Assembly (NCBI RefSeq): GCF_963677155.1
Contig: NZ_OY781884.1
Coordinates: 558,001-622,000 of the forward strand
Length of the DNA stretch: 64,000 bases
Reading direction: 5' to 3'
Source of the DNA: an uncultured Draconibacterium sp.
GTDB taxonomy: Bacteria; Bacteroidota; Bacteroidia; Bacteroidales; Prolixibacteraceae
The notes under the pieces are model-generated. The model searched no databases. It saw only the letters and a program-made list of their open reading frames with translations, and was not told the DNA's origin. Below, one piece after another: positions 1-64,000 of this stretch. A program made the position numbers and the translations under genes. Position 1 is the first letter of the stretch; the number at the start of each line of letters is the position of its first letter.

Positions 1-2774
<2,774 letters not shown>

Positions 2775-2803
2775 TTCAGAAAAATCAAATAAAAGACATA
2801 ATA

Positions 2804-5110
2804 ATGAAGCGACTAACAATTTCTCTTGTAGCAATGCTAATCAGTCTGGGGATTTTTGCCCAAACTGCCGACATCATACCCAAACCCGTCTCGGTGGTAA
2901 AAAAAGAGGGTGTGTTCAAAATAACCAACAACACCAAAGTTCTTTTTAATATCTCGAACCAAACTGAAGAGGAGTTTGCCAGTCTGGCAAAGGATATTTT
3001 AAAAAATGCAACCGGTAACACACCCGAGTTTGTTGCTCCAACAGCACAAAAAAGAGGTAACATTCTTATCCAACTCAATAATCCACTCGATACAAAAATC
3101 GGCAACGAAGGCTATACACTTTCCATTCAAAAAGACCGTGTATTTTTGAATGCCAACACAACTGCCGGTTTATTTTATGGCATGCAAAGCATTTGGCAGC
3201 TGTTAACCGCAAACGACGGAACTACCCTGCCCTGTATGAATATTACCGATTACCCGCGGTTTGGCTGGCGAGGTTTACATCTCGATGTGTCGCGGCACTT
3301 TATGCCCGTTGAGTTTATCTACAAATACATCGACTACATTGCTCTACACAAAATGAATGTTTTCCACTGGCATTTGGTAGATGATCAGGGCTGGCGAATT
3401 GAAATAAAAAAATACCCAAAACTAACAGAAGTTGGTGCCTGGCGTGCCGACCGCGAAGAACTGGACTGGAATTCGAGAAAAGAACCAGTTAAAGAAAACG
3501 AACCCAAATATGGTGGTTTTTATTCACAGGAGGATGTTAAGGCCATTGTTGAATACGCCAGAAAAAAACATGTAGCGGTAATTCCTGAGATTGAAATGCC
3601 CGCACACGTTATGTCGGCATTGGCTGCCTATCCTGAATTTTCGTGTACAGGAGAATACAAACCGGTTCCTCCGGGCGGCGTTTGGCCAATCACGCATATT
3701 TTCTGTGCTGGAAAAGAAGAAACGTTTAATTTTCTGGAAGATGTACTAACTGAAGTAATGGAGCTTTTCCCGTCAACCTATATTCATATTGGTGGCGATG
3801 AAGCCACAAAAACAGAATGGGAAAAATGTGAGCTCTGCCAAAAAAGAATGGCCGACGAAGGCTTAAAAGATGAGCATGAATTGCAAGCCTATTTTATTAA
3901 ACGAATCGAGAAATTTCTGAATAAAAATGGCCGCCATTTGATTGGCTGGGACGAAATTTTGGAAGGAGGAGTAGATCCAACAGCAACAATTATGTCGTGG
4001 CGTGGTGCCGATCCGGGAATTCGGGCTGCAAAAGCCGGTCACGATGTGGTAATGTCGCCAACTTCGTACTGCTACTTCGATTATTATCAGGGCGACCCTT
4101 CACTGGAGCCAAAAGCTTTTGGTGGAAATATCACTTTGAAAAAAGTGTACAATTTCGAACCTGTCCCTGCTGAATTGAATACTGAAGAAGCCAAACATAT
4201 TATTGGTGCGCAGGCCAACATTTGGACCGAATACATGCCCAACGGCCGTCATGTAGAGTACATGATCATGCCACGAATGAGTGCACTTTCGGAAGTATTG
4301 TGGTCGCCTAAAGATGCGAAAGACTGGGGCGATTTCTCAAAAAGAATGGAAAGCCAGTACAAACGTTTCGATAAGCTGGGAATTAATTATGCAACCAGCG
4401 CTTTCCAGGTTTCGGCAAAACCGGAACTCGATCCGGCACACAAGGCTATAAAAGTTTCGCTGAGTACTGACGCCTGGGAGCCGGATATTTATTACACTAC
4501 CGACGGATCGGTGCCAACCGAAAAATCAAATAAATATACACAGCCATTTACCATCAGTAAATCGGGAACCGTAAAAGCAGTGGTAATTCAGGATGGAAAA
4601 CAAAAATCGCAGCCACTGGCCACTGATTTTATCATTCACAAAGCCATTGCCTGCAAAGTGGATCAGAAATATCCGAACAGCAAAAATTACGAATCGACCG
4701 GAGAATATGCCTTGGTTGATGGAATAAAAGGTTCTAAAGATCACCACGATGGAAAATGGAAAGGATTTAAAGGCAAAGACCTGGTTGCAACAATAGATCT
4801 GGGGCAATCGCAGTCGTTTTCAAAGGTAAGTACCGGAGTACTTCAGGATAATGGCGCATGGATCTTTTATCCAACACATGTTACAGTTGAAGTTTCAGAA
4901 GACGGACAAAACTTCAAAAAGCTGGGGACTGTTAAAAATAAAGTGAGCGCGAAGGACGGAGAGCGCCAAATTCAAGACCTGGTGCTAAATAAAAAAGGAA
5001 AGGGACGTTATGTTCGTGTAACGGCTGCACATTTAACAAGTTGTCCGAAAGGGCATGCCGGTGCAGGCCAACCCGGCTGGTTATTTGTTGATGAAATTAT
5101 TGTAGAATAA
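2804..5110 (+). CDS. GH20 beta-N-acetylhexosaminidase with C-terminal FN3-like and F5/8-type modules
   Basis: Removes terminal beta-GlcNAc/GalNAc by substrate-assisted catalysis. Residues 1-20 are a signal peptide ending LGIFAQ. A GH20 N-terminal domain spans about 22-150 and the catalytic barrel about 152-510. The Asp-Glu pair is in HIGGDEATK (D332, E333), and the conserved HWHLVDDQGWR lies near 188-198. A chitobiase-type FN3-like module follows at about 545-615, then a discoidin-like domain at about 640-768. The large GH2 gene of this window has the same pair of tail modules. It lies 29 nt downstream of another GH2 gene and is followed by a strong hairpin terminator. With the galactosidases and the mannosidases further on, it fits stepwise N-glycan trimming (inference). 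Confidence 0.95.
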   Translation: MKRLTISLVAMLISLGIFAQTADIIPKPVSVVKKEGVFKITNNTKVLFNISNQTEEEFASLAKDILKNATGNTPEFVAPTAQKRGNILIQLNNPLDTKIGNEGYTLSIQKDRVFLNANTTAGLFYGMQSIWQLLTANDGTTLPCMNITDYPRFGWRGLHLDVSRHFMPVEFIYKYIDYIALHKMNVFHWHLVDDQGWRIEIKKYPKLTEVGAWRADREELDWNSRKEPVKENEPKYGGFYSQEDVKAIVEYARKKHVAVIPEIEMPAHVMSALAAYPEFSCTGEYKPVPPGGVWPITHIFCAGKEETFNFLEDVLTEVMELFPSTYIHIGGDEATKTEWEKCELCQKRMADEGLKDEHELQAYFIKRIEKFLNKNGRHLIGWDEILEGGVDPTATIMSWRGADPGIRAAKAGHDVVMSPTSYCYFDYYQGDPSLEPKAFGGNITLKKVYNFEPVPAELNTEEAKHIIGAQANIWTEYMPNGRHVEYMIMPRMSALSEVLWSPKDAKDWGDFSKRMESQYKRFDKLGINYATSAFQVSAKPELDPAHKAIKVSLSTDAWEPDIYYTTDGSVPTEKSNKYTQPFTISKSGTVKAVVIQDGKQKSQPLATDFIIHKAIACKVDQKYPNSKNYESTGEYALVDGIKGSKDHHDGKWKGFKGKDLVATIDLGQSQSFSKVSTGVLQDNGAWIFYPTHVTVEVSEDGQNFKKLGTVKNKVSAKDGERQIQDLVLNKKGKGRYVRVTAAHLTSCPKGHAGAGQPGWLFVDEIIVE

Positions 5111-5118
5111 TATAATTG

Positions 5119-5149
5119 AAGGGCACGACACAAGTTCGTGCCCTTTCTC
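5119..5149. terminator. Hairpin terminator between convergent genes
   Basis: A 10-bp perfect stem (5119-5128 with 5136-5145; core GGGCACGA/TCGTGCCC) has a 7-nt loop and is followed by a T-rich stretch. It lies just after the GH20 stop and just before the convergent methyltransferase stop, so it may serve both. The T-tract is better on the + strand. Confidence 0.85.
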
Positions 5150-5154
5150 ATTTT

Positions 5155-5958
5155 CTATTTCTTTTTACGGGCAAATGTAAACGTTACATGCTCTCCGCTA
5201 AACAAGTCTCCATTCGGCAAAACATCTTCGTAAAATTCAACATTTTGCCATTCGTTTTCAGCCATTAGCTTTTTTAAATCGGAATGCGCAAAAAAGTGTG
5301 TCCAAAAACGATAAACATCCACTTTTTCATCTTCATCCATAACCTGATGCTGATAAAGAATTACTCTTTCCTGCTCATACAAGAATGACTCAGATAGAGC
5401 GAGGTAAGGCTCCGGTTTCCAAAAACCTGTTTCAGCAACTTCCCAGTTTTTAGAAACTACTTTATTCGGCAGTTCCCTGTCATTCAATACATCGAAAACA
5501 AAAGTGCCTTCAGGTTTTAGAACACTATGAATAAAACCAAGCAACTTTATTCTGTCTTCAGGCAACAAAACGCCCAGATCAGTATAAATCAGCAGAACCA
5601 GATCAAAGCTTTGCTCCGGCAATTTCAGTTCGAGGTAATTTGCCTGCAGATAGCTAATTTCAAGTCCATCCTTTTTTGCCTGCTTCTTTGCGTAATCGAT
5701 TGAATTTTTCGAGAAATCAACGCCAGTAACAGCATGGCCTTTTTCTGCCAGTATTGTGGAGTACAAACCAGGGCCACAACCTAAGTCAAGAATATTCAGT
5801 TTTTCTTTTCCAGACTTTTCCAGAATCCAGTCTACCGTACTTTTTATGGTCTCCGGTTTGCGACTTGCAAGGTCAACATTCTCGTTCAGATGCACTAGCA
5901 AAAGTTGTTTCGAAATGTGTCTATCGGTCCACATAACTGCGGTTCCCGGTTCGTACAA
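5155..5958 (-). CDS. Class I SAM-dependent methyltransferase
   Basis: A small-molecule-type methyltransferase of 267 residues; the substrate is unknown. The SAM-binding motif I is ILDLGCGPGLYS near residue 54, followed by the acidic GVDFS strand end and a methyltransferase-25/11-like core to about residue 155, with an extra C-terminal beta-rich part. The listed start is a TTG (reading MYEPGTAVMW); an ATG eight codons later at 5934 is possible. I kept the longer form because the next in-frame stop is only eight codons further up and no ATG lies between. It stands alone, convergent with the GH20 gene, and its neighbours do not indicate a pathway. Confidence 0.85.
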   Translation of the reverse strand: MYEPGTAVMWTDRHISKQLLLVHLNENVDLASRKPETIKSTVDWILEKSGKEKLNILDLGCGPGLYSTILAEKGHAVTGVDFSKNSIDYAKKQAKKDGLEISYLQANYLELKLPEQSFDLVLLIYTDLGVLLPEDRIKLLGFIHSVLKPEGTFVFDVLNDRELPNKVVSKNWEVAETGFWKPEPYLALSESFLYEQERVILYQHQVMDEDEKVDVYRFWTHFFAHSDLKKLMAENEWQNVEFYEDVLPNGDLFSGEHVTFTFARKKK

Positions 5959-6079
5959 ATTCGGTTTTTTGGGTATTAGCTAATAATTTATTGAGTTTCA
6001 TTTTTTTACAAAAAAAAATACGATTGAATGATTTGAATAATAAAATGCCACAAGCAGAAATATTGCCTGTGTACTTTTC

Positions 6080-6099
6080 AGCTCCGAACGGAGCTTTTT
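6080..6099 (+). terminator. Terminator-like hairpin with no obvious gene to serve
   Basis: The stem AGCTCCG/CGGAGCT (6080-6086 with 6089-6095) is followed by five T on the + strand. It lies in the 250-bp gap between two minus-strand genes, where no plus-strand gene ends. It may be a remnant or end an unseen transcript. The rest of the gap 5959-6209 is AT-rich and shows nothing else. Confidence 0.35.
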
Positions 6100-6209
6100 C
6101 GATATGTTATCTCAATAAATGAAGTGCTGCAAAGTTAAAATTTTCAACCAATTAAAAGATATTCCAATCAACATCACATTTCAGGGAAAAAATAACGAAA
6201 CGTTTATTG

Positions 6210-6686
6210 CTAATTTTCACTCCGCAATGTGCTTCTTGAAGCTTTATCAACCAAACTAAAAATTCGTTCTATTTGGTCTTTTACACGCGTTGGTTGATGC
6301 CCCTTCACTTTTATAATTTTACAATTCAGGGAATCAAACAATTCGTAAAACTGCTTATACAAGTCGGCGTTTTTAAGCAGCTTCCCTCCTTTCGAGCAAA
6401 AATTATTTACCACCAATCGCGAACGGCGATCTGCAAGCTCAGCGATATTCTGCGAATCAGTAAAAACAATTAATTGTTTACCGCCCGGTTGCAACGCAGA
6501 TAAAGCCCAAAGTAAAGTTTGTAGTTCGAGCCTGGTAGATGAAGTATTCTCAAAACGTTTAATTTGAATACGCTGCTTTAAATTTTCGGCATCCATTTCG
6601 TTTTCATCCAGAACCAAGCATGCACCATATCCAACTTTTGATTGAACATGCACACTTCCATCGGTAAATAAATACAACTTATCCAT
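6210..6686 (-). CDS. Ribonuclease HI-family protein
   Basis: An RNase H fold protein of 158 residues, predicted to cut the RNA strand of RNA-DNA hybrids. The four acidic metal-binding positions are visible: D9 in LFTDGS, E54 in RLELQTL, D77 in VFTDSQN, and D147 in LVDKAS. The flexible-loop His is probably H130 in VKGHQP. It is close to the 155 residues of bacterial RNase HI but diverged outside the motifs, so it may be a second, non-rnhA member. It has no operon partner; the gap to each neighbouring gene is 96-250 bp. Confidence 0.85.
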   Translation of the reverse strand: MDKLYLFTDGSVHVQSKVGYGACLVLDENEMDAENLKQRIQIKRFENTSSTRLELQTLLWALSALQPGGKQLIVFTDSQNIAELADRRSRLVVNNFCSKGGKLLKNADLYKQFYELFDSLNCKIIKVKGHQPTRVKDQIERIFSLVDKASRSTLRSEN

Positions 6687-6782
6687 TTTTCAATACTACT
6701 GAAAAAAGTTACAGCCTGGCGTTGAACCAAGCTTTAACTAACCTCAAAAAAGACCACTACACTTTTTTATCGTTTAAGAATA

Positions 6783-11051
<4,269 letters not shown>

Positions 11052-13463
11052 ATGTATTTAGAGAAAGAAAAACCGGCAACAAAGAATCAGATATCTGCAA
11101 AAGAAGCGCTTCAGGATTATTACATTGCGAGCCTAAGCCGCCAGCTAAGTATAATGGGGCGTCGTGAGGTACATAACGGCCGCGCACATTTTGGTATTTT
11201 TGGTGATGGAAAAGAAATTGCCCAGATTGCTTATGCTAAGAATTTCAAAAAAGGCGACTGGCGTTCGGGGTACTACCGCGATCAGACCTTTATGCTGGCA
11301 CTTGGGTTACTGGAACCGGAAGAATTTTTTGCCATGATTTACGGCGATACCGACGATGAGATTAATCCATCCACCGGAGGACGAAATTTCAATAATCATT
11401 TTAGCACAAGAAATATTAGCAATTCGGGAGAAATAAAGAATCTTGCTGATCAGTACAATTCAGCATCCGACATTTCATCAACCGGAGGACAAATGCCGCG
11501 TTTACTGGGGCTGGCCCAAGCTAGTAAAATGGTTCGTGAACACCGTGAATTAAAAAAGCATCTGAATAACAATGTTACCGGAAACGAAGTAGCATTTGGC
11601 AGTATTGGAGATGCCAGCACAAGCGAAGGAATTTTCTTTGAAACGATAAATGCAGCCGGTGTTTTGCAGGTACCAATGGCCGTTGCAATTTACGATGATG
11701 GTTTTGGAATTAGTGTACCCATTGAGTTGCAAACCACCAAATCAAGCATTTCGGAAGCACTTAAAGGCTTTGCCAAAGAAAAAGGCAGCAACGGCGTTGA
11801 CATTTATAAATGTAAGGGATGGAGTTACCCGGAATTGGTAAAAACATTTAAAGAAGGAATTGATAATTGCCGGGAAAATCAAACCCCGGTGGTTTTTCAC
11901 ATCAATGAAGTTACCCAGCCGCAGGGGCACTCCACTTCGGGCTCTCACGAGCGATATAAAACAAAAGAACGTTTGGCTTGGGAGAAAGAATACGATGGCG
12001 TTAATCAGATGCGCAAGTGGTTGCTCGAATCAGGAATCGCCGACGAAGAGATGTTAAGCGAAATTGAAAAATCGGCACAAAAACGAGCAAAAGAAGCCCG
12101 CAAAAAAGCCTGGACAAATTATACTGAAGGCTACCAAAAAGAACGAACAGAATTGATTTCGATTCTGAAAGATATTGACGAACGAAGCGACTTACAAAGT
12201 TTACGTCGTTTTGAAAAAGTAACCGATAAGATTTTCCCAACGCGGCGATCACATGTTAGTTTTGCCAAAAGGTTAAAACTTGAGCTTCATACCATGCCTG
12301 AGCTTGAAAAAGAGCGTGAAACGCTTAAAGACTGGATTAGTCGTTTTGAAGAACGTAGCGCCGGATTTTACAACCGAGAATTATACAGAACCGGACTAGA
12401 CGCTACGCTGAATGTAAAAGAAGTGGCAGTAGAATACGACGAAAATTCTACCGACGTAAATGGATCCGTGGTTGTAAATAAAAACTTTGATGCCCTGTTT
12501 AGCAAATATCCCAACCTTGTAACTTTTGGTGAAGACACAGGAAAACTGGGCGATGTAAATCAGGGAATGAAAGGCATGCAGGAGAAATACGGTAAAGTTC
12601 GTGTTGACGATACCGGTATTCGCGAGGCAACCATTATTGGACAGGGAATTGGTTTAGCGATGCGTGGTTTTCGCCCCATTGCAGAAATTCAGTACCTCGA
12701 CTACCTGATTTATGCACAGTCGCAGTTAAGCGATGATTTGGCCACGTTGCAATACCGTACCAAAGGCCGACAGGCTGCTCCGCTAATTGTACGTACGCGT
12801 GGCCATCAGTTACAAGGAATCTGGCACGCTGGTTCGCCGATGCAAATGCTTTTGGGATCGCTACGTGGAATATACTTATGCGTACCACGTAACCTGACAC
12901 AAGCTGCAGGATTCTATAATACTTTATTCGAAGGTAACGATCCTGCACTGGTTATTGAACCGTTGAAAGGTTATAACGTAAAAGAAAAACTACCGGCTAA
13001 CCATGGCGAATACAAAGTTCCACTTGGCGTTCCTGAAATTATGCAGGAAGGAACCGATGTTACCATTGTAACTTATGCCTGGAACGTGCATCATGCAGTA
13101 AAAGCAGCAAAACTTCTGCAGGACTTTAAAGGTATTTCCATTGAGGTGATCGATGTGCAGACTTTAATGCCTTTTGATGTAAATCACATCATTTTGGAAT
13201 CCATCAAAAAAACTGGTAAAGTAATTTTTATGGACGAAGATGTGCCTGGCGGAGGCACTGCTTATATGATGCAAAAAGTTATTGAAGAGCAAAAAGCATT
13301 TGATTATTTAGACACGGCTCCTCGAACACTTTCGGCTCAGGAACACCGCCCCGCCTATGGTATCGACGGCGAATATTTCTCTAAACCAAACGTAGAATTG
13401 CTTTTCAAAAATGTTTACGAAATGATGCGGGAAGTAGAGCCTGATCGTTTTCCAGAGTTATAA
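11052..13463 (+). CDS. Fused alpha-keto-acid dehydrogenase E1 (alpha and beta subunits in one chain)
   Basis: Thiamine-diphosphate-dependent decarboxylase component of a 2-oxoacid dehydrogenase complex, probably the branched-chain (2-oxoisovalerate) type, acting in the cytoplasm and passing an acyl group to a lipoyl E2. The E1-alpha half is about 1-400, with the ThDP/Mg motif GDASTSEG at 186-193 and DDGFGIS near 215. The E1-beta half is about 455-800, with FGEDTGKLGD and a transketolase C-terminal domain. The 803 residues match the fused form known in Bacteroidota. E2 and E3 are not in the window. Its stop codon is 4 bp from the stop of the convergent regulator gene. The substrate (branched-chain versus pyruvate) is not settled by sequence alone. 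Confidence 0.9.
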   Translation: MYLEKEKPATKNQISAKEALQDYYIASLSRQLSIMGRREVHNGRAHFGIFGDGKEIAQIAYAKNFKKGDWRSGYYRDQTFMLALGLLEPEEFFAMIYGDTDDEINPSTGGRNFNNHFSTRNISNSGEIKNLADQYNSASDISSTGGQMPRLLGLAQASKMVREHRELKKHLNNNVTGNEVAFGSIGDASTSEGIFFETINAAGVLQVPMAVAIYDDGFGISVPIELQTTKSSISEALKGFAKEKGSNGVDIYKCKGWSYPELVKTFKEGIDNCRENQTPVVFHINEVTQPQGHSTSGSHERYKTKERLAWEKEYDGVNQMRKWLLESGIADEEMLSEIEKSAQKRAKEARKKAWTNYTEGYQKERTELISILKDIDERSDLQSLRRFEKVTDKIFPTRRSHVSFAKRLKLELHTMPELEKERETLKDWISRFEERSAGFYNRELYRTGLDATLNVKEVAVEYDENSTDVNGSVVVNKNFDALFSKYPNLVTFGEDTGKLGDVNQGMKGMQEKYGKVRVDDTGIREATIIGQGIGLAMRGFRPIAEIQYLDYLIYAQSQLSDDLATLQYRTKGRQAAPLIVRTRGHQLQGIWHAGSPMQMLLGSLRGIYLCVPRNLTQAAGFYNTLFEGNDPALVIEPLKGYNVKEKLPANHGEYKVPLGVPEIMQEGTDVTIVTYAWNVHHAVKAAKLLQDFKGISIEVIDVQTLMPFDVNHIILESIKKTGKVIFMDEDVPGGGTAYMMQKVIEEQKAFDYLDTAPRTLSAQEHRPAYGIDGEYFSKPNVELLFKNVYEMMREVEPDRFPEL

Positions 13464-13467
13464 AGGA

Positions 13468-16008
13468 TCAACTCACCAACTCTTTAAACGAACGACCAAA
13501 ATCTTCGTTATATAAGTTACTGTACAACTTGATATAATGGTTGTAAATTTCTTTGGCTAAACTATGTTTTCCCTGCTGATAAAGGATATTACATTTTAAT
13601 TCCAACGCAGCTTCGTTCATTTGGTCGAAAGTGAAAAGGACATCGGTAATTTCAAGTAGTTCTTTTTCACTTTCCCGGATATCCAGCAATTCGCACACTT
13701 CTTCAAGGCGGTTTACGATTCTTCCGGAAATATCATCTTTCCATCTGTCGAGCCACTCCGTTTCCGTATTTACAAGAAAATTACCACGCCTCAAAATACT
13801 CATCATCGTATTAAATTCCGTTATCCGGGAAATATCAAATCCATTTCTGCTATATTCCTTAACATATTCCAAATCGCAAAAAACATCTTCATTATGCGAC
13901 ATTCGCCAGTTGTTCCCATCATAAGATATAGTAATATCACCCACATCTTCCAAAATCGAGCGTAGTTTTTTAATGTTCACCCCACGGTTATTTTTGGCAT
14001 TGTGCTCCGACTTATCAGGCCATAAAATCTCCTGAATTTTTTTAGAAGAAATCCCCGTATTTCGATCAATTGTATTCAGAAAAATAAGCAAAAACAGTTC
14101 TTTAACTGTTGGCGAAAAGCGGTAAGTAATATCTTTTCCGTTTCTGTCGAACACCTGAAAACCGCCGAAAGTAAAGATACGTCCTTGCAAGGTTCCTTTA
14201 TCACTATAAGCTTCGTCGGTAAATAAGTTCAATGTTGGCTTTTGTAGCTTAGCCTTTGCTTTTCTCGTTTTACGATTTATTATAAGAACTGCTCCTGCTA
14301 ATAACAACACCAATGCACCAAGCCCCCAATAAGCCAGGGAAAATTCTCTGCTCTCCATTTCTCCAGCCGGGATCAATTCGGTTTCTGACGGAGGATAATT
14401 TAGGGAGTAAATATTAACTTTAAATTTTCCGTCTGTTGTTTTGTGTAAGGTAAGTGCCAATATTTTATTGTGCGTTTGCCAGTTATATAAATCGGCAAAA
14501 GATGTAATATCATAAAAGGTATAAGGAATTTTGCTGCCAATAAATTTATAGACAGGATGATCGAGATCGGCTTTTAGCAGCTGTAAGGCAGTTTCGTTGT
14601 TGCTGTGCGAAAAACAAAGGGTATAAAAACAGTTCTGCTTTTCATTAACAATCATAGTATTAACCGGGGTATAACTCTCATCAGCAATTTTATCAAGTGC
14701 CCAAACTTTTGAGATTGTATCGGCTCCAAAATCAATCTTGTACAGATCGTAATAAAACTCCTTTCCCAAAATTTGTTTTCCGGTTTTATTACCCACCCCG
14801 CCAAACAGGTAATAAACATTACTGTCTTTAGGGCTTTGCCCCAGCGCTGCCAGGTAACGAGGCTCAAAAAGCTCACCTTTCAATTTTAACTCTTGCCACG
14901 TTTTTGTTCTTTCATCTAATTTTCTGATAGTATTGAAATAAGTAAAAAAACCGTAACCTCCGATTGCCATAAAAGCGCCATCAGTTGGATCTAAAAGGCT
15001 ATTGTGGTGCCAATATCTGGGTAAAAATGCAAGTGTGTCGTAGTTGTTATTCCAGCTTCTGCTGGCCTCATCAAAAACGGGAGCTAGCTTTTTGTATTTT
15101 GAATAAGTTCGTAAGTGTTCGTTTTTATCAAAGAACACCTGTTGGGCTTCTTCGTAAAATGGATTTCCCGACTGATAAGTAATAGTTGTTACCTTTCGTT
15201 CGTTTAGGCTGAATTTTGTAATTCCCTGCCTGTGCTCTACAAAATAAAAGGTTTCGGAGTTTTTATTAAAAGCAATTTGTGGCAGCTCCGGGAATTCAAA
15301 AGTTCGAACCTGGTTCCAGGTATAATGTTGCTCAATCACCCATGCCGGATTAATAATTTCGGCAACTTTCCCTTCGACTGAATCTTTAACAAAAGTGCCA
15401 AAAGTATAGTCAAGTGGCCAAAAATATTTTAAGTTATTCTGGTCAAAAAAACGAATATTACGCACCGACATTGGTGGCACCTCATCAATCTCAAAACCGT
15501 AACGATCTACAATTCCAAAGGTCCATTCCAGTTCAGACGAAGCAGGTATGTCAATCTTATCCGTTACTGTTTTTCCATCAAAAGTCATCGCCACTTCGCC
15601 CGAAACAGCATCAACCGTTAAGCGGAATTTATGCCAACGGTTGACCAGCTCAATTTGCTCGCGGCTTAAAGCCATTTGTAAATTGGTTTCCTTTTTATCA
15701 AGAACAATAAAAAGATCGGGAAAACGTCCGTCGATGTTATAAATAAGATCGAACTGATGCCCACCGTTTTTCTCCTTCAATTGCAATACATAACCATAGC
15801 GCTCATCAAGATCACGAAATAAGATATCAAATTCAATGGAGAACCGATTCTGATAACGAATGCTGCCCTCTTCTGTAATATCAATCCCGGTGCGGCTTTC
15901 AAGCGACACTTCTTTTGATTTAAAGAAGACACCACGATGCTCGTTCGCATTACTTTTTAATACTACCAATAAAACAATAAAAGAAATAAGAAATATCCCC
16001 CGCATCAA
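13468..16008 (-). CDS. Membrane-spanning SARP-like transcription regulator with extracytoplasmic sensor
   Basis: Predicted one-component regulator of the divergent SusC/SusD/GH92 locus. Residues 1-21 are a signal sequence. A LamG/concanavalin-like domain spans about 25-225 and a Kelch-like repeat region about 235-540. One transmembrane helix lies at about 557-577. A basic linker then leads to an OmpR/SARP-type winged helix at about 608-705 (FSPTVKELFLLIFL; IQEILWPDKSEHNAKNNRGV) and a BTAD-type helical domain at about 710-846. The topology, sensor outside and DNA-binding end inside, resembles hybrid two-component regulators without a kinase. A TAnnTTTG box lies 20 bp upstream of the start. Kelch assignment is tentative; the winged helix plus BTAD assignment is firmer. 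Confidence 0.85.
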   Translation of the reverse strand: MMRGIFLISFIVLLVVLKSNANEHRGVFFKSKEVSLESRTGIDITEEGSIRYQNRFSIEFDILFRDLDERYGYVLQLKEKNGGHQFDLIYNIDGRFPDLFIVLDKKETNLQMALSREQIELVNRWHKFRLTVDAVSGEVAMTFDGKTVTDKIDIPASSELEWTFGIVDRYGFEIDEVPPMSVRNIRFFDQNNLKYFWPLDYTFGTFVKDSVEGKVAEIINPAWVIEQHYTWNQVRTFEFPELPQIAFNKNSETFYFVEHRQGITKFSLNERKVTTITYQSGNPFYEEAQQVFFDKNEHLRTYSKYKKLAPVFDEASRSWNNNYDTLAFLPRYWHHNSLLDPTDGAFMAIGGYGFFTYFNTIRKLDERTKTWQELKLKGELFEPRYLAALGQSPKDSNVYYLFGGVGNKTGKQILGKEFYYDLYKIDFGADTISKVWALDKIADESYTPVNTMIVNEKQNCFYTLCFSHSNNETALQLLKADLDHPVYKFIGSKIPYTFYDITSFADLYNWQTHNKILALTLHKTTDGKFKVNIYSLNYPPSETELIPAGEMESREFSLAYWGLGALVLLLAGAVLIINRKTRKAKAKLQKPTLNLFTDEAYSDKGTLQGRIFTFGGFQVFDRNGKDITYRFSPTVKELFLLIFLNTIDRNTGISSKKIQEILWPDKSEHNAKNNRGVNIKKLRSILEDVGDITISYDGNNWRMSHNEDVFCDLEYVKEYSRNGFDISRITEFNTMMSILRRGNFLVNTETEWLDRWKDDISGRIVNRLEEVCELLDIRESEKELLEITDVLFTFDQMNEAALELKCNILYQQGKHSLAKEIYNHYIKLYSNLYNEDFGRSFKELVS

Positions 16009-16027
16009 TAGTTAGTTAAGTAAGAAA

Positions 16028-16035
16028 CAAATTTA
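16028..16035 (-). promoter_or_regulatory. Candidate -7 box of the SARP-like regulator
   Basis: On the minus strand this reads TAAATTTG, an exact match to the Bacteroidota -7 consensus TAnnTTTG, 20 bp before the regulator start codon. A -33 element is only weakly present. Confidence 0.4.
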
Positions 16036-16094
16036 CAATTTTAGCTCATTCCGCGAAACTATCCATACAAACTAAAATTAATATAAAACAAATT

Positions 16095-16127
16095 GTTGTC
16101 TCAGCACACTAATATCTCGTTGTCTCA
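16095..16127. promoter_or_regulatory. Paired GTTGTCTCA repeats upstream of the regulator gene
   Basis: GTTGTCTCA occurs at 16095-16103 and 16119-16127, 24 bp apart, and an inverted TGAGAC follows near 16149. The spacing and position upstream of the regulator suggest a possible operator, separate from the heptamers nearer SusC. The protein that would bind it is unknown. Confidence 0.4.
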
Positions 16128-16241
16128 TTCTTCTCCTGCCAATATTTTGAGACCAATATTCCTTCCAATAAGTTGTTTTGTAAATAAAAGTTAATTAAAA
16201 ACTATTTTATTGTAATTTTTTTGCGAATTCCACAAACCACT

Positions 16242-16335
16242 ATTTATCGGGTTCTCACAAACCAATTAATCTAATATTAATCGGCATTAACAAGTATTCA
16301 GCCCTCATTAATCGGCAATTAATCACAAATAAATC
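16242..16335 (+). promoter_or_regulatory. Array of ATTAATC-like heptamers at 10-11 bp spacing upstream of susC
   Basis: ATTAATC occurs at 16265, 16276, 16307 and 16318. Related heptamers fall in the same register: ATTAACA at 16286, ATTCAGC at 16296 and ATAAATC at 16329. ATTAATCGG occurs twice and ATTTATCGG once more at 16242. The steps are 11, 10, 10, 11, 11 and 11 bp, so all units face the same side of the helix. The array ends 53 bp before the SusC ATG and 22 bp before a TATTTTG box at 16358. SARP proteins are known to bind heptameric direct repeats with 11-bp period, and a SARP-like gene is divergent here, so I read this as its operator. Confidence 0.7.
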
Positions 16336-16388
16336 ACCTCTATTTAAAATTGTTAAATATTTTGAAATTTAAACTTAACACAAATTTT

Positions 16389-19300
16389 ATGGAAAATTAT
16401 TTTTCAGCGATTAGTCAGCTAACCAAAAGGCTATCGATCTCAAAATTTGCTGTTGCTTTTATTTTCATTTTCTCGGGTTTTGCCTCAATGGCACAACAGG
16501 GAGAATTGAAAGGTAAAGTAACGGAAGAAAATGATGCACCATTACCAGGAGTGACTGTAATGGTAAAAGGTACTTCAAATGGTACCATAACTAATTTTGA
16601 TGGAGAATACGCACTTAAAGATGTAAAAGAAGGTGACGTATTGGTATTCAGCTTTATCGGGATGTTAACACAGGAAATTGCCTACACAGGTCAGGCAAAC
16701 CTAAATGTAAACATGGAGACCGATACTCAAAACCTTGACGAGGTTGTGGTAACAGCGTTAGGTATTAAACGTGAAAAGAAGGCAATTACTTACTCTGCCC
16801 AAAATGTATCGGCAGATGAATTGAGTGAAGCCAGATCATTAAACGTGGCCAACTCTCTTTCTGGTAAAGTTGCCGGTTTGAGTTTCTCGACTACTGGTGG
16901 AGGCGTTGGTAGCTCCTCCAGAATAACTTTACGTGGTAACCGTTCGCTTACAGGAAACAATCAACCATTAATCGTTATTGATGGAGTACCAATGGATAAC
17001 AACGTTGCTTCTACTCCATCTGCCGACATTGGTGGTATTACCAGCTCTGACGGTATTTCAAACATCAATCCTGATGACATTGAATCCATTTCGGTACTGA
17101 AAGGAGCTTCTGCTGCTGCATTGTACGGAACTCGGGCCAGTAATGGTGTTATTATCATTAGCACAAAAAAAGGATCAGTAAGCGAAAGAGCACAAATTTC
17201 GGTGTCATCGAATGTAATGTTTTCCAAAGCCTACGATCTACTGAATCAGCAAAATGTTTACGGACAAGGCTCAACAGGTGTTTACGATCCAACCAGTCGT
17301 TTAAGCTGGGGACCTAAAATGACGGGGCAAAGCGTTGCTGCATGGCAGCTTTCATTTAATCCTGAATATGGCGGACCTTCTACATATTCGATGACTCCAC
17401 AACCAGATAATTCAATGAATTTCTTTGAAACTGGTTTTAATATGGCAAACTCTTTTACTGCCTCAATCGGTAATGAAAAAACTCAGGGATATTTCTCTTA
17501 TACTAATACAAAAGCAAACGGGATTGTAAAAGGGAATGAACTTAACCGTCATAACTTGAATCTACGTTTAACCAGTCAACTTTCTAAGAAATTAAGCCTT
17601 GACACAAAAACAAACTTTATTTCGCAAAAAATCGACAACCCGTTAAATACTGGTGAAAGTTCGGTAGGTGAAGCTGTTTATACAATGATCCGCAGTATGC
17701 CTTTCGACCAATACAAAGAATATGAATATACTGATGCAGCCGGGCAACTACAATACAATTACCCGGCACCCGATAATATAGGTGGAGTTGGTGGCAACCC
17801 ATATTGGTATGCATTAAGAAAAGCCAGAATTGATGAAAGAAACAGATTTATTGGTTTTGCATCTTTAAAATATGATTTTACCGATAATTTAAGTTTAATG
17901 ATTAGATCTGGTATCGATCAGGCTACTAATAAAACCAACATATCCAATTCGGCTTCTTTATCTGTTATCGGAAACGATTACGGAAGTTATTCTGAAACAA
18001 TTGGAGAGACATTAGAACTTAACTCCGACTTTTTATTATCATATAACAAAGCATTTGGAGACATTCATTTAAATGCCAATGTTGGCGGTAACGCGTTGTA
18101 CCAAAAACGTTCGGGATTAAACAGTGGTGGTATTTTAAGTAGAAGAAACTTTTTCGCCATCAGCAACTTATCTCAAATTGGCTCCACTTCAGATTTTTAT
18201 AAAAAGAGAATCAACTCGCTTTATTCATTTGCTCAGATTGGTTATAAAGAATATTTGTTCCTGGATCTTACAGCAAGAAACGACTGGTCTTCTACATTAC
18301 CATCCGATAACCGATCTTATTTCTACCCATCAGTTGGTCTTACCGGTGTTTTTACCGATATGTTCAACATCAAATCTGATGTTCTTACATTCCTGAAAGC
18401 ACGCGCGTCTTATGCAAAAGTAGGTAACGATACAGATCCATATCGTTTAAGTGAAGAGCTTCTTTATTATGGTTTTAACGGTGGTGTTGTTCAGTCTTCT
18501 ACTATTAAAAGTAACAACCAGTTGAAACCAGAGATCTCAACATCACAAGAAATTGGTGTGGATGCACGCTTCTTCGACAATAAAATTGGCTTGGATTTCA
18601 CCTGGTTTAAAACCAATACTACAAACCAGATCTTCACAATTAACACACCTGAATCATCGGGCTATGCAAAAGAAGTTGTGAATGGTGGCGAAATTGAAAA
18701 CAAAGGTATTGAGTTAGTATTAAATGCTCTAATTCTAGAGAGAGGTGATTTCCGCTGGGATCTTACTGCCAATTATTCAACTTACCAAACCAAAGTACTC
18801 AATATTATGGACGACAGAGACGAATTGTCGATAGTAACCGGGTACGAACGATTGGCACAAACTATTGTGAAAAAAGGAGGCAATTATGGAGACTTGTACA
18901 TCAAAGGTTTTGCACGCACGGATGATGGTCAGGTAATAGTAAATGCAGAAACAGGCTTACCTGAATTTACTTCTGGATTTGACATTCTCGCCGGCAACTT
19001 CAATCCTGATTGGACAGGCGGTATTCAAAATAAACTTACATATAAAAATCTTTCTTTGAGTTTCCTTATTGATGTGAGAATGGGAGGTAAAGTTATTTCT
19101 TATACTCAAGCAAGAATGGCTGGAGCAGGAGTAAGCGATATAACTCTTGCAGGAAGAGAAAACGGATTTGTTGTCGACGGAGTTAACGTAACTCGTGATG
19201 GTGCAGGAAATATTACATCAACTTCAACAAATAATACTTCTGTACTTGCTGAAGATTACTGGACTCAGGTAGCAAGCAGAGACCCAAGGTCAGCCGAAGA

Positions 19301-19556
19301 CTTCGTTTTCGATGCCACAAATATTAGGTTAAGAGAACTTGTATTAGGCTACTCATTGCCCAAAAGTGCATTAAAAAATACTCCATTAGCAGGTGTTAAC
19401 TTATCATTTGTTGGTAGAAACCTCTTCTTCATAACAAATAAAGCAAAATATTTCGACCCTGAACAGGGAGTTGGAGTTGGAAACCTTCAGGGAATTGAGT
19501 CATTTAATATCCCATCAACCAGGGATTTTGGATTTAATGTGAAACTGGACTTTTAA
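16389..19556 (+). CDS. SusC-family TonB-linked outer membrane glycan transporter
   Basis: TonB-dependent outer membrane channel that, with its SusD partner, imports oligosaccharides. I chose the ATG at 16389 (1055 residues); the TTG 39 nt earlier only adds an unlikely leader. A signal peptide ending GFASMAQ is followed by a carboxypeptidase-regulatory-like domain (LPGVTVMVKGTSNG...), a SusC TonB-box segment (LDEVVVTALGIKRE), a plug domain (VIDGVPM, ASAAALYGTRASNG), and a 22-strand-type barrel ending with a terminal Phe (FGFNVKLDF). SusD starts 12 bp after its stop. Position between a SARP-like regulator and two GH92 genes suggests mannose-rich glycans as cargo (inference). Confidence 0.96.
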   Translation: MENYFSAISQLTKRLSISKFAVAFIFIFSGFASMAQQGELKGKVTEENDAPLPGVTVMVKGTSNGTITNFDGEYALKDVKEGDVLVFSFIGMLTQEIAYTGQANLNVNMETDTQNLDEVVVTALGIKREKKAITYSAQNVSADELSEARSLNVANSLSGKVAGLSFSTTGGGVGSSSRITLRGNRSLTGNNQPLIVIDGVPMDNNVASTPSADIGGITSSDGISNINPDDIESISVLKGASAAALYGTRASNGVIIISTKKGSVSERAQISVSSNVMFSKAYDLLNQQNVYGQGSTGVYDPTSRLSWGPKMTGQSVAAWQLSFNPEYGGPSTYSMTPQPDNSMNFFETGFNMANSFTASIGNEKTQGYFSYTNTKANGIVKGNELNRHNLNLRLTSQLSKKLSLDTKTNFISQKIDNPLNTGESSVGEAVYTMIRSMPFDQYKEYEYTDAAGQLQYNYPAPDNIGGVGGNPYWYALRKARIDERNRFIGFASLKYDFTDNLSLMIRSGIDQATNKTNISNSASLSVIGNDYGSYSETIGETLELNSDFLLSYNKAFGDIHLNANVGGNALYQKRSGLNSGGILSRRNFFAISNLSQIGSTSDFYKKRINSLYSFAQIGYKEYLFLDLTARNDWSSTLPSDNRSYFYPSVGLTGVFTDMFNIKSDVLTFLKARASYAKVGNDTDPYRLSEELLYYGFNGGVVQSSTIKSNNQLKPEISTSQEIGVDARFFDNKIGLDFTWFKTNTTNQIFTINTPESSGYAKEVVNGGEIENKGIELVLNALILERGDFRWDLTANYSTYQTKVLNIMDDRDELSIVTGYERLAQTIVKKGGNYGDLYIKGFARTDDGQVIVNAETGLPEFTSGFDILAGNFNPDWTGGIQNKLTYKNLSLSFLIDVRMGGKVISYTQARMAGAGVSDITLAGRENGFVVDGVNVTRDGAGNITSTSTNNTSVLAEDYWTQVASRDPRSAEDFVFDATNIRLRELVLGYSLPKSALKNTPLAGVNLSFVGRNLFFITNKAKYFDPEQGVGVGNLQGIESFNIPSTRDFGFNVKLDF

Positions 19557-19568
19557 AATATCGACAAG

Positions 19569-21137
19569 ATGAAAAATAGAATATCAAAAATATTAATATT
19601 CACATTCCTGATCTACTTGATGGGATGTACCTCGGATTTTGACGAAATCAATACCAATCCGAACACGCTTACCTCTGATCAATTAGATGCCTCAATGGCT
19701 GGTCCTTCTTTTGCGAATGCTCTTTATAAAGGAATCGGTAACGCTTCATGGAGTATACCTGGAGATGACTATGGTACCTATGGCTTGGCTACAATGTTAC
19801 ACTCTATGTTATTTGTGCATTATATGTCAGCTGGTAGCCCAGGATGGCAAACTGAAAGAAACGGGATTAATGACGGCTGGAGAAGCCGCGGATGGTTAAG
19901 ATTTTACACACTGGCCGTTCCTTCATTACGAAATGCTTATACTGCAGCAGAAGGCGATGCTGAAGCTTTGGCAGTACTTGATATATGGAAGGTATATATG
20001 TTCCATCGCTTTACTGATTCTTGGGGACCTGTTCCTTATTCTCAGGCAGGTATAGGAGGCTCATCTGTTCCTTATGATTCACAGGAAGCTATGTACGCTG
20101 ACTTCTTTACTCTTTTAGACAATGCAAATGCAACTTTAGCAGCAGCATCCGGCACAGTTGGTATATTGAAAGATTATGATGCAATTTATCAGGGAGACAT
20201 TGAAAAATGGAGACGTTTTGGAAACTCGCTCAAGCTGAGGTTGGCTTTGAGAATTTCGGATGTTGATGCCTCTACAGCAAAAACAAAAGCAGAAGAAGCA
20301 GTTTCAGCCGGAGTTATCGAATCGAACGAAGGAAGTGCTTACTATCAGACTACATCAGATGCATACAATAATTTTGTTGACATCGCAAAATCTTGGGGTT
20401 TCTACATGACTGCGGATATGGAAAGTATCCTGAAAGGATATAATGATCCTCGTCTGTCAATTTGGTTTAGCCCGAACTCAAACGGACACTTTGTTGGCCA
20501 GCCAAATGGTGGAGCCACTACCAGAAACTGGAATACTGACACGTTGAGTATGACCAACCAGGAAACTACATTTGCTGACAATGTGAATAAAGACATTGAA
20601 GTAATGATGGCTGCTGAATCGTATTTTAACCGGGCAGAAGGTGCTCTAAACGGATGGTCAATGAGCGACGATGCTGAATCATTATACAAAACCGGTGTCC
20701 GGTTGTCTCTTAAACAATGGGGCGTTAGCGATGAGAATGCAATTGATACTTACATTGCAGGAACAAGTACAGCTGTTGAACCTACATTGGCTACCGAATA
20801 TGTTGCTGCAGGTCACAATGCAACACCTCCTGTTGATGTTCCTGTTTCATGGGCAACAAGCGAATCGGCTCAAAGAAAGCAAATTGCCGTTCAAAAATAC
20901 CTTGCTCTTTTCCCTGAATCATGGGAAGCCTGGTCTGACCTGAGAAGGAGTGATGCAGATATTCTTTATCCGCTATTATACACTGAAGATAGTGAAGTAG
21001 GAACCGGGGTAATGAAAAGACTAACTTACCTGCCTAATGAGTACAGCACCAACGGAAATGCTGTTGAAGCGGTAGTAAGTACACTTTCAGGAGGAGAAGA
21101 TAAAGGTAGCGTTAAAGTTTGGTGGGACGTTAACTAA
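19569..21137 (+). CDS. SusD-like surface glycan-binding lipoprotein (SusD-like_2 type)
   Basis: Surface lipoprotein that caps the SusC channel and binds glycan. The lipobox is LMGCTS with Cys20 as the lipidated residue. The 522 residues, the N-terminal FDEINTNPNTL motif and the tetratricopeptide-like helical pattern (EKWRRFGNSLKLRLALRI, AESYFNRAEGAL) are typical of the SusD-like_2 subgroup. It starts 12 bp after SusC and is followed by a strong terminator, so SusC/SusD form a transcript of their own with the GH92 genes beyond. Confidence 0.94.
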   Translation: MKNRISKILIFTFLIYLMGCTSDFDEINTNPNTLTSDQLDASMAGPSFANALYKGIGNASWSIPGDDYGTYGLATMLHSMLFVHYMSAGSPGWQTERNGINDGWRSRGWLRFYTLAVPSLRNAYTAAEGDAEALAVLDIWKVYMFHRFTDSWGPVPYSQAGIGGSSVPYDSQEAMYADFFTLLDNANATLAAASGTVGILKDYDAIYQGDIEKWRRFGNSLKLRLALRISDVDASTAKTKAEEAVSAGVIESNEGSAYYQTTSDAYNNFVDIAKSWGFYMTADMESILKGYNDPRLSIWFSPNSNGHFVGQPNGGATTRNWNTDTLSMTNQETTFADNVNKDIEVMMAAESYFNRAEGALNGWSMSDDAESLYKTGVRLSLKQWGVSDENAIDTYIAGTSTAVEPTLATEYVAAGHNATPPVDVPVSWATSESAQRKQIAVQKYLALFPESWEAWSDLRRSDADILYPLLYTEDSEVGTGVMKRLTYLPNEYSTNGNAVEAVVSTLSGGEDKGSVKVWWDVN

Positions 21138-21197
21138 ATCGCACATTATTTAATATTAAAATCAGAACTTCGCATAGTTTAATATAAAATATGGGCT

Positions 21198-21226
21198 AAG
21201 CAACCGGCAATGCCGGTTGCTTTTCC
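21198..21226 (+). terminator. Rho-independent terminator after susD
   Basis: AAGCAACCGGC pairs with GCCGGTTGCTT around an AAT loop and is followed by TTTTCCC. It closes the SusC/SusD transcript. Partial read-through could still reach GH92, 37 bp on. The remaining spacer before GH92 shows no clear promoter box. Confidence 0.88.
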
Positions 21227-21262
21227 CGTTTTATTCATTATAAATGCATACCATTCAACAAA

Positions 21263-23485
21263 ATGAACCGAATTCTTTTAATTGTAAACGTATTTATTGC
21301 ATTCTCATTATTCTCATGCTCACAGGCTCCGAATAACGAAGATTTTTCAGCTTACGTAGATCCGTATATTGGCAGCGATTACCACGGGCATGTTTTTGTG
21401 GGAGCCAACGTTCCTTTTGGGGCCGTTCAGTTGGGGCCAAACAATGCACAGGGAACCTGGGATTGGTGCTCGGGCTATCATTATTCCGATTCAGTTCTGA
21501 TTGGCTTTGCACACACCCATTTAAGCGGAACAGGCATTGGCGATCTTGGCGATTTGCTTTTTATGCCCGTTTCCGATGATTTTAACTACAACCAAAAAGC
21601 AAACGAGGCCTACCCATGGAGTGCACTATATACGCACGACGACGAACAACTTAGTCCGGGATATTATTCCATTAACATCAATAAGTACAATATTCGGGCT
21701 GAACTTACAACCACCGAGCGTGTGGGCTTTCATCGATATAACTTTAATGCTTCCGGTAACTCAAAATTAATTATCGACTTCACTTATGGTACCGGTTGGG
21801 ACGCACTCACTAAAGCCGACCTTCAACAGGAAGATGACCACAGCATTAGCGGATTTCGCTATTCAACAGGATGGGCCAAAGACCAAAAGATTTATTTCCA
21901 TACCGAGTTTTCGAAAGCAATAAAAGCGTTAAAAATATTACGTCAAAACGACGAAGGAATTAACACCGTTGAACTTGAATTTGAAGGAAACGGCGAGTTA
22001 CTCGTTAAAACAGCGATCTCACCCGTTAGTGTTAATGGCGCAAAAAACAACCTGAACACCGAATTAGCCCAATGGGATTTTGAAGCAACAAAAGCCAAAG
22101 CCCGTACAAAATGGAATACAGAACTGGGCAAAATTAAAATTGAAAATACTGATCCATCAAATAAAATCACATTTTATACCGCATTATACCACACCATGAT
22201 CGCACCATCGTTATTCGACGATGCCAATGGCGATTACCGCGGTGCCGATGGTAAAAACTACACCAATCCGGGTTACGATACTTACACCACATTTTCGCTG
22301 TGGGATACTTACCGCGCAGCGCATCCGCTATTTACGCTGGTTCAGCCCAATCGAGTAGACGACTTTGTAAATACACTGCTTGCTATTTACGAGCAACAGG
22401 GCAAACTTCCGGTGTGGCATCTACACGGAAACGAAACCAACACCATGGTGGGCAACCACGCCATTCCAGTAATTGCCGATGCCTTACTAAAAGGATTTAC
22501 CGGTTTTGATGCAGAAGAAGCATTTGAAGCCGCAAAATCAACTATGCTGATGGACGAACGCGGCCTTAATTTCATTAAAGAGCAAGGTTATATTCCGGCA
22601 GATTCCACTGTTGAGTCGGTTGCAATGGCATTGGAATATGCCATCGACGACTGGTGTGTGGCCGCCATGGCTAAAAAACTAGGAAAAACCGATGACTTTG
22701 AATTATTCGCAAAACGAGCAAAATATTACGAAAACTACTTCAATAAAGAAACCGCTTTTATACGTGGACGTATGGCCGATGGTAGCTGGCGTACACCTTT
22801 TAATCCAGTACATTCGGAGCATCGCGCCGACGATTTTTGCGAGGGAAATGCCTGGCAATATACCTGGTTGGTTCCTCATGATATTAATGGTTTAATTAAT
22901 CTTTTCGGTAGTGAAGCTGCTTTTTCCGAAAAATTAGATAAGCTTTTTACAGCCGAAGAAACATTAAACGAAGGAGCATCCAGCGATATTTCAGGCTTGA
23001 TTGGAATGTACGCCCACGGAAACGAACCGGGGCACCATATTCCTTACATGTATGCATTTGCAGGCCAGCAATGGAAAACAGCCGAACGTGTGAATTTTAT
23101 TCTAAATGAAATGTACACTGATCAACCCGATGGACTTTGCGGCAACGAAGACTGCGGACAAATGTCGGCATGGTACGTGTTCTCCTCAATGGGATTTTAT
23201 CCGGTTAATCCAGCCAACGGTGTTTATGTCTTTGGCAGTCCATTGTTTGAATCAGCGACCATTACATTACCAGGTAACAAAACATTTCAGATAGAAGCCA
23301 AGAATCTGAACAAGACAAATATCTATATCGATTCAGTTACGTTAAATGGCAAGCCTTACTCAAAAAGTTATATCACTCACGCTGATATTGTAAAAGGAGG
23401 AGTACTTGAATTTACCATGGCGGCAAAACCGAATAAAGAATTTGGACAAGCTGAAGGCAGTCGTCCGAAATCAGGCTACGAGTAG
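21263..23485 (+). CDS. GH92 exo-alpha-mannosidase with intact general acid
   Basis: Calcium-dependent inverting exo-alpha-mannosidase, typically alpha-1,2/1,3/1,4 on N-glycans or mannan. It is a lipoprotein with Cys19 in SLFSCSQ. The N-terminal beta-sandwich covers about 25-270 (DPYIGSDYHGHVFVGA) and the (alpha/alpha)6 catalytic domain the rest. The predicted general acid is E588 in HGNEPGHH, and the base/calcium Asp is in GNEDCGQMSAWY near 627-638. The 740 residues are family-typical. It is the first enzyme of the SusC/SusD locus. Subfamily linkage cannot be read off. Confidence 0.95.
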   Translation: MNRILLIVNVFIAFSLFSCSQAPNNEDFSAYVDPYIGSDYHGHVFVGANVPFGAVQLGPNNAQGTWDWCSGYHYSDSVLIGFAHTHLSGTGIGDLGDLLFMPVSDDFNYNQKANEAYPWSALYTHDDEQLSPGYYSININKYNIRAELTTTERVGFHRYNFNASGNSKLIIDFTYGTGWDALTKADLQQEDDHSISGFRYSTGWAKDQKIYFHTEFSKAIKALKILRQNDEGINTVELEFEGNGELLVKTAISPVSVNGAKNNLNTELAQWDFEATKAKARTKWNTELGKIKIENTDPSNKITFYTALYHTMIAPSLFDDANGDYRGADGKNYTNPGYDTYTTFSLWDTYRAAHPLFTLVQPNRVDDFVNTLLAIYEQQGKLPVWHLHGNETNTMVGNHAIPVIADALLKGFTGFDAEEAFEAAKSTMLMDERGLNFIKEQGYIPADSTVESVAMALEYAIDDWCVAAMAKKLGKTDDFELFAKRAKYYENYFNKETAFIRGRMADGSWRTPFNPVHSEHRADDFCEGNAWQYTWLVPHDINGLINLFGSEAAFSEKLDKLFTAEETLNEGASSDISGLIGMYAHGNEPGHHIPYMYAFAGQQWKTAERVNFILNEMYTDQPDGLCGNEDCGQMSAWYVFSSMGFYPVNPANGVYVFGSPLFESATITLPGNKTFQIEAKNLNKTNIYIDSVTLNGKPYSKSYITHADIVKGGVLEFTMAAKPNKEFGQAEGSRPKSGYE

Positions 23486-23506
23486 TAAGATTGAACAAAA
23501 TAATTC

Positions 23507-23514
23507 TATTTTTG
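23507..23514 (+). promoter_or_regulatory. Candidate -7 box upstream of the second GH92
   Basis: TATTTTTG matches TAnnTTTG exactly and lies 43 bp before the ATG. No good -33 TTTG sits at the usual distance, so this is tentative; it would let the second GH92 be expressed apart from the first. Confidence 0.4.
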
Positions 23515-23557
23515 CGCCTGTTTTATACCTATACAACAACTTAATAAACTCACTACC

Positions 23558-25855
23558 ATGAAGTATTATTTATTGTTTTGCCTTGGCGCAATTCTATTTA
23601 GCTGCACTTCAAAAGTCAGCACTCAATCAACAACTACGCCCACAAAACTGGTGGAACTGGTAAATCCTTTAATGGGTACCGATTCCGAATTCAAACTATC
23701 GAACGGGAACACCTACCCTGCCATTGCACGTCCGTGGGGAATGAATTTCTGGACACCGCAAACCGGCCGCATGGGCGACGGATGGGGTTACACCTACGAT
23801 TCGTACAAAATTCAGGGATTCAAACAAACCCATCAGCCTAGTCCGTGGATTAACGATTATGCCGCATTTTCGCTGATGCCGGTTACCGGAGAGCTAAAAT
23901 TTAAAGGCGCAGAACGTGCCTCGTGGTTTTCGCACAAAGCAGAAGTGGCCCAGCCGCACTATTATAAAGTGTATCTGGCCGACTACGATGTAACAACAGA
24001 GTTCACGCCAACCGACCGCGCGGTGTCATTCCGTTTTACTTTCCCTGAGAACGATAATTCGTATATCCTCTTGGATGCATTTGATGGAGGATCGATGGTG
24101 AAAATCATTGCCGAAGAACGTAAAATCGTTGGCTACTGCCAGAATAACCACGGCGGTGTACCTGCCAATTTCAAGAATTATTTTGTAGCCATTTTCGATA
24201 AAGATTTTGAAGTGGTTAAAACCTGGAAAGACGAAAATCTGCAGGACAAATCAGAAGCCGAGAGTTTCCATGTAGGCGGTATTGTTGGTTTCAAAACCCA
24301 AAAAGGTGAAGAAGTAAATGTAAAACTGGCTTCATCGTTTATCAGTGCCGAACAAGCAGAACTGAACCTGAGCCGGGAAATTGGGAACAAATCATTTGAA
24401 ACAATTAAAGCAGAAGGTGAGCAGATCTGGGAAAAAGAACTGGGCCGAATTAAAGTGGAAGGCGGCAGCGAAGCCGAACAAAAAACATTTTACTCGTGTC
24501 TGTATCGCACGTTGCTTTTCCCGCGAAAATTTTATGAATTTGATGCCGACAACAATATTGTACATTACAGTCCGTACAACGGCGAAGTTTTGCCCGGGTA
24601 TATGTTTACCGACAATGGTTTCTGGGACACCTTCCGTGCGGTATTCCCATTCTTCACACTGATGTATCCGGACCTGAACAGTCAGATCATGGCAGGACTG
24701 GTAAATACTTACAAAGAAAGTGGATGGTTGCCGGAATGGGCAAGTCCGGGGCACCGTGGTTGTATGATTGGCTCAAACTCAGCATCGCTTATTGCCGATT
24801 CGTACCTGAAAGGAATACGAGGCTACGACATTGAGACGTTGTACGAAGCCATGATTAAAAACACCAAGGGCTACATGGAAGAGATTCATTCTGTTGGTCG
24901 TTATGGTGCCGATTATTACAACAAACTGGGCTATGTGCCCTACAACGTTGGCATTAACGAAAACACAGCCCGTACACTGGAATATGCCTATGCCGATTAC
25001 TGCATTTGGAAACTGGCTAAGGAGCTGGGAAAACCACAGGAAGAGATTGACCTGTTCAAACAACGTGCCCGCAATTTCCATAACGTTTTCGATGCTGAAA
25101 GCAAGTTGATGCGCGGTAAAAACGAAGATGGTACTTTCCAGTCGCCATTTAGCCCATACAAATGGGGCGATGCTTTTACCGAAGGAAACAGCTGGCATTA
25201 CACCTGGAGCGTTTTCCAGGATATTGAAGGCCTGAAACAACTGATGGGTGGCAACGATGAGTTTGTGGCTATGCTCGACTCGGTGTTTGTAGTTCCTCCA
25301 ATCTTCGACGATTCTTATTATGGGGGTACAATTCACGAAATTCGTGAAATGCAAATTGCCGGAATGGGAAATTATGCACACGGAAACCAGCCCATTCAGC
25401 ACATGATCTACCTGTACAATTATTCCGATCAACCATGGAAAACACAGGCACATGTTCGCGAAGTGCTGACCAAATTGTACTCGTATCAGGCTGATGGTTA
25501 TTGTGGCGACGAAGACAACGGCCAGACTTCGGCATGGTATGTTTTCAGCTCAATGGGATTCTACCCGGTTTGTCCGGGAACTGATGAGTATGTGTTGGGA
25601 TCGCCGCTGTTCAACAAAATCACGCTAACACTTGAAAATGGTAATAAGTTTGTGATCGATGCCTCCAATAACTCAAAAGAGAACGTTTATGTAAACGATG
25701 TAAAACTGAATGGCAAATCGTACAATAAAAACTTTCTGAAACATGCCACGATTCAAAATGGTGGTAAACTGGATTTTGATATGGCCAGCCAGCCCAACAA
25801 AAATCGGGGAACGGAACCAAGCAGCTTCCCCTACTCCATGACTTTTGAAGATTAA
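23558..25855 (+). CDS. GH92-family protein with Gln replacing the general-acid Glu
   Basis: A GH92 lipoprotein (Cys16 in LFSCTS) of 765 residues with the full two-domain architecture. The motif that carries the catalytic acid reads HGNQPIQH, so residue 611 is Gln (codon CAG at 25388-25390), where its neighbour has HGNEPGHH. The base/calcium motif GDEDNGQTSAWY (650-661) is intact, as is the SSMGFYPV segment. From memory of the family, Gln at this position marks GH92 enzymes that hydrolyse mannose-1-phospho-6-mannose, where a phosphate leaving group needs no protonation. Mannosyl-phosphodiester uncapping is thus a real possibility, but reduced or altered mannosidase activity is the alternative. 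It is followed by a hairpin terminator. Confidence 0.92.
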   Translation: MKYYLLFCLGAILFSCTSKVSTQSTTTPTKLVELVNPLMGTDSEFKLSNGNTYPAIARPWGMNFWTPQTGRMGDGWGYTYDSYKIQGFKQTHQPSPWINDYAAFSLMPVTGELKFKGAERASWFSHKAEVAQPHYYKVYLADYDVTTEFTPTDRAVSFRFTFPENDNSYILLDAFDGGSMVKIIAEERKIVGYCQNNHGGVPANFKNYFVAIFDKDFEVVKTWKDENLQDKSEAESFHVGGIVGFKTQKGEEVNVKLASSFISAEQAELNLSREIGNKSFETIKAEGEQIWEKELGRIKVEGGSEAEQKTFYSCLYRTLLFPRKFYEFDADNNIVHYSPYNGEVLPGYMFTDNGFWDTFRAVFPFFTLMYPDLNSQIMAGLVNTYKESGWLPEWASPGHRGCMIGSNSASLIADSYLKGIRGYDIETLYEAMIKNTKGYMEEIHSVGRYGADYYNKLGYVPYNVGINENTARTLEYAYADYCIWKLAKELGKPQEEIDLFKQRARNFHNVFDAESKLMRGKNEDGTFQSPFSPYKWGDAFTEGNSWHYTWSVFQDIEGLKQLMGGNDEFVAMLDSVFVVPPIFDDSYYGGTIHEIREMQIAGMGNYAHGNQPIQHMIYLYNYSDQPWKTQAHVREVLTKLYSYQADGYCGDEDNGQTSAWYVFSSMGFYPVCPGTDEYVLGSPLFNKITLTLENGNKFVIDASNNSKENVYVNDVKLNGKSYNKNFLKHATIQNGGKLDFDMASQPNKNRGTEPSSFPYSMTFED

Positions 25856-25898
25856 TTGACAACTGCGAAATTGCAAAATTGTTAAATTGTAGATAATA

Positions 25899-25957
25899 AA
25901 AAGGCACTTTCCGACATTGTAAGTTTTTAACTGGCATTTCGGAAAGTGCTTTCTTTT
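25899..25957 (+). terminator. Long-stem terminator after the GH92 pair
   Basis: GCACTTTCCGA (25904-25914) pairs perfectly with TCGGAAAGTGC (25939-25949) around a 24-nt loop, and the right arm runs into TTTCTTTTT. It ends the polysaccharide utilisation locus. Confidence 0.8.
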
Positions 25958-26098
25958 TGATTCCCATTCAGGCAATCCGCCCTCTTTCTTATTCAGAAAG
26001 CATTCTTCGCTTACCACCAAGAGTTTAAAATTATAAGGCAGTAAAACTTTGCGCCTATATTTACGTTTTACGAATACAAACTTTTAACTTAAACGATT

Positions 26099-26482
26099 AT
26101 GCAAAGTAACGCAGTAGGCTGGTTTGAAGTTCCGGTTAACGACATGGACCAGGCCATAAAATTTTACGAAACAGTATTGGATATCAAACTCGATCGTAAT
26201 CAAATGGTGCCGTTGGATATGGCGTGGTTCCCGATGACAGATGAAAGCTACGGTTCCGCCGGATCACTGGTATGTCACCCGGAGTTTTATAAGCCATCGA
26301 CCGATGGTGTTGTTATTTATTTTACAGCACACTCGGGCGATCTGAATAACGAACTTTCACGTGTTGAAGAAGCGGGAGGTCAGGTATTGCAGCCCAAAAC
26401 AAAAATCTCGGACGAATATGGTTTTATGGCCTTGCTTATCGACAGCGAGGGCAACCGGATAGCTTTGCACTCAAGGGAATAG
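26099..26482 (+). CDS. VOC (glyoxalase/bleomycin-resistance fold) family protein
   Basis: A 127-residue single-module vicinal-oxygen-chelate protein: WFEVPVNDMDQAIKFYETVL at the start, VCHPEF in the middle and NRIALHS at the end supply likely metal ligands (Glu/His). Substrate unknown; such proteins range from glyoxalase-like enzymes to unassigned ones. It is monocistronic and unrelated to its neighbours by context. Confidence 0.82.
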   Translation: MQSNAVGWFEVPVNDMDQAIKFYETVLDIKLDRNQMVPLDMAWFPMTDESYGSAGSLVCHPEFYKPSTDGVVIYFTAHSGDLNNELSRVEEAGGQVLQPKTKISDEYGFMALLIDSEGNRIALHSRE

Positions 26483-26596
26483 CCAGACTCAAAAAGTTTG
26501 GGTGGCATCATTCTCTCTTCAGAAATTATCATTCTCCCCTTGGAAATCATAAAGATTTCCTATGAAATAACTCCGCGAGATTAGGGAATATCTATT

Positions 26597-26668
26597 ATGG
26601 ACAAGGGAATAACAAGTAAGGATGTTGAATTATTGATTGAAGAATTATCCTCCGAGCTTCAGACTTAA
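26597..26668 (+). CDS. Possible 23-residue ORF or gene remnant
   Basis: A short ORF starts MDKGITSKDV and stops after SSELQT. It has no ribosome-binding site and lies between the VOC gene and the convergent tilS. A nearby hairpin (GGAAATC/GATTTCC, 26542-26560) lacks a T-run. It may be the 5' stub of a lost gene or chance. Confidence 0.15.
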   Translation: MDKGITSKDVELLIEELSSELQT

Positions 26669-26682
26669 AAAAGGATATACAT

Positions 26683-28002
26683 CTACCCCATCTTTATTTT
26701 TAAGACTTGTTTGGTAGCTTCGGTTACTTTAAAACGGTTATCGAGTCGGTGCCCCATAATCCAGACAATATTTTTACCGCTACACAGCAACCATGTATTT
26801 TCTTTTTCATGAAGAGGCATTTTTCGGTCAATAAAAAAGTCGCTCACCTTTTTAAAACCTGTCATTCCCAGCGGCTGAAAATAATCGCCTTGTTGCCATT
26901 TTCGCATCAATAACGGGAATTGCACCTTAGCCAAATCCACACAGGCTATATTTGCCTCTTTAATGATTGCAAAACCGTCGGCATCCAAACGCTCAATCGA
27001 AATATCAAAAGGAGCAAATAACTCCATATCGTCCTCTTCAATGTAATAAACACGGTCTTCATCATCGGCTAGTTTCTGAAGGAACAAGGCATCGCGGTCT
27101 TTTACCAGCCGGTGTGTTTTTGAGAAAAACTGTTTTCCTGAATGTGTTTTCAGGCTTTGATAAACCGCATCAACAATGCTGGCATTAAAACCATAGCCCG
27201 AAAGAATCTCCAACAAAACAGTTTTTGAATGCGTTGAGTTTTGCAATGCAGAAATGGAAATTACATATCTCCCTTTTTCCTCTGTTAATACCTTCTGAAT
27301 CTCGCTTTCAATAGCATGCTCGTAAATAGCGTATGCCGCTTTCAGATTGTCGACACTGGCCATAAAGTTCTTTTTAAAAGCAGGATTCAGCTCCGAGAAC
27401 AAAGGCAGTATTTTATGACGCAGAAAATTTCGTTGGTAAACTACTTCATTATTCGATGAATCTTCACGGTAAGAAATATAGTTTTCGGCAGCGTACTTTT
27501 CAATATCGTCACGACTTGCAAACAACAGCGGACGAATAAGTTTTCCCTTTTTCTCCTTTATACCGGTAAGCCCTTTTATACCGGTCTTTCGCGACAGATT
27601 TAAAAAGAAAGTCTCAATCAGATCGTCCTGATGATGCGCGGTTACAATACAATCGTATTCATACTCTTTTCGAATACGCTCAAAAAAATCGTAGCGCAAC
27701 TCGCGTGCTGCCATCTCTATTGAAATTCCTTTAAGTGAGGCATATTCTTTTGTCTCGAAAGTTTCGAAATGCGCGAGTGTTCCGTGTTGTTCCACCTGCT
27801 CGCGCACAAAAGCCTCGTCGCCATCCGATTCAGCTCCTCGTAATCGGAAATTACAATGCGCAATACCATATTCAAATCCCGAACGTTCGAATAAATGGAG
27901 CAGTACCATACTGTCGATCCCTCCGCTAACGGCCAGCAAAACTTTTTGCCCTGACTTTATCAGCTGCTTTTCCTTACTATTGGTAATGAATTGATCGAAC
28001 AT
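26683..28002 (-). CDS. tilS: tRNA(Ile)-lysidine synthetase TilS
   Basis: Attaches lysine to C34 of the CAU-anticodon tRNA-Ile using ATP, so that it reads AUA. The PP-loop motif SGGIDS is at residues 26-31, the ATP-pyrophosphatase domain runs to about 200, and the TilS C-terminal domains follow (MRKWQQGDYFQPLGMTGFKK near 365). 439 residues is family-normal. Essential housekeeping gene; the next gene upstream on the same strand is separated by a repeat-bearing spacer of 139 bp only on its 5' side. No cotranscribed partner such as hpt or ftsH is adjacent. Confidence 0.95.
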   Translation of the reverse strand: MFDQFITNSKEKQLIKSGQKVLLAVSGGIDSMVLLHLFERSGFEYGIAHCNFRLRGAESDGDEAFVREQVEQHGTLAHFETFETKEYASLKGISIEMAARELRYDFFERIRKEYEYDCIVTAHHQDDLIETFFLNLSRKTGIKGLTGIKEKKGKLIRPLLFASRDDIEKYAAENYISYREDSSNNEVVYQRNFLRHKILPLFSELNPAFKKNFMASVDNLKAAYAIYEHAIESEIQKVLTEEKGRYVISISALQNSTHSKTVLLEILSGYGFNASIVDAVYQSLKTHSGKQFFSKTHRLVKDRDALFLQKLADDEDRVYYIEEDDMELFAPFDISIERLDADGFAIIKEANIACVDLAKVQFPLLMRKWQQGDYFQPLGMTGFKKVSDFFIDRKMPLHEKENTWLLCSGKNIVWIMGHRLDNRFKVTEATKQVLKIKMG

Positions 28003-28058
28003 GGTCTGCTTGTTGTTTATTTCCTTCTACTGAAAATTCAGAGACAAAGTTTAAAAAC

Positions 28059-28136
28059 TGTCATTTCGACGAAGAATGAGGAGAAATCTCTTACTTAACA
28101 AATAGATTTCTCAGTCGTTCCTCCTTCGAAATGACA
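28059..28136. repeat. REP-like imperfect hairpin repeat between tilS and pepT
   Basis: Outer arms TGTCATTTCGA (28059-28069) and TCGAAATGACA (28126-28136) are perfect inverts, as are inner arms GAGAAATCT (28081-28089) and AGATTTCTC (28104-28112). The segments between are not complementary. The motif looks to me like a repeat common in Bacteroidota genomes; copy number could not be tested. Confidence 0.7.
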
Positions 28137-28141
28137 AGGAT

Positions 28142-29374
28142 CTATTTTTTTACTTTTCCTACCGCTTCTGCGATGCTCAGAATCACTTCAACCGATTTTA
28201 ACATCGACGGAATTGGCACAAACTCAAACGGTCCGTGAAAATTATGACCACCGGCAAAAATATTCGGACAAGGCAGCCCGTCGTATGAAAGTCGTGCGCC
28301 ATCGGTACCACCACGAATCGCCTTAATTTTTGGCTCCACTCCGGCATCAATCATTGCCTTTTCTGCAATATCAATAATGTATTTTACCGGCTCTACCTTT
28401 TCGCGCATGTTGTAGTACTGATCTTCCATCTTCAGTTCCACAATTTCCTTTCCGTACTCGGTATTAATCAGTTTTACCACATCGCTCAAAAATTGCTTTT
28501 TCTTCTCGAATTTAGTTTTGTCATGATCGCGGATAATATATTCCAGTTCCGCTTCTTCAACTCCGCCGTTCATTGACAACAGATGGTAAAAACCTTCGTA
28601 TTTCTCGGTATGTTCCGGACGCTGTGTTGGAGGTAGCATGGAAATTAACTTATGTGCTACCAACAGAGCATTAATCATTTTGTCTTTCGCCGATCCGGGA
28701 TGTACGCTTAAACCTTTAATTTTAATGGTAGCTCCAGCCGCGTTAAAGTTTTCATATTCCAGCTCACCAACCTCTCCACCATCAAGAGTATAAGCAAAGT
28801 CAGCTCCAAACTTCTTCACATCAAAAAAGTCGGTTCCTTTACCAATCTCCTCGTCGGGCGTAAAAGCAATGCGGATTTTTCCGTGTTTTAAATCCGGTGA
28901 ATTTAATAACTGCTCGGCAGCGGTAACAATTTCGGCTACTCCTGCTTTATCGTCGGCTCCCAACAGCGTCGTCCCATCTGCAGTAATAATATCCTGTCCT
29001 TTGTAATTTAATAACTCGGGAAACTGCTTTGGATCGATACAAACTTTGTTTTTTAGACAAATGGTACAGCCATCATAATTCTCCACAATCTGCGGATCAA
29101 CACTTTCGCCCGAAAAATCGGGGCTGGTATCAACATGAGAAATAAAACCAACCACCGGGCAGTCGCTAACGCCTTTGGCCGGAATAGTTGCTGTTACATA
29201 ACCATATTTATCCATTTCCACTTCGCTCAATCCAATCCCTTTCAACTCCTCAACCAGTTTTTTCATAAAAACCAGCTGGCGTTCTGTACTTGGGTAAGTT
29301 TTACTTTTTGGATCGGAAGTGGTGTATTGTTTTGCGTAATTGATAAATCGTTCTACTACTTTTTCCATTTTCAT
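28142..29374 (-). CDS. pepT: Peptidase T (M20B tripeptidase)
   Basis: Cytoplasmic zinc aminotripeptidase that removes the N-terminal residue of tripeptides. Zinc and catalytic residues are visible: H80 and D82 in GFISHVDTSP, D141 in LLGADDKAG, E175/E176 in TPDEEIGKG, and a C-terminal His in FAGGHNFHGP. A dimerisation/lid domain lies between about 205 and 320. The 410 residues match the family. Transcribed alone upstream of tilS, with a repeat hairpin between them. Confidence 0.95.
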   Translation of the reverse strand: MKMEKVVERFINYAKQYTTSDPKSKTYPSTERQLVFMKKLVEELKGIGLSEVEMDKYGYVTATIPAKGVSDCPVVGFISHVDTSPDFSGESVDPQIVENYDGCTICLKNKVCIDPKQFPELLNYKGQDIITADGTTLLGADDKAGVAEIVTAAEQLLNSPDLKHGKIRIAFTPDEEIGKGTDFFDVKKFGADFAYTLDGGEVGELEYENFNAAGATIKIKGLSVHPGSAKDKMINALLVAHKLISMLPPTQRPEHTEKYEGFYHLLSMNGGVEEAELEYIIRDHDKTKFEKKKQFLSDVVKLINTEYGKEIVELKMEDQYYNMREKVEPVKYIIDIAEKAMIDAGVEPKIKAIRGGTDGARLSYDGLPCPNIFAGGHNFHGPFEFVPIPSMLKSVEVILSIAEAVGKVKK

Positions 29375-29677
29375 CTCATTAAAATAATTTGTTTCATTTG
29401 TATTCGATGTAACTCTCGATGAATTTTAATTCTTCCTATTTGTGAATTTGAAGAATAAAAATTCATGTTCATTTCTGATATGACTTTTTAATGTTCAAAT
29501 TTCAACGTGATGTGCAAATTTATATTTTTTACAGAGGATAAAAACTGACAAAGCTTTCAAATTAGCATCCAGAATCCAGAGATGTCATCTTTCTACACGC
29601 TGAAAATAAAGATTACATCCTTTTATCACTCAGTATCTACTATCAAGCATCCAGAGCCAAGTATCCAGCATCCAGCT
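29375..29677. repeat. Spacer containing ATCCAG-type minisatellite
   Basis: The 303-bp spacer between pepT and the next minus-strand gene contains degenerate CATCCAG/TATCCAG units at 29563-29582 and 29641-29675. These resemble a short tandem repeat seen between genes in Bacteroidota. The pepT promoter should lie at 29375-29550; I found no exact TAnnTTTG box. Confidence 0.5.
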
Positions 29678-30364
29678 TTAAACATCGTCAGAATTAAAGG
29701 AAAATCCCAAACGTTTACCTGTAACCATTTTCGAATGACTCATTTTTTGCCGCATCTGATCGACTGTAGCCACCTTCACCTGATCGTAAACCGGCAGTAA
29801 TAAATCGAATTCAATACTGTATTGAATGGCCGTTTCAACAATTTGCCTAACGAGTCCGGGAGAAATGGTATCGATGGCAAAATCTTTCACCACCTCATCT
29901 GACTGCCGCTTCCCTTCAACGAAAAAGTGTTTGTCTTTGTTTATAAAAATGCGTGCTACCAGGTACCCAAGATCGTTTACCCGGTTGTATTTAAACGAAT
30001 CTGCCAGAAAGTTATAAATGTTAATCACCCCGCAATACGAACGCAGTGAATCTTCCTCGATGTATTTTGTTTTCCATACCGGATGTTTGTCGTCGAACTC
30101 GAAAACATTGGAATGCATACTAAATATCAGCAAATCGCCGCCCAATTTAAATTCTACTTCAAAAGGTGCCCTGTCATGATATTGAGGCAAAACCATATCA
30201 GGCACCTTGCCTTTCACCGCCTTTATATAGTCTTTTTCAAGCTGATTCAACACCTTTTTCAGGATCGTGAAAGTTAGCCTTGTGTTTTCGTAAACCTGTT
30301 GTTTTACCGTTGATTTGATAACCAGTGCTTCAAGAAACGAAGCCCGTACTTCTTTTTCTGTCAT
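29678..30364 (-). CDS. Conserved hypothetical protein
   Basis: A 228-residue soluble protein from the ATG at 30364; a TTG three codons earlier is less likely. I do not recognise a named domain. The first part is helical (VRASFLEALVIKSTVKQQVY), followed by a beta-rich middle (EVEFKLGGDLLIFSMHSNVF) and helices at the end. It has no signal peptide or membrane segment. It lies downstream of proS on the same strand but is separated by a terminator and a repeat, so it is probably not cotranscribed. Function unknown. Confidence 0.7.
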   Translation of the reverse strand: MTEKEVRASFLEALVIKSTVKQQVYENTRLTFTILKKVLNQLEKDYIKAVKGKVPDMVLPQYHDRAPFEVEFKLGGDLLIFSMHSNVFEFDDKHPVWKTKYIEEDSLRSYCGVINIYNFLADSFKYNRVNDLGYLVARIFINKDKHFFVEGKRQSDEVVKDFAIDTISPGLVRQIVETAIQYSIEFDLLLPVYDQVKVATVDQMRQKMSHSKMVTGKRLGFSFNSDDV

Positions 30365-30401
30365 AGCGTACAAATATTATCTTCTAAATGTACACAATTA
30401 C

Positions 30402-30437
30402 CGAAAAAAAAGAAAGCAGCCCGGATAAGCTGCTTTT
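30402..30437 (-). terminator. Terminator for proS
   Basis: On the minus strand AAAGCAGC and GCTGCTTT pair around an 8-nt loop and are followed by eight T. It lies about 90 bp beyond the proS stop, with the repeat at 30452-30522 in between. Confidence 0.75.
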
Positions 30438-30451
30438 ATAATTATCGTTAT

Positions 30452-30522
30452 ACGTCATGCTGAATTTATTTCAGCATCTTATTTTCTACAATTGAGATTC
30501 CGAAACAAGTTTGGAATGACGT
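30452..30522. repeat. Three-stem repeat downstream of proS
   Basis: Closing arms ACGTCAT and ATGACGT enclose two hairpins: GCTGAA/TTCAGC (30459-30475) and ATTCC.AAAC/GTTT.GGAAT (about 30496-30517). It forms a cloverleaf-like layout next to the proS stop. It resembles a common Bacteroidota intergenic repeat that differs from the one beside tilS. Confidence 0.65.
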
Positions 30523-30526
30523 CCAG

Positions 30527-32002
30527 TTAGTAAGCCAATGCAAACAATACTCTGCGTTTTGAAGGCTTGCCCGAATAAACACAAACACCTTCTTCCTCTT
30601 CGTATTCCAATGGCATACAACGAATAGTTGCCTTAGTTTCGTTTTTAATGGCTTCCTCGGTTTCAGGAGTGCCATCCCAGTGTGCTGAAATAAAACCACT
30701 TTTTGTGGTCAACACTTCTTTAAACTCTTCCCAGGTATCCACTTTGCGTGTATTTTCTGCTCTGTAATCAAAAGCTTTCTGGTAAATATTTTGCTGAATG
30801 TCTTCCAACAACTTTTCGACGTATTCGTCAATATTGTCAAGCGAAGTAACTTCTTTTGTCAGGTTGTCACGACGGGCAACTTCAACTGTTCCGTTCTCCA
30901 AATCGCGTGGTCCCATTGCCAAACGTACAGGAACACCTTTCAATTCGTATTCAGCAAATTTCCATCCCGGTTTACGCGTATCGCGGTCATCGAATTTCAC
31001 GGTAATACCTTTTGCTTTTAACTTAGCAATAATTTCATCAACTTTTTCAGTAATAGCTGCCAGTTGTTCCTCTTTACGATAAATAGGAACAATTACCACC
31101 TGGAAAGGTGCCAGTTTTGGAGGAAGTACCAAGCCATTATCATCAGAGTGAGCCATAATCAAAGCCCCCATCAAACGGGTTGAAACACCCCATGATGTTG
31201 CCCAAACATAATCTTCGGTGCCTTCTTTGGTTGCAAATTTCACATCAAAAGCTTTGGCAAAATTCTGTCCCAGAAAATGCGAAGTTCCCGATTGTAATGC
31301 TTTTCCATCCTGCATCAAGGCTTCAATAGAATAAGTTTCTAAAGCACCGGCAAAACGTTCGTTGGCCGATTTTAAACCTTTTATAACCGGAACAGCCATA
31401 AAGTTCTCAGCAAAGTTGGCATATAGATTTATAATTTTTTCCGTTTCCTCAATGGCCTCTGCCTTTGTGGCGTGTGCCGTGTGACCTTCCTGCCACAAAA
31501 ACTCAGCAGTACGCAAAAACAGACGGGTACGCATTTCCCAACGTACAACATTGGCCCACTGGTTGCAAAGAATTGGCAGATCGCGGTACGACTGGATCCA
31601 GTTTTTATACGTATTCCAGATTATAGTTTCAGAAGTCGGGCGTACAATTAGTTCCTCTTCCAGTTTAGCATCCGGGTCAACAATTACACCACCATTTTCC
31701 TCATCGTTTTTTAAACGATAATGAGTTACAACTGCACACTCTTTTGCAAATCCTTCAACATGATCAGCCTCTTTACTAAAAAAAGATTTGGGTATAAAAA
31801 GCGGGAAATATGCGTTTTCATGTCCGGTCTCCTTAAACATACGGTCTAACTCGGCCTGCATTTTCTCCCAAATGGCATAGCCATAAGGCTTTATAACCAT
31901 ACATCCCCTTACCGCTGAATTCTCGGCAAGGTCTGCTTTAATTACCAAATCCTGGTACCATTGTGAATAATTCTCGCTACGCGAGGTCAATTCTTTCGCC
32001 AT
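30527..32002 (-). CDS. proS: Prolyl-tRNA synthetase, archaeal/eukaryotic type
   Basis: Charges tRNA-Pro. The 491-residue class II enzyme lacks the bacterial-type insertion editing domain and has the extended C-terminal zinc-type domain region ending [16 protein letters not shown]. Class II motifs include RPTSETIIW (motif 2 region near 150) and [14 protein letters not shown], followed by the anticodon-binding domain from about 285. This type is usual in Bacteroidota. Divergent from the RS-rich lipoprotein gene with 98 bp between starts. Confidence 0.96.
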
Positions 32003-32088
32003 AATCTAATATTTGGTATAGATTTTGTTTTTACTAATATAAATTTTGAGCTTACAAAGAAAGTAATTATTATTGACATTAAATAAAC

Positions 32089-32094
32089 GGAGGA
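32089..32094 (+). promoter_or_regulatory. Strong Shine-Dalgarno sequence
   Basis: GGAGGA, six nt before the ATG of the RS-rich lipoprotein. Strong SD sites are uncommon in this window, suggesting high translation of this gene. Confidence 0.65.
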
Positions 32095-32100
32095 TACCTT

Positions 32101-33519
32101 ATGAAATCAAGATTAACATTTTTAGGATTACTGGCTATCATTCTTGGAGCTTGTACGACGGGAGGATATGTGTCTGGTACGTATTCCGACGACATCTACT
32201 TTAATCCGGGTGATGTTCCTCCTCCAATAGCCGCTGAAGAGGTGGTGGAAAAACAACCGGTTGAGAAATCGGCCAATACCATGATCATCAGCAACATTGA
32301 AAAAGGTGAAGATGGTTCCAACACCATGAACAACTATATTTTCGAAGGCTCGGAAGAGGATGCCGATGTGTTGCGCTACAATATGGATCAAATGGAAATG
32401 GAAGCCAGCGACACAACAGTATACTACAACGACGATGAGATGAAATACGTAATAAACAACTATTACGATGGCGATGAACTGGATTACGCTTACCGTATCC
32501 GTCGTTTCCACCGTCCGTCTTTCTACGATCCTTTCTACTGGGATAGCTGGAGTTATTACGATCCATTTTACTACGATCCGTATTATTACTCATCATGGTA
32601 CTCACCATCCTGGTCGCTTAACTGGTCGTTAGGCTGGGGAGGCTTCTATTCCGGATGGGGTTGGAATTCCCCATATTATGGCTGGGGTTATGGATATTAC
32701 CCTCACTACTATGGAGGCTGGAATAATCACTGGTATGGCGGAGGCTATTACGGAGGTGGTGGTTACTACGGAGGAGGTTACTACAACGATAACGGAAGAG
32801 GTTATACTTATGGTCAACGCCCGTCGAGTGGTACCAATCTTTACCGTGGCAATGCAAGCCGCAGATCATCATCGGCAGGAGCAGTTTCGGCACGGAACAA
32901 CCGACGCGGAACAAGTACCGTAAACAAATCGGCAACAACTTCCAGAACCAGAATTACAACAAACAGATCGGGAACAAACAACGCAAGAGTTTTAACCGAA
33001 CAAAGAAGAACCAGGAGTGCAACTACTCGTCCGGCAACAAATACATCCAAATCGGCTACTTCGCGCACACAAAGCTACACTCGTCCGGGTTCGGCAACTA
33101 CAACCCGAAGTTCCCGAAGTTATACACGACCAAGCAGTAGTGCACGTACAAACTACACGAAACCAAGAGTAGTTAATTCGAACAATAATCGATCAAATTC
33201 TAATTATTCGACACCAAAGTCGACTTCTACTTACAACAGATCGTATCGTTCAACATCTACTTACAACCGTAGTTCTAGTAGCGGAAGCTCTTCACGATCA
33301 TATCGAGCACCTTCTTCTACCAAATCAAGCAGCACTTACCGAAGCACTCCTACAAGAAGCAGTAGTGGTAGTAGCTACCGAAGTAGTGGTAGCAGTGTGA
33401 GAAGCAGTAGTGGAAGAAGTAGCGGCAGTTCGGGAGTTTCAAGAAGCTCAGGAAGTACTCGCAGCTCCGGCAGCTCAACACGTAGCTCAAGTGGCTCACG
33501 TAGTGGTGGAAGAAGATAA
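32101..33519 (+). CDS. Low-complexity lipoprotein with Tyr/Gly/Trp-rich and Ser/Arg-rich regions
   Basis: Function unknown. The lipobox is LGACTT (Cys18). An acidic stretch covers about 50-130, a Tyr/Trp/Gly/Pro-rich segment about 135-255 (e.g. YYGGGGYYGGGYY), and the last 210 residues are almost only Ser, Thr, Arg, Tyr and Gly (repeated RSSSGS-like units). The tail is strongly basic, the front acidic. Such composition suggests an exposed, disordered, possibly self-associating or anionic-polymer-binding surface protein, but that is inference. It has the best ribosome-binding site in the window and is 44 bp upstream of the FadL-like gene, likely one operon. Confidence 0.75.
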   Translation: MKSRLTFLGLLAIILGACTTGGYVSGTYSDDIYFNPGDVPPPIAAEEVVEKQPVEKSANTMIISNIEKGEDGSNTMNNYIFEGSEEDADVLRYNMDQMEMEASDTTVYYNDDEMKYVINNYYDGDELDYAYRIRRFHRPSFYDPFYWDSWSYYDPFYYDPYYYSSWYSPSWSLNWSLGWGGFYSGWGWNSPYYGWGYGYYPHYYGGWNNHWYGGGYYGGGGYYGGGYYNDNGRGYTYGQRPSSGTNLYRGNASRRSSSAGAVSARNNRRGTSTVNKSATTSRTRITTNRSGTNNARVLTEQRRTRSATTRPATNTSKSATSRTQSYTRPGSATTTRSSRSYTRPSSSARTNYTKPRVVNSNNNRSNSNYSTPKSTSTYNRSYRSTSTYNRSSSSGSSSRSYRAPSSTKSSSTYRSTPTRSSSGSSYRSSGSSVRSSSGRSSGSSGVSRSSGSTRSSGSSTRSSSGSRSGGRR

Positions 33520-33563
33520 GACTGCAAACAATTTCAGGACATTAACGACAAAAACTATTTGCC

Positions 33564-35096
33564 ATGAAAAAAAATATTAGCATACTTTTTTTAGCCCTTT
33601 TTATGCCCTTTTTTATACAGGCACAAGATTTGCTCGATGCACTGCGCTATTCCAATATTCAGGTATCAGGAACAGCACGTGCAGGTGGAATGGGTAATGC
33701 CTTTGGAGCTTTAGGCGGCGATTTTACTTCTATCAGTATCAATCCGGCCGGCTTGGGTGTTTATCGTACATCGGAATTAACCATTACCCCAAAATTCACA
33801 TACGGCAGATCGGAAGCGAATTACATGAATACATTGATGGAAGATAACAAATACAACATTGCCTTAAATAATTTAAGCTATGTAACTGTTATTCCAACTG
33901 CTTCGCGCAGCGATGTTGGACTTATCAGCGTTAACCTCGGAATTGGTTACAACCGTTTGAAAGATTTTAACAGCAACTGGCTAATGGGAGCCTCGGGAGT
34001 AACTAGTTCGATTTTAGATGCCTGGATTGAAAACGCAAATGAAGAAAATCCATATACAGATCCGAGGACATACGAGTTTTACGATAATTTGGCTATTGCG
34101 GAATATGGTGGTGTAAATTTAATATATAAAGAGGCTAACTCAGATATATGGAAAAGTGATATTCAAAGAAATCCTTATGACCAATACATTGAAAATGATC
34201 CGGTAGCACAACGAAAAAGTATATCGCGCACAGGATCGATAGATGAATATAACTTTGCCGTTGGTTTAAATTTCAACCATAAACTTTATTTAGGGGGAAC
34301 ACTGGGGGTAACCGATATTTACTATCGCGAATCGAGCACTTACGAAGAATGGGATGAGCAGAATATAATTCCGAATTTTGAAAGTTTACAATTTGACGAA
34401 TACCTGAGAACAACAGGTACAGGATACAATTTCAAATTTGGGATAATCTATAAACCAATAAACGAAATACGTTTGGGAGCATCAATCCACACACCAACAT
34501 TCTATGATTTGCACGATTTTTACCATACAGAAATGTATGCAACGATTAACTTCACAGACGGAACGCAAAACCAGGAGGCATTATCACGTTTAAGTAATCT
34601 CGATTATCGTTTGCACACACCGTTTCGTGCAACATTTAGCGGTGCTTTTGTTATTGCGAAGAAAGGTTTAATCAGTGTTGATTATGAATATGTTGATTAC
34701 TCATCAGCAAAACTCAGAAATGGTAATTTTACGACTGCCAATCAGGAAATAAAAGAAGCTTCAAAATCGGTTGGAAACATCCGTGTTGGTGGAGAATTGC
34801 GTGCAACTAATAATTTAAGTTTACGTGCCGGTTACGAATATTACCCGTCTGCATATAAATCAACCGCATTTGGAAATGACCAGTTTAAATCGAACGATGA
34901 ATTGAGTGTTTATTCGGCAGGTTTAGGGTATCGTTTTAGCAACTTCACCTTTGATATTGCTTACCGCTTAACTAATATGATGGAATATGAACTTCCCTAT
35001 GCCTCTCCCGTTTCAGCTACTTACCCTGTACCCAAAGCAGCCGGATTTGATGGAACAACGCACGACATAATGTTTACACTGGGATTTAAATTCTAG
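33564..35096 (+). CDS. FadL/OmpP1-type outer membrane transport protein
   Basis: An outer membrane beta-barrel of 510 residues. Signal peptide ends FIQAQ, followed by the FadL-like N-terminal hatch motif (ARAGGMGNAFGALGGDFTSI, NPAGLGVYR) and beta strands to a terminal Phe (MFTLGFKF). The family moves hydrophobic compounds such as long-chain fatty acids across the outer membrane; Bacteroidota members are often labelled hemin receptor without proof. It probably shares a transcript with the preceding lipoprotein and ends at a strong terminator. Confidence 0.85.
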   Translation: MKKNISILFLALFMPFFIQAQDLLDALRYSNIQVSGTARAGGMGNAFGALGGDFTSISINPAGLGVYRTSELTITPKFTYGRSEANYMNTLMEDNKYNIALNNLSYVTVIPTASRSDVGLISVNLGIGYNRLKDFNSNWLMGASGVTSSILDAWIENANEENPYTDPRTYEFYDNLAIAEYGGVNLIYKEANSDIWKSDIQRNPYDQYIENDPVAQRKSISRTGSIDEYNFAVGLNFNHKLYLGGTLGVTDIYYRESSTYEEWDEQNIIPNFESLQFDEYLRTTGTGYNFKFGIIYKPINEIRLGASIHTPTFYDLHDFYHTEMYATINFTDGTQNQEALSRLSNLDYRLHTPFRATFSGAFVIAKKGLISVDYEYVDYSSAKLRNGNFTTANQEIKEASKSVGNIRVGGELRATNNLSLRAGYEYYPSAYKSTAFGNDQFKSNDELSVYSAGLGYRFSNFTFDIAYRLTNMMEYELPYASPVSATYPVPKAAGFDGTTHDIMFTLGFKF

Positions 35097-35117
35097 TAAA
35101 ACAAAAGATACTCTCAG

Positions 35118-35152
35118 AAAGACACATTCCTTTTGGTTTGTGTCTTTTTTTT
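35118..35152 (+). terminator. Terminator after the FadL-like gene
   Basis: AAAGACACA pairs with TGTGTCTTT (35118-35126 with 35139-35147), followed by a run of T. It separates this operon from the convergent response regulator. Confidence 0.88.
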
Positions 35153-35191
35153 ACGCTTACAGATAATGAGAATACTACTGTTGCATTTATT

Positions 35192-35887
35192 TTACGAATG
35201 TAGTTTGGCTATAAAAGCCTCTTTAAAACTCAAACTAACCGGCAATTTTACATCGCCGAGTTTTACGCTGTTCCCCTCCAAATAAACCACTTTGGAAAGC
35301 GAAACCACATACGATTTATGGATGCGGGCAAATCGGGTTTCCGGTAGCAGTGCAATAAAATCCTTAAATCGTCCGTGCACCATCAATAATTGAGTTTCGG
35401 TAATAAAACGCACATAATCACCCTGTGCTTCCAGGTAGATTATTTCATCAAAACTTAGCCGGTAATCCTTTTTATCAGCACGTACCATTAAATGTTGCCC
35501 GGTGCTCTCTGTGCGTGAGGAAAAACGTTCGAGTGCCCGGTTAACTGCCGTTCGAAACCGATCAAACGAAACCGGTTTGAGCAAATAGTCCACCGCATCA
35601 ACTTCAAAACCTTCCAATGCAAATTCAGGATAAGCGGTAACCAAAATAAACAGCGGCGGTTCTTTTAAACTTTTCACAAAACCAATTCCACTTAATTTGG
35701 GCATGTTTATATCTAAAAACAGCAAGTCGATATCTTTCTGTTTTAACAACTGACCAGCTTCCAAAGCATCGTTACAAACTCCAACTAGCTCCAGCTCGGG
35801 ACAGGCCTTTACAAAATCGCGGATTACATCCTGCGACAATGGCTCATCATCGACAATAATACAATTTAATGTTTTTGTTTTAGCCAT
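35192..35887 (-). CDS. LytTR-family response regulator
   Basis: Transcription factor of a LytS/LytR-type two-component system. The receiver domain (about 8-125) has phosphoacceptor D59 in LLFLDINMP and Lys in LLKPVSF. The LytTR DNA-binding domain covers about 135-230 (YLEAQGDYVRF, RIHKSYVVSL). It starts 6 nt after the histidine kinase gene, as its cognate partner. A direct repeat at 37620-37650 upstream of the operon fits a LytTR binding site, so autoregulation is likely. Confidence 0.93.
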   Translation of the reverse strand: MAKTKTLNCIIVDDEPLSQDVIRDFVKACPELELVGVCNDALEAGQLLKQKDIDLLFLDINMPKLSGIGFVKSLKEPPLFILVTAYPEFALEGFEVDAVDYLLKPVSFDRFRTAVNRALERFSSRTESTGQHLMVRADKKDYRLSFDEIIYLEAQGDYVRFITETQLLMVHGRFKDFIALLPETRFARIHKSYVVSLSKVVYLEGNSVKLGDVKLPVSLSFKEAFIAKLHS

Positions 35888-35893
35888 GTTTTG

Positions 35894-36925
35894 CTAACTC
35901 AAATGCACCTGTAAAAGTACTTTAAATGTTTCTTTGTTATCCGAAATCTTTAGCGTATGTTGGTTGGGATAGATCATTTCCAGGCGTTTTCTCACGTTTT
36001 CAATTCCAATACCGTGGTATTTGTCCGAGAGCGGGTCGTTGGCCTGCCCTTTGCTATTTTCAACCTCGAAATGTAAAACCTTTTCCGCAACTTCAACTTT
36101 AATGTTTACAAAGGCGTCATTCGCACCACCTTTCATTCCGTGTTTAAAGCTGTTCTCAACAAAAGGAAGAAATAATAAAGGTGCTATCTTTTTCCCCTTT
36201 ATCGCGCCAATGGTATTGAATTCAATTTTGTTTTTCCCCGACCGAAGATTCTGCATATCAATATAATTCTGTAACATCTCCACTTCTTTTTCCAAGGCGA
36301 TAAAATCGGCATCCGACTCATAAAGAATGTGGCGCATTAAATCGCTGAGCTGTACGATCTTTTCCGACACTTCTTTCGATTCTTTTCGGGCCATACTGTA
36401 AATGCTGTTTAACGAATTAAAAAGAAAATGCGGGTTAATCTGCGATTTCAAAGCTTTTAACTCGGCCTGCGATTTTTCCTTTTCGAGCTCTTCGGCACGG
36501 AAATATCCTCGCGCCAGGTGCAATAAACTGGATATAAAAAGGTAAATGGCAAAAAACAACGAAATATCCCAAAAGCTGTAGTAAGCAATAAAATAATAGC
36601 CTTTAAAAATGTAGTCGATCAGGCTATCGAATAACAATAGATAAAAACCTGCCCCAAAAGCAATCGCGGCAATTACAGCAACAGCGTAACTGAAATAATT
36701 GCCACGCTCCCACAGAAAAGGAAAAAGCATTTTCAAATTCAGGTAAACCACAAAAACAATGGGTAGATGAAAAACTGCCGTGTAAATAAGGTCAATCTGT
36801 TTAACTTCAGCCGACACTTTTAACACATTCATCAGAATTAAAAACGATAAACACCAAAACAGGATATGTTGTAATACCCTGTTTTTAATAAGTTGGCCAA
36901 GTGCTATTTTAAAGTCGCTATTCAT
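35894..36925 (-). CDS. LytS/YehU-type sensor histidine kinase
   Basis: A 343-residue inner-membrane kinase. Four transmembrane helices cover about 18-135. The His_kinase domain has the phosphorylated H166 in INPHFLFNSLNS, and the ATPase has the N-box FVENSFKHG. No periplasmic sensor domain is present, so the signal is probably sensed in the membrane. It overlaps the upstream lipoprotein by 4 nt (ATGA) and precedes the response regulator by 6 nt, giving a three-gene operon. Confidence 0.93.
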   Translation of the reverse strand: MNSDFKIALGQLIKNRVLQHILFWCLSFLILMNVLKVSAEVKQIDLIYTAVFHLPIVFVVYLNLKMLFPFLWERGNYFSYAVAVIAAIAFGAGFYLLLFDSLIDYIFKGYYFIAYYSFWDISLFFAIYLFISSLLHLARGYFRAEELEKEKSQAELKALKSQINPHFLFNSLNSIYSMARKESKEVSEKIVQLSDLMRHILYESDADFIALEKEVEMLQNYIDMQNLRSGKNKIEFNTIGAIKGKKIAPLLFLPFVENSFKHGMKGGANDAFVNIKVEVAEKVLHFEVENSKGQANDPLSDKYHGIGIENVRKRLEMIYPNQHTLKISDNKETFKVLLQVHLS

Positions 36926-37557
36926 TTTTTGCGAAATAACGTCACGGACAGCCCGTCTTCAAACGCGTCTTCCGAATCCACATATTTACTTACAAATTTT
37001 TGTAATTCTTTTGGATTGGCGGTGAGCAAAATAAAATCACCGTTATCCTCGTGATGAATCCTGATCTTGTTTTCCTTAATCAGATCTTCAAGCCATTCCG
37101 GATCAAACCAACGGATTTCGAGTTTATCGTCGGAAACAGTTAGTTTGGCAAAAGTGTGCACCGGAACCAGATGCAGGTCTGCCAAAGTAATGTCTTCGTC
37201 TTCTCCGTATTCTTCAATATAAAAATCCAGGAAATATTCATCTGCCAACTTAATCACGTGCACTACAAATTTCGATTCTTTCACTACGCCATTGTCGTTT
37301 GACGTAAGCATTAGCACATATCGTTTTTTGTCGCGTATACTGTCTTTTTGATCTCCAAGAAACGGATGGGTGAAATTCCAAGAATCATCAGAACCACTAA
37401 AAACAACATCCTGATCATCGTCTTCAAACCATTCGCCCAATAGCAAATCGTTTTCAAACAAATCATTTTCGGTATACAAAGGGTAAAAGGAGTATACAAC
37501 ACACCCCGACAACAAAAGAGCAGTTGTAGCAACGAGCAGAATAATACGTGTTTTCAT
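36922..37557 (-). CDS. Acidic lipoprotein cotranscribed with a LytS/LytR pair
   Basis: A 211-residue lipoprotein, lipobox LLSGCVVYS (Cys19). The body is acidic with WFEDDDQD near 45 and no family I can name. The stop codon overlaps the kinase start, so it is translationally coupled and may be part of the sensing unit or a stress-induced envelope protein. The pairing is seen; the role is inferred. Confidence 0.8.
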   Translation of the reverse strand: MKTRIILLVATTALLLSGCVVYSFYPLYTENDLFENDLLLGEWFEDDDQDVVFSGSDDSWNFTHPFLGDQKDSIRDKKRYVLMLTSNDNGVVKESKFVVHVIKLADEYFLDFYIEEYGEDEDITLADLHLVPVHTFAKLTVSDDKLEIRWFDPEWLEDLIKENKIRIHHEDNGDFILLTANPKELQKFVSKYVDSEDAFEDGLSVTLFRKK

Positions 37558-37619
37558 TTTGATTGTTTTTTAATTTCTTCTCGAAAGTACAGGACTTTAA
37601 CCGCCCAAAAGATTTTTTT

Positions 37620-37650
37620 CGTTGAGATATGACTTTTTGTCGTTGAGATA
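37620..37650. promoter_or_regulatory. 21-bp-spaced direct repeat, candidate LytTR operator
   Basis: CGTTGAGATA occurs at 37620-37629 and 37641-37650, 63-93 bp before the lipoprotein start. LytTR regulators are known to bind pairs of roughly 9-bp direct repeats containing GTT, two helical turns apart. Each copy follows a T-rich stretch. The operon downstream encodes a LytTR regulator. Confidence 0.6.
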
Positions 37651-37693
37651 AAAAACCACCAATCAGAAGCAAAATGAAAACCGGCCAAAACGG

Positions 37694-39025
37694 TTAAAAT
37701 AAGTAATTCAATCCGATATATATACCGGAATCACCATCGCGTTCATCTACGGCCATACCGTAATCGCAACGAATGATAAAGTTTTCGTTCATGGCAGCGC
37801 GGAAACCTAAACCAAATGAATAATGCATTTCTTCTGCTCCACGATCAAAATATACGCCATCTTGATATGACAACCAGGGTTCAATAAGCGTTTCGGGTAA
37901 TTCAATATCTTTTAATACCCGTCCAAAATCGGTAAAAGCATTCAGCCCCATATAAAAGTTATTGTTCATAAACTGAAAGCGGGCAAATTTCCAGCGAGCT
38001 TCAATATTTCCTAAAAATACAGCATCACCAACTACGCGGTTACGTAATATTCCGCGTAATGAATTGGCACCTCCCAATCCTTCAGAAGTAGAACTTTTCA
38101 TTATGGAAGTAATCAATTGTGTTTGATAGTAAAAAGGAACATCTCCGGTAAGCGTTGTTTGATAGGCCAGCCGGTAGGCAAAAGAAAGATCGTCGGGAAT
38201 GATGGTAAAATACTGACGATGAATAAGGCTAAGTTTGATAAAACTATGCTCGCCACCTAAAAACTCGGACGAACCAAGTAAAACTGCTTCTGTCCACATT
38301 CCTTTCATCGGGTTGGGTTTATTATCGCGGGTATCGTAAACAATACCGGCTTTTACCGTAGGTACAAAACCACCATCGGCATCTTCATCCGAAATAATTC
38401 CCCATTCCCGGTATTTTTCATATAGTCCCGGCTCTTCGCTGTGTGGAGGCAATAAATCAGCTTCATCTTTATTTTTATTGAGCTTATCGATATCTACATA
38501 GTCGACTTTAAAATTCAGGAGGTTAAAACCACCAACCCAGTCAAACTTCTCGCCAGCAAGATCACCGCGTAAATCAACCTTAAAACGAAACAATTTACGG
38601 TCGTATTTGTAAAACATCCGGGTTTTGTAATCGGCTGTTTCATCATCGTACCAGTCTTTGTTTACAACCGCATCGTAACCGTTAAACCCATAAAAATCGT
38701 AAGCGCGATCGCTTAAGTAACTAATATCAACCGATGTTTGTAATCCGGGAATCAATTTATCCGAATCGTAATTAAAACGATTTATGCCGCTCCCTTTTGT
38801 GAACCGCGATACTTCGAGATAAATGCTATGGTCGTATTTCGGATAACGGCTTCCGTCGCCATAATGATAAAGACTTACCAAACCACCGTATTGAAATCCA
38901 AGGTCGGTGTCGAAAGTTACGGCCGGCAAAGCCCCAAAATTCCACCCCTGTTTGGTTACACTTTCCTGAGCCCCCGACAATAAATAAGTAGTTAAAAATG
39001 TGCATAAAAACAAGATACGCTTCAT
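37694..39025 (-). CDS. BamA/TamA-like outer membrane barrel protein without POTRA
   Basis: An outer membrane protein of 443 residues with a signal peptide ending LLSGAQ and a surface-antigen-type barrel. The family hallmark is GGANSLRGILRNRVVGD near 320, and the C-terminal YLF fits a beta-signal. No POTRA domains precede the barrel, so it is not a complete insertase; role unknown. Upstream of the LytS/LytR operon on the same strand, separated by 136 bp that hold the LytTR-type repeat. Confidence 0.85.
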   Translation of the reverse strand: MKRILFLCTFLTTYLLSGAQESVTKQGWNFGALPAVTFDTDLGFQYGGLVSLYHYGDGSRYPKYDHSIYLEVSRFTKGSGINRFNYDSDKLIPGLQTSVDISYLSDRAYDFYGFNGYDAVVNKDWYDDETADYKTRMFYKYDRKLFRFKVDLRGDLAGEKFDWVGGFNLLNFKVDYVDIDKLNKNKDEADLLPPHSEEPGLYEKYREWGIISDEDADGGFVPTVKAGIVYDTRDNKPNPMKGMWTEAVLLGSSEFLGGEHSFIKLSLIHRQYFTIIPDDLSFAYRLAYQTTLTGDVPFYYQTQLITSIMKSSTSEGLGGANSLRGILRNRVVGDAVFLGNIEARWKFARFQFMNNNFYMGLNAFTDFGRVLKDIELPETLIEPWLSYQDGVYFDRGAEEMHYSFGLGFRAAMNENFIIRCDYGMAVDERDGDSGIYIGLNYLF

Positions 39026-39401
39026 GAATATAGTTTTTGATTAAAACTTTGCTCAAACAGAACTATTCAAAGATGAACACTAACGAACAATAAACGAATA
39101 TAAATAAAATTTAAATTACCAATGGTGCATATTATTGAGATTTGTCTTCGAGGAATGGTTTTATACCAAAAACTAAATTCATTATAAAAGTGGCATAAAA
39201 TGTGAAAAGTACAGAAAAAGAGCAGCTATAAAACGCTCCTTATTTCAATCCAAATTATGTAATTCATAACCTATGAAAAAACGTTTTCAGGCTTTTATAT
39301 AAATGAAGATATATATTAATTGAATTAACCCTAAAAAGGAATAAAAAAGGCTGTCCAAAAAATAAATTGGACAGCCTTTTCTTTATCACAGTTACTAATT
39401 T
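39026..39401. other. 376-bp intergenic region
   Basis: AT-rich spacer between the SusD and BamA-like genes, both on minus. Apart from the hairpin terminator at its left end it shows no ORF over 20 codons and no repeat. It must hold the promoter of the BamA-like gene. Confidence 0.5.
39340..39384 (-). terminator. Terminator of the ROK-susC-susD operon
   Basis: AAGGCTGTCCAA (39347-39358) pairs with TTGGACAGCCTT (39367-39378) around an 8-nt loop. On the minus strand the hairpin is followed by TTTTTTATT. Confidence 0.88.
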
Positions 39402-41264
39402 TTACTGTAGAGGAGCTTTAATTGCCTCCGGTAAATAATACTCTTCGCTTATTTTGTCTTGTGGAACCCAGAAAATTGGAGTTCCCCAATCGTCATCATC
39501 CATTACGGCAGAATAGAAATCGTAATTATTTGCTCTTTCAGAAGGAGGTAATTCAAAACGTTCAAGCATCATTGTTGCATTTACCAAATCCAGACTAGAA
39601 CCACTACAAGTAATCGGTTCCAGTTTTGGGTGCCGCGTTCGGCGTAATTCGGCGAAACACTCAAAAGCTTCCCATATATTTAAATGAATGTATTTCTGCT
39701 GCATCAAGATTTCCATTTTATCTTCAATTCCACTTGCTGCTTCAAACTGACTTTGAATAGTAGTCGCGTAATTCTCTATTATGCTTGCATCAGGTTTCTG
39801 AGGAGTAAGAATTGCTTTAGTCACATCATTCATGTCGCCGGCATAATTTGTAACACCATTCATCATATACCAAAAATCTACCGAATGACGAACTGCATCG
39901 TTCATGTGCTCACCTGCAGATTTGCCTGTTGAAGTATATCCTTTAAGACTTACTTCTGCTAATAACAAATCGGTTTCAGCTAAAGAGAAAATATAAAGCG
40001 GAGATTCGGACAATACATAAGTTACAGGATTATAGAATGTCCAAGGACAAGCCTGAACCATAATATCCATAGAACGGTTAGGTGTAATAACATTATACTG
40101 TGCATCAATTTGTGGGTAAACATTTCTTTTCGCACTATCAATAGGAAGAGCTTGGTCAACCTCCAATCCTACACGAAGATACTTATTACGTTCCCAGTTT
40201 CCTGAAACTCCGTAATATTCTACATCTTCTGCGGTTCCATCATCAGTGAATCCCATTGTAAGAACTGGCAATCGAGGATCATCAATTTCTACATCATAAT
40301 TATCAGAACCATGATTCATTCGTGTCATAATTACATCAGGTACTGTAAGCGCATAAAACTGCTCATAGAGTCCACGTTGAAAGATACCACCGGATGAGTT
40401 TCCAATTCTATTTTCATTAACTTGTGGTGAAGAAAAAGTGAAATCTTCTTCCGGTAAATCCTTAATCGCCTCAGTTAAATACGGTTGTACATAATCAGCA
40501 GCCACACCTGATATACGAACACACGATTTTAATGTTTCGGCATTAATATATTGTACCCACTTATTTATATCACCTTTAAAGAAAATATCCTGAGTTTTAA
40601 ATGTGTTTTTAGCAACAGGAGACATTTTTTCGTATGTAGCAGGCAGCTCAGCGGCAATAGTCTGATATTCTTCAATTACCGATTTATATATCTCCATAGG
40701 ATCGTCATATGGAGCAAAAAATACTCCTTGAGTCCCCTGAAATGCATCGAAATAAGGGATACTATTAAATAAATCGACAGTTTGCAATGCTACAACATCT
40801 TTTAATACAGTTGCAAGTTTCAAATACAATATATTATCATCAAGCTCAGCTCCATCCAAAGTAGAAACTTCGTCTCTAATTAAGCTAAAATTTGTCAAAT
40901 CAGTGTAAAAGCGAGAAAACTTATTGTAAGTATTTCCGTTGGCATTGTCCATAAAATAATCTAAATCACCAAAATGATAATCAGCCCAAAGGTTGATGTA
41001 TGATTCAGAATATGGTAGAAATTCAGCCAATTGGGAAACTCCAACAAAACTCATATACCAACCACTTAAGAACCAATACCATTCACCATAGTCTTTCATC
41101 CAGAAACGGGTTTTTTCCATATGCGTAAACAATCCGGAAACAACTTCTTCGGGCTCGGGTTGATAAACCTGTGGATCCAGCCAATCTTTGTCCAACTCAT
41201 TGCTACAAGAGCCCAACAAGAGAGGAATAATCAGAATATATATTAACAACTTTTTCATAATCAT
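39402..41264 (-). CDS. SusD/RagB-family surface lipoprotein
   Basis: Glycan-binding partner of the upstream SusC. Lipobox LLLGSCSN with Cys20 (Cys18 if the start is the ATG two codons later). 620 residues; SusD-type helical pairs include DINKWVQYINAETLKSCVRI and AETDLLLAEVSLKGY. It starts 12 bp after SusC stop. No glycoside hydrolase follows, so the cargo cannot be guessed from context; it may serve other loci or non-glycan cargo. Confidence 0.92.
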   Translation of the reverse strand: MIMKKLLIYILIIPLLLGSCSNELDKDWLDPQVYQPEPEEVVSGLFTHMEKTRFWMKDYGEWYWFLSGWYMSFVGVSQLAEFLPYSESYINLWADYHFGDLDYFMDNANGNTYNKFSRFYTDLTNFSLIRDEVSTLDGAELDDNILYLKLATVLKDVVALQTVDLFNSIPYFDAFQGTQGVFFAPYDDPMEIYKSVIEEYQTIAAELPATYEKMSPVAKNTFKTQDIFFKGDINKWVQYINAETLKSCVRISGVAADYVQPYLTEAIKDLPEEDFTFSSPQVNENRIGNSSGGIFQRGLYEQFYALTVPDVIMTRMNHGSDNYDVEIDDPRLPVLTMGFTDDGTAEDVEYYGVSGNWERNKYLRVGLEVDQALPIDSAKRNVYPQIDAQYNVITPNRSMDIMVQACPWTFYNPVTYVLSESPLYIFSLAETDLLLAEVSLKGYTSTGKSAGEHMNDAVRHSVDFWYMMNGVTNYAGDMNDVTKAILTPQKPDASIIENYATTIQSQFEAASGIEDKMEILMQQKYIHLNIWEAFECFAELRRTRHPKLEPITCSGSSLDLVNATMMLERFELPPSERANNYDFYSAVMDDDDWGTPIFWVPQDKISEEYYLPEAIKAPLQ

Positions 41265-41276
41265 TCACTTTTTTTA

Positions 41277-44200
41277 TTAAAAACTCAAATTCACTTTAAA
41301 TCCATAAGAACGTAACGATGGGAAGTTGGTATTCTCAATCCAACTGTCATTACCAGTTCCTAACATTGATTCCGCATCAATATTTTTTACACTTTTATAG
41401 ATATAAAACAAGTTACGAGCGGTAATACCTACTGATAATTTCTGCATTTTTAATTGTTCAGAAAAACGTTTTGGGAAAGTGTATGTTAACGAAGTTTCCC
41501 TAAACTTCACATAGTTATTTTTCTCAATCATATCAGGCTGCCAACCGGTACCCATATCATGAATATAAGACGAATAATAGTCACGAGCAGAAACGATAAT
41601 GTCGTTAGGAGTTCCATCTTGTTTTGTTCCAGGTAATATCATACCATCATGACGCTCACGAGTAGTTCCATCACCAAGAGTTTCGGTCCATGTTATCCCT
41701 CCATGTCCAGGACGTCCAGGCAAAGTTTCTTCTGTTAAACCATTACCCATCAAATAAAAATTTGAATAAGAAAGAATACTTCCACCTATTTTGTAGTCTA
41801 ATGCAGCCATAAGGTTCAGCATTCCCCAATCACCTTGTAAGTAAAAGTTTGTACTCAAACCTCCATAAATATCAGTATTTGTACTTCCTACACAAATTTC
41901 ATCTTCAGGATCAGTAGATAGATAATACAATCCATCATCACCAACCATTCGGTTACCATTATCATCTCTAGCATAATCCTGTATCCAAAGAGTATTCATG
42001 CTTTCGCCCTCAGCTTTTCTTCGAATCAGGTTCCCGGCACTCTCATTTTTCTGAGTAATTCCCGGATATAGTTTATTGATATTATCCCATTGTTTTGAAG
42101 CCGTAAAAGTCATTTCCCAACGGAAAGGATTAGTTGCTACTATAGCTCCGTTAATAAACAATTCAAATCCCTGATTATTAATTTCTCCAGCATTAATACG
42201 AATTTGATCAGCTCCCGATGAAGCAGGGATAGGAAGTGCCATAATCTGATTATACCAAGTACTATTATAGTACGACATATTAAGCTCAATACGGTTATCT
42301 TTAAAGAAGCGAAGACTTGTTCCAATTTCATATTCTCTTTTTCTTTCAGGCTTCAAATCTCCTGAGAATAAATCAGAAGGCCCAGTAACATCATTAATGT
42401 TTGTATTTGGAGCAGGTAAAGTATTTATACTATAAGATTTCAATGCATAGTAACGATTTGCCGGTCGACCAACGTCTGCCCAAGAAACAAATAACTTACC
42501 ATAATTAATATAAGGCACATCAAATGTTTCGGTAAAATTCCAAGTAAAAGAAGCTCCTGGATAGAAATACGAGCGATTTGATTTAGGCAAAGTAGAAGCC
42601 CAGTCGTTGCGAGCCTGAAATTCAAGAATATACTCCATTCCCCAAGAAATAGTACCTTGTCCTAAAACACTATATAACCTTTCACTTTCCTCATCATAAC
42701 CAGAAACATGACTATCGTAACTAGCAGGCCAATAATCACTATTTGTTAACGACCAAAAGCCTGGGAATTTACTATTTCCTCGAGTTCCAACATTTATTTT
42801 TTTATATCCTACTTTACGAAAAGCCGGTCCGGCAAATGCAAATACATTCAATTTATCATTCATAAACGATTTATTGAAAGTCAAGAAAGCTTCATAATTT
42901 TGAATTATATTTTTTTGTCTTTCATAATAAAAGCTACCACCTTCATAGGCTCCGCTTTCTTCATTTTTTCGTTTAGGCATCAATTTGTTGGTAATATCGG
43001 TATCTGTATAATTTAATCCCCCTTGTAAGTTTAAACTTAAATATGGCAGAAATTTCAGAACAGTTTTAACAGATGTTATTGAATTAATACGTTCATCCAT
43101 ATAACTGTTCTCATTCATATTCCACATTAGGTTAAAAAATCCATCATTAATATTGTTCGGATCAAGAAATGCCGATGGCCATCCCCACCCGGCATCATCT
43201 AAACTTCCTAATGTATTTAGGTCAATCATATATCCATCATCATCTTTCCATGAATTCATAGCTGTTGCAATGTCATAATCACGATTAAAAGTTCCGAATG
43301 CAACCAAATGTTGAATATTTGCCATACGGTTTTGCGATTTTGTTTGATAGATATTTTGGGTAACCTCAATATGAGCAAATTTCGAAGCATCAAGCTGTCC
43401 GTTAAAACTTAAGCTATTTTTAGTTTGTTCTTGATTAGGAGTTATACCATCATATTCATAGTTGGTAAATGCTATACGCATATTTCCTTTTTCATTTCCT
43501 CCCTGAATCGCAGCTTGCATATTTCTTGAAGAACCATTATTAAACAAGTCAAGGTAATTGTCTTTATATGGCAAATACTGACGAGTTGATCCATCAAAGA
43601 ATTTTATAGGCGAACCATCGAACTTTGGACCAAAATTGAAACGGCTACTTACTGTTCTGCGAATAGTTTCATCTTCATCTTCCCAATCGTAAGCATACTC
43701 ATTTTCTCCAGAACCGAATTCATTTTGAAAGTTAATGTATGAAACCGGAATATACACTTCCTGTCCATAAGTAATTTGAACACCTAAACCACGTGTGCCG
43801 CTTCCGTTTTTAGTGGTAATTAAAACTACACCGTTCGCACCAGCACTACCATACAATACCGATGCTTTTGCACCTTTTAATATTTCCATCGATTGAATGT
43901 CCTCGACATTAATGTCGTTTACAGCAGAACCAAAATCGAAAGAATTCAACGGATTGTAATTTCGTGATGCCATACTTGATTCTGTGTCGTAGATTGGTAC
44001 ACCATCAACAACGAACAATGGGCGAGTACCCGAAGAACTTTCTAACCCTTGTGCACCACGAATATTAATTTTCATTCCTCCCATCGGGCCGGCAGCAGTT
44101 GCCTGAATACCAACCCCTGCAGCTTTTCCATAAAGCGAGGTCAATGGGTTACTGGAAATCCCTGCTTTAACCAAATCAACGCCTTTCACTGTACTGATGG

Positions 44201-44558
44201 CATATCCTAATGCACGTGTGTCTCGTTTTATGCCCAAGGCAGTTACTACCACCTCATCAAGCCCCACTTCTTCAGTCTTCAAAGTAATATTAATGTTTGA
44301 ACGACCATTCACAATTTCTTCCACAGTTTTCATTCCAACAAAGGAAAAAACTAAAACCGCTTCATCTGAGGAAATTCTTAAGGTATAGTTCCCATCAACA
44401 TCGGTAGTTGTACCGTTGGCGGTACCTTTCTCCAAGACTGAAACCCCTGGTATACCAAGGCTCTCATCATCAGTAACCGTACCTGTTACTGTTTGCTGTG
44501 CATAAGCACTACCTAGTAGCGCAAAACACATTCCAAGAATCAAAAAAATCTTTCGCAT
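41277..44558 (-). CDS. SusC-family TonB-linked outer membrane transporter
   Basis: TonB-dependent channel of 1093 residues. Signal peptide ending SAYAQ, carboxypeptidase-regulatory-like domain (IPGVSVLEKGTANG), TonB-box segment LDEVVVTALGIKRD, plug (VVDGVPIYD, KASVLYGSAGANGV), then barrel ending with Phe (YGFKVNLSF). It lies 43 bp after the ROK gene with no promoter box in between, so the ROK regulator, SusC and SusD are probably one operon. The plug and extension resemble the SusC in the mannosidase locus only at family level. Confidence 0.95.
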   Translation of the reverse strand: MRKIFLILGMCFALLGSAYAQQTVTGTVTDDESLGIPGVSVLEKGTANGTTTDVDGNYTLRISSDEAVLVFSFVGMKTVEEIVNGRSNINITLKTEEVGLDEVVVTALGIKRDTRALGYAISTVKGVDLVKAGISSNPLTSLYGKAAGVGIQATAAGPMGGMKINIRGAQGLESSSGTRPLFVVDGVPIYDTESSMASRNYNPLNSFDFGSAVNDINVEDIQSMEILKGAKASVLYGSAGANGVVLITTKNGSGTRGLGVQITYGQEVYIPVSYINFQNEFGSGENEYAYDWEDEDETIRRTVSSRFNFGPKFDGSPIKFFDGSTRQYLPYKDNYLDLFNNGSSRNMQAAIQGGNEKGNMRIAFTNYEYDGITPNQEQTKNSLSFNGQLDASKFAHIEVTQNIYQTKSQNRMANIQHLVAFGTFNRDYDIATAMNSWKDDDGYMIDLNTLGSLDDAGWGWPSAFLDPNNINDGFFNLMWNMNENSYMDERINSITSVKTVLKFLPYLSLNLQGGLNYTDTDITNKLMPKRKNEESGAYEGGSFYYERQKNIIQNYEAFLTFNKSFMNDKLNVFAFAGPAFRKVGYKKINVGTRGNSKFPGFWSLTNSDYWPASYDSHVSGYDEESERLYSVLGQGTISWGMEYILEFQARNDWASTLPKSNRSYFYPGASFTWNFTETFDVPYINYGKLFVSWADVGRPANRYYALKSYSINTLPAPNTNINDVTGPSDLFSGDLKPERKREYEIGTSLRFFKDNRIELNMSYYNSTWYNQIMALPIPASSGADQIRINAGEINNQGFELFINGAIVATNPFRWEMTFTASKQWDNINKLYPGITQKNESAGNLIRRKAEGESMNTLWIQDYARDDNGNRMVGDDGLYYLSTDPEDEICVGSTNTDIYGGLSTNFYLQGDWGMLNLMAALDYKIGGSILSYSNFYLMGNGLTEETLPGRPGHGGITWTETLGDGTTRERHDGMILPGTKQDGTPNDIIVSARDYYSSYIHDMGTGWQPDMIEKNNYVKFRETSLTYTFPKRFSEQLKMQKLSVGITARNLFYIYKSVKNIDAESMLGTGNDSWIENTNFPSLRSYGFKVNLSF

Positions 44559-44601
44559 AGATTTTGAATTTAAATGAACTAGAAATAGATTAATACTTAT
44601 T

Positions 44602-45828
44602 TTAATTATTCATATCGCTAAATAATTGTTGAAATAATTTTGCAGTAATACCCAAAAGACCTGAATGTCTCCAATTATTTGAGATTACAATTTTTGTATT
44701 TCCAGAGATTTGTTCCAGACAGTACTGATTTATCGATTGCTGAATAGAATTTAATACATATTGGTTTGCTTCTGAAACCAATCCTCCTAAAACGATAATA
44801 TCCGGATTTAATAACTGAATTGTATTTGACAATGCCTTTCCAAGTGCTTTAGCCACACCATTTAGTAACGAAATAGAAAGTTCATCGCCTAACTTTGCTG
44901 CGGATATAATATCCTGTACACGAATTTCTTCTTCGCGGTTTTTAAATTTTTCGGTGAGTTGGGAAATTCTGTTTTGCTCTACTGCCTCGCGGGCCCGGTT
45001 TATTAAAACATATGCTGAAATTTCTGTTTCTAAGCAACCTCGCTTTCCGCATATACAAAGGTCTCCATCTTCAACAAACTTTATATGCGAGAGTTCGCCA
45101 GCAAAACCGCTACCACCGTTATACAATTTACCATTAAGCACCATACCTAAACCAACTCCCCAGTTCCAATTTATAATCATGGCATTTCTATAGCCTTTGG
45201 CTTCTCCAAATACAAACTCGCCATAAGCCTCCATCCGGGCATCGTTGTTGATATAAACGATCTTGTTAAATCTTGCACTTAACCTTTCGGCAACGTTTCT
45301 GTAAGCTTCCTTTTTTATCGTATAATTTATTCCCTCCTTCGAATCAACCAAACCAGGCATTGCAATTCCAACTGCATATACATTGTTAAAATCAATTCCA
45401 TTATCTTCTATAACCTGTCTTGATTCTGCATACAGCTTATCTACCAGATCATCATCATCAATTGAAGTTTGAATTACAACAACAGGCGCCACAAGCTCAT
45501 TATGCGAGTTATATACTCCAATCTTCCCCCTAAACCGTCCTAACTCACACGAAATAACAAAAATGCTGTCGCGCTTTAAGCCAAATAAAGTAGGGCGTCG
45601 TCCACCTTTCGACTCGCCGCTACCACGCACTTCTACCAGCTTACTCTCTCCAAGATCTTTTAATAAAGAAATGGCAGTAGGTAAACTTACGCCTATTTGT
45701 TTGGAAAGAAATGTTGCTGAAAGTGTGTCGTTTTCATATAAAAGACTTAGAATCTTCTTCTTCCTTCGATAATTTTTTAAGGCATTTCCGGTAAGGTTTT
45801 TACCATCTATATTTTCAAGAAGGATCAT
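44602..45828 (-). CDS. ROK-family transcriptional regulator
   Basis: A NagC/Mlc-like sugar-responsive repressor of 408 residues from the ATG at 45828; a TTG further up is less likely. The N-terminal winged helix (about 20-75; SATFLSKQIGVSLPTAISLL) is followed by a ROK sugar-binding domain with GIAMPGLVDS and the zinc motif CICGKRGCLE near 260. It sits directly upstream of SusC/SusD and likely controls them in response to a sugar. A 25-bp palindrome at 46037-46061 in the divergent region is a candidate operator. Confidence 0.9.
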   Translation of the reverse strand: MILLENIDGKNLTGNALKNYRRKKKILSLLYENDTLSATFLSKQIGVSLPTAISLLKDLGESKLVEVRGSGESKGGRRPTLFGLKRDSIFVISCELGRFRGKIGVYNSHNELVAPVVVIQTSIDDDDLVDKLYAESRQVIEDNGIDFNNVYAVGIAMPGLVDSKEGINYTIKKEAYRNVAERLSARFNKIVYINNDARMEAYGEFVFGEAKGYRNAMIINWNWGVGLGMVLNGKLYNGGSGFAGELSHIKFVEDGDLCICGKRGCLETEISAYVLINRAREAVEQNRISQLTEKFKNREEEIRVQDIISAAKLGDELSISLLNGVAKALGKALSNTIQLLNPDIIVLGGLVSEANQYVLNSIQQSINQYCLEQISGNTKIVISNNWRHSGLLGITAKLFQQLFSDMNN

Positions 45829-45970
45829 TTTAGAATAGTATAGTTTATTATGCGTTTGCAATTTAAAGAAATTTTTAAGTCAAATGCAAATGTTTGTTAA
45901 TTTTTTTAATAAGGTGGTGGTATTTACAGAAATCTTTCTAACGAAAGAGTCAATAAATAAAGCAATCACG

Positions 45971-45978
45971 TACTTTTG
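45971..45978 (+). promoter_or_regulatory. Candidate -7 box for the POTRA-barrel gene
   Basis: TACTTTTG matches TAnnTTTG exactly, 139 bp before the GTG start. If used, the leader would contain the palindrome at 46037. No convincing -33 element was found. Confidence 0.35.
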
Positions 45979-46036
45979 AAATTGAGCTCTCACTAGTATC
46001 AGTATTCACTAAAGTGTGTTTAACGTTAATTAACAG

Positions 46037-46061
46037 TATTATTTAAAGACTTTAAATAATA
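46037..46061. promoter_or_regulatory. Perfect 25-bp palindrome in the ROK/POTRA-barrel divergent region
   Basis: Two 12-bp arms (TATTATTTAAAG and its complement) flank a single central A. It is AT-only apart from one G and one C, so it is a poor terminator and more likely a protein-binding site. It is 209 bp from the ROK start and 56 bp from the divergent GTG. Confidence 0.5.
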
Positions 46062-46116
46062 AAGTTCTTATTTTCAAAAAAACTTATTCATTTGCTGAAG
46101 TAAAAAAAGGGGAACG

Positions 46117-47964
46117 GTGAAGTTGAAAGCGTTTATAGTAATTTGTTTTATACTGTTGGCACTAGTGGCCAGCACAACAGTTAACGCGCAAACACCTCCG
46201 CTTGATACTTCGAAAGTGATAAAAACACCCAACCTACAACAAGAACATTTTTACGACAGTTTGGAAAACCGGGCCAACCGCCGCAAACTTACCGGCTGGC
46301 TTTACGATGCAATAATTACCCCTCCGCATCCTTACATTGATAAAAAGGCACTTGCCCTTGACTACTTTCAAGACTATAAAGACAAAATTATTGCCGAAAT
46401 AAAGATTACCGCGCTTGATGTTTTTGGACCGACCTGCACCGATACTACAAAAAAAGCCGATTATTGGATTGAGCGTACTGCCAATAAAATTCATACAAAA
46501 TCGAACCTGAAAACCATCCGCAAATTATTGCTTTTTAAAATCGGCGATGAGCTTAAACCGGAGCTGATGTACGAAAACGAAAGGATCATAAGGGATCTAC
46601 CTTATATTAAAGATGTACGGATTTATGTAGAGCAGGATTCCATTTATCCCGGGTTGGTAAATGTTTTGGTTTTAACTAAAGACCGTTTTTCGTTTGGGGT
46701 TTCAGGAGGTGTAAATGGGACCAGCTCTGGCGATGTAGAGATATACAACCGTAACATATTTGGTGTTGGGCACGAGGTATCGGTAAAGTTTGTTGGCCAT
46801 GTTGAGCAGGAACCTTACCTGGGTATTGAAACCTTTTACAATATAAAGAACATAGCCGGCCGATTTCTCGACATTCGCCTGGGGTATTTAAATACCTACC
46901 GGCGAGAGGGCTTTGTAACCGAGGTAACGAAACCTTTTATTACACAAAATATAAAGTGGGGTTACGGTGGTTATTCGGCACGCATGATCCGCACCGACCG
47001 AATTACAGATAACGACCCCGTACAAGTGGATGAACCTATGAATCTTTCGGTGAATTACCTTTGGGGCGGCCGAAGTTTTAATATCAGTCCGCATCGTGAG
47101 AATATTACCGAACTGGTTTTATCAACCGGGATAAATAACTGGAACTATTTTGACGACCCGGTAGTGGCTCGCGAAAACAGTCACTTCTTTTCCAACCACA
47201 CGCTGTACATGGCGAGTCTTACTATTTCGCAACGGCGGTACATTCAGGACCAGTTAATTTATGGTTACGGAATTACCGAGGATATTCCCGAAGGTTTTAA
47301 AAACGAATTTATTTATGGCTACGATGCGAATGAATTTGGCGACCGCCACTACCTGCATTTTTTAACATCGAATGGCAATTTGCTACTTTGCAAGCGTGGA
47401 TACCTGTTTACAACTGCCGGATTTAGCGGGTATTTAAATGATGGGCATTTAGAAGAAGGAATGATTTACAGTAATGTAAACTTTATTTCAAAACTGCATA
47501 CTGCCGGGAAAAAGCGCGTTCGTACATTTGCCGATCTGAATTACACCATTGGTGTGCGACGTTTTGATATTGAACATTTAACTCTGGGAAAACGCGATAA
47601 TATTCGTGACTTTAGCAGCGACATTGCTATTGGCAAACAGCGTTTAAACTTAAAGCTGGAACATGTTGTATTTCTGCCGGCGCAGTTTTACAAATTTAGC
47701 ATGGCTATTTTTGGTTTCGCCGATCTTGGTATTATTGGCTCAAACCGGAAACTTATTTTTAAACAGGATTACTACAGTGGTATTGGGCTTGGCATTCGTT
47801 TACACAACGAAAACCTTGTATTTGAAACATTCCGGCTGCGTTTGGCCTTCTATCCTTTCCATCCGGCTGATATGGGCTTTATTGGCTTCTCGCTCGACGA
47901 GCAATCGAAAAGACGTTTTATTTCGTTTGAACCTACAGGGCCTGTACCTATGATTTTTGAGTAA
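46117..47964 (+). CDS. Outer membrane barrel protein with a POTRA-like domain
   Basis: A 615-residue protein with a signal peptide ending TVNAQ. About 90-180 looks like a POTRA (KLLLFKIGDELKPELMYENE, YIKDVRIYV), followed by a surface-antigen-type barrel starting FSFGVSGGVNG. The start is GTG with a GGGG ribosome-binding site 4 nt ahead; no in-frame ATG exists before the signal peptide. The family includes Omp85-related transporters and lipid handlers; role unknown. Monocistronic, divergent from the ROK gene. Confidence 0.8.
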   Translation: MKLKAFIVICFILLALVASTTVNAQTPPLDTSKVIKTPNLQQEHFYDSLENRANRRKLTGWLYDAIITPPHPYIDKKALALDYFQDYKDKIIAEIKITALDVFGPTCTDTTKKADYWIERTANKIHTKSNLKTIRKLLLFKIGDELKPELMYENERIIRDLPYIKDVRIYVEQDSIYPGLVNVLVLTKDRFSFGVSGGVNGTSSGDVEIYNRNIFGVGHEVSVKFVGHVEQEPYLGIETFYNIKNIAGRFLDIRLGYLNTYRREGFVTEVTKPFITQNIKWGYGGYSARMIRTDRITDNDPVQVDEPMNLSVNYLWGGRSFNISPHRENITELVLSTGINNWNYFDDPVVARENSHFFSNHTLYMASLTISQRRYIQDQLIYGYGITEDIPEGFKNEFIYGYDANEFGDRHYLHFLTSNGNLLLCKRGYLFTTAGFSGYLNDGHLEEGMIYSNVNFISKLHTAGKKRVRTFADLNYTIGVRRFDIEHLTLGKRDNIRDFSSDIAIGKQRLNLKLEHVVFLPAQFYKFSMAIFGFADLGIIGSNRKLIFKQDYYSGIGLGIRLHNENLVFETFRLRLAFYPFHPADMGFIGFSLDEQSKRRFISFEPTGPVPMIFE

Positions 47965-48161
47965 TCTATTCTTTTATTGAAGCTTCTTCTCTTCTACAAG
48001 ATCCGGTTATAGACTTCTCTTTTCTCCCCTTTCCCCTATCGTTTTTCGTTATAGCTGGCAACTATTGCCCTGTTCTACACCATTTATGCGTTATAATGCT
48101 TCGTTTTTCTTGTTTTTGGCATACCATAAGCCTATTTGCCCGATGCACATACTCTTTTGCA
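47965..48161. other. Spacer after the POTRA-barrel gene
   Basis: C/T-rich on + with no clear stem-loop and no ORF I would support. With the tandem repeat that follows it makes a 544-bp non-genic stretch between convergent genes. Confidence 0.4.
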
Positions 48162-48490
48162 TGTTACTGTTCGTCTTTTGAACTTTTCAGTTCCTTTATC
48201 GAATGTTGTAGTTCCTCTTTCGAAAGTGTAAGTCGCTTTTTTGATAAATCACTTTACTCTTTCGATTGTGTAAGTTGTTCTTTTGTATATGTAAGTTACT
48301 CTTTCGATTGTGTAAGTTGTTCTTTTGTATATGTAAGTTGCTCTTTCGATTGTGTAAGTTGCTCTTTTGTATATGTAAGTTGCTCTTTCTATAATTCACA
48401 TCGCCTTATAGAAAGTTTACATTGCTCTTTTGATAAATCACATTGTCTTATAGAAAGATAACATTGCGTATTTGCTAAATGCGGATTGTC
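48162..48490. repeat. 21-bp tandem repeat, about 15 degenerate units
   Basis: Units such as TTGCTCTTTCGATTGTGTAAG alternate with TTGTTCTTTTGTATATGTAAG; six central units (48268-48393) are nearly identical in pairs, flanks are diverged. On the minus strand one frame encodes heptads (EQLTQSK, EQLTYTK) fitting a coiled coil, but it has at least three stop codons. That frame is continuous with the MBOAT frame beyond its stop at 48509. Open frames across the array on either strand are a by-product of a unit divisible by three. Confidence 0.85.
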
Positions 48491-48508
48491 TTTTGAATAA
48501 ATATTCTC

Positions 48509-50197
48509 TTAGAACTGGAAATAAATAAACGGTTGCATATCAGCCGAAACGGATTGGTAAACGATAATTACCACAACAGCCGATATAGCTGCCTTTACCC
48601 ACATGGGCGATTCGATGAACCAGTTTTTTGCCCGGTCCTTCAAATCATAACTCAGCCAGTGCGTTACAAAACCAAACAACATCATCAGGAAAACCCATTT
48701 GTAGGCTACTACTACTTCAGGAATCATCGAAAGCTTAAAGTCGGTAGCAATTTGATGCAGCATTCCGCGAACAACATCCATCGATTCGGAACGGAAAAAC
48801 ACACGTGTAAAGGTGATGAAAGTAAATGTTATGGCAATCTTCCAGATATTTATCATCCAGTTGCTGCGTTTTTCCCACGGGCTTATTCTTCTCCAGAATT
48901 TATAAATCACCAATCCTACACCGTTTAGTCCTCCCCAAATAATAAACTGCCACGATGCGCCGTGCCACAGTCCTCCGAGCAACATGGTAAGCATCAGGTT
49001 AATATTGGTATTAATGTGCCTTTTTACATTGGGGAAGAAATGCGCCAGTAAAGCAAATAACAACACAAGGGCTGCAAATATCGGTACCAAAATCAGCTTT
49101 CCGGCCAAAAGGACAACGATTGCCAGAATAATACCCAGGCTGATATAACTAAACACCGAGCCTTCGCGGTTTCCACCAATGGGGATATACAAATAATCTT
49201 TCAGCCACGACGAAAGCGACATGTGCCAGCGTTTCCAGAATTCGGCAACACTTTTTGCCTTATAGGGCGAATTAAAGTTTTGCGGCAAGCGATAGCCCAT
49301 TAACAGCGCCACTCCGATTGCAATGTCGGTATACCCCGAAAAATCGACATAAACCTGCAATGAGTAGCCAAATAATGCCATCAGGTTTTCGAATCCCGAA
49401 TGCGTAACAGGATCGGAAAAAACACGATCGACAAAGTTTACGGCAATGTAATCGCCAATAAATATTTTCTTAATCAATCCCTTCAGAATAATAAAAATAG
49501 CCCAGCCAAATTCTTCTTTCGAAAGGCGGTAATCTTCGTATATCTGCTTTACAAAACCCGATGCACGAACAATGGGGCCGGCAACCAGCTGCGGGAAAAA
49601 CGATACATAAAAACCAAAATCGATTAAGTTATTTACGGGTTTAGTTTCGCCGCGGTACACATCAACCGAGTAACTAATGGTTTGAAATGTGAAGAACGAG
49701 ATACCAACCGGCAACAAAATCTGGTTCACCTCGAAATGTGTTCCGGTTGCTGCGTTAGCCCATAAAGCCAAATGATTAATCACATGCAAATCGGTGCCCA
49801 GCATTATATTAATACTGTCGACAAAGAAGTAAGCATATTTAAAATAGGCCAGCAGGGTGAGGTTAATTATAACACTTGCCGCAATCAGCAGTTTCCGGGT
49901 CAACTCATTTTTCGATTTGTAAATTCCTTTGCCAATAAAAAAATCGACGAGCGTACTGAATAACAAAATAAAGAAAAAGAATCCACTGGATTTGTAGTAG
50001 AAAAACAAACTTACCAGGAACAAATATCCGGCGCGAACACTTCGGTTTTTATTTTTGTAAACGAAAGAATAACCGGCCAGCACAAAAGCAAAAAACGCCC
50101 AAAAGAAAAAGCGTGTAAATATTAGCGGCGCCGTTTTATCGTACAGAAAAATATTCCGTAGCAGTTCTTTTATTTCTATTTGTTGTAGTAAATCCAA
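48509..50197 (-). CDS. MBOAT-family O-acyltransferase (AlgI-like)
   Basis: Multi-pass inner-membrane protein of 562 residues that moves acyl groups, usually acetyl, across the membrane to an extracellular polymer. Family motifs: FWKRWHMSLSSWLKDYLYIP near 315-335 and the catalytic His in LGGLWHGASW near 400. About ten hydrophobic segments span the chain. It is the last gene of a four-gene operon, 33 nt after an SGNH hydrolase; such MBOAT-SGNH pairs make alginate, peptidoglycan or exopolysaccharide O-acetylation machines. The acceptor is unknown; LysM in the operon favours peptidoglycan. Confidence 0.93.
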   Translation of the reverse strand: MDLLQQIEIKELLRNIFLYDKTAPLIFTRFFFWAFFAFVLAGYSFVYKNKNRSVRAGYLFLVSLFFYYKSSGFFFFILLFSTLVDFFIGKGIYKSKNELTRKLLIAASVIINLTLLAYFKYAYFFVDSINIMLGTDLHVINHLALWANAATGTHFEVNQILLPVGISFFTFQTISYSVDVYRGETKPVNNLIDFGFYVSFFPQLVAGPIVRASGFVKQIYEDYRLSKEEFGWAIFIILKGLIKKIFIGDYIAVNFVDRVFSDPVTHSGFENLMALFGYSLQVYVDFSGYTDIAIGVALLMGYRLPQNFNSPYKAKSVAEFWKRWHMSLSSWLKDYLYIPIGGNREGSVFSYISLGIILAIVVLLAGKLILVPIFAALVLLFALLAHFFPNVKRHINTNINLMLTMLLGGLWHGASWQFIIWGGLNGVGLVIYKFWRRISPWEKRSNWMINIWKIAITFTFITFTRVFFRSESMDVVRGMLHQIATDFKLSMIPEVVVAYKWVFLMMLFGFVTHWLSYDLKDRAKNWFIESPMWVKAAISAVVVIIVYQSVSADMQPFIYFQF

Positions 50198-50230
50198 GCA
50201 GTTCTAGTTTATTCTCCTTAATGTGGAGAT

Positions 50231-51817
50231 TTATTTATTATTGCTACCCCCCGACATCCGCCAGTGTTTCTCCGAAACCACCGGCTCTTGTCGTCCCCCT
50301 ACTTGTAGGGGGACAGTTGAGGCCAGCGACTCCGTTGTACGGAGTGTGGCCGAAACGGGGGGTACACTTTGCTTATTAATAGTAAGTTCCTTTTTATTCA
50401 GAATGTAATTCTCAAAATCTTTCATCAGCGCACCAAAAAATAAATCGGCGATCATTAAATAACCTTCGCGGGTAAAATGAATTTTATCGCTTCGTGCCAG
50501 GCCGTTTTTTTGCCACAGTACAATGGAATTTAAACCTCCCATTACCGAAAACATATCCCACACACCCGCATTGTATTTTTTGGCCATTTTAAACATACTG
50601 TCTTTCACCTTTTCGCCATTTTTGTTTACGTAGCAGCGATACAGGTAACTGTCGTTGTTGGTAGTAAACACAATTAACGCATTGGGCGCAGCGGCTTTTA
50701 TTTTGGTGATAAGCTGATCGTAATGATCCTCGAAACGAGCCTGCGAAAAACGTCGTCCGTAGGCATCGTTAATTCCCAGTCCGAGAATTACCAAATCAGG
50801 ATTAAGTTCGGCCAGTTGCTCTGTAAAAAGCTGGCAACGCAAAAATGCCGGAACATGGGCCCCGTTTACGCCAATACTGTGATACATTATGCCGTTTGGA
50901 TTCGATTCGGTAGTCATTCCCAGCAAAGTAAAATTACCTTTCGAATTGTAATCTTTCTCCAGTGTAATTTTCAGACTATCTACCCACTCATTTAGTTCAA
51001 AATCAGTATAACCGTCGGCTTTTACCTTGTTTTTCACTAAATCCGAATCAATATTGATCGTGTAGTTTTTGGCTGTATTCTCGTAGTAAATTCTCAGCTT
51101 GTTAAAACTGTAATCCAGTTCGTTTTCTTTTTCCAATAGAATAGTTAGCTCCGCTTTTGGCGACGATGTTGTTGCAGAAATGCCTCCCACTCCGAGCGTT
51201 CCGCTTTTCCGGCCTTCAACATTCCGGAACGTTTTCCAATAACCGTTGTAACGAATGTAATAACCAAAAGGCGAATTCGTTCGTGCGATGCGGTATGGAA
51301 ACATAAATCCCCAACCGGCATTCATTTCGCCGTTAAGCTGCTGAAAACGGTTGCGCATTTGCCCCGAAAACGTACCCGCCTGAATGTGTGAGCCGCCAAT
51401 TTGAACAATATTTACACGTCCTTCGCCGGTGTTTACCAGTTGTTCCAGTTTTGAATAAAATCGTTCAGCATTTGTCCGGTTTCCGGGGTAATGCATTTCG
51501 TTGCGGTCGTAACGTACAAAGTTGTATTGGTTAACGTGGTAGAAGTAGCTGTTTTCCTGCGCGGAAACGGATGTGCCGTGCAGCATGACGAAGCTAAGAA
51601 GTAGCAAAGACAAGCCTCGAACCTTTACCGATTGCACTAAGATTGATGGAGATTGAATTAGATTGAATAGAGATTGAGTTACAAGATTGCGTAACTGCTT
51701 GAAACTTGTAACTTGAAACTTGTAACTTTTCTCTAACAGATCTCTCACTGTGTTCGAGATGACATTGAGCTCGAAACTCATAGCTAGTAGCTCGGTACTT
51801 TTTATTTTCTTCGCCAT
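50231..51817 (-). CDS. SGNH/GDSL hydrolase with repeat-derived ends
   Basis: Predicted periplasmic acyl-transfer or esterase partner of the MBOAT. The ATG at 51817 overlaps the preceding stop by one base, giving 528 residues. A signal peptide lies unusually deep at about 64-87 (LSLLLLSFVMLHGTSVSAQ). SGNH blocks: GGSHIQAG, LGLGINDAY and DKIHFTREGY. Residues 7-63 and about 485-524 are translated from sequence that looks like intergenic repeats, described separately. The true start may instead be the GTG near residue 61, which would place the signal peptide normally. The first SGNH block has Ser in GGSH rather than GDS. Confidence 0.85.
   Translation of the reverse strand: MAKKIKSTELLAMSFELNVISNTVRDLLEKSYKFQVTSFKQLRNLVTQSLFNLIQSPSILVQSVKVRGLSLLLLSFVMLHGTSVSAQENSYFYHVNQYNFVRYDRNEMHYPGNRTNAERFYSKLEQLVNTGEGRVNIVQIGGSHIQAGTFSGQMRNRFQQLNGEMNAGWGFMFPYRIARTNSPFGYYIRYNGYWKTFRNVEGRKSGTLGVGGISATTSSPKAELTILLEKENELDYSFNKLRIYYENTAKNYTINIDSDLVKNKVKADGYTDFELNEWVDSLKITLEKDYNSKGNFTLLGMTTESNPNGIMYHSIGVNGAHVPAFLRCQLFTEQLAELNPDLVILGLGINDAYGRRFSQARFEDHYDQLITKIKAAAPNALIVFTTNNDSYLYRCYVNKNGEKVKDSMFKMAKKYNAGVWDMFSVMGGLNSIVLWQKNGLARSDKIHFTREGYLMIADLFFGALMKDFENYILNKKELTINKQSVPPVSATLRTTESLASTVPLQVGGRQEPVVSEKHWRMSGGSNNK
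50245..50364. repeat. GC-rich structured repeat inside the 3' end of the SGNH gene
   Basis: Outer arms TACCCCCCG (50245-50253) and CGGGGGGTA (50356-50364) enclose GTCCCCCTAC/GTAGGGGGAC (50293-50314) and ACTCCGT/ACGGAGT (50329-50345). The GC content stands out from its surroundings. It is read in frame as the last 40 residues of the hydrolase. Confidence 0.75.
51630..51797. repeat. Cluster of short repeats inside the 5' end of the SGNH gene
   Basis: GATTGA-containing 10-mers at about 51642-51690, two exact 14-bp copies CTTGAAACTTGTAA at 51698-51725, a REP-like motif (TCTCTCACTG...TCGAGATGAC) at 51738-51764, and a CTCGAAACTCATAGCTAG-type segment to 51797. All resemble intergenic repeats and none resembles SGNH coding sequence. 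Confidence 0.65.
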
Positions 51818-53283
51818 TACATCTCCTCCTCCAAATATTTGTTGTACTCCAGAATCAATGCATTGTAGAACATATTGGCTACCAAACGTGCTCCCCGTGC
51901 CGAGAAATGTACATAATCGGGGCGCGCCAGTTCGGGTTGCGCATTCACCCACGATGGCATACTGTTGTGTCCGCCCATCGCTTCGTACATATCCCAGTAA
52001 GCACAATTATTTTCGAGTGCCACTTGTTTCAGCTTTTCTACTACCTGCGGCAAATGTTTATACGTAATGTACTTATCCTTCACCTTTGTCGACATATCGC
52101 TTGGCCCGATTACCAGAATGGCAGCATCGGGACACAAGGACTGAATACGTTTTATCTGACTGCCAAACCAACGACCATAACGATCGATGGCTTTTTTATC
52201 TTTTATATATGGAATTACGTTACCGCCAAACTGCAGAATAAAGAATTCTGGATTCAGATCGTTGTACATTTTCAGACTGAGCTGATAATCGGCCTTGGTG
52301 AAAATAGTACCGGAACTGCCTCGCAGAGCAATGTTATCCATAATCACTCCTTTTTTCGAAGCCAGTTCAATGCCGTACACATCCGGGCCATCGTATCCCG
52401 AAAATTTTAGAGTAACGCTGCTTGTTGAATCAGGTAATTCGCATTCGAGCACCGCGTAAGTTGTATCGGCCAAAAGCGTATCGCTTAAAACGGTATCGCC
52501 TCGTGCAATTAACTGCACGGCAACCGGGCGTTTTGTATGCCCGTAAAACAAGCGCATATTTTCGTATTCGCGGGTGCGTTTGTAAGAGATATTTGATTTC
52601 GAGACATTCATCTCCGCCTCGTAAATTATCGAATCTTTAAACGGAATCGTGTCGCTGGCCAAAGGCGCATAACGCGAGAATGCCCCCATAACTCCGTAAC
52701 GACTGTGCTCCACCATTGAATCTACTTTGCCGTAGATAGGGTAACGTTTCCAGTTCTCCGAATTGTGTTGATTCGCACTAAAAACATAATCGTAAGGTTG
52801 CAAGGCCGGACGCAAACCAACGCCTGTTCCTCCAAATTTTACCTGTAGTTTGTTTCGCAGGAAAGAGGTGATGCGGTCGCCTTCAATCTGACTATCGCCG
52901 TAATGCATAATTCTTACCAGCGAATCCTTTTTCAAATGATCGAAAAAGCGGTACAGGTTCTCTTTGCCCAAATCGGTCATTTCAATACGGCGAACCGACT
53001 GCACCAACGTATCGTAATCTGCCCGGTGAATGACTTCAACCACCGTATCGCCGGCAATGGTATCCACTTCGATATCTACCAGCGAATCAATCTCAAACTG
53101 CTGAGCCAAAATCTCCGAAACGTCGGTATATTCCACATCATCTGCACCAAGCATTTCCGCAAAAGTAGGCATATGGAAGGTCATTTCACCCAGCTCTAAA
53201 CCATCGTCGGGCATTAGCCACATAGCGCCTGCCAGCAAAGCAATTACGCTCAAAGTAAATGTTAATGTCTGTAAGGGCTTCAT
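51817..53283 (-). CDS. SGNH/GDSL-family hydrolase, membrane-anchored
   Basis: A 488-residue protein with an N-terminal anchor (about 8-24) and an SGNH domain from about 115: HYGDSQIEGDRI (nucleophile Ser in GDS), ILQFGGNV (block III) and the Asp-His pair in PDYVHFSARG near 462. It probably takes acetyl from the MBOAT protein and modifies an envelope polymer, or removes it. Its ATG overlaps the LysM gene stop by 4 nt and its stop overlaps the next SGNH start by one, so translation of all three is coupled. The two SGNH proteins are similar only in motif layout. Confidence 0.9.
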   Translation of the reverse strand: MKPLQTLTFTLSVIALLAGAMWLMPDDGLELGEMTFHMPTFAEMLGADDVEYTDVSEILAQQFEIDSLVDIEVDTIAGDTVVEVIHRADYDTLVQSVRRIEMTDLGKENLYRFFDHLKKDSLVRIMHYGDSQIEGDRITSFLRNKLQVKFGGTGVGLRPALQPYDYVFSANQHNSENWKRYPIYGKVDSMVEHSRYGVMGAFSRYAPLASDTIPFKDSIIYEAEMNVSKSNISYKRTREYENMRLFYGHTKRPVAVQLIARGDTVLSDTLLADTTYAVLECELPDSTSSVTLKFSGYDGPDVYGIELASKKGVIMDNIALRGSSGTIFTKADYQLSLKMYNDLNPEFFILQFGGNVIPYIKDKKAIDRYGRWFGSQIKRIQSLCPDAAILVIGPSDMSTKVKDKYITYKHLPQVVEKLKQVALENNCAYWDMYEAMGGHNSMPSWVNAQPELARPDYVHFSARGARLVANMFYNALILEYNKYLEEEM

Positions 53284-54824
53284 TGTACGTAGATGATTAA
53301 TTTCTGACCAATTTGAATTTTACGCGCATCGCTGATGCTGTTCCATTCCAGTATTTTCTCGGGCGTTACGCCATCGTATTTTTGTGCAATTACATACGGC
53401 GATTCGCCGCTTTTTACAATGTGCTCTACTTTTTTTGACGACTCAGGAACAACAATCCCCGGCAAAGTTGCCGATGCGAATTTCGGAAATACAGTTTTGG
53501 GCTTCTCTTTTTTAGCTGTTTCCTGCTGAAGACCGCGATAATAATCAGCGTTTTCGTCGTCGACAAAAATATCGAGTGTTTTACCTGCCTGAATTTTGCG
53601 CTCGTCGTAAATATTGTTCCAGTATTTCAGGTCGGCTACATGTACATCGTAATCTTCTGCAATAAATCCCAGCACATCGCCCGATTTTATCCTGTATTTG
53701 ATTTTTGTTTTCCCTTCAATTTCCAGATCCTTTACCTTCTCGCCCACATACTGACGATTGGGTGCCGGCGGATATTCAATTTTTTGTGCCACCACCTCAA
53801 ACAACGTTGAATCGACACCATTATATATGGAGTCCTGCAAAAACAGAAAGTCTTGTTTCAATTTTTCAGGTAAAGTTATCGATGCCTGTTCAGGAATAAT
53901 GGAATAGGGAAACTGTGGATTTAAAAAGTGTAGTTCATCTTCCGAAATCGGCAACACTGCACTAATCTGCCCGAAATGCGTTTGCAAGCGTACTTTTACT
54001 TCTGCCGTTTTTTGTGGTTCTTGTTCGGAGATAAATTTATTCTGGCTTAAAAATGCGGCTGTTGCCTGGTAAGCCGCAACAAAATCAGTCATTTCTTTTG
54101 GTGCAACTTTCAGCAGTTCGTATACAGAACAATCATTACCACCCGCCCGACGACAAAGATTTTTAATTTCGGTCTTACCAAAAACAAATGCCAACACGGC
54201 TTTTTTCGGATGATCGAATAACGCTTCATTTTTCTTTAATTCCTGAACGGCAGCATGAGTCGCTTTCGAAACATTCAGCCGTTCATCAAGCAGTTTATTG
54301 ATTTGCAAACCATTCAGCACCCCTTGAAAATGTGTCAACTGCCATGCTCCTGCCCTTTTAAACGAACTGCCAGCTTCGCTGTTAAATGCTGAAAGTACTG
54401 CCGGCAAATACTGCAAATCTTCACCAAGCCCTGCTTTATCCAACTCCGCTTTTATTTCAGGCTGATAATAATAGAAACTTTTGATGAAAATTGCCTTATC
54501 GGGTGCAGGTAAATGATCTAAAACGGAAAAATAAGTTTCGAATTCATCAGGCTTATGAGCATATTCTTTCGCCTCCTTTAGTTCCCGCTTCATCGTTTGA
54601 CGGTTTGCCAACTCCAGTTTTCCAGGAAAAAAAGCAGCATTATTCCATGGGTATCTAAAAACCTGCTGATGAATATTTTTCAGCAAACGAGATTGGAAAT
54701 CTTCGTCGTTTATACTGTCTTGCCCCCAATTTAACAGGGGAACAAACAACAGCAAAACCACAAAAATTCCTATTAAAGAACCCGGCTTATTTTGTTCGAA
54801 TCGTTTCAAATACAATTTTTGCAA
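53280..54824 (-). CDS. LysM protein with degenerate MltD-like transglycosylase domain
   Basis: First gene of the O-acetylation-type operon. N-terminal membrane anchor/signal at about 15-33, an SLT/MltD-like domain at about 95-260, and two LysM modules at about 373-420 and 465-513 that bind peptidoglycan or chitin-like chains. In MltD the catalytic Glu lies in a VESAF motif; here the segment reads LPAVLSAFNS with Leu144 (CTT, 54393-54395), while AGAWQLT downstream is kept. It is therefore probably a binding or scaffold protein, not a lyase. No ATG precedes the anchor; the start is TTG at 54824 or another TTG three or five codons later. Confidence 0.85.
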   Translation of the reverse strand: MQKLYLKRFEQNKPGSLIGIFVVLLLFVPLLNWGQDSINDEDFQSRLLKNIHQQVFRYPWNNAAFFPGKLELANRQTMKRELKEAKEYAHKPDEFETYFSVLDHLPAPDKAIFIKSFYYYQPEIKAELDKAGLGEDLQYLPAVLSAFNSEAGSSFKRAGAWQLTHFQGVLNGLQINKLLDERLNVSKATHAAVQELKKNEALFDHPKKAVLAFVFGKTEIKNLCRRAGGNDCSVYELLKVAPKEMTDFVAAYQATAAFLSQNKFISEQEPQKTAEVKVRLQTHFGQISAVLPISEDELHFLNPQFPYSIIPEQASITLPEKLKQDFLFLQDSIYNGVDSTLFEVVAQKIEYPPAPNRQYVGEKVKDLEIEGKTKIKYRIKSGDVLGFIAEDYDVHVADLKYWNNIYDERKIQAGKTLDIFVDDENADYYRGLQQETAKKEKPKTVFPKFASATLPGIVVPESSKKVEHIVKSGESPYVIAQKYDGVTPEKILEWNSISDARKIQIGQKLIIYVQ

Positions 54825-54984
54825 AAATGTACCGCAAAAATATGATTTCCGATTAAACAGCCGACAATTATTATTAAGGAATTGCGTAAAAATACCACGA
54901 GTATCTGGTTAGAAATCAGAAATGCCTTACCTCCCAACCAAAAATTGCAATAACAAATCGATATTTATGAAATAATCGCCCCGC

Positions 54985-55021
54985 CCGTTCCCCTATTGGG
55001 AGCTCCCCTAAAAAGGGGAGC
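54985..55021. repeat. GC-rich hairpin repeat
   Basis: GCTCCCC (55002-55008) and GGGGAGC (55015-55021) pair around TAAAAA, and TCCC/GGGA arms precede it. There is no T-run on either strand, so it is more likely a REP-like element than a terminator, though it follows the acyl-CoA synthetase stop. Confidence 0.55.
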
Positions 55022-55058
55022 ATGTTTAGAACAAGACTGTAGCAAAACGAACATGCGA

Positions 55059-56717
55059 CTAAACCACATGATCGCGCTCACGAATTTCCACCCGGCGAAT
55101 TTTTCCGCTGATGGTTTTTGGCAGCTCATTAACAAACTCAATTTGCCGCGGATATTTATACGGAGCAGTTACCTCTTTTACGTGATTTTGTAACTCTTTT
55201 GCCAACTCATCGCCAGCACGGTCTTTATAATTCGGAGCCAAAACAACAGTAGCTTTTACAATCTGTCCACGAATTTCGTCAGGAACTCCTGTAATAGCAC
55301 ATTCTATGACAGCAGGGTGTGTCATCAGCGCACTCTCCACTTCGAAAGGCCCGATACGGTAACCTGAGCTTTTAATCACATCATCGGCACGACCAACAAA
55401 CCACAAATAGCCATCTTCATCTTTCCAGGCCAAATCTCCGGTGTAATAAACTCCATCCGACATGGCTTCGTCGGTCAATTGTTTATTGCGGTAATAGCCA
55501 TCAAACAATCCGGCCGGATAATCTTTATCGATACGAATTACAATTTGCCCCTGCTCTCCGGCTTCGGCAGATCGTCCTTCCGAAGTCAGCAGATCGATAT
55601 CGTAGTGCGGACTTGGAAGTCCCATCGAACCCGGTTTTGGTTCAACCCATGGCGAAGTAAAAACCGACAACGTTGTTTCACTTTGTCCGTAACCTTCGCG
55701 CAGTTTAATTCCTGTTAAGTCGTAAAAACGATTGTAAACCTCAGGATTTAATGCTTCTCCGGCAATGGTGCACCATTCCAGCGCCGACAAATCGTATTTG
55801 CTAATATCTTCCCGAATTAAAAAGCGGAAGATAGTTGGCGGGGCACAAAGCGATGTAACCTGGTATTTCGAAAGCACCTCCAGAATATCGGAAGGCGTAA
55901 ATTTTTCATGATCATATACGAATACAGATGCGCCAACCAGCCACTGACCATACAATTTTCCCCACACAGCTTTCAACCAGCCAGTATCAGCAATGGTTAA
56001 ATGCAAACTGTTGTGATGAAGGTTTTGCCAGTATTTAGCCGTAACAATGTGCGCCAGCGGATAAACACTGTCGAGTACCACCATTTTCGGATCGCCGGTA
56101 GTTCCCGATGTAAAACTTACAATTATTGGATCGTCATTTTTTGTAGGTTCTGCAGGACGCTGAAAGGGCTCTGCATTTTCAATTCCTTTATGAAAATCTT
56201 CCCAACCTTCGGGAATAACCGGCCCTATCGAAACCACCTTTTCAATGGATGGCGATTCGGGCAAAGCATCATTTACATGCGTGGTAATCAGCTCATCACC
56301 ATCGCAAACAATAGCTTTTATTGTAGCGGCGTTGTTACGGTAAACAATGTCCTTTTTGGTGAGTAAATGAGTGGCAGGAATAATAACTGCTCCAATTTTA
56401 TGCAATGCAATAATGGTAAACCAAAACTCGGCACGGCGTTTTAAAATGGCCATAACCATATCGCCTTTCCCAATTCCCAGCGACGAAAAATAACCGGCAG
56501 TGCGATCGGTAATTTCTTTTAGTTCGCCGAAAGTGTAAGTCCGGCTCTCGCCTTTATCGTTTGTCCAGAGTAAAGCCCTTTTGTTGGGTTCTTCTTCTGC
56601 CCAGCCATCAACCACGTCGTAGGCAAAGTTGAAATCCTCCGGAATAATTAACTCGTAATTGGCTTTAAAATCCTCAAAGTCGGAAAAAGCAGTCTGTTTT
56701 AAATATTTTTCAATCAT
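55059..56717 (-). CDS. AMP-binding acyl-CoA synthetase (acetyl/medium-chain type)
   Basis: Activates a short or medium carboxylic acid to its CoA thioester through an acyl-AMP. The 552 residues have the P-loop-like VSFTSGTTGDPKMV near 188, GYGQSETT near 345, YYTGDLAWKDEDGY near 422 and the C-terminal lysine in LPKTISGKIRR. Length and motifs fit ACSM-like enzymes rather than the 650-residue Acs. It starts 16 nt after an XRE-cupin regulator on the same strand, a pairing that suggests control by it. Confidence 0.92.
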   Translation of the reverse strand: MIEKYLKQTAFSDFEDFKANYELIIPEDFNFAYDVVDGWAEEEPNKRALLWTNDKGESRTYTFGELKEITDRTAGYFSSLGIGKGDMVMAILKRRAEFWFTIIALHKIGAVIIPATHLLTKKDIVYRNNAATIKAIVCDGDELITTHVNDALPESPSIEKVVSIGPVIPEGWEDFHKGIENAEPFQRPAEPTKNDDPIIVSFTSGTTGDPKMVVLDSVYPLAHIVTAKYWQNLHHNSLHLTIADTGWLKAVWGKLYGQWLVGASVFVYDHEKFTPSDILEVLSKYQVTSLCAPPTIFRFLIREDISKYDLSALEWCTIAGEALNPEVYNRFYDLTGIKLREGYGQSETTLSVFTSPWVEPKPGSMGLPSPHYDIDLLTSEGRSAEAGEQGQIVIRIDKDYPAGLFDGYYRNKQLTDEAMSDGVYYTGDLAWKDEDGYLWFVGRADDVIKSSGYRIGPFEVESALMTHPAVIECAITGVPDEIRGQIVKATVVLAPNYKDRAGDELAKELQNHVKEVTAPYKYPRQIEFVNELPKTISGKIRRVEIRERDHVV

Positions 56718-56733
56718 GTAGCGTCAAATTTTA

Positions 56734-57288
56734 TTATAGAATTACGGCCAGAAATTTTACTATTTTTCCCTCCAATGCTTTCATTCCGTGCGGAAGTGTA
56801 GCATCGAAATAAAGGCTGTCTCCTTCGTTCAATGTTAATTCGTGTCCTCCGACACTCAGCAGCATTTTACCTTCCAAAACATAGTTCATTTCCTGTCCGT
56901 TGTGACTATTCAGATGAATTGGCTTTTCTTCAGCATCCGGCTCAATGGTTACAATAAACGGATCGGCTTTCCGTCCTGTAAACCCCGATGCCAGGGCCTG
57001 GTATTTATACGCCCGGGTACGTTCCATGGCAGTTCCCTGTCCGGCCCGGGTTAAATAAAACGATTTCATATGGGGTTCATCGCCAAACAGCAATGCCGTT
57101 AACCCAATATTATATTTTTTCGATATGTTTTCGAGAACTCCAATTGGAATATCCGTTTTTCCGCTTTCGTAATCCTCGTATTCTTCGGCGGACACTCTGC
57201 AGCTTGTAGCTATTTCATCAACAGAAAGATTGAGCATATCGCGTAAACCTCTTAGCCTCATGGCTATTTCTTTAATTTGGCCGTTCAT
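56734..57288 (-). CDS. XRE-family regulator with C-terminal cupin
   Basis: A 184-residue cytoplasmic regulator. The helix-turn-helix spans about 8-62 (LSVDEIATSCRVSAEEYEDY), the cupin_2 sensor domain about 105-184 (HLNSHNGQEMNYVLEGKM, LYFDATLPHG). Such proteins sense small metabolites. Coupled to the acyl-CoA synthetase 16 nt downstream, probably as its regulator. Confidence 0.92.
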   Translation of the reverse strand: MNGQIKEIAMRLRGLRDMLNLSVDEIATSCRVSAEEYEDYESGKTDIPIGVLENISKKYNIGLTALLFGDEPHMKSFYLTRAGQGTAMERTRAYKYQALASGFTGRKADPFIVTIEPDAEEKPIHLNSHNGQEMNYVLEGKMLLSVGGHELTLNEGDSLYFDATLPHGMKALEGKIVKFLAVIL

Positions 57289-57419
57289 AATGTTTAGTTT
57301 CTATTGCTTAGTTAACGACAAAGTTATTGCTTTTTGCGTCAAACTGCTCTCTTTTTCGAACTATTGACACAATTAGTCGCATATTTTAATTTAAAGGAAA
57401 GAATGAACCGCTAAACGAA

Positions 57420-59543
57420 CTAGAGGTTCTCGAAAAAATACTGACTTACCTTTTCCATCAGGTGAACCCGATCTTTCCCGCGTACATTATGCGGATGAAT
57501 CGGGTAAGCAAAAAAGTCAACCTGCTTGTTCTGCTTTACACATTCGCGCAAGAATTTCATACTGTGTTGCATTACCACAGTTTTATCCTGTACGCCGTGA
57601 ATCAACATCAGTTTTCCTTCCAGGTTCTCGATGTAATTGGTCATGTTTGCATTCTTATATCCGTCAGGATTTTCCTGCGGCATATCCATGTAGCGCTCGC
57701 CGTACATAATTTCGTACATGCTCCAGTCAACCACCGGGCCACCGGCAACTGCCACTTTAAAAATCTCAGGATGTTTCAGTTTCAGATTTAACGTCATAAA
57801 ACCGCCGTAACTCCATCCGTGAACACCAATCCTGTCGGCATCAACATAAGGCAAAGAAAGCAGGTATTCAATTCCCTGCATCTGGTCTTCGGTTTCCAAT
57901 ACACCCAAATTTCGGTGAATGGCAGTTTCAAACGCACGGCCACGATTTGAGGTTCCGCGGTTATCGAGCGTAAAAGCAATGTAACCCTGCGAAGCCATAT
58001 AGTATTGCCACCAGCGCGCCTGATTGTGCCAGCTTTTGGTTACCAGTTGCGAGTGAGGTCCGCCATAAACATAAACTACAACGGGATATTTTTTAGTGGG
58101 GTCAAAATTATTCGGCAAAATCAATCGTCCGTACAAATCATATTTTCCGTCTTTTGTTTTTAAGGTTACCAGTTTGTTTTCGCCAAGTTGATAGTCTGCA
58201 AGCGGATCTTCTGACTCGAAAATAGTTCGTTTGTCTTTTCCGTTTGCTGCAATTAAATCAACTTTCCCCGGCACCTCATTTGCCGACCAACGATCGATCA
58301 GATAAGTTGCATCGGGACTCAAACTTCCACTATGCACACCTGTTTCGGTAGAAAGTCGCTCTGTTTTGCCGGATTTTACATTCACTGTATAAATGTTATT
58401 TTGCAACGGATCGTCAATGGTCGCTTCAACAAACAAGGTCTTTTCTTTTGCATCGAAACCAAGCATTTTGGTTACTTCCCACTCCCCTTTTGTAATTTGC
58501 TTCACTAGCTCGCCATTGGTGTTGTATTTGTATACATGAAACCATCCATCCTGACGGCTCAGGTAATAAAATTCGTTTGGATTTACTTTCGAAAACTGAA
58601 TGGGGTAAAGCGGTTCCACATATGTTTCAGCCGATTCTTCAAAAAGTGTTTTCACTTTTTCGCCGGTTGCCACATCGTAACAATTTAACTGCATGTGGTT
58701 TTGTTCGCGGTTCAACTCCGCCATGTAAATGTATTTTTCATCGGGCGACCAGGCCACATTGGTAAGAAAATGATCCAGTGGTTCCCCGGTTTTCAGGAAG
58801 GTTGTTTTTCCTGTTTCGATATTATAAACGCCCAAAGTTACATGATGACTTGCCATTCCTGCCATTGGGTATTTTACCGGTGTGTATTCGGCTTCGCGAG
58901 CCATAAAATCAACCAGCGGGTAATCTTTCACCATACTCTCGTCTTTGCGGTAGAAAGCCACAAAATTTCCTTCGGGCGAATTGAAAATACCGCCAGATAT
59001 GCCAAATTCGTTACGGTGAACCGTTTGTCCGTTTACAATTCCGTTACCGCCATCGCTGGTAATTTGTTTTGTTGTTCCGTTAGCCAGCGCGATAAATAAA
59101 TCATCTCCCTGAGTGAAAGCCACAAATTTTCCGTTTTCTGAGAAACTTGCATTCTCTGCTTTTTCAGGAAGTTCAATCTGAAGCTTTACTTCCTTTTTAT
59201 CCAGGTCAACCATCCAATATTTATTAGCCGACAAAAACAGAAGATCTGTTTCGTTAATCCAGCGGTATAATGGAATGCGTTTTAAGTTTACACCGGTAAT
59301 TTCGTTTAACTCGCTGAACGAAAAAACCGTATTTTTTTCACCTGTCTTTGCCGACTCAGATACGACAGATGTATCTTCAACAAAAGAAAAATGTTCATCA
59401 TCTAACCATTGTAAACCCGACATTGACTCGGGATACAAATACGAATACCGCCCGTAAACGGCATCTTCCAGGCTCATTTGTTTGGTTTGGGCAAAAGCAA
59501 AAGCCTGAACAAAAAGGAAAAGAATAATTATACTTCGACGCAT
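57420..59543 (-). CDS. S9-family dipeptidyl peptidase IV
   Basis: Secreted serine exopeptidase that removes N-terminal Xaa-Pro/Ala dipeptides. I start it at the ATG at 59543, which puts the signal peptide (ending AFAFAQ) at the N-terminus; the longer reading adds 19 unlikely residues. 707 residues; beta-propeller about 70-480, alpha/beta-hydrolase domain after. The catalytic triad is S578 in GWSYGGF, D653 in GVQDKTV and H685 in HPHNVRG. Monocistronic. Confidence 0.94.
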   Translation of the reverse strand: MRRSIIILFLFVQAFAFAQTKQMSLEDAVYGRYSYLYPESMSGLQWLDDEHFSFVEDTSVVSESAKTGEKNTVFSFSELNEITGVNLKRIPLYRWINETDLLFLSANKYWMVDLDKKEVKLQIELPEKAENASFSENGKFVAFTQGDDLFIALANGTTKQITSDGGNGIVNGQTVHRNEFGISGGIFNSPEGNFVAFYRKDESMVKDYPLVDFMAREAEYTPVKYPMAGMASHHVTLGVYNIETGKTTFLKTGEPLDHFLTNVAWSPDEKYIYMAELNREQNHMQLNCYDVATGEKVKTLFEESAETYVEPLYPIQFSKVNPNEFYYLSRQDGWFHVYKYNTNGELVKQITKGEWEVTKMLGFDAKEKTLFVEATIDDPLQNNIYTVNVKSGKTERLSTETGVHSGSLSPDATYLIDRWSANEVPGKVDLIAANGKDKRTIFESEDPLADYQLGENKLVTLKTKDGKYDLYGRLILPNNFDPTKKYPVVVYVYGGPHSQLVTKSWHNQARWWQYYMASQGYIAFTLDNRGTSNRGRAFETAIHRNLGVLETEDQMQGIEYLLSLPYVDADRIGVHGWSYGGFMTLNLKLKHPEIFKVAVAGGPVVDWSMYEIMYGERYMDMPQENPDGYKNANMTNYIENLEGKLMLIHGVQDKTVVMQHSMKFLRECVKQNKQVDFFAYPIHPHNVRGKDRVHLMEKVSQYFFENL

Positions 59544-59636
59544 TTCTTTGAATTTAATATTGAAGCCCGAAAGTAGTAAAAGTTCTGCGTAATCTGCCAT
59601 GAGAAGATTCAGGGTTTAATACTTTTAAGAAACGCA

Positions 59637-59668
59637 AAAGATTCCATCTTAAAGAAAAATGGAATCCC
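59637..59668 (-). terminator. Weak terminator after the vWA gene
   Basis: GATTCCAT (59640-59647) pairs with ATGGAATC (59659-59666) around an 11-nt loop; on minus it is followed by a short T-run. Confidence 0.45.
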
Positions 59669-59687
59669 TGTGCTTATTGTTGAAACG

Positions 59688-61532
59688 TTATTTTTCTTCG
59701 GCCACCAACTTCAGGTCGTCTACAGCTTTTACCAAACGGATAAATTCGCTACGATATCCTTCCTTGTCGGCACCTTTTGCTCCTTCGGCAAGTTTCACCA
59801 CCGAATCAATGGTTGTATTTCCCGCAAACTCCGATTTACGCAACAACATACCAAACGAGGCTACGGCTGCAGAAAAACGAAAATTATCTGAAGTTTCCAC
59901 ATTTAAGTTATTTTCCACAGGCAATTCCAACAAGCGACTTTCGTGTTCGTCCGGTTTTTTGTAACGCAATTTTATCGTCAGCAACTCATCTCCGTTTTTT
60001 CCTGAAACCGTTTTACTTGTTTGATATTTTAGCGGATCTACAGAAGGTGTATCAGTATCTGCTCCGGCAGGAACAACTTCATAAAGTGCAGTTACCGTAT
60101 GTCCTGCTCCGATTTCTCCGGCATCTTTTTTATCATCGTTAAAATCCTCATCGTTCAGTAAACGATTTTCGTACCCCACTAAACGATATGCTTTTACCTG
60201 TTTTGGGTTAAATTCCAACTGAAATTTTACGTCTTTTGCAATGGTAAAAAGGGTCCCACCAAATTCGCTTACAAGAACTTTTCGTGCTTCCTGAATATTA
60301 TCGATATACGCATAGTTTCCATTTCCTTTATCAGCAATGGTTTCCATTTTATCGTCTTTTATATTACCTGAGCCAAAGCCCAAAACCGAAATAGACACAC
60401 CATTTTCACGTTTTTGTTCCACCAGGCGTTCCATTTCTGAAGTACTTGAAACACCCACATTAAAATCGCCATCGGTAGCAAGAATAATCCGGTTGTTTCC
60501 ACCTTCAATAAAATTCTCTTCGGCAATTTTGTAGGCCAGTTTTATACCTGCTCCTCCGGCTGTTGAACCACCTGCATTTAATTTCTGAAGCGCATTAATA
60601 ATTTTAGTTTTTTGATTTCCGGGTGTTGAATCCAGTACTTTTCCGGCAGCTCCTGCATAAACAACAATCGCCACACGGTCGTTCGGACGAAGTTCGTTCA
60701 CCAACATTTTAAACGCGCGTTTTAGCAAAGGCAATTTCTGCGGAGAATTCATAGAACCAGAAACATCAAACAAAAACACCAGGTTAGAGGGAGGTAATTC
60801 CGTTTTATCGAAACTTTTACCTTTCAGGCCAATATGCATCAGGTAATTTTCGCTATTCCAGGGACAAGCCGAAACTTCTGTTGAAACACTAAACGGGTGT
60901 TCGCCCTGTGGTTCAGGATAATCGTACGAAAAATAGTTGATCATTTCTTCAATACGAACGGCATCAACGGGAGGTAAATTCCCGGAATTTAAGTACCTGC
61001 GTACATTGGAATACGAAGCATTATCAACATCAATAGAAAAAGTAGACAAAGGATTAACCCGTACATTTCTAAATCCATTTTCATGAATTGTTGAATAATT
61101 TTCAGTGTTCCAATCAAAATTATCATTCACTACCGAAGGAGAAAAGATGGCGCTTTTCTGCATCGATACAGCGCCGGTAATCATCGCTCGGTCCTGGCTT
61201 CCGTAACCAACCACCACAACTTCCTCACAATTAACCTGGGCGTTGGTCATTTTTACATTTATCGTATTCGCTTCACTTATTCGTACTTTTTCGGTTTCCA
61301 TTCCAATAAACGAAAACACCAGTTTTTTATCCTTTGGGGTTACTCTAATACTGTAATAACCTTTTATATCAGTAAGTGTTCCGCGCGATGTATTCTGAAC
61401 CATTACTGTTACTCCCGGAAGCGGAGCACCTGATTCGTCGCTAACGGTACCCGAAATGATTCGTTGTTCTGTTGCCATGCCAATACCCGAAAAAATGAGA
61501 ATAATGGCCAGTGAGATAATAAATTGTTTCAT
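59688..61532 (-). CDS. vWA-domain (YfbK-like) protein with SusC-style N-terminal domain
   Basis: A 614-residue envelope protein from the ATG at 61532. The leader (about 1-22) is followed by a carboxypeptidase-regulatory-like domain (about 24-98; SGAPLPGVTVMVQNTSRG) and the motif EEVVVVGYGSQ (103-113), as in SusC TonB boxes. Next come a YfbK N-terminal part (about 145-245), a vWA domain with an intact MIDAS (D256xS258xS260 in FDVSGS; later LATDGDFNVG), and the YfbK C-terminal domain. YfbK proteins have no firmly known function. It is divergent from the ECF sigma/anti-sigma genes, the latter carrying the same two N-terminal elements, so the three probably form a unit. Confidence 0.88.
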   Translation of the reverse strand: MKQFIISLAIILIFSGIGMATEQRIISGTVSDESGAPLPGVTVMVQNTSRGTLTDIKGYYSIRVTPKDKKLVFSFIGMETEKVRISEANTINVKMTNAQVNCEEVVVVGYGSQDRAMITGAVSMQKSAIFSPSVVNDNFDWNTENYSTIHENGFRNVRVNPLSTFSIDVDNASYSNVRRYLNSGNLPPVDAVRIEEMINYFSYDYPEPQGEHPFSVSTEVSACPWNSENYLMHIGLKGKSFDKTELPPSNLVFLFDVSGSMNSPQKLPLLKRAFKMLVNELRPNDRVAIVVYAGAAGKVLDSTPGNQKTKIINALQKLNAGGSTAGGAGIKLAYKIAEENFIEGGNNRIILATDGDFNVGVSSTSEMERLVEQKRENGVSISVLGFGSGNIKDDKMETIADKGNGNYAYIDNIQEARKVLVSEFGGTLFTIAKDVKFQLEFNPKQVKAYRLVGYENRLLNDEDFNDDKKDAGEIGAGHTVTALYEVVPAGADTDTPSVDPLKYQTSKTVSGKNGDELLTIKLRYKKPDEHESRLLELPVENNLNVETSDNFRFSAAVASFGMLLRKSEFAGNTTIDSVVKLAEGAKGADKEGYRSEFIRLVKAVDDLKLVAEEK

Positions 61533-61647
61533 GATAATAAGTTTTAAAATTTTGATTTCACTAACAGGATGCAACAGCTGATAGAATTCCATAAAAAGTT
61601 TTTAATAAAATTGAATTATCTTACTTTTAGCTGCGATTAAAACCAAA

Positions 61648-62247
61648 ATGCGGCTTACCCTATTTCAAAAAAATATCAGGAAGCTGAGCGATGACGAATT
61701 GCTCAATCTGTTTCAAAAAAATATTGAAACGGAATATCTTGGTGAGCTTTACAAACGTTATATGCATTTGGTTTACGGAGTTTGCCTGAAATATTACAAA
61801 GACGTTGAACAGGCGAAAGATGCAGTGATTGAAATTTATGAGAAGCTACAGGCGGATCTTCCCAATCAGCAAATAAAAAACTTTAAAAGCTGGCTGTACG
61901 TAGTTACCAAAAATTATTGTTTAATGGAATTGCGTAAAAACAAATCGCGAAAAATAGTTTTAACTTCAAATAACGAAGAACTGACTATTTTTATGGAAAA
62001 TGAAGTGGAATTGCATCCTATTGACAGAGAGAATAACAGCGAAAAGACAGCAAATGCGCTGGAAGATTGTATAAAACGGCTTAAGGCAGAACAAAAACAA
62101 AGTATCCGGTTGTTTTATTTTGAAAGCAAAAGTTACCGCGAAATAGCCGATGAGTTAAAAACCGAAATAAAAAGAATAAAGAGTTTGATTCAGAATGGTA
62201 AGCGCAACCTGAAGATTTGTTTGGAAAGTAAAAATGAGCAGGAATAA
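61648..62247 (+). CDS. ECF-type RNA polymerase sigma factor
   Basis: A 199-residue alternative sigma factor. Region 2 covers about 30-95 (YKRYMHLVYGVCLKYYKDVE) and region 4 about 135-190 (KQSIRLFYFESKSYREIADE), with no region 1 or 3. It overlaps the start of the anti-sigma-like gene by 14 nt, so the two are translationally coupled. Its target promoters are unknown; the divergent vWA gene is a natural candidate. Confidence 0.92.
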   Translation: MRLTLFQKNIRKLSDDELLNLFQKNIETEYLGELYKRYMHLVYGVCLKYYKDVEQAKDAVIEIYEKLQADLPNQQIKNFKSWLYVVTKNYCLMELRKNKSRKIVLTSNNEELTIFMENEVELHPIDRENNSEKTANALEDCIKRLKAEQKQSIRLFYFESKSYREIADELKTEIKRIKSLIQNGKRNLKICLESKNEQE

Positions 62248-63544
62248 AAATCATATCGATAAGGAATTATTCAGGCGGTATTTGTCGGATGAAATGACAG
62301 ATGCCGAACGAAATGCTTTTGAAAAAGAGCTGCAAAAGAATTCGTTTGAAGCGGAAGCTATGGATGGTTTTGAGAACGTATCTTCTGCAAAATTCGAAAG
62401 TGATTTGAATGAGCTATCCCCAAAAATAAGCAGCAAAAAACCTAAAAGCAGAATGCCTTACTTTGCAGCCGCTGCAACTATTCTGTTACTCATAACTTCT
62501 GGTATTATCTGGATGCAATTAAATCGCCAACAGCCGATCCAGAAAGTTAGTGAAGTAAAAATTGACAAGGCGGAGAAAAAAACGGTAAAACCTGTGGAGC
62601 AAGAGTCTGCAAAAACAGAAGTTACTGACGATACAGCTATTAAACAGGCCGGGGAAAAACAATCTGAAATAAAAACGAGAGCAGAGCAAGCACCAGCCAA
62701 AGAAAAGGAAACTGAGGAAGAAGAGAAAATAATCACGATTGAAGAACAGTTTGCAGTTGACGAGGCTGAAATCATTTCAAAAACAATTCCGGTGCAAGCA
62801 GATGAACAAGCCCTTGCAAAAGACACTCCAGTTAAAATTACCTCGAATAAATCGATAGAATTGGCCCAAACAAAACCCACTCCGTTTCAGCGATTAAAAA
62901 CAGCTCCGGCAAAAGAGAATGTAATCCGTGGACAAATTTTATCCGATACCGACGGCCTTCCACTTCCCGGAGTAACGGTTATTGAAAAAGGAACCGACAA
63001 TGGCACTATAACAGACATTAACGGTAATTTTAAAATGAAACTTGAAAACGACAGCAATCCTGTTATAGCCAGCTTTATTGGGATGGAACCGACAAAATTT
63101 CAACCTAAAAAAGACTCGGATAATATTATAACCTTAACAACCGATGATGTAGCGTTAAGTGAAGTTGTTGTTGTTGGATATGGCTCGCAGCAGAAAAACA
63201 GTGTTACAGGCTCAACAATGGTAGTACCGGTTGAATCTATAACTTCAGATGCCGAACCCATTTGCGGAATGAACAAGTACAAAGCTTACCTAAAAGAAAA
63301 AGCTGTTTTACCTAGCGATTATGAAACGGACAAAGTTGTTGTTCGGTTGCGTTTCACGATTGCTAATTCCGGAGAAATCCAATCGTTTCAGAACTTAAAT
63401 GATGCTGATGAAAGTTTCTACGAACAGGCAAAAATCATTGTATTTAACGGCCCAGCCTGGAAACCTGTCAACAATAATAATAATAATAGCAACATCTATT
63501 CTACTGTAAATTTACGAGTGGTTTTCAAAAAGACTGACGACTAA
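62234..63544 (+). CDS. Anti-sigma-like membrane protein with SusC-style domain and TonB-like C-terminus
   Basis: A 436-residue protein. An anti-sigma-type cytoplasmic segment (about 9-36; ELFRRYLSDEMTDAERNAFE) is followed by a transmembrane helix at 75-95, an acidic/Lys-rich linker (about 100-228), a carboxypeptidase-regulatory-like domain (229-304), EVVVVGYGSQ (310-319) and a TonB C-terminal-like domain (345-432) containing VVVRLRFTIANSGEI. The layout would let a periplasmic TonB-type contact control the sigma factor. A run of six Asn codons (AAT/AAC repeat, about 63469-63487) sits near the end. Its stop codon overlaps the stop of the convergent gene. Confidence 0.85.
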   Translation: MSRNKNHIDKELFRRYLSDEMTDAERNAFEKELQKNSFEAEAMDGFENVSSAKFESDLNELSPKISSKKPKSRMPYFAAAATILLLITSGIIWMQLNRQQPIQKVSEVKIDKAEKKTVKPVEQESAKTEVTDDTAIKQAGEKQSEIKTRAEQAPAKEKETEEEEKIITIEEQFAVDEAEIISKTIPVQADEQALAKDTPVKITSNKSIELAQTKPTPFQRLKTAPAKENVIRGQILSDTDGLPLPGVTVIEKGTDNGTITDINGNFKMKLENDSNPVIASFIGMEPTKFQPKKDSDNIITLTTDDVALSEVVVVGYGSQQKNSVTGSTMVVPVESITSDAEPICGMNKYKAYLKEKAVLPSDYETDKVVVRLRFTIANSGEIQSFQNLNDADESFYEQAKIIVFNGPAWKPVNNNNNNSNIYSTVNLRVVFKKTDD

Positions 63545-63990
63545 CTTTCGCCGCTCGAATGATCGCTAATGATCACCCACTTCCCATCAATCTTTTGAAT
63601 AATCAGCGTAAAATGGCCTGCCAGATCACCAATTTCGCGGGTTAACTCAAAACGTCCGATTAGAAAAACTGTTTTAGTGTCAATTTTATTAATATCCAGA
63701 ATTTTAAATTCCAGGTGTCCCATTGCTGTTTTATCCGGGTAACCTTTTTTGTAGCTATCAAGCGTTGCCTGCCAGCCGTATGTTGGTCCGTGCGAGCCCA
63801 TAAACACCAGCTTATCCGATTTCCAGTAGGTTTCCATAAACTGTTCAAGATTACCCTCGTTCCAGGCTTCTGTCTGTTTCTCAAGTAGTGATAGAATATG
63901 TTGCTTTTCACTTTTTGTGAGTTTCTCCTGTGCAAATCCGGAAATGGCAAACAGTAAAATCATTAAGCTGATTACAAAAGTCCTTCTCAT
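63541..63990 (-). CDS. NTF2-like (SnoaL/DUF4440-type) secreted protein
   Basis: A 149-residue protein with a signal peptide ending ISGFAQ and a single cone-shaped NTF2-like domain (LLEKQTEAWNEGNLEQFMET near 35-55, WVIISDHSS at the end). Substrate or ligand unknown. It is convergent with the anti-sigma-like gene; the two stops share bases (CTAA at 63541-63544). Its start is 10 bp from the window edge, so its promoter lies outside. Confidence 0.82.
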   Translation of the reverse strand: MRRTFVISLMILLFAISGFAQEKLTKSEKQHILSLLEKQTEAWNEGNLEQFMETYWKSDKLVFMGSHGPTYGWQATLDSYKKGYPDKTAMGHLEFKILDINKIDTKTVFLIGRFELTREIGDLAGHFTLIIQKIDGKWVIISDHSSGES

Positions 63991-64000
63991 AAAATTGGTT

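Follow-up and report, generated by a model that had tools for sequence, protein, structure and literature searches.

The heptamer repeats that span positions 16265-16335 of the window (the whole stretch of DNA analysed here, 64,000 nucleotides in length, at 558001-622000 of its contig) are, judging from sequence comparison, very probably the operator of a membrane-anchored SARP that is encoded divergently from them. The fuller reading, in which occupation of this operator also activates the neighbouring susC gene, draws in addition on analogy with known SARPs and is considered likely.

The repeat array and the susC promoter

The first-pass annotation had placed seven ATTAATC-like units between susC and the regulator gene, together with an eighth, ATTTATCGG, at 16242. 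Re-reading of the sequence returns the seven heptamers with the same letters and spacings: ATTAATC at 16265 and 16276, ATTAACA at 16286, ATTCAGC at 16296, ATTAATC at 16307 and 16318, and ATAAATC at 16329. The chain score of 7-mers at 10- or 11-bp steps in the region 16009-16428 is 45.0, compared with a mean of 15.2 (standard deviation 3.0, maximum 29.3) in 300 dinucleotide-preserving shuffles. The strict pattern TTAATCN5TTAATCN{3,6}TTAA has a single match in the 5.27-Mb genome, which is the array, and the reversed control pattern has none. A single TTAATCN5TTAATC pair is unremarkable: with at most one mismatch there are four in the 64-kb window, three of them inside the array, versus 1.2 expected, and at least four are also reached by 5 of 100 shuffles.

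The evaluation of individual units used an alignment of the window with eight relatives (L032-L037, L041 and L042; n = 9) that were picked for carrying both triads; L038-L040, which carry the distal triad only, and L043, which has one triad in another spelling, were left out. The sequences were cut at the putative distal operator triad (16265-16292, forward strand; units at 16265, 16276 and 16286), the sole strict pattern match in the genome, so that the invariance of its heptamers in 21 of 21 columns is forced, and only the proximal counts are unforced. In the putative proximal operator triad (16307-16335, forward strand; units at 16307, 16318 and 16329), which starts 42 bp after the start of the distal one, 16 of the 21 columns are invariant; the six spacers have 3 invariant columns in 22, and the two spacers within the proximal triad 1 in 8. 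The susC ATG follows the first TTAATC at 123 bp in seven of the nine sequences, and at 125 and 127 bp in the remaining two. Tried as operator parts, neither the unit at 16296 (0 of 7 columns) nor ATTTATCGG at 16242 (0 of 9) has an invariant column. Six of the eight claimed units are therefore retained and these two are dropped; the array is real, and consists of six units in two triads with a span of 16265-16335.

The generic chain score, expressed as a z value from 40 shuffles for each region, is 12.6 for the window, 7.1-9.6 for L032-L037, 5.4 for L042 and 4.7 for L041. The triad-bearing regions of L038, L039 and L043 are not outstanding by this measure (0.9, 0.7 and 0.5), nor are most distant regions, and L096 reaches 6.5 with a different repeat and a different sensor type. 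The Maribellus relatives L038-L040 keep the distal triad, and no proximal triad is seen in them.

SARP target promoters have been described, in the accessible portion of the source, as having direct repeats 11 or 22 bp apart, with the 3' repeat 8 bp from the -10 element (PMC10936776). Of 16 triads in the relatives of the window regulator, 12 have a TAnnTTTG-like -7 box that starts 9-10 bp past the third repeat, where the box was defined after the fact and one of the twelve (L183) is at a distal triad and may be due to chance; a TTTG-like word is present at offset 13 or 14 of 10 triads out of 20, with a background of 0.023 per position. The apparent position of the -7 box in the relatives is often close to SARP geometry. 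The window itself has a weak box at the SARP-like 9-bp spacing and a better match about one helical turn further. The first candidate, TAAAATTG (16345-16352, forward strand), begins 9 bp after the proximal triad at the same offset as in the relatives, matches TAnnTTTG weakly, and is invariant in 4 of 8 columns. The alternative, ATATTTTG (16357-16364, forward strand), lies 21 bp after the triad, has the better TTTG word, and sits in a conserved stretch (16353-16389) in which 28 of 37 columns are invariant in the nine sequences. A scan for sigma-70-type promoters, with 11 found versus 9.7 expected, is uninformative, and an Rfam scan of 15900-16500 gave no RNA element at the gathering score.

The regulator and its locus

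The regulator gene, identified from its open reading frame and translation, occupies 13468-16005 on the reverse strand and has its ATG at 16003-16005; residue numbers are counted here from the upstream TTG at 16008, the start in the ORF list, which gives 846 residues. The architecture in the AlphaFold model (60 family sequences, mean pLDDT 86.5) is the one that the first-pass annotation had claimed. A signal helix at the N-terminal end is followed by a LamG-like sandwich (residues ~26-220, 15349-15933) and a Kelch-type beta-propeller (residues ~224-540, 14389-15339), both predicted to lie outside, and then by a transmembrane helix (residues 558-581, 14266-14337), a predicted winged-helix DNA-binding domain (residues ~609-711, 13876-14184) and BTAD-like TPR helices (residues 712-846, 13471-13875), all encoded on the reverse strand. 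The sandwich has pLDDT values mostly above 80, and its LamG label reflects the order of the fold and the earlier annotation, Pfam having no LamG match for the window regulator. For the propeller, Kelch proteins rank first in the fold search and in the PDB profile search, and the Pfam Kelch matches are below the cut-off. The hydrophobic segment of the transmembrane helix is aligned in 60 of 60 relatives. Since 58 of the 60 have no other such segment past residue 60, and since the flank on its C-terminal side carries more positive charge than the other in 51 of the 60, the sensor is predicted to be outside and the DNA-binding end in the cytoplasm. Within the winged helix, the modelled helix 668-689 (KNNRGVNIKKLR; 13942-14007, reverse strand) is by its position the likely recognition helix, and its KN.R.V.I motif is conserved in the family.

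The SARP-like character of the C-terminal end, also claimed previously, is borne out by the model. When the C-terminal 249 residues are modelled alone (pLDDT 92.7), a Foldseek search of the PDB gives six matches at E <= 0.001, all of them to AfsR (8hvr, 8k60) or EmbR (2fez, 2ff4), with TM-scores on the query of 0.49-0.63; both the winged helix and the BTAD-like helices lie in this fold match. The search with the whole model returns mostly Kelch or propeller proteins, and no SARP, among the matches listed (best 50). The sequence relation of the C-terminal end to the BTAD and Trans_reg_C families is at the edge of noise: at a maximum E of 1 neither Pfam family matches the window regulator, weak matches are found in 12 of 39 relatives for BTAD (best E 0.0024) and 5 of 39 for Trans_reg_C (best E 0.012), and a PDB sequence search with the C-terminal profile gives nothing significant (best E 0.034). 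Pfam and NCBIfam scans assign the window regulator to no DNA-binding family.

The genes around the array are, in order, a GH2 beta-galactosidase-type gene, an E1/transketolase-type gene, the reverse-strand regulator, the intergenic region, susC, susD and two GH92 genes, which agrees with the SusC/SusD mannan locus of the first-pass annotation. On the forward strand, susC (16389-19556; TIGR04056, E 1.8e-207) is taken to start at the ATG at 16389, whose context is conserved in nine sequences, rather than at the upstream TTG of the ORF list at 16350; it is followed by susD (19569-21137; PF12741) and by the two genes of the GH92 alpha-mannosidase family (21263-23485 and 23558-25855; both PF07971). 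GH92 and GH76 are families that act on alpha-mannosides. The 803-aa E1/transketolase-type fusion gene (11052-13463) ends 5 bp from the end of the regulator, and an 803-aa gene is likewise convergent to the regulator in L179-L184. Further along the window, 35192-41264 holds a second SusD-like gene, near which a histidine kinase and a LytTR response regulator are encoded.

In the window and the twelve closest of the relatives retrieved, L032-L043, whose regulators have 38-84% identity, the regulator is divergent from SusC-SusD in 13 of 13 cases, as had been anticipated for homologues. Across 80 loci found through the regulator, a SusC gene is present in 52; the gene immediately upstream runs divergently in 58 (in 22 of these it is SusC itself), codirectionally in 15 and is off the contig in 7, and SusC lies within the adjacent run of divergent genes in 42. 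Relatives of GH92, GH76 or GH130 occur in 51 of the 80 loci; for the sets L032-L086 and L087-L111, the latter with a sensor of another type, the corresponding figures are 26 of 55 and 0 of 25. These counts are minima because the loci differ in length, and Pfam names were checked for ten proteins. GH130 was found in one of the 80.

The full-length regulator family is, by sequence matches, widespread but patchy in the phylum. Relatives at E <= 1e-30 are found in 11 of 395 genomes drawn evenly from the phylum (the genome of the window included), and relatives at E <= 0.001 in 91 genomes out of the 140 examined from the taxonomic family of the window, many of which match at the C-terminal end only and have other sensors. 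The 80-locus set and the 140-genome set are kept apart and are not summed, because several loci come from the same genomes. Among named genomes, the nearest regulators, with 84 and 71% identity, are from Draconibacterium metagenome-assembled genomes, so that the host probably belongs there too. In G441:C1, G323:C3 and G512:C9 a second C-terminal-end match lies close to the full-length gene, and in G271:C1:1152952-1155449 the C-terminal-end match is split over two frames.

Recurrence of the triad and competing readings

The recurrence of phased heptamers beside the regulator can be evaluated de novo by counting 5-mers that are repeated at a given lag in more than one region. In 60 non-redundant regions upstream of the regulator, the 5-mers obtained at lag 11 are TAACC (11), TTAAC (7) and TAATC (6), those at lag 12 are TAACC and TTAAC (6 each), and those at lag 23 are TAACC (6) and TTAAC (3), while no 5-mer exceeds 2 at the other 14 tabulated lags. 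The best triad has at most one mismatch in 16 of the 60 regions, versus 0 of 600 shuffles and 0 of 60 opposite strands. No triad with fewer than four mismatches is present in any of the 18 non-redundant upstream regions of the relatives with other sensors.

When the 80 loci are searched whole on both strands (1.33 Mb), TTAAYC triads with no more than one mismatch number 41, in 38 loci, and the reversed pattern has no match; the other 42 loci have no triad at this level. Every one of the 41 lies less than 1 kb from the regulator gene, without overlapping it, and is directed away from it; 38 are upstream of the gene and 3 are downstream. The 5.8% of the DNA that adjoins the regulator holds 36 of the 41, and the other 5 are 548-915 bp upstream. 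The steps 11,23 and 12,23 entered the pattern only once the de novo count had been made, and the loci of one genus are not independent; with only the steps that were fixed beforehand (11,21/22), 14 of 14 sites, in 12 loci, are near the regulator and point away from it. At two mismatches or fewer the 80 loci have 51 sites near the regulator and 13 elsewhere, and the control has 2 near and 6 elsewhere. The expected recurrence of phased heptamers is thus seen in homologous and in distant loci, and triads of this kind are shown, at the level of sequence, to recur beside the regulator family in several orders of the phylum.

The spelling of the triad also follows that of the recognition helix to some extent. 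The helix RGVNIKKLR pairs with TTAATC at steps of 11/10-11 in the window clade and in Maribellus, and occurs in Labilibaculum and Marinifilum with weaker first and third units; RGVTINHLR pairs with TTAACCC at 11/12 beside GH76 in Sphingobacterium, Dysgonomonas, Alistipes and Maribellus. The link is incomplete, because 11 RGVTINHLR loci, mostly of Cytophagales type and mostly beside GH92, have no near site even at three mismatches. In L248 (B. cellulosilyticus), L250 (B. stercorirosoris) and L224 (a Bacteroides metagenome-assembled genome), a triad of the TTAACC/TTAACC/TGTAACC type is situated 133-310 bp past the end of the regulator and ahead of a gene for 899 residues (assigned to GH116 by Pfam in L248) and then SusC, which would be the same operator in another layout and perhaps for another glycan.

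An unlikely alternative, and the one that survives best, assigns the array to a response regulator of the OmpR/PhoB type whose gene lies elsewhere. The winged helices of such regulators likewise recognise repeats in tandem, of about 11 bp each, which take the place of a -35 box. Triads do occur away from the full-length regulator. A blind pattern search of the 140 family genomes gave 30 matches versus 6 for the reversed pattern; a regulator with the same C-terminal family is present in 5 of the 24 regions fetched, and in 7 of 26 when G080:C6 and G134:C2 are added by coordinates, versus 0 of 6 control regions, which leaves 19 of 26 with no family regulator within the stretch. Exact TTAACC triads are found in 4 of the 395 phylum genomes (reversed control, 2), and these four do not coincide with the 11 that hold the full-length family. 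In the corresponding loci, L259-L262, the exact triad lies at about position 1501, between a HisKA/HATPase gene (a histidine kinase by Pfam in both of the two loci tested, L261 and L262) and a divergent gene for an outer-membrane protein, and it may perhaps be the site of an OmpR-type response regulator. The array alone is therefore no proof of a SARP, because OmpR/PhoB-type regulators share its geometry and triads adjoin histidine-kinase genes; the link between array and regulator rests on adjacency, direction and conservation together with the regulator gene. These speak against a regulator encoded elsewhere: each of the 41 sites in the 80 family loci is next to the regulator, in a set that was partly chosen by the regulator and in which absence elsewhere covers about 8 kb, and the genome of the window has the strict pattern only at the array. 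In addition, no OmpR-type gene is found among the window proteins scanned, a set that does not take in every small ORF, and the only response regulator seen there is of the LytTR type (35192-35887).

Exact TTAAYC triads are also found on the 3' side of other-sensor relatives in five fetched loci: L143 (6859-6886), L145 (4100-4127), L146 (5041-5068), L148 (6245-6272) and L149 (6090-6117). Here the triad is about 100 bp past the 3' end of a relative in which LamG is next to the membrane, and in L143, L145, L148 and L149 it precedes a gene for a 508-aa fusion protein that joins a NapC/NirT cytochrome to an FGE-sulfatase domain, the contig of L146 ending first. The 508-aa fusion gene and the triad also occur in L144 (6430-6457) and L150 (6252-6279), where the other-sensor regulator is not adjacent.

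A second alternative, that the array is bound by the regulator but serves for repression of susC, or only for autoregulation, is very improbable. It would suit the location of the array between divergent genes, and the occlusion of a promoter would use a similar geometry. However, the repeats are directed at the outside gene in all 41 sites, with a constant spacing to a -7-like box on that side, and in L224, L248 and L250 the site comes after the regulator and ahead of the operon that is next in line. The SARPs that are known are, moreover, activators, according to the accessible portions of PMC10936776 and PMC10972967.

Relation to known systems and proposed mechanism

Operators of SARPs are described, in the accessible text of three papers, as heptamer direct repeats at 11 bp, arranged as triads or doublets, with the last repeat near the promoter box (PMC10936776, PMC5930380, PMC10972967), and the array, as a putative operator, has the repeat spacing of SARP operators (11 bp, with 10 and 22 bp also reported). 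According to the model, the window regulator has in common with the SARP family (AfsR, EmbR, ActII-ORF4, PimR) a fold made of an OmpR-type winged helix and BTAD. The differences lie in the setting. Known SARPs, as the accessible sources describe them, are soluble actinobacterial proteins, and the family is familiar for its antibiotic switches, whereas the domain in the window would form the part of a Bacteroidota membrane receptor, with a single pass, that lies in the cytoplasm; its heptamer is of the TTAAYC type, and its predicted target is a glycan-uptake operon. The comparison with ToxR/CadC-type regulators, in which an OmpR-type winged helix is tied by one transmembrane helix to a periplasmic sensor, shows an architecture that is reversed in the window regulator, with the sensor first and the DNA-binding end last, and with BTAD-like helices added.

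Membrane regulators of glycan uptake are already known. SusR, as presented in part of PMC3878776, is a membrane one-component regulator of the susC/susD genes with a periplasmic sensor and a cytoplasmic DNA-binding end, and its layout and its control of susC/susD are features that the window regulator is predicted to have in common with the SusR-like proteins of Bacteroides. The DNA-binding domain of SusR is said in the accessible text of the same paper to resemble no other known one, and SusR is set apart here by that description. The HTCS, including HTCS_Man, are glycan-sensing membrane regulators of PULs with alpha-mannan among their substrates (PMC3878776, accessible portion). That the repeats are a site of the HTCS or SusR type, or a non-functional AT-rich phasing near the promoter, is hardly credible: the HTCS and SusR-like motifs of Bacteroides are likewise direct repeats, but they consist, in the accessible text, of two sites about 21 bp (HTCS) or 67 or 77 bp (SusR-like) apart (PMC3878776) rather than of triads with steps of 10-12 bp, Pfam scans of the regulator find no histidine kinase, receiver or AraC domain, which the HTCS combine in one chain, and AT-rich phasing is opposed by heptamers that are conserved while their spacers drift and by dinucleotide-keeping shuffles that do not reproduce the array.

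It seems fairly likely that membrane-anchored SARPs represent a further class of glycan-sensing PUL regulators of Bacteroidota beside SusR, the HTCS and the ECF sigma/anti-sigma systems, largely for glycans of the alpha-mannan type, with a common operator code of three TTAAYC heptamers at steps of 10-12 bp that ends 9-10 bp before a TAnnTTTG-type box. The first-pass annotation had regarded such a class as one that is not established for these loci, and this stands in part. No description of a SARP/BTAD membrane regulator in Bacteroidota was found among the titles and abstracts listed from the open-access literature (subscription papers are mostly outside it), and neither the combination nor its spread nor the shared operator seems to be described there. 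The regulator is not a wholly new kind, because SARPs are known and SusR is already a membrane one-component sus regulator (PMC3878776, in part). A protein family of several Bacteroidota orders that is unnamed in Pfam and NCBIfam gains a testable job and a DNA target, and, if the reading is correct, operons could be assigned to the family by sequence and a glycan-sensing switch would become available for work in Bacteroidota. Polymerase recruitment of the SARP type would then also be an output of a transmembrane receptor, beyond the soluble switches of actinobacteria.

The activation of susC by the regulator may be pictured as follows. A mannose-rich glycan fragment in the periplasm would bind to the LamG/propeller sensor, and the ligand would bring the cytoplasmic SARP domains side by side, so that they could occupy successive heptamers, one protomer each. 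AfsR is described as binding side by side and as providing an additional docking surface for sigma region 4 (PMC10936776). By analogy with that complex, the promoter-proximal protomer would adjoin the -7 box and recruit RNA polymerase and sigma, and transcription of susC-susD-GH92 would rise. The regulator may also control its own promoter. The class of ligand is suggested by the neighbouring genes, and ligand-driven clustering, tandem binding and polymerase recruitment are suggested by the fold and the operator. The picture poses the question of how a membrane-held SARP domain could fill a row of three to six neighbouring heptamers. Occupancy would be increased by the distal triad, and the presence of two triads in the window is comparable to the two operators of PimR, which are described in part of PMC5930380 as a triplet with 4-bp spacers and a second operator that is a doublet.
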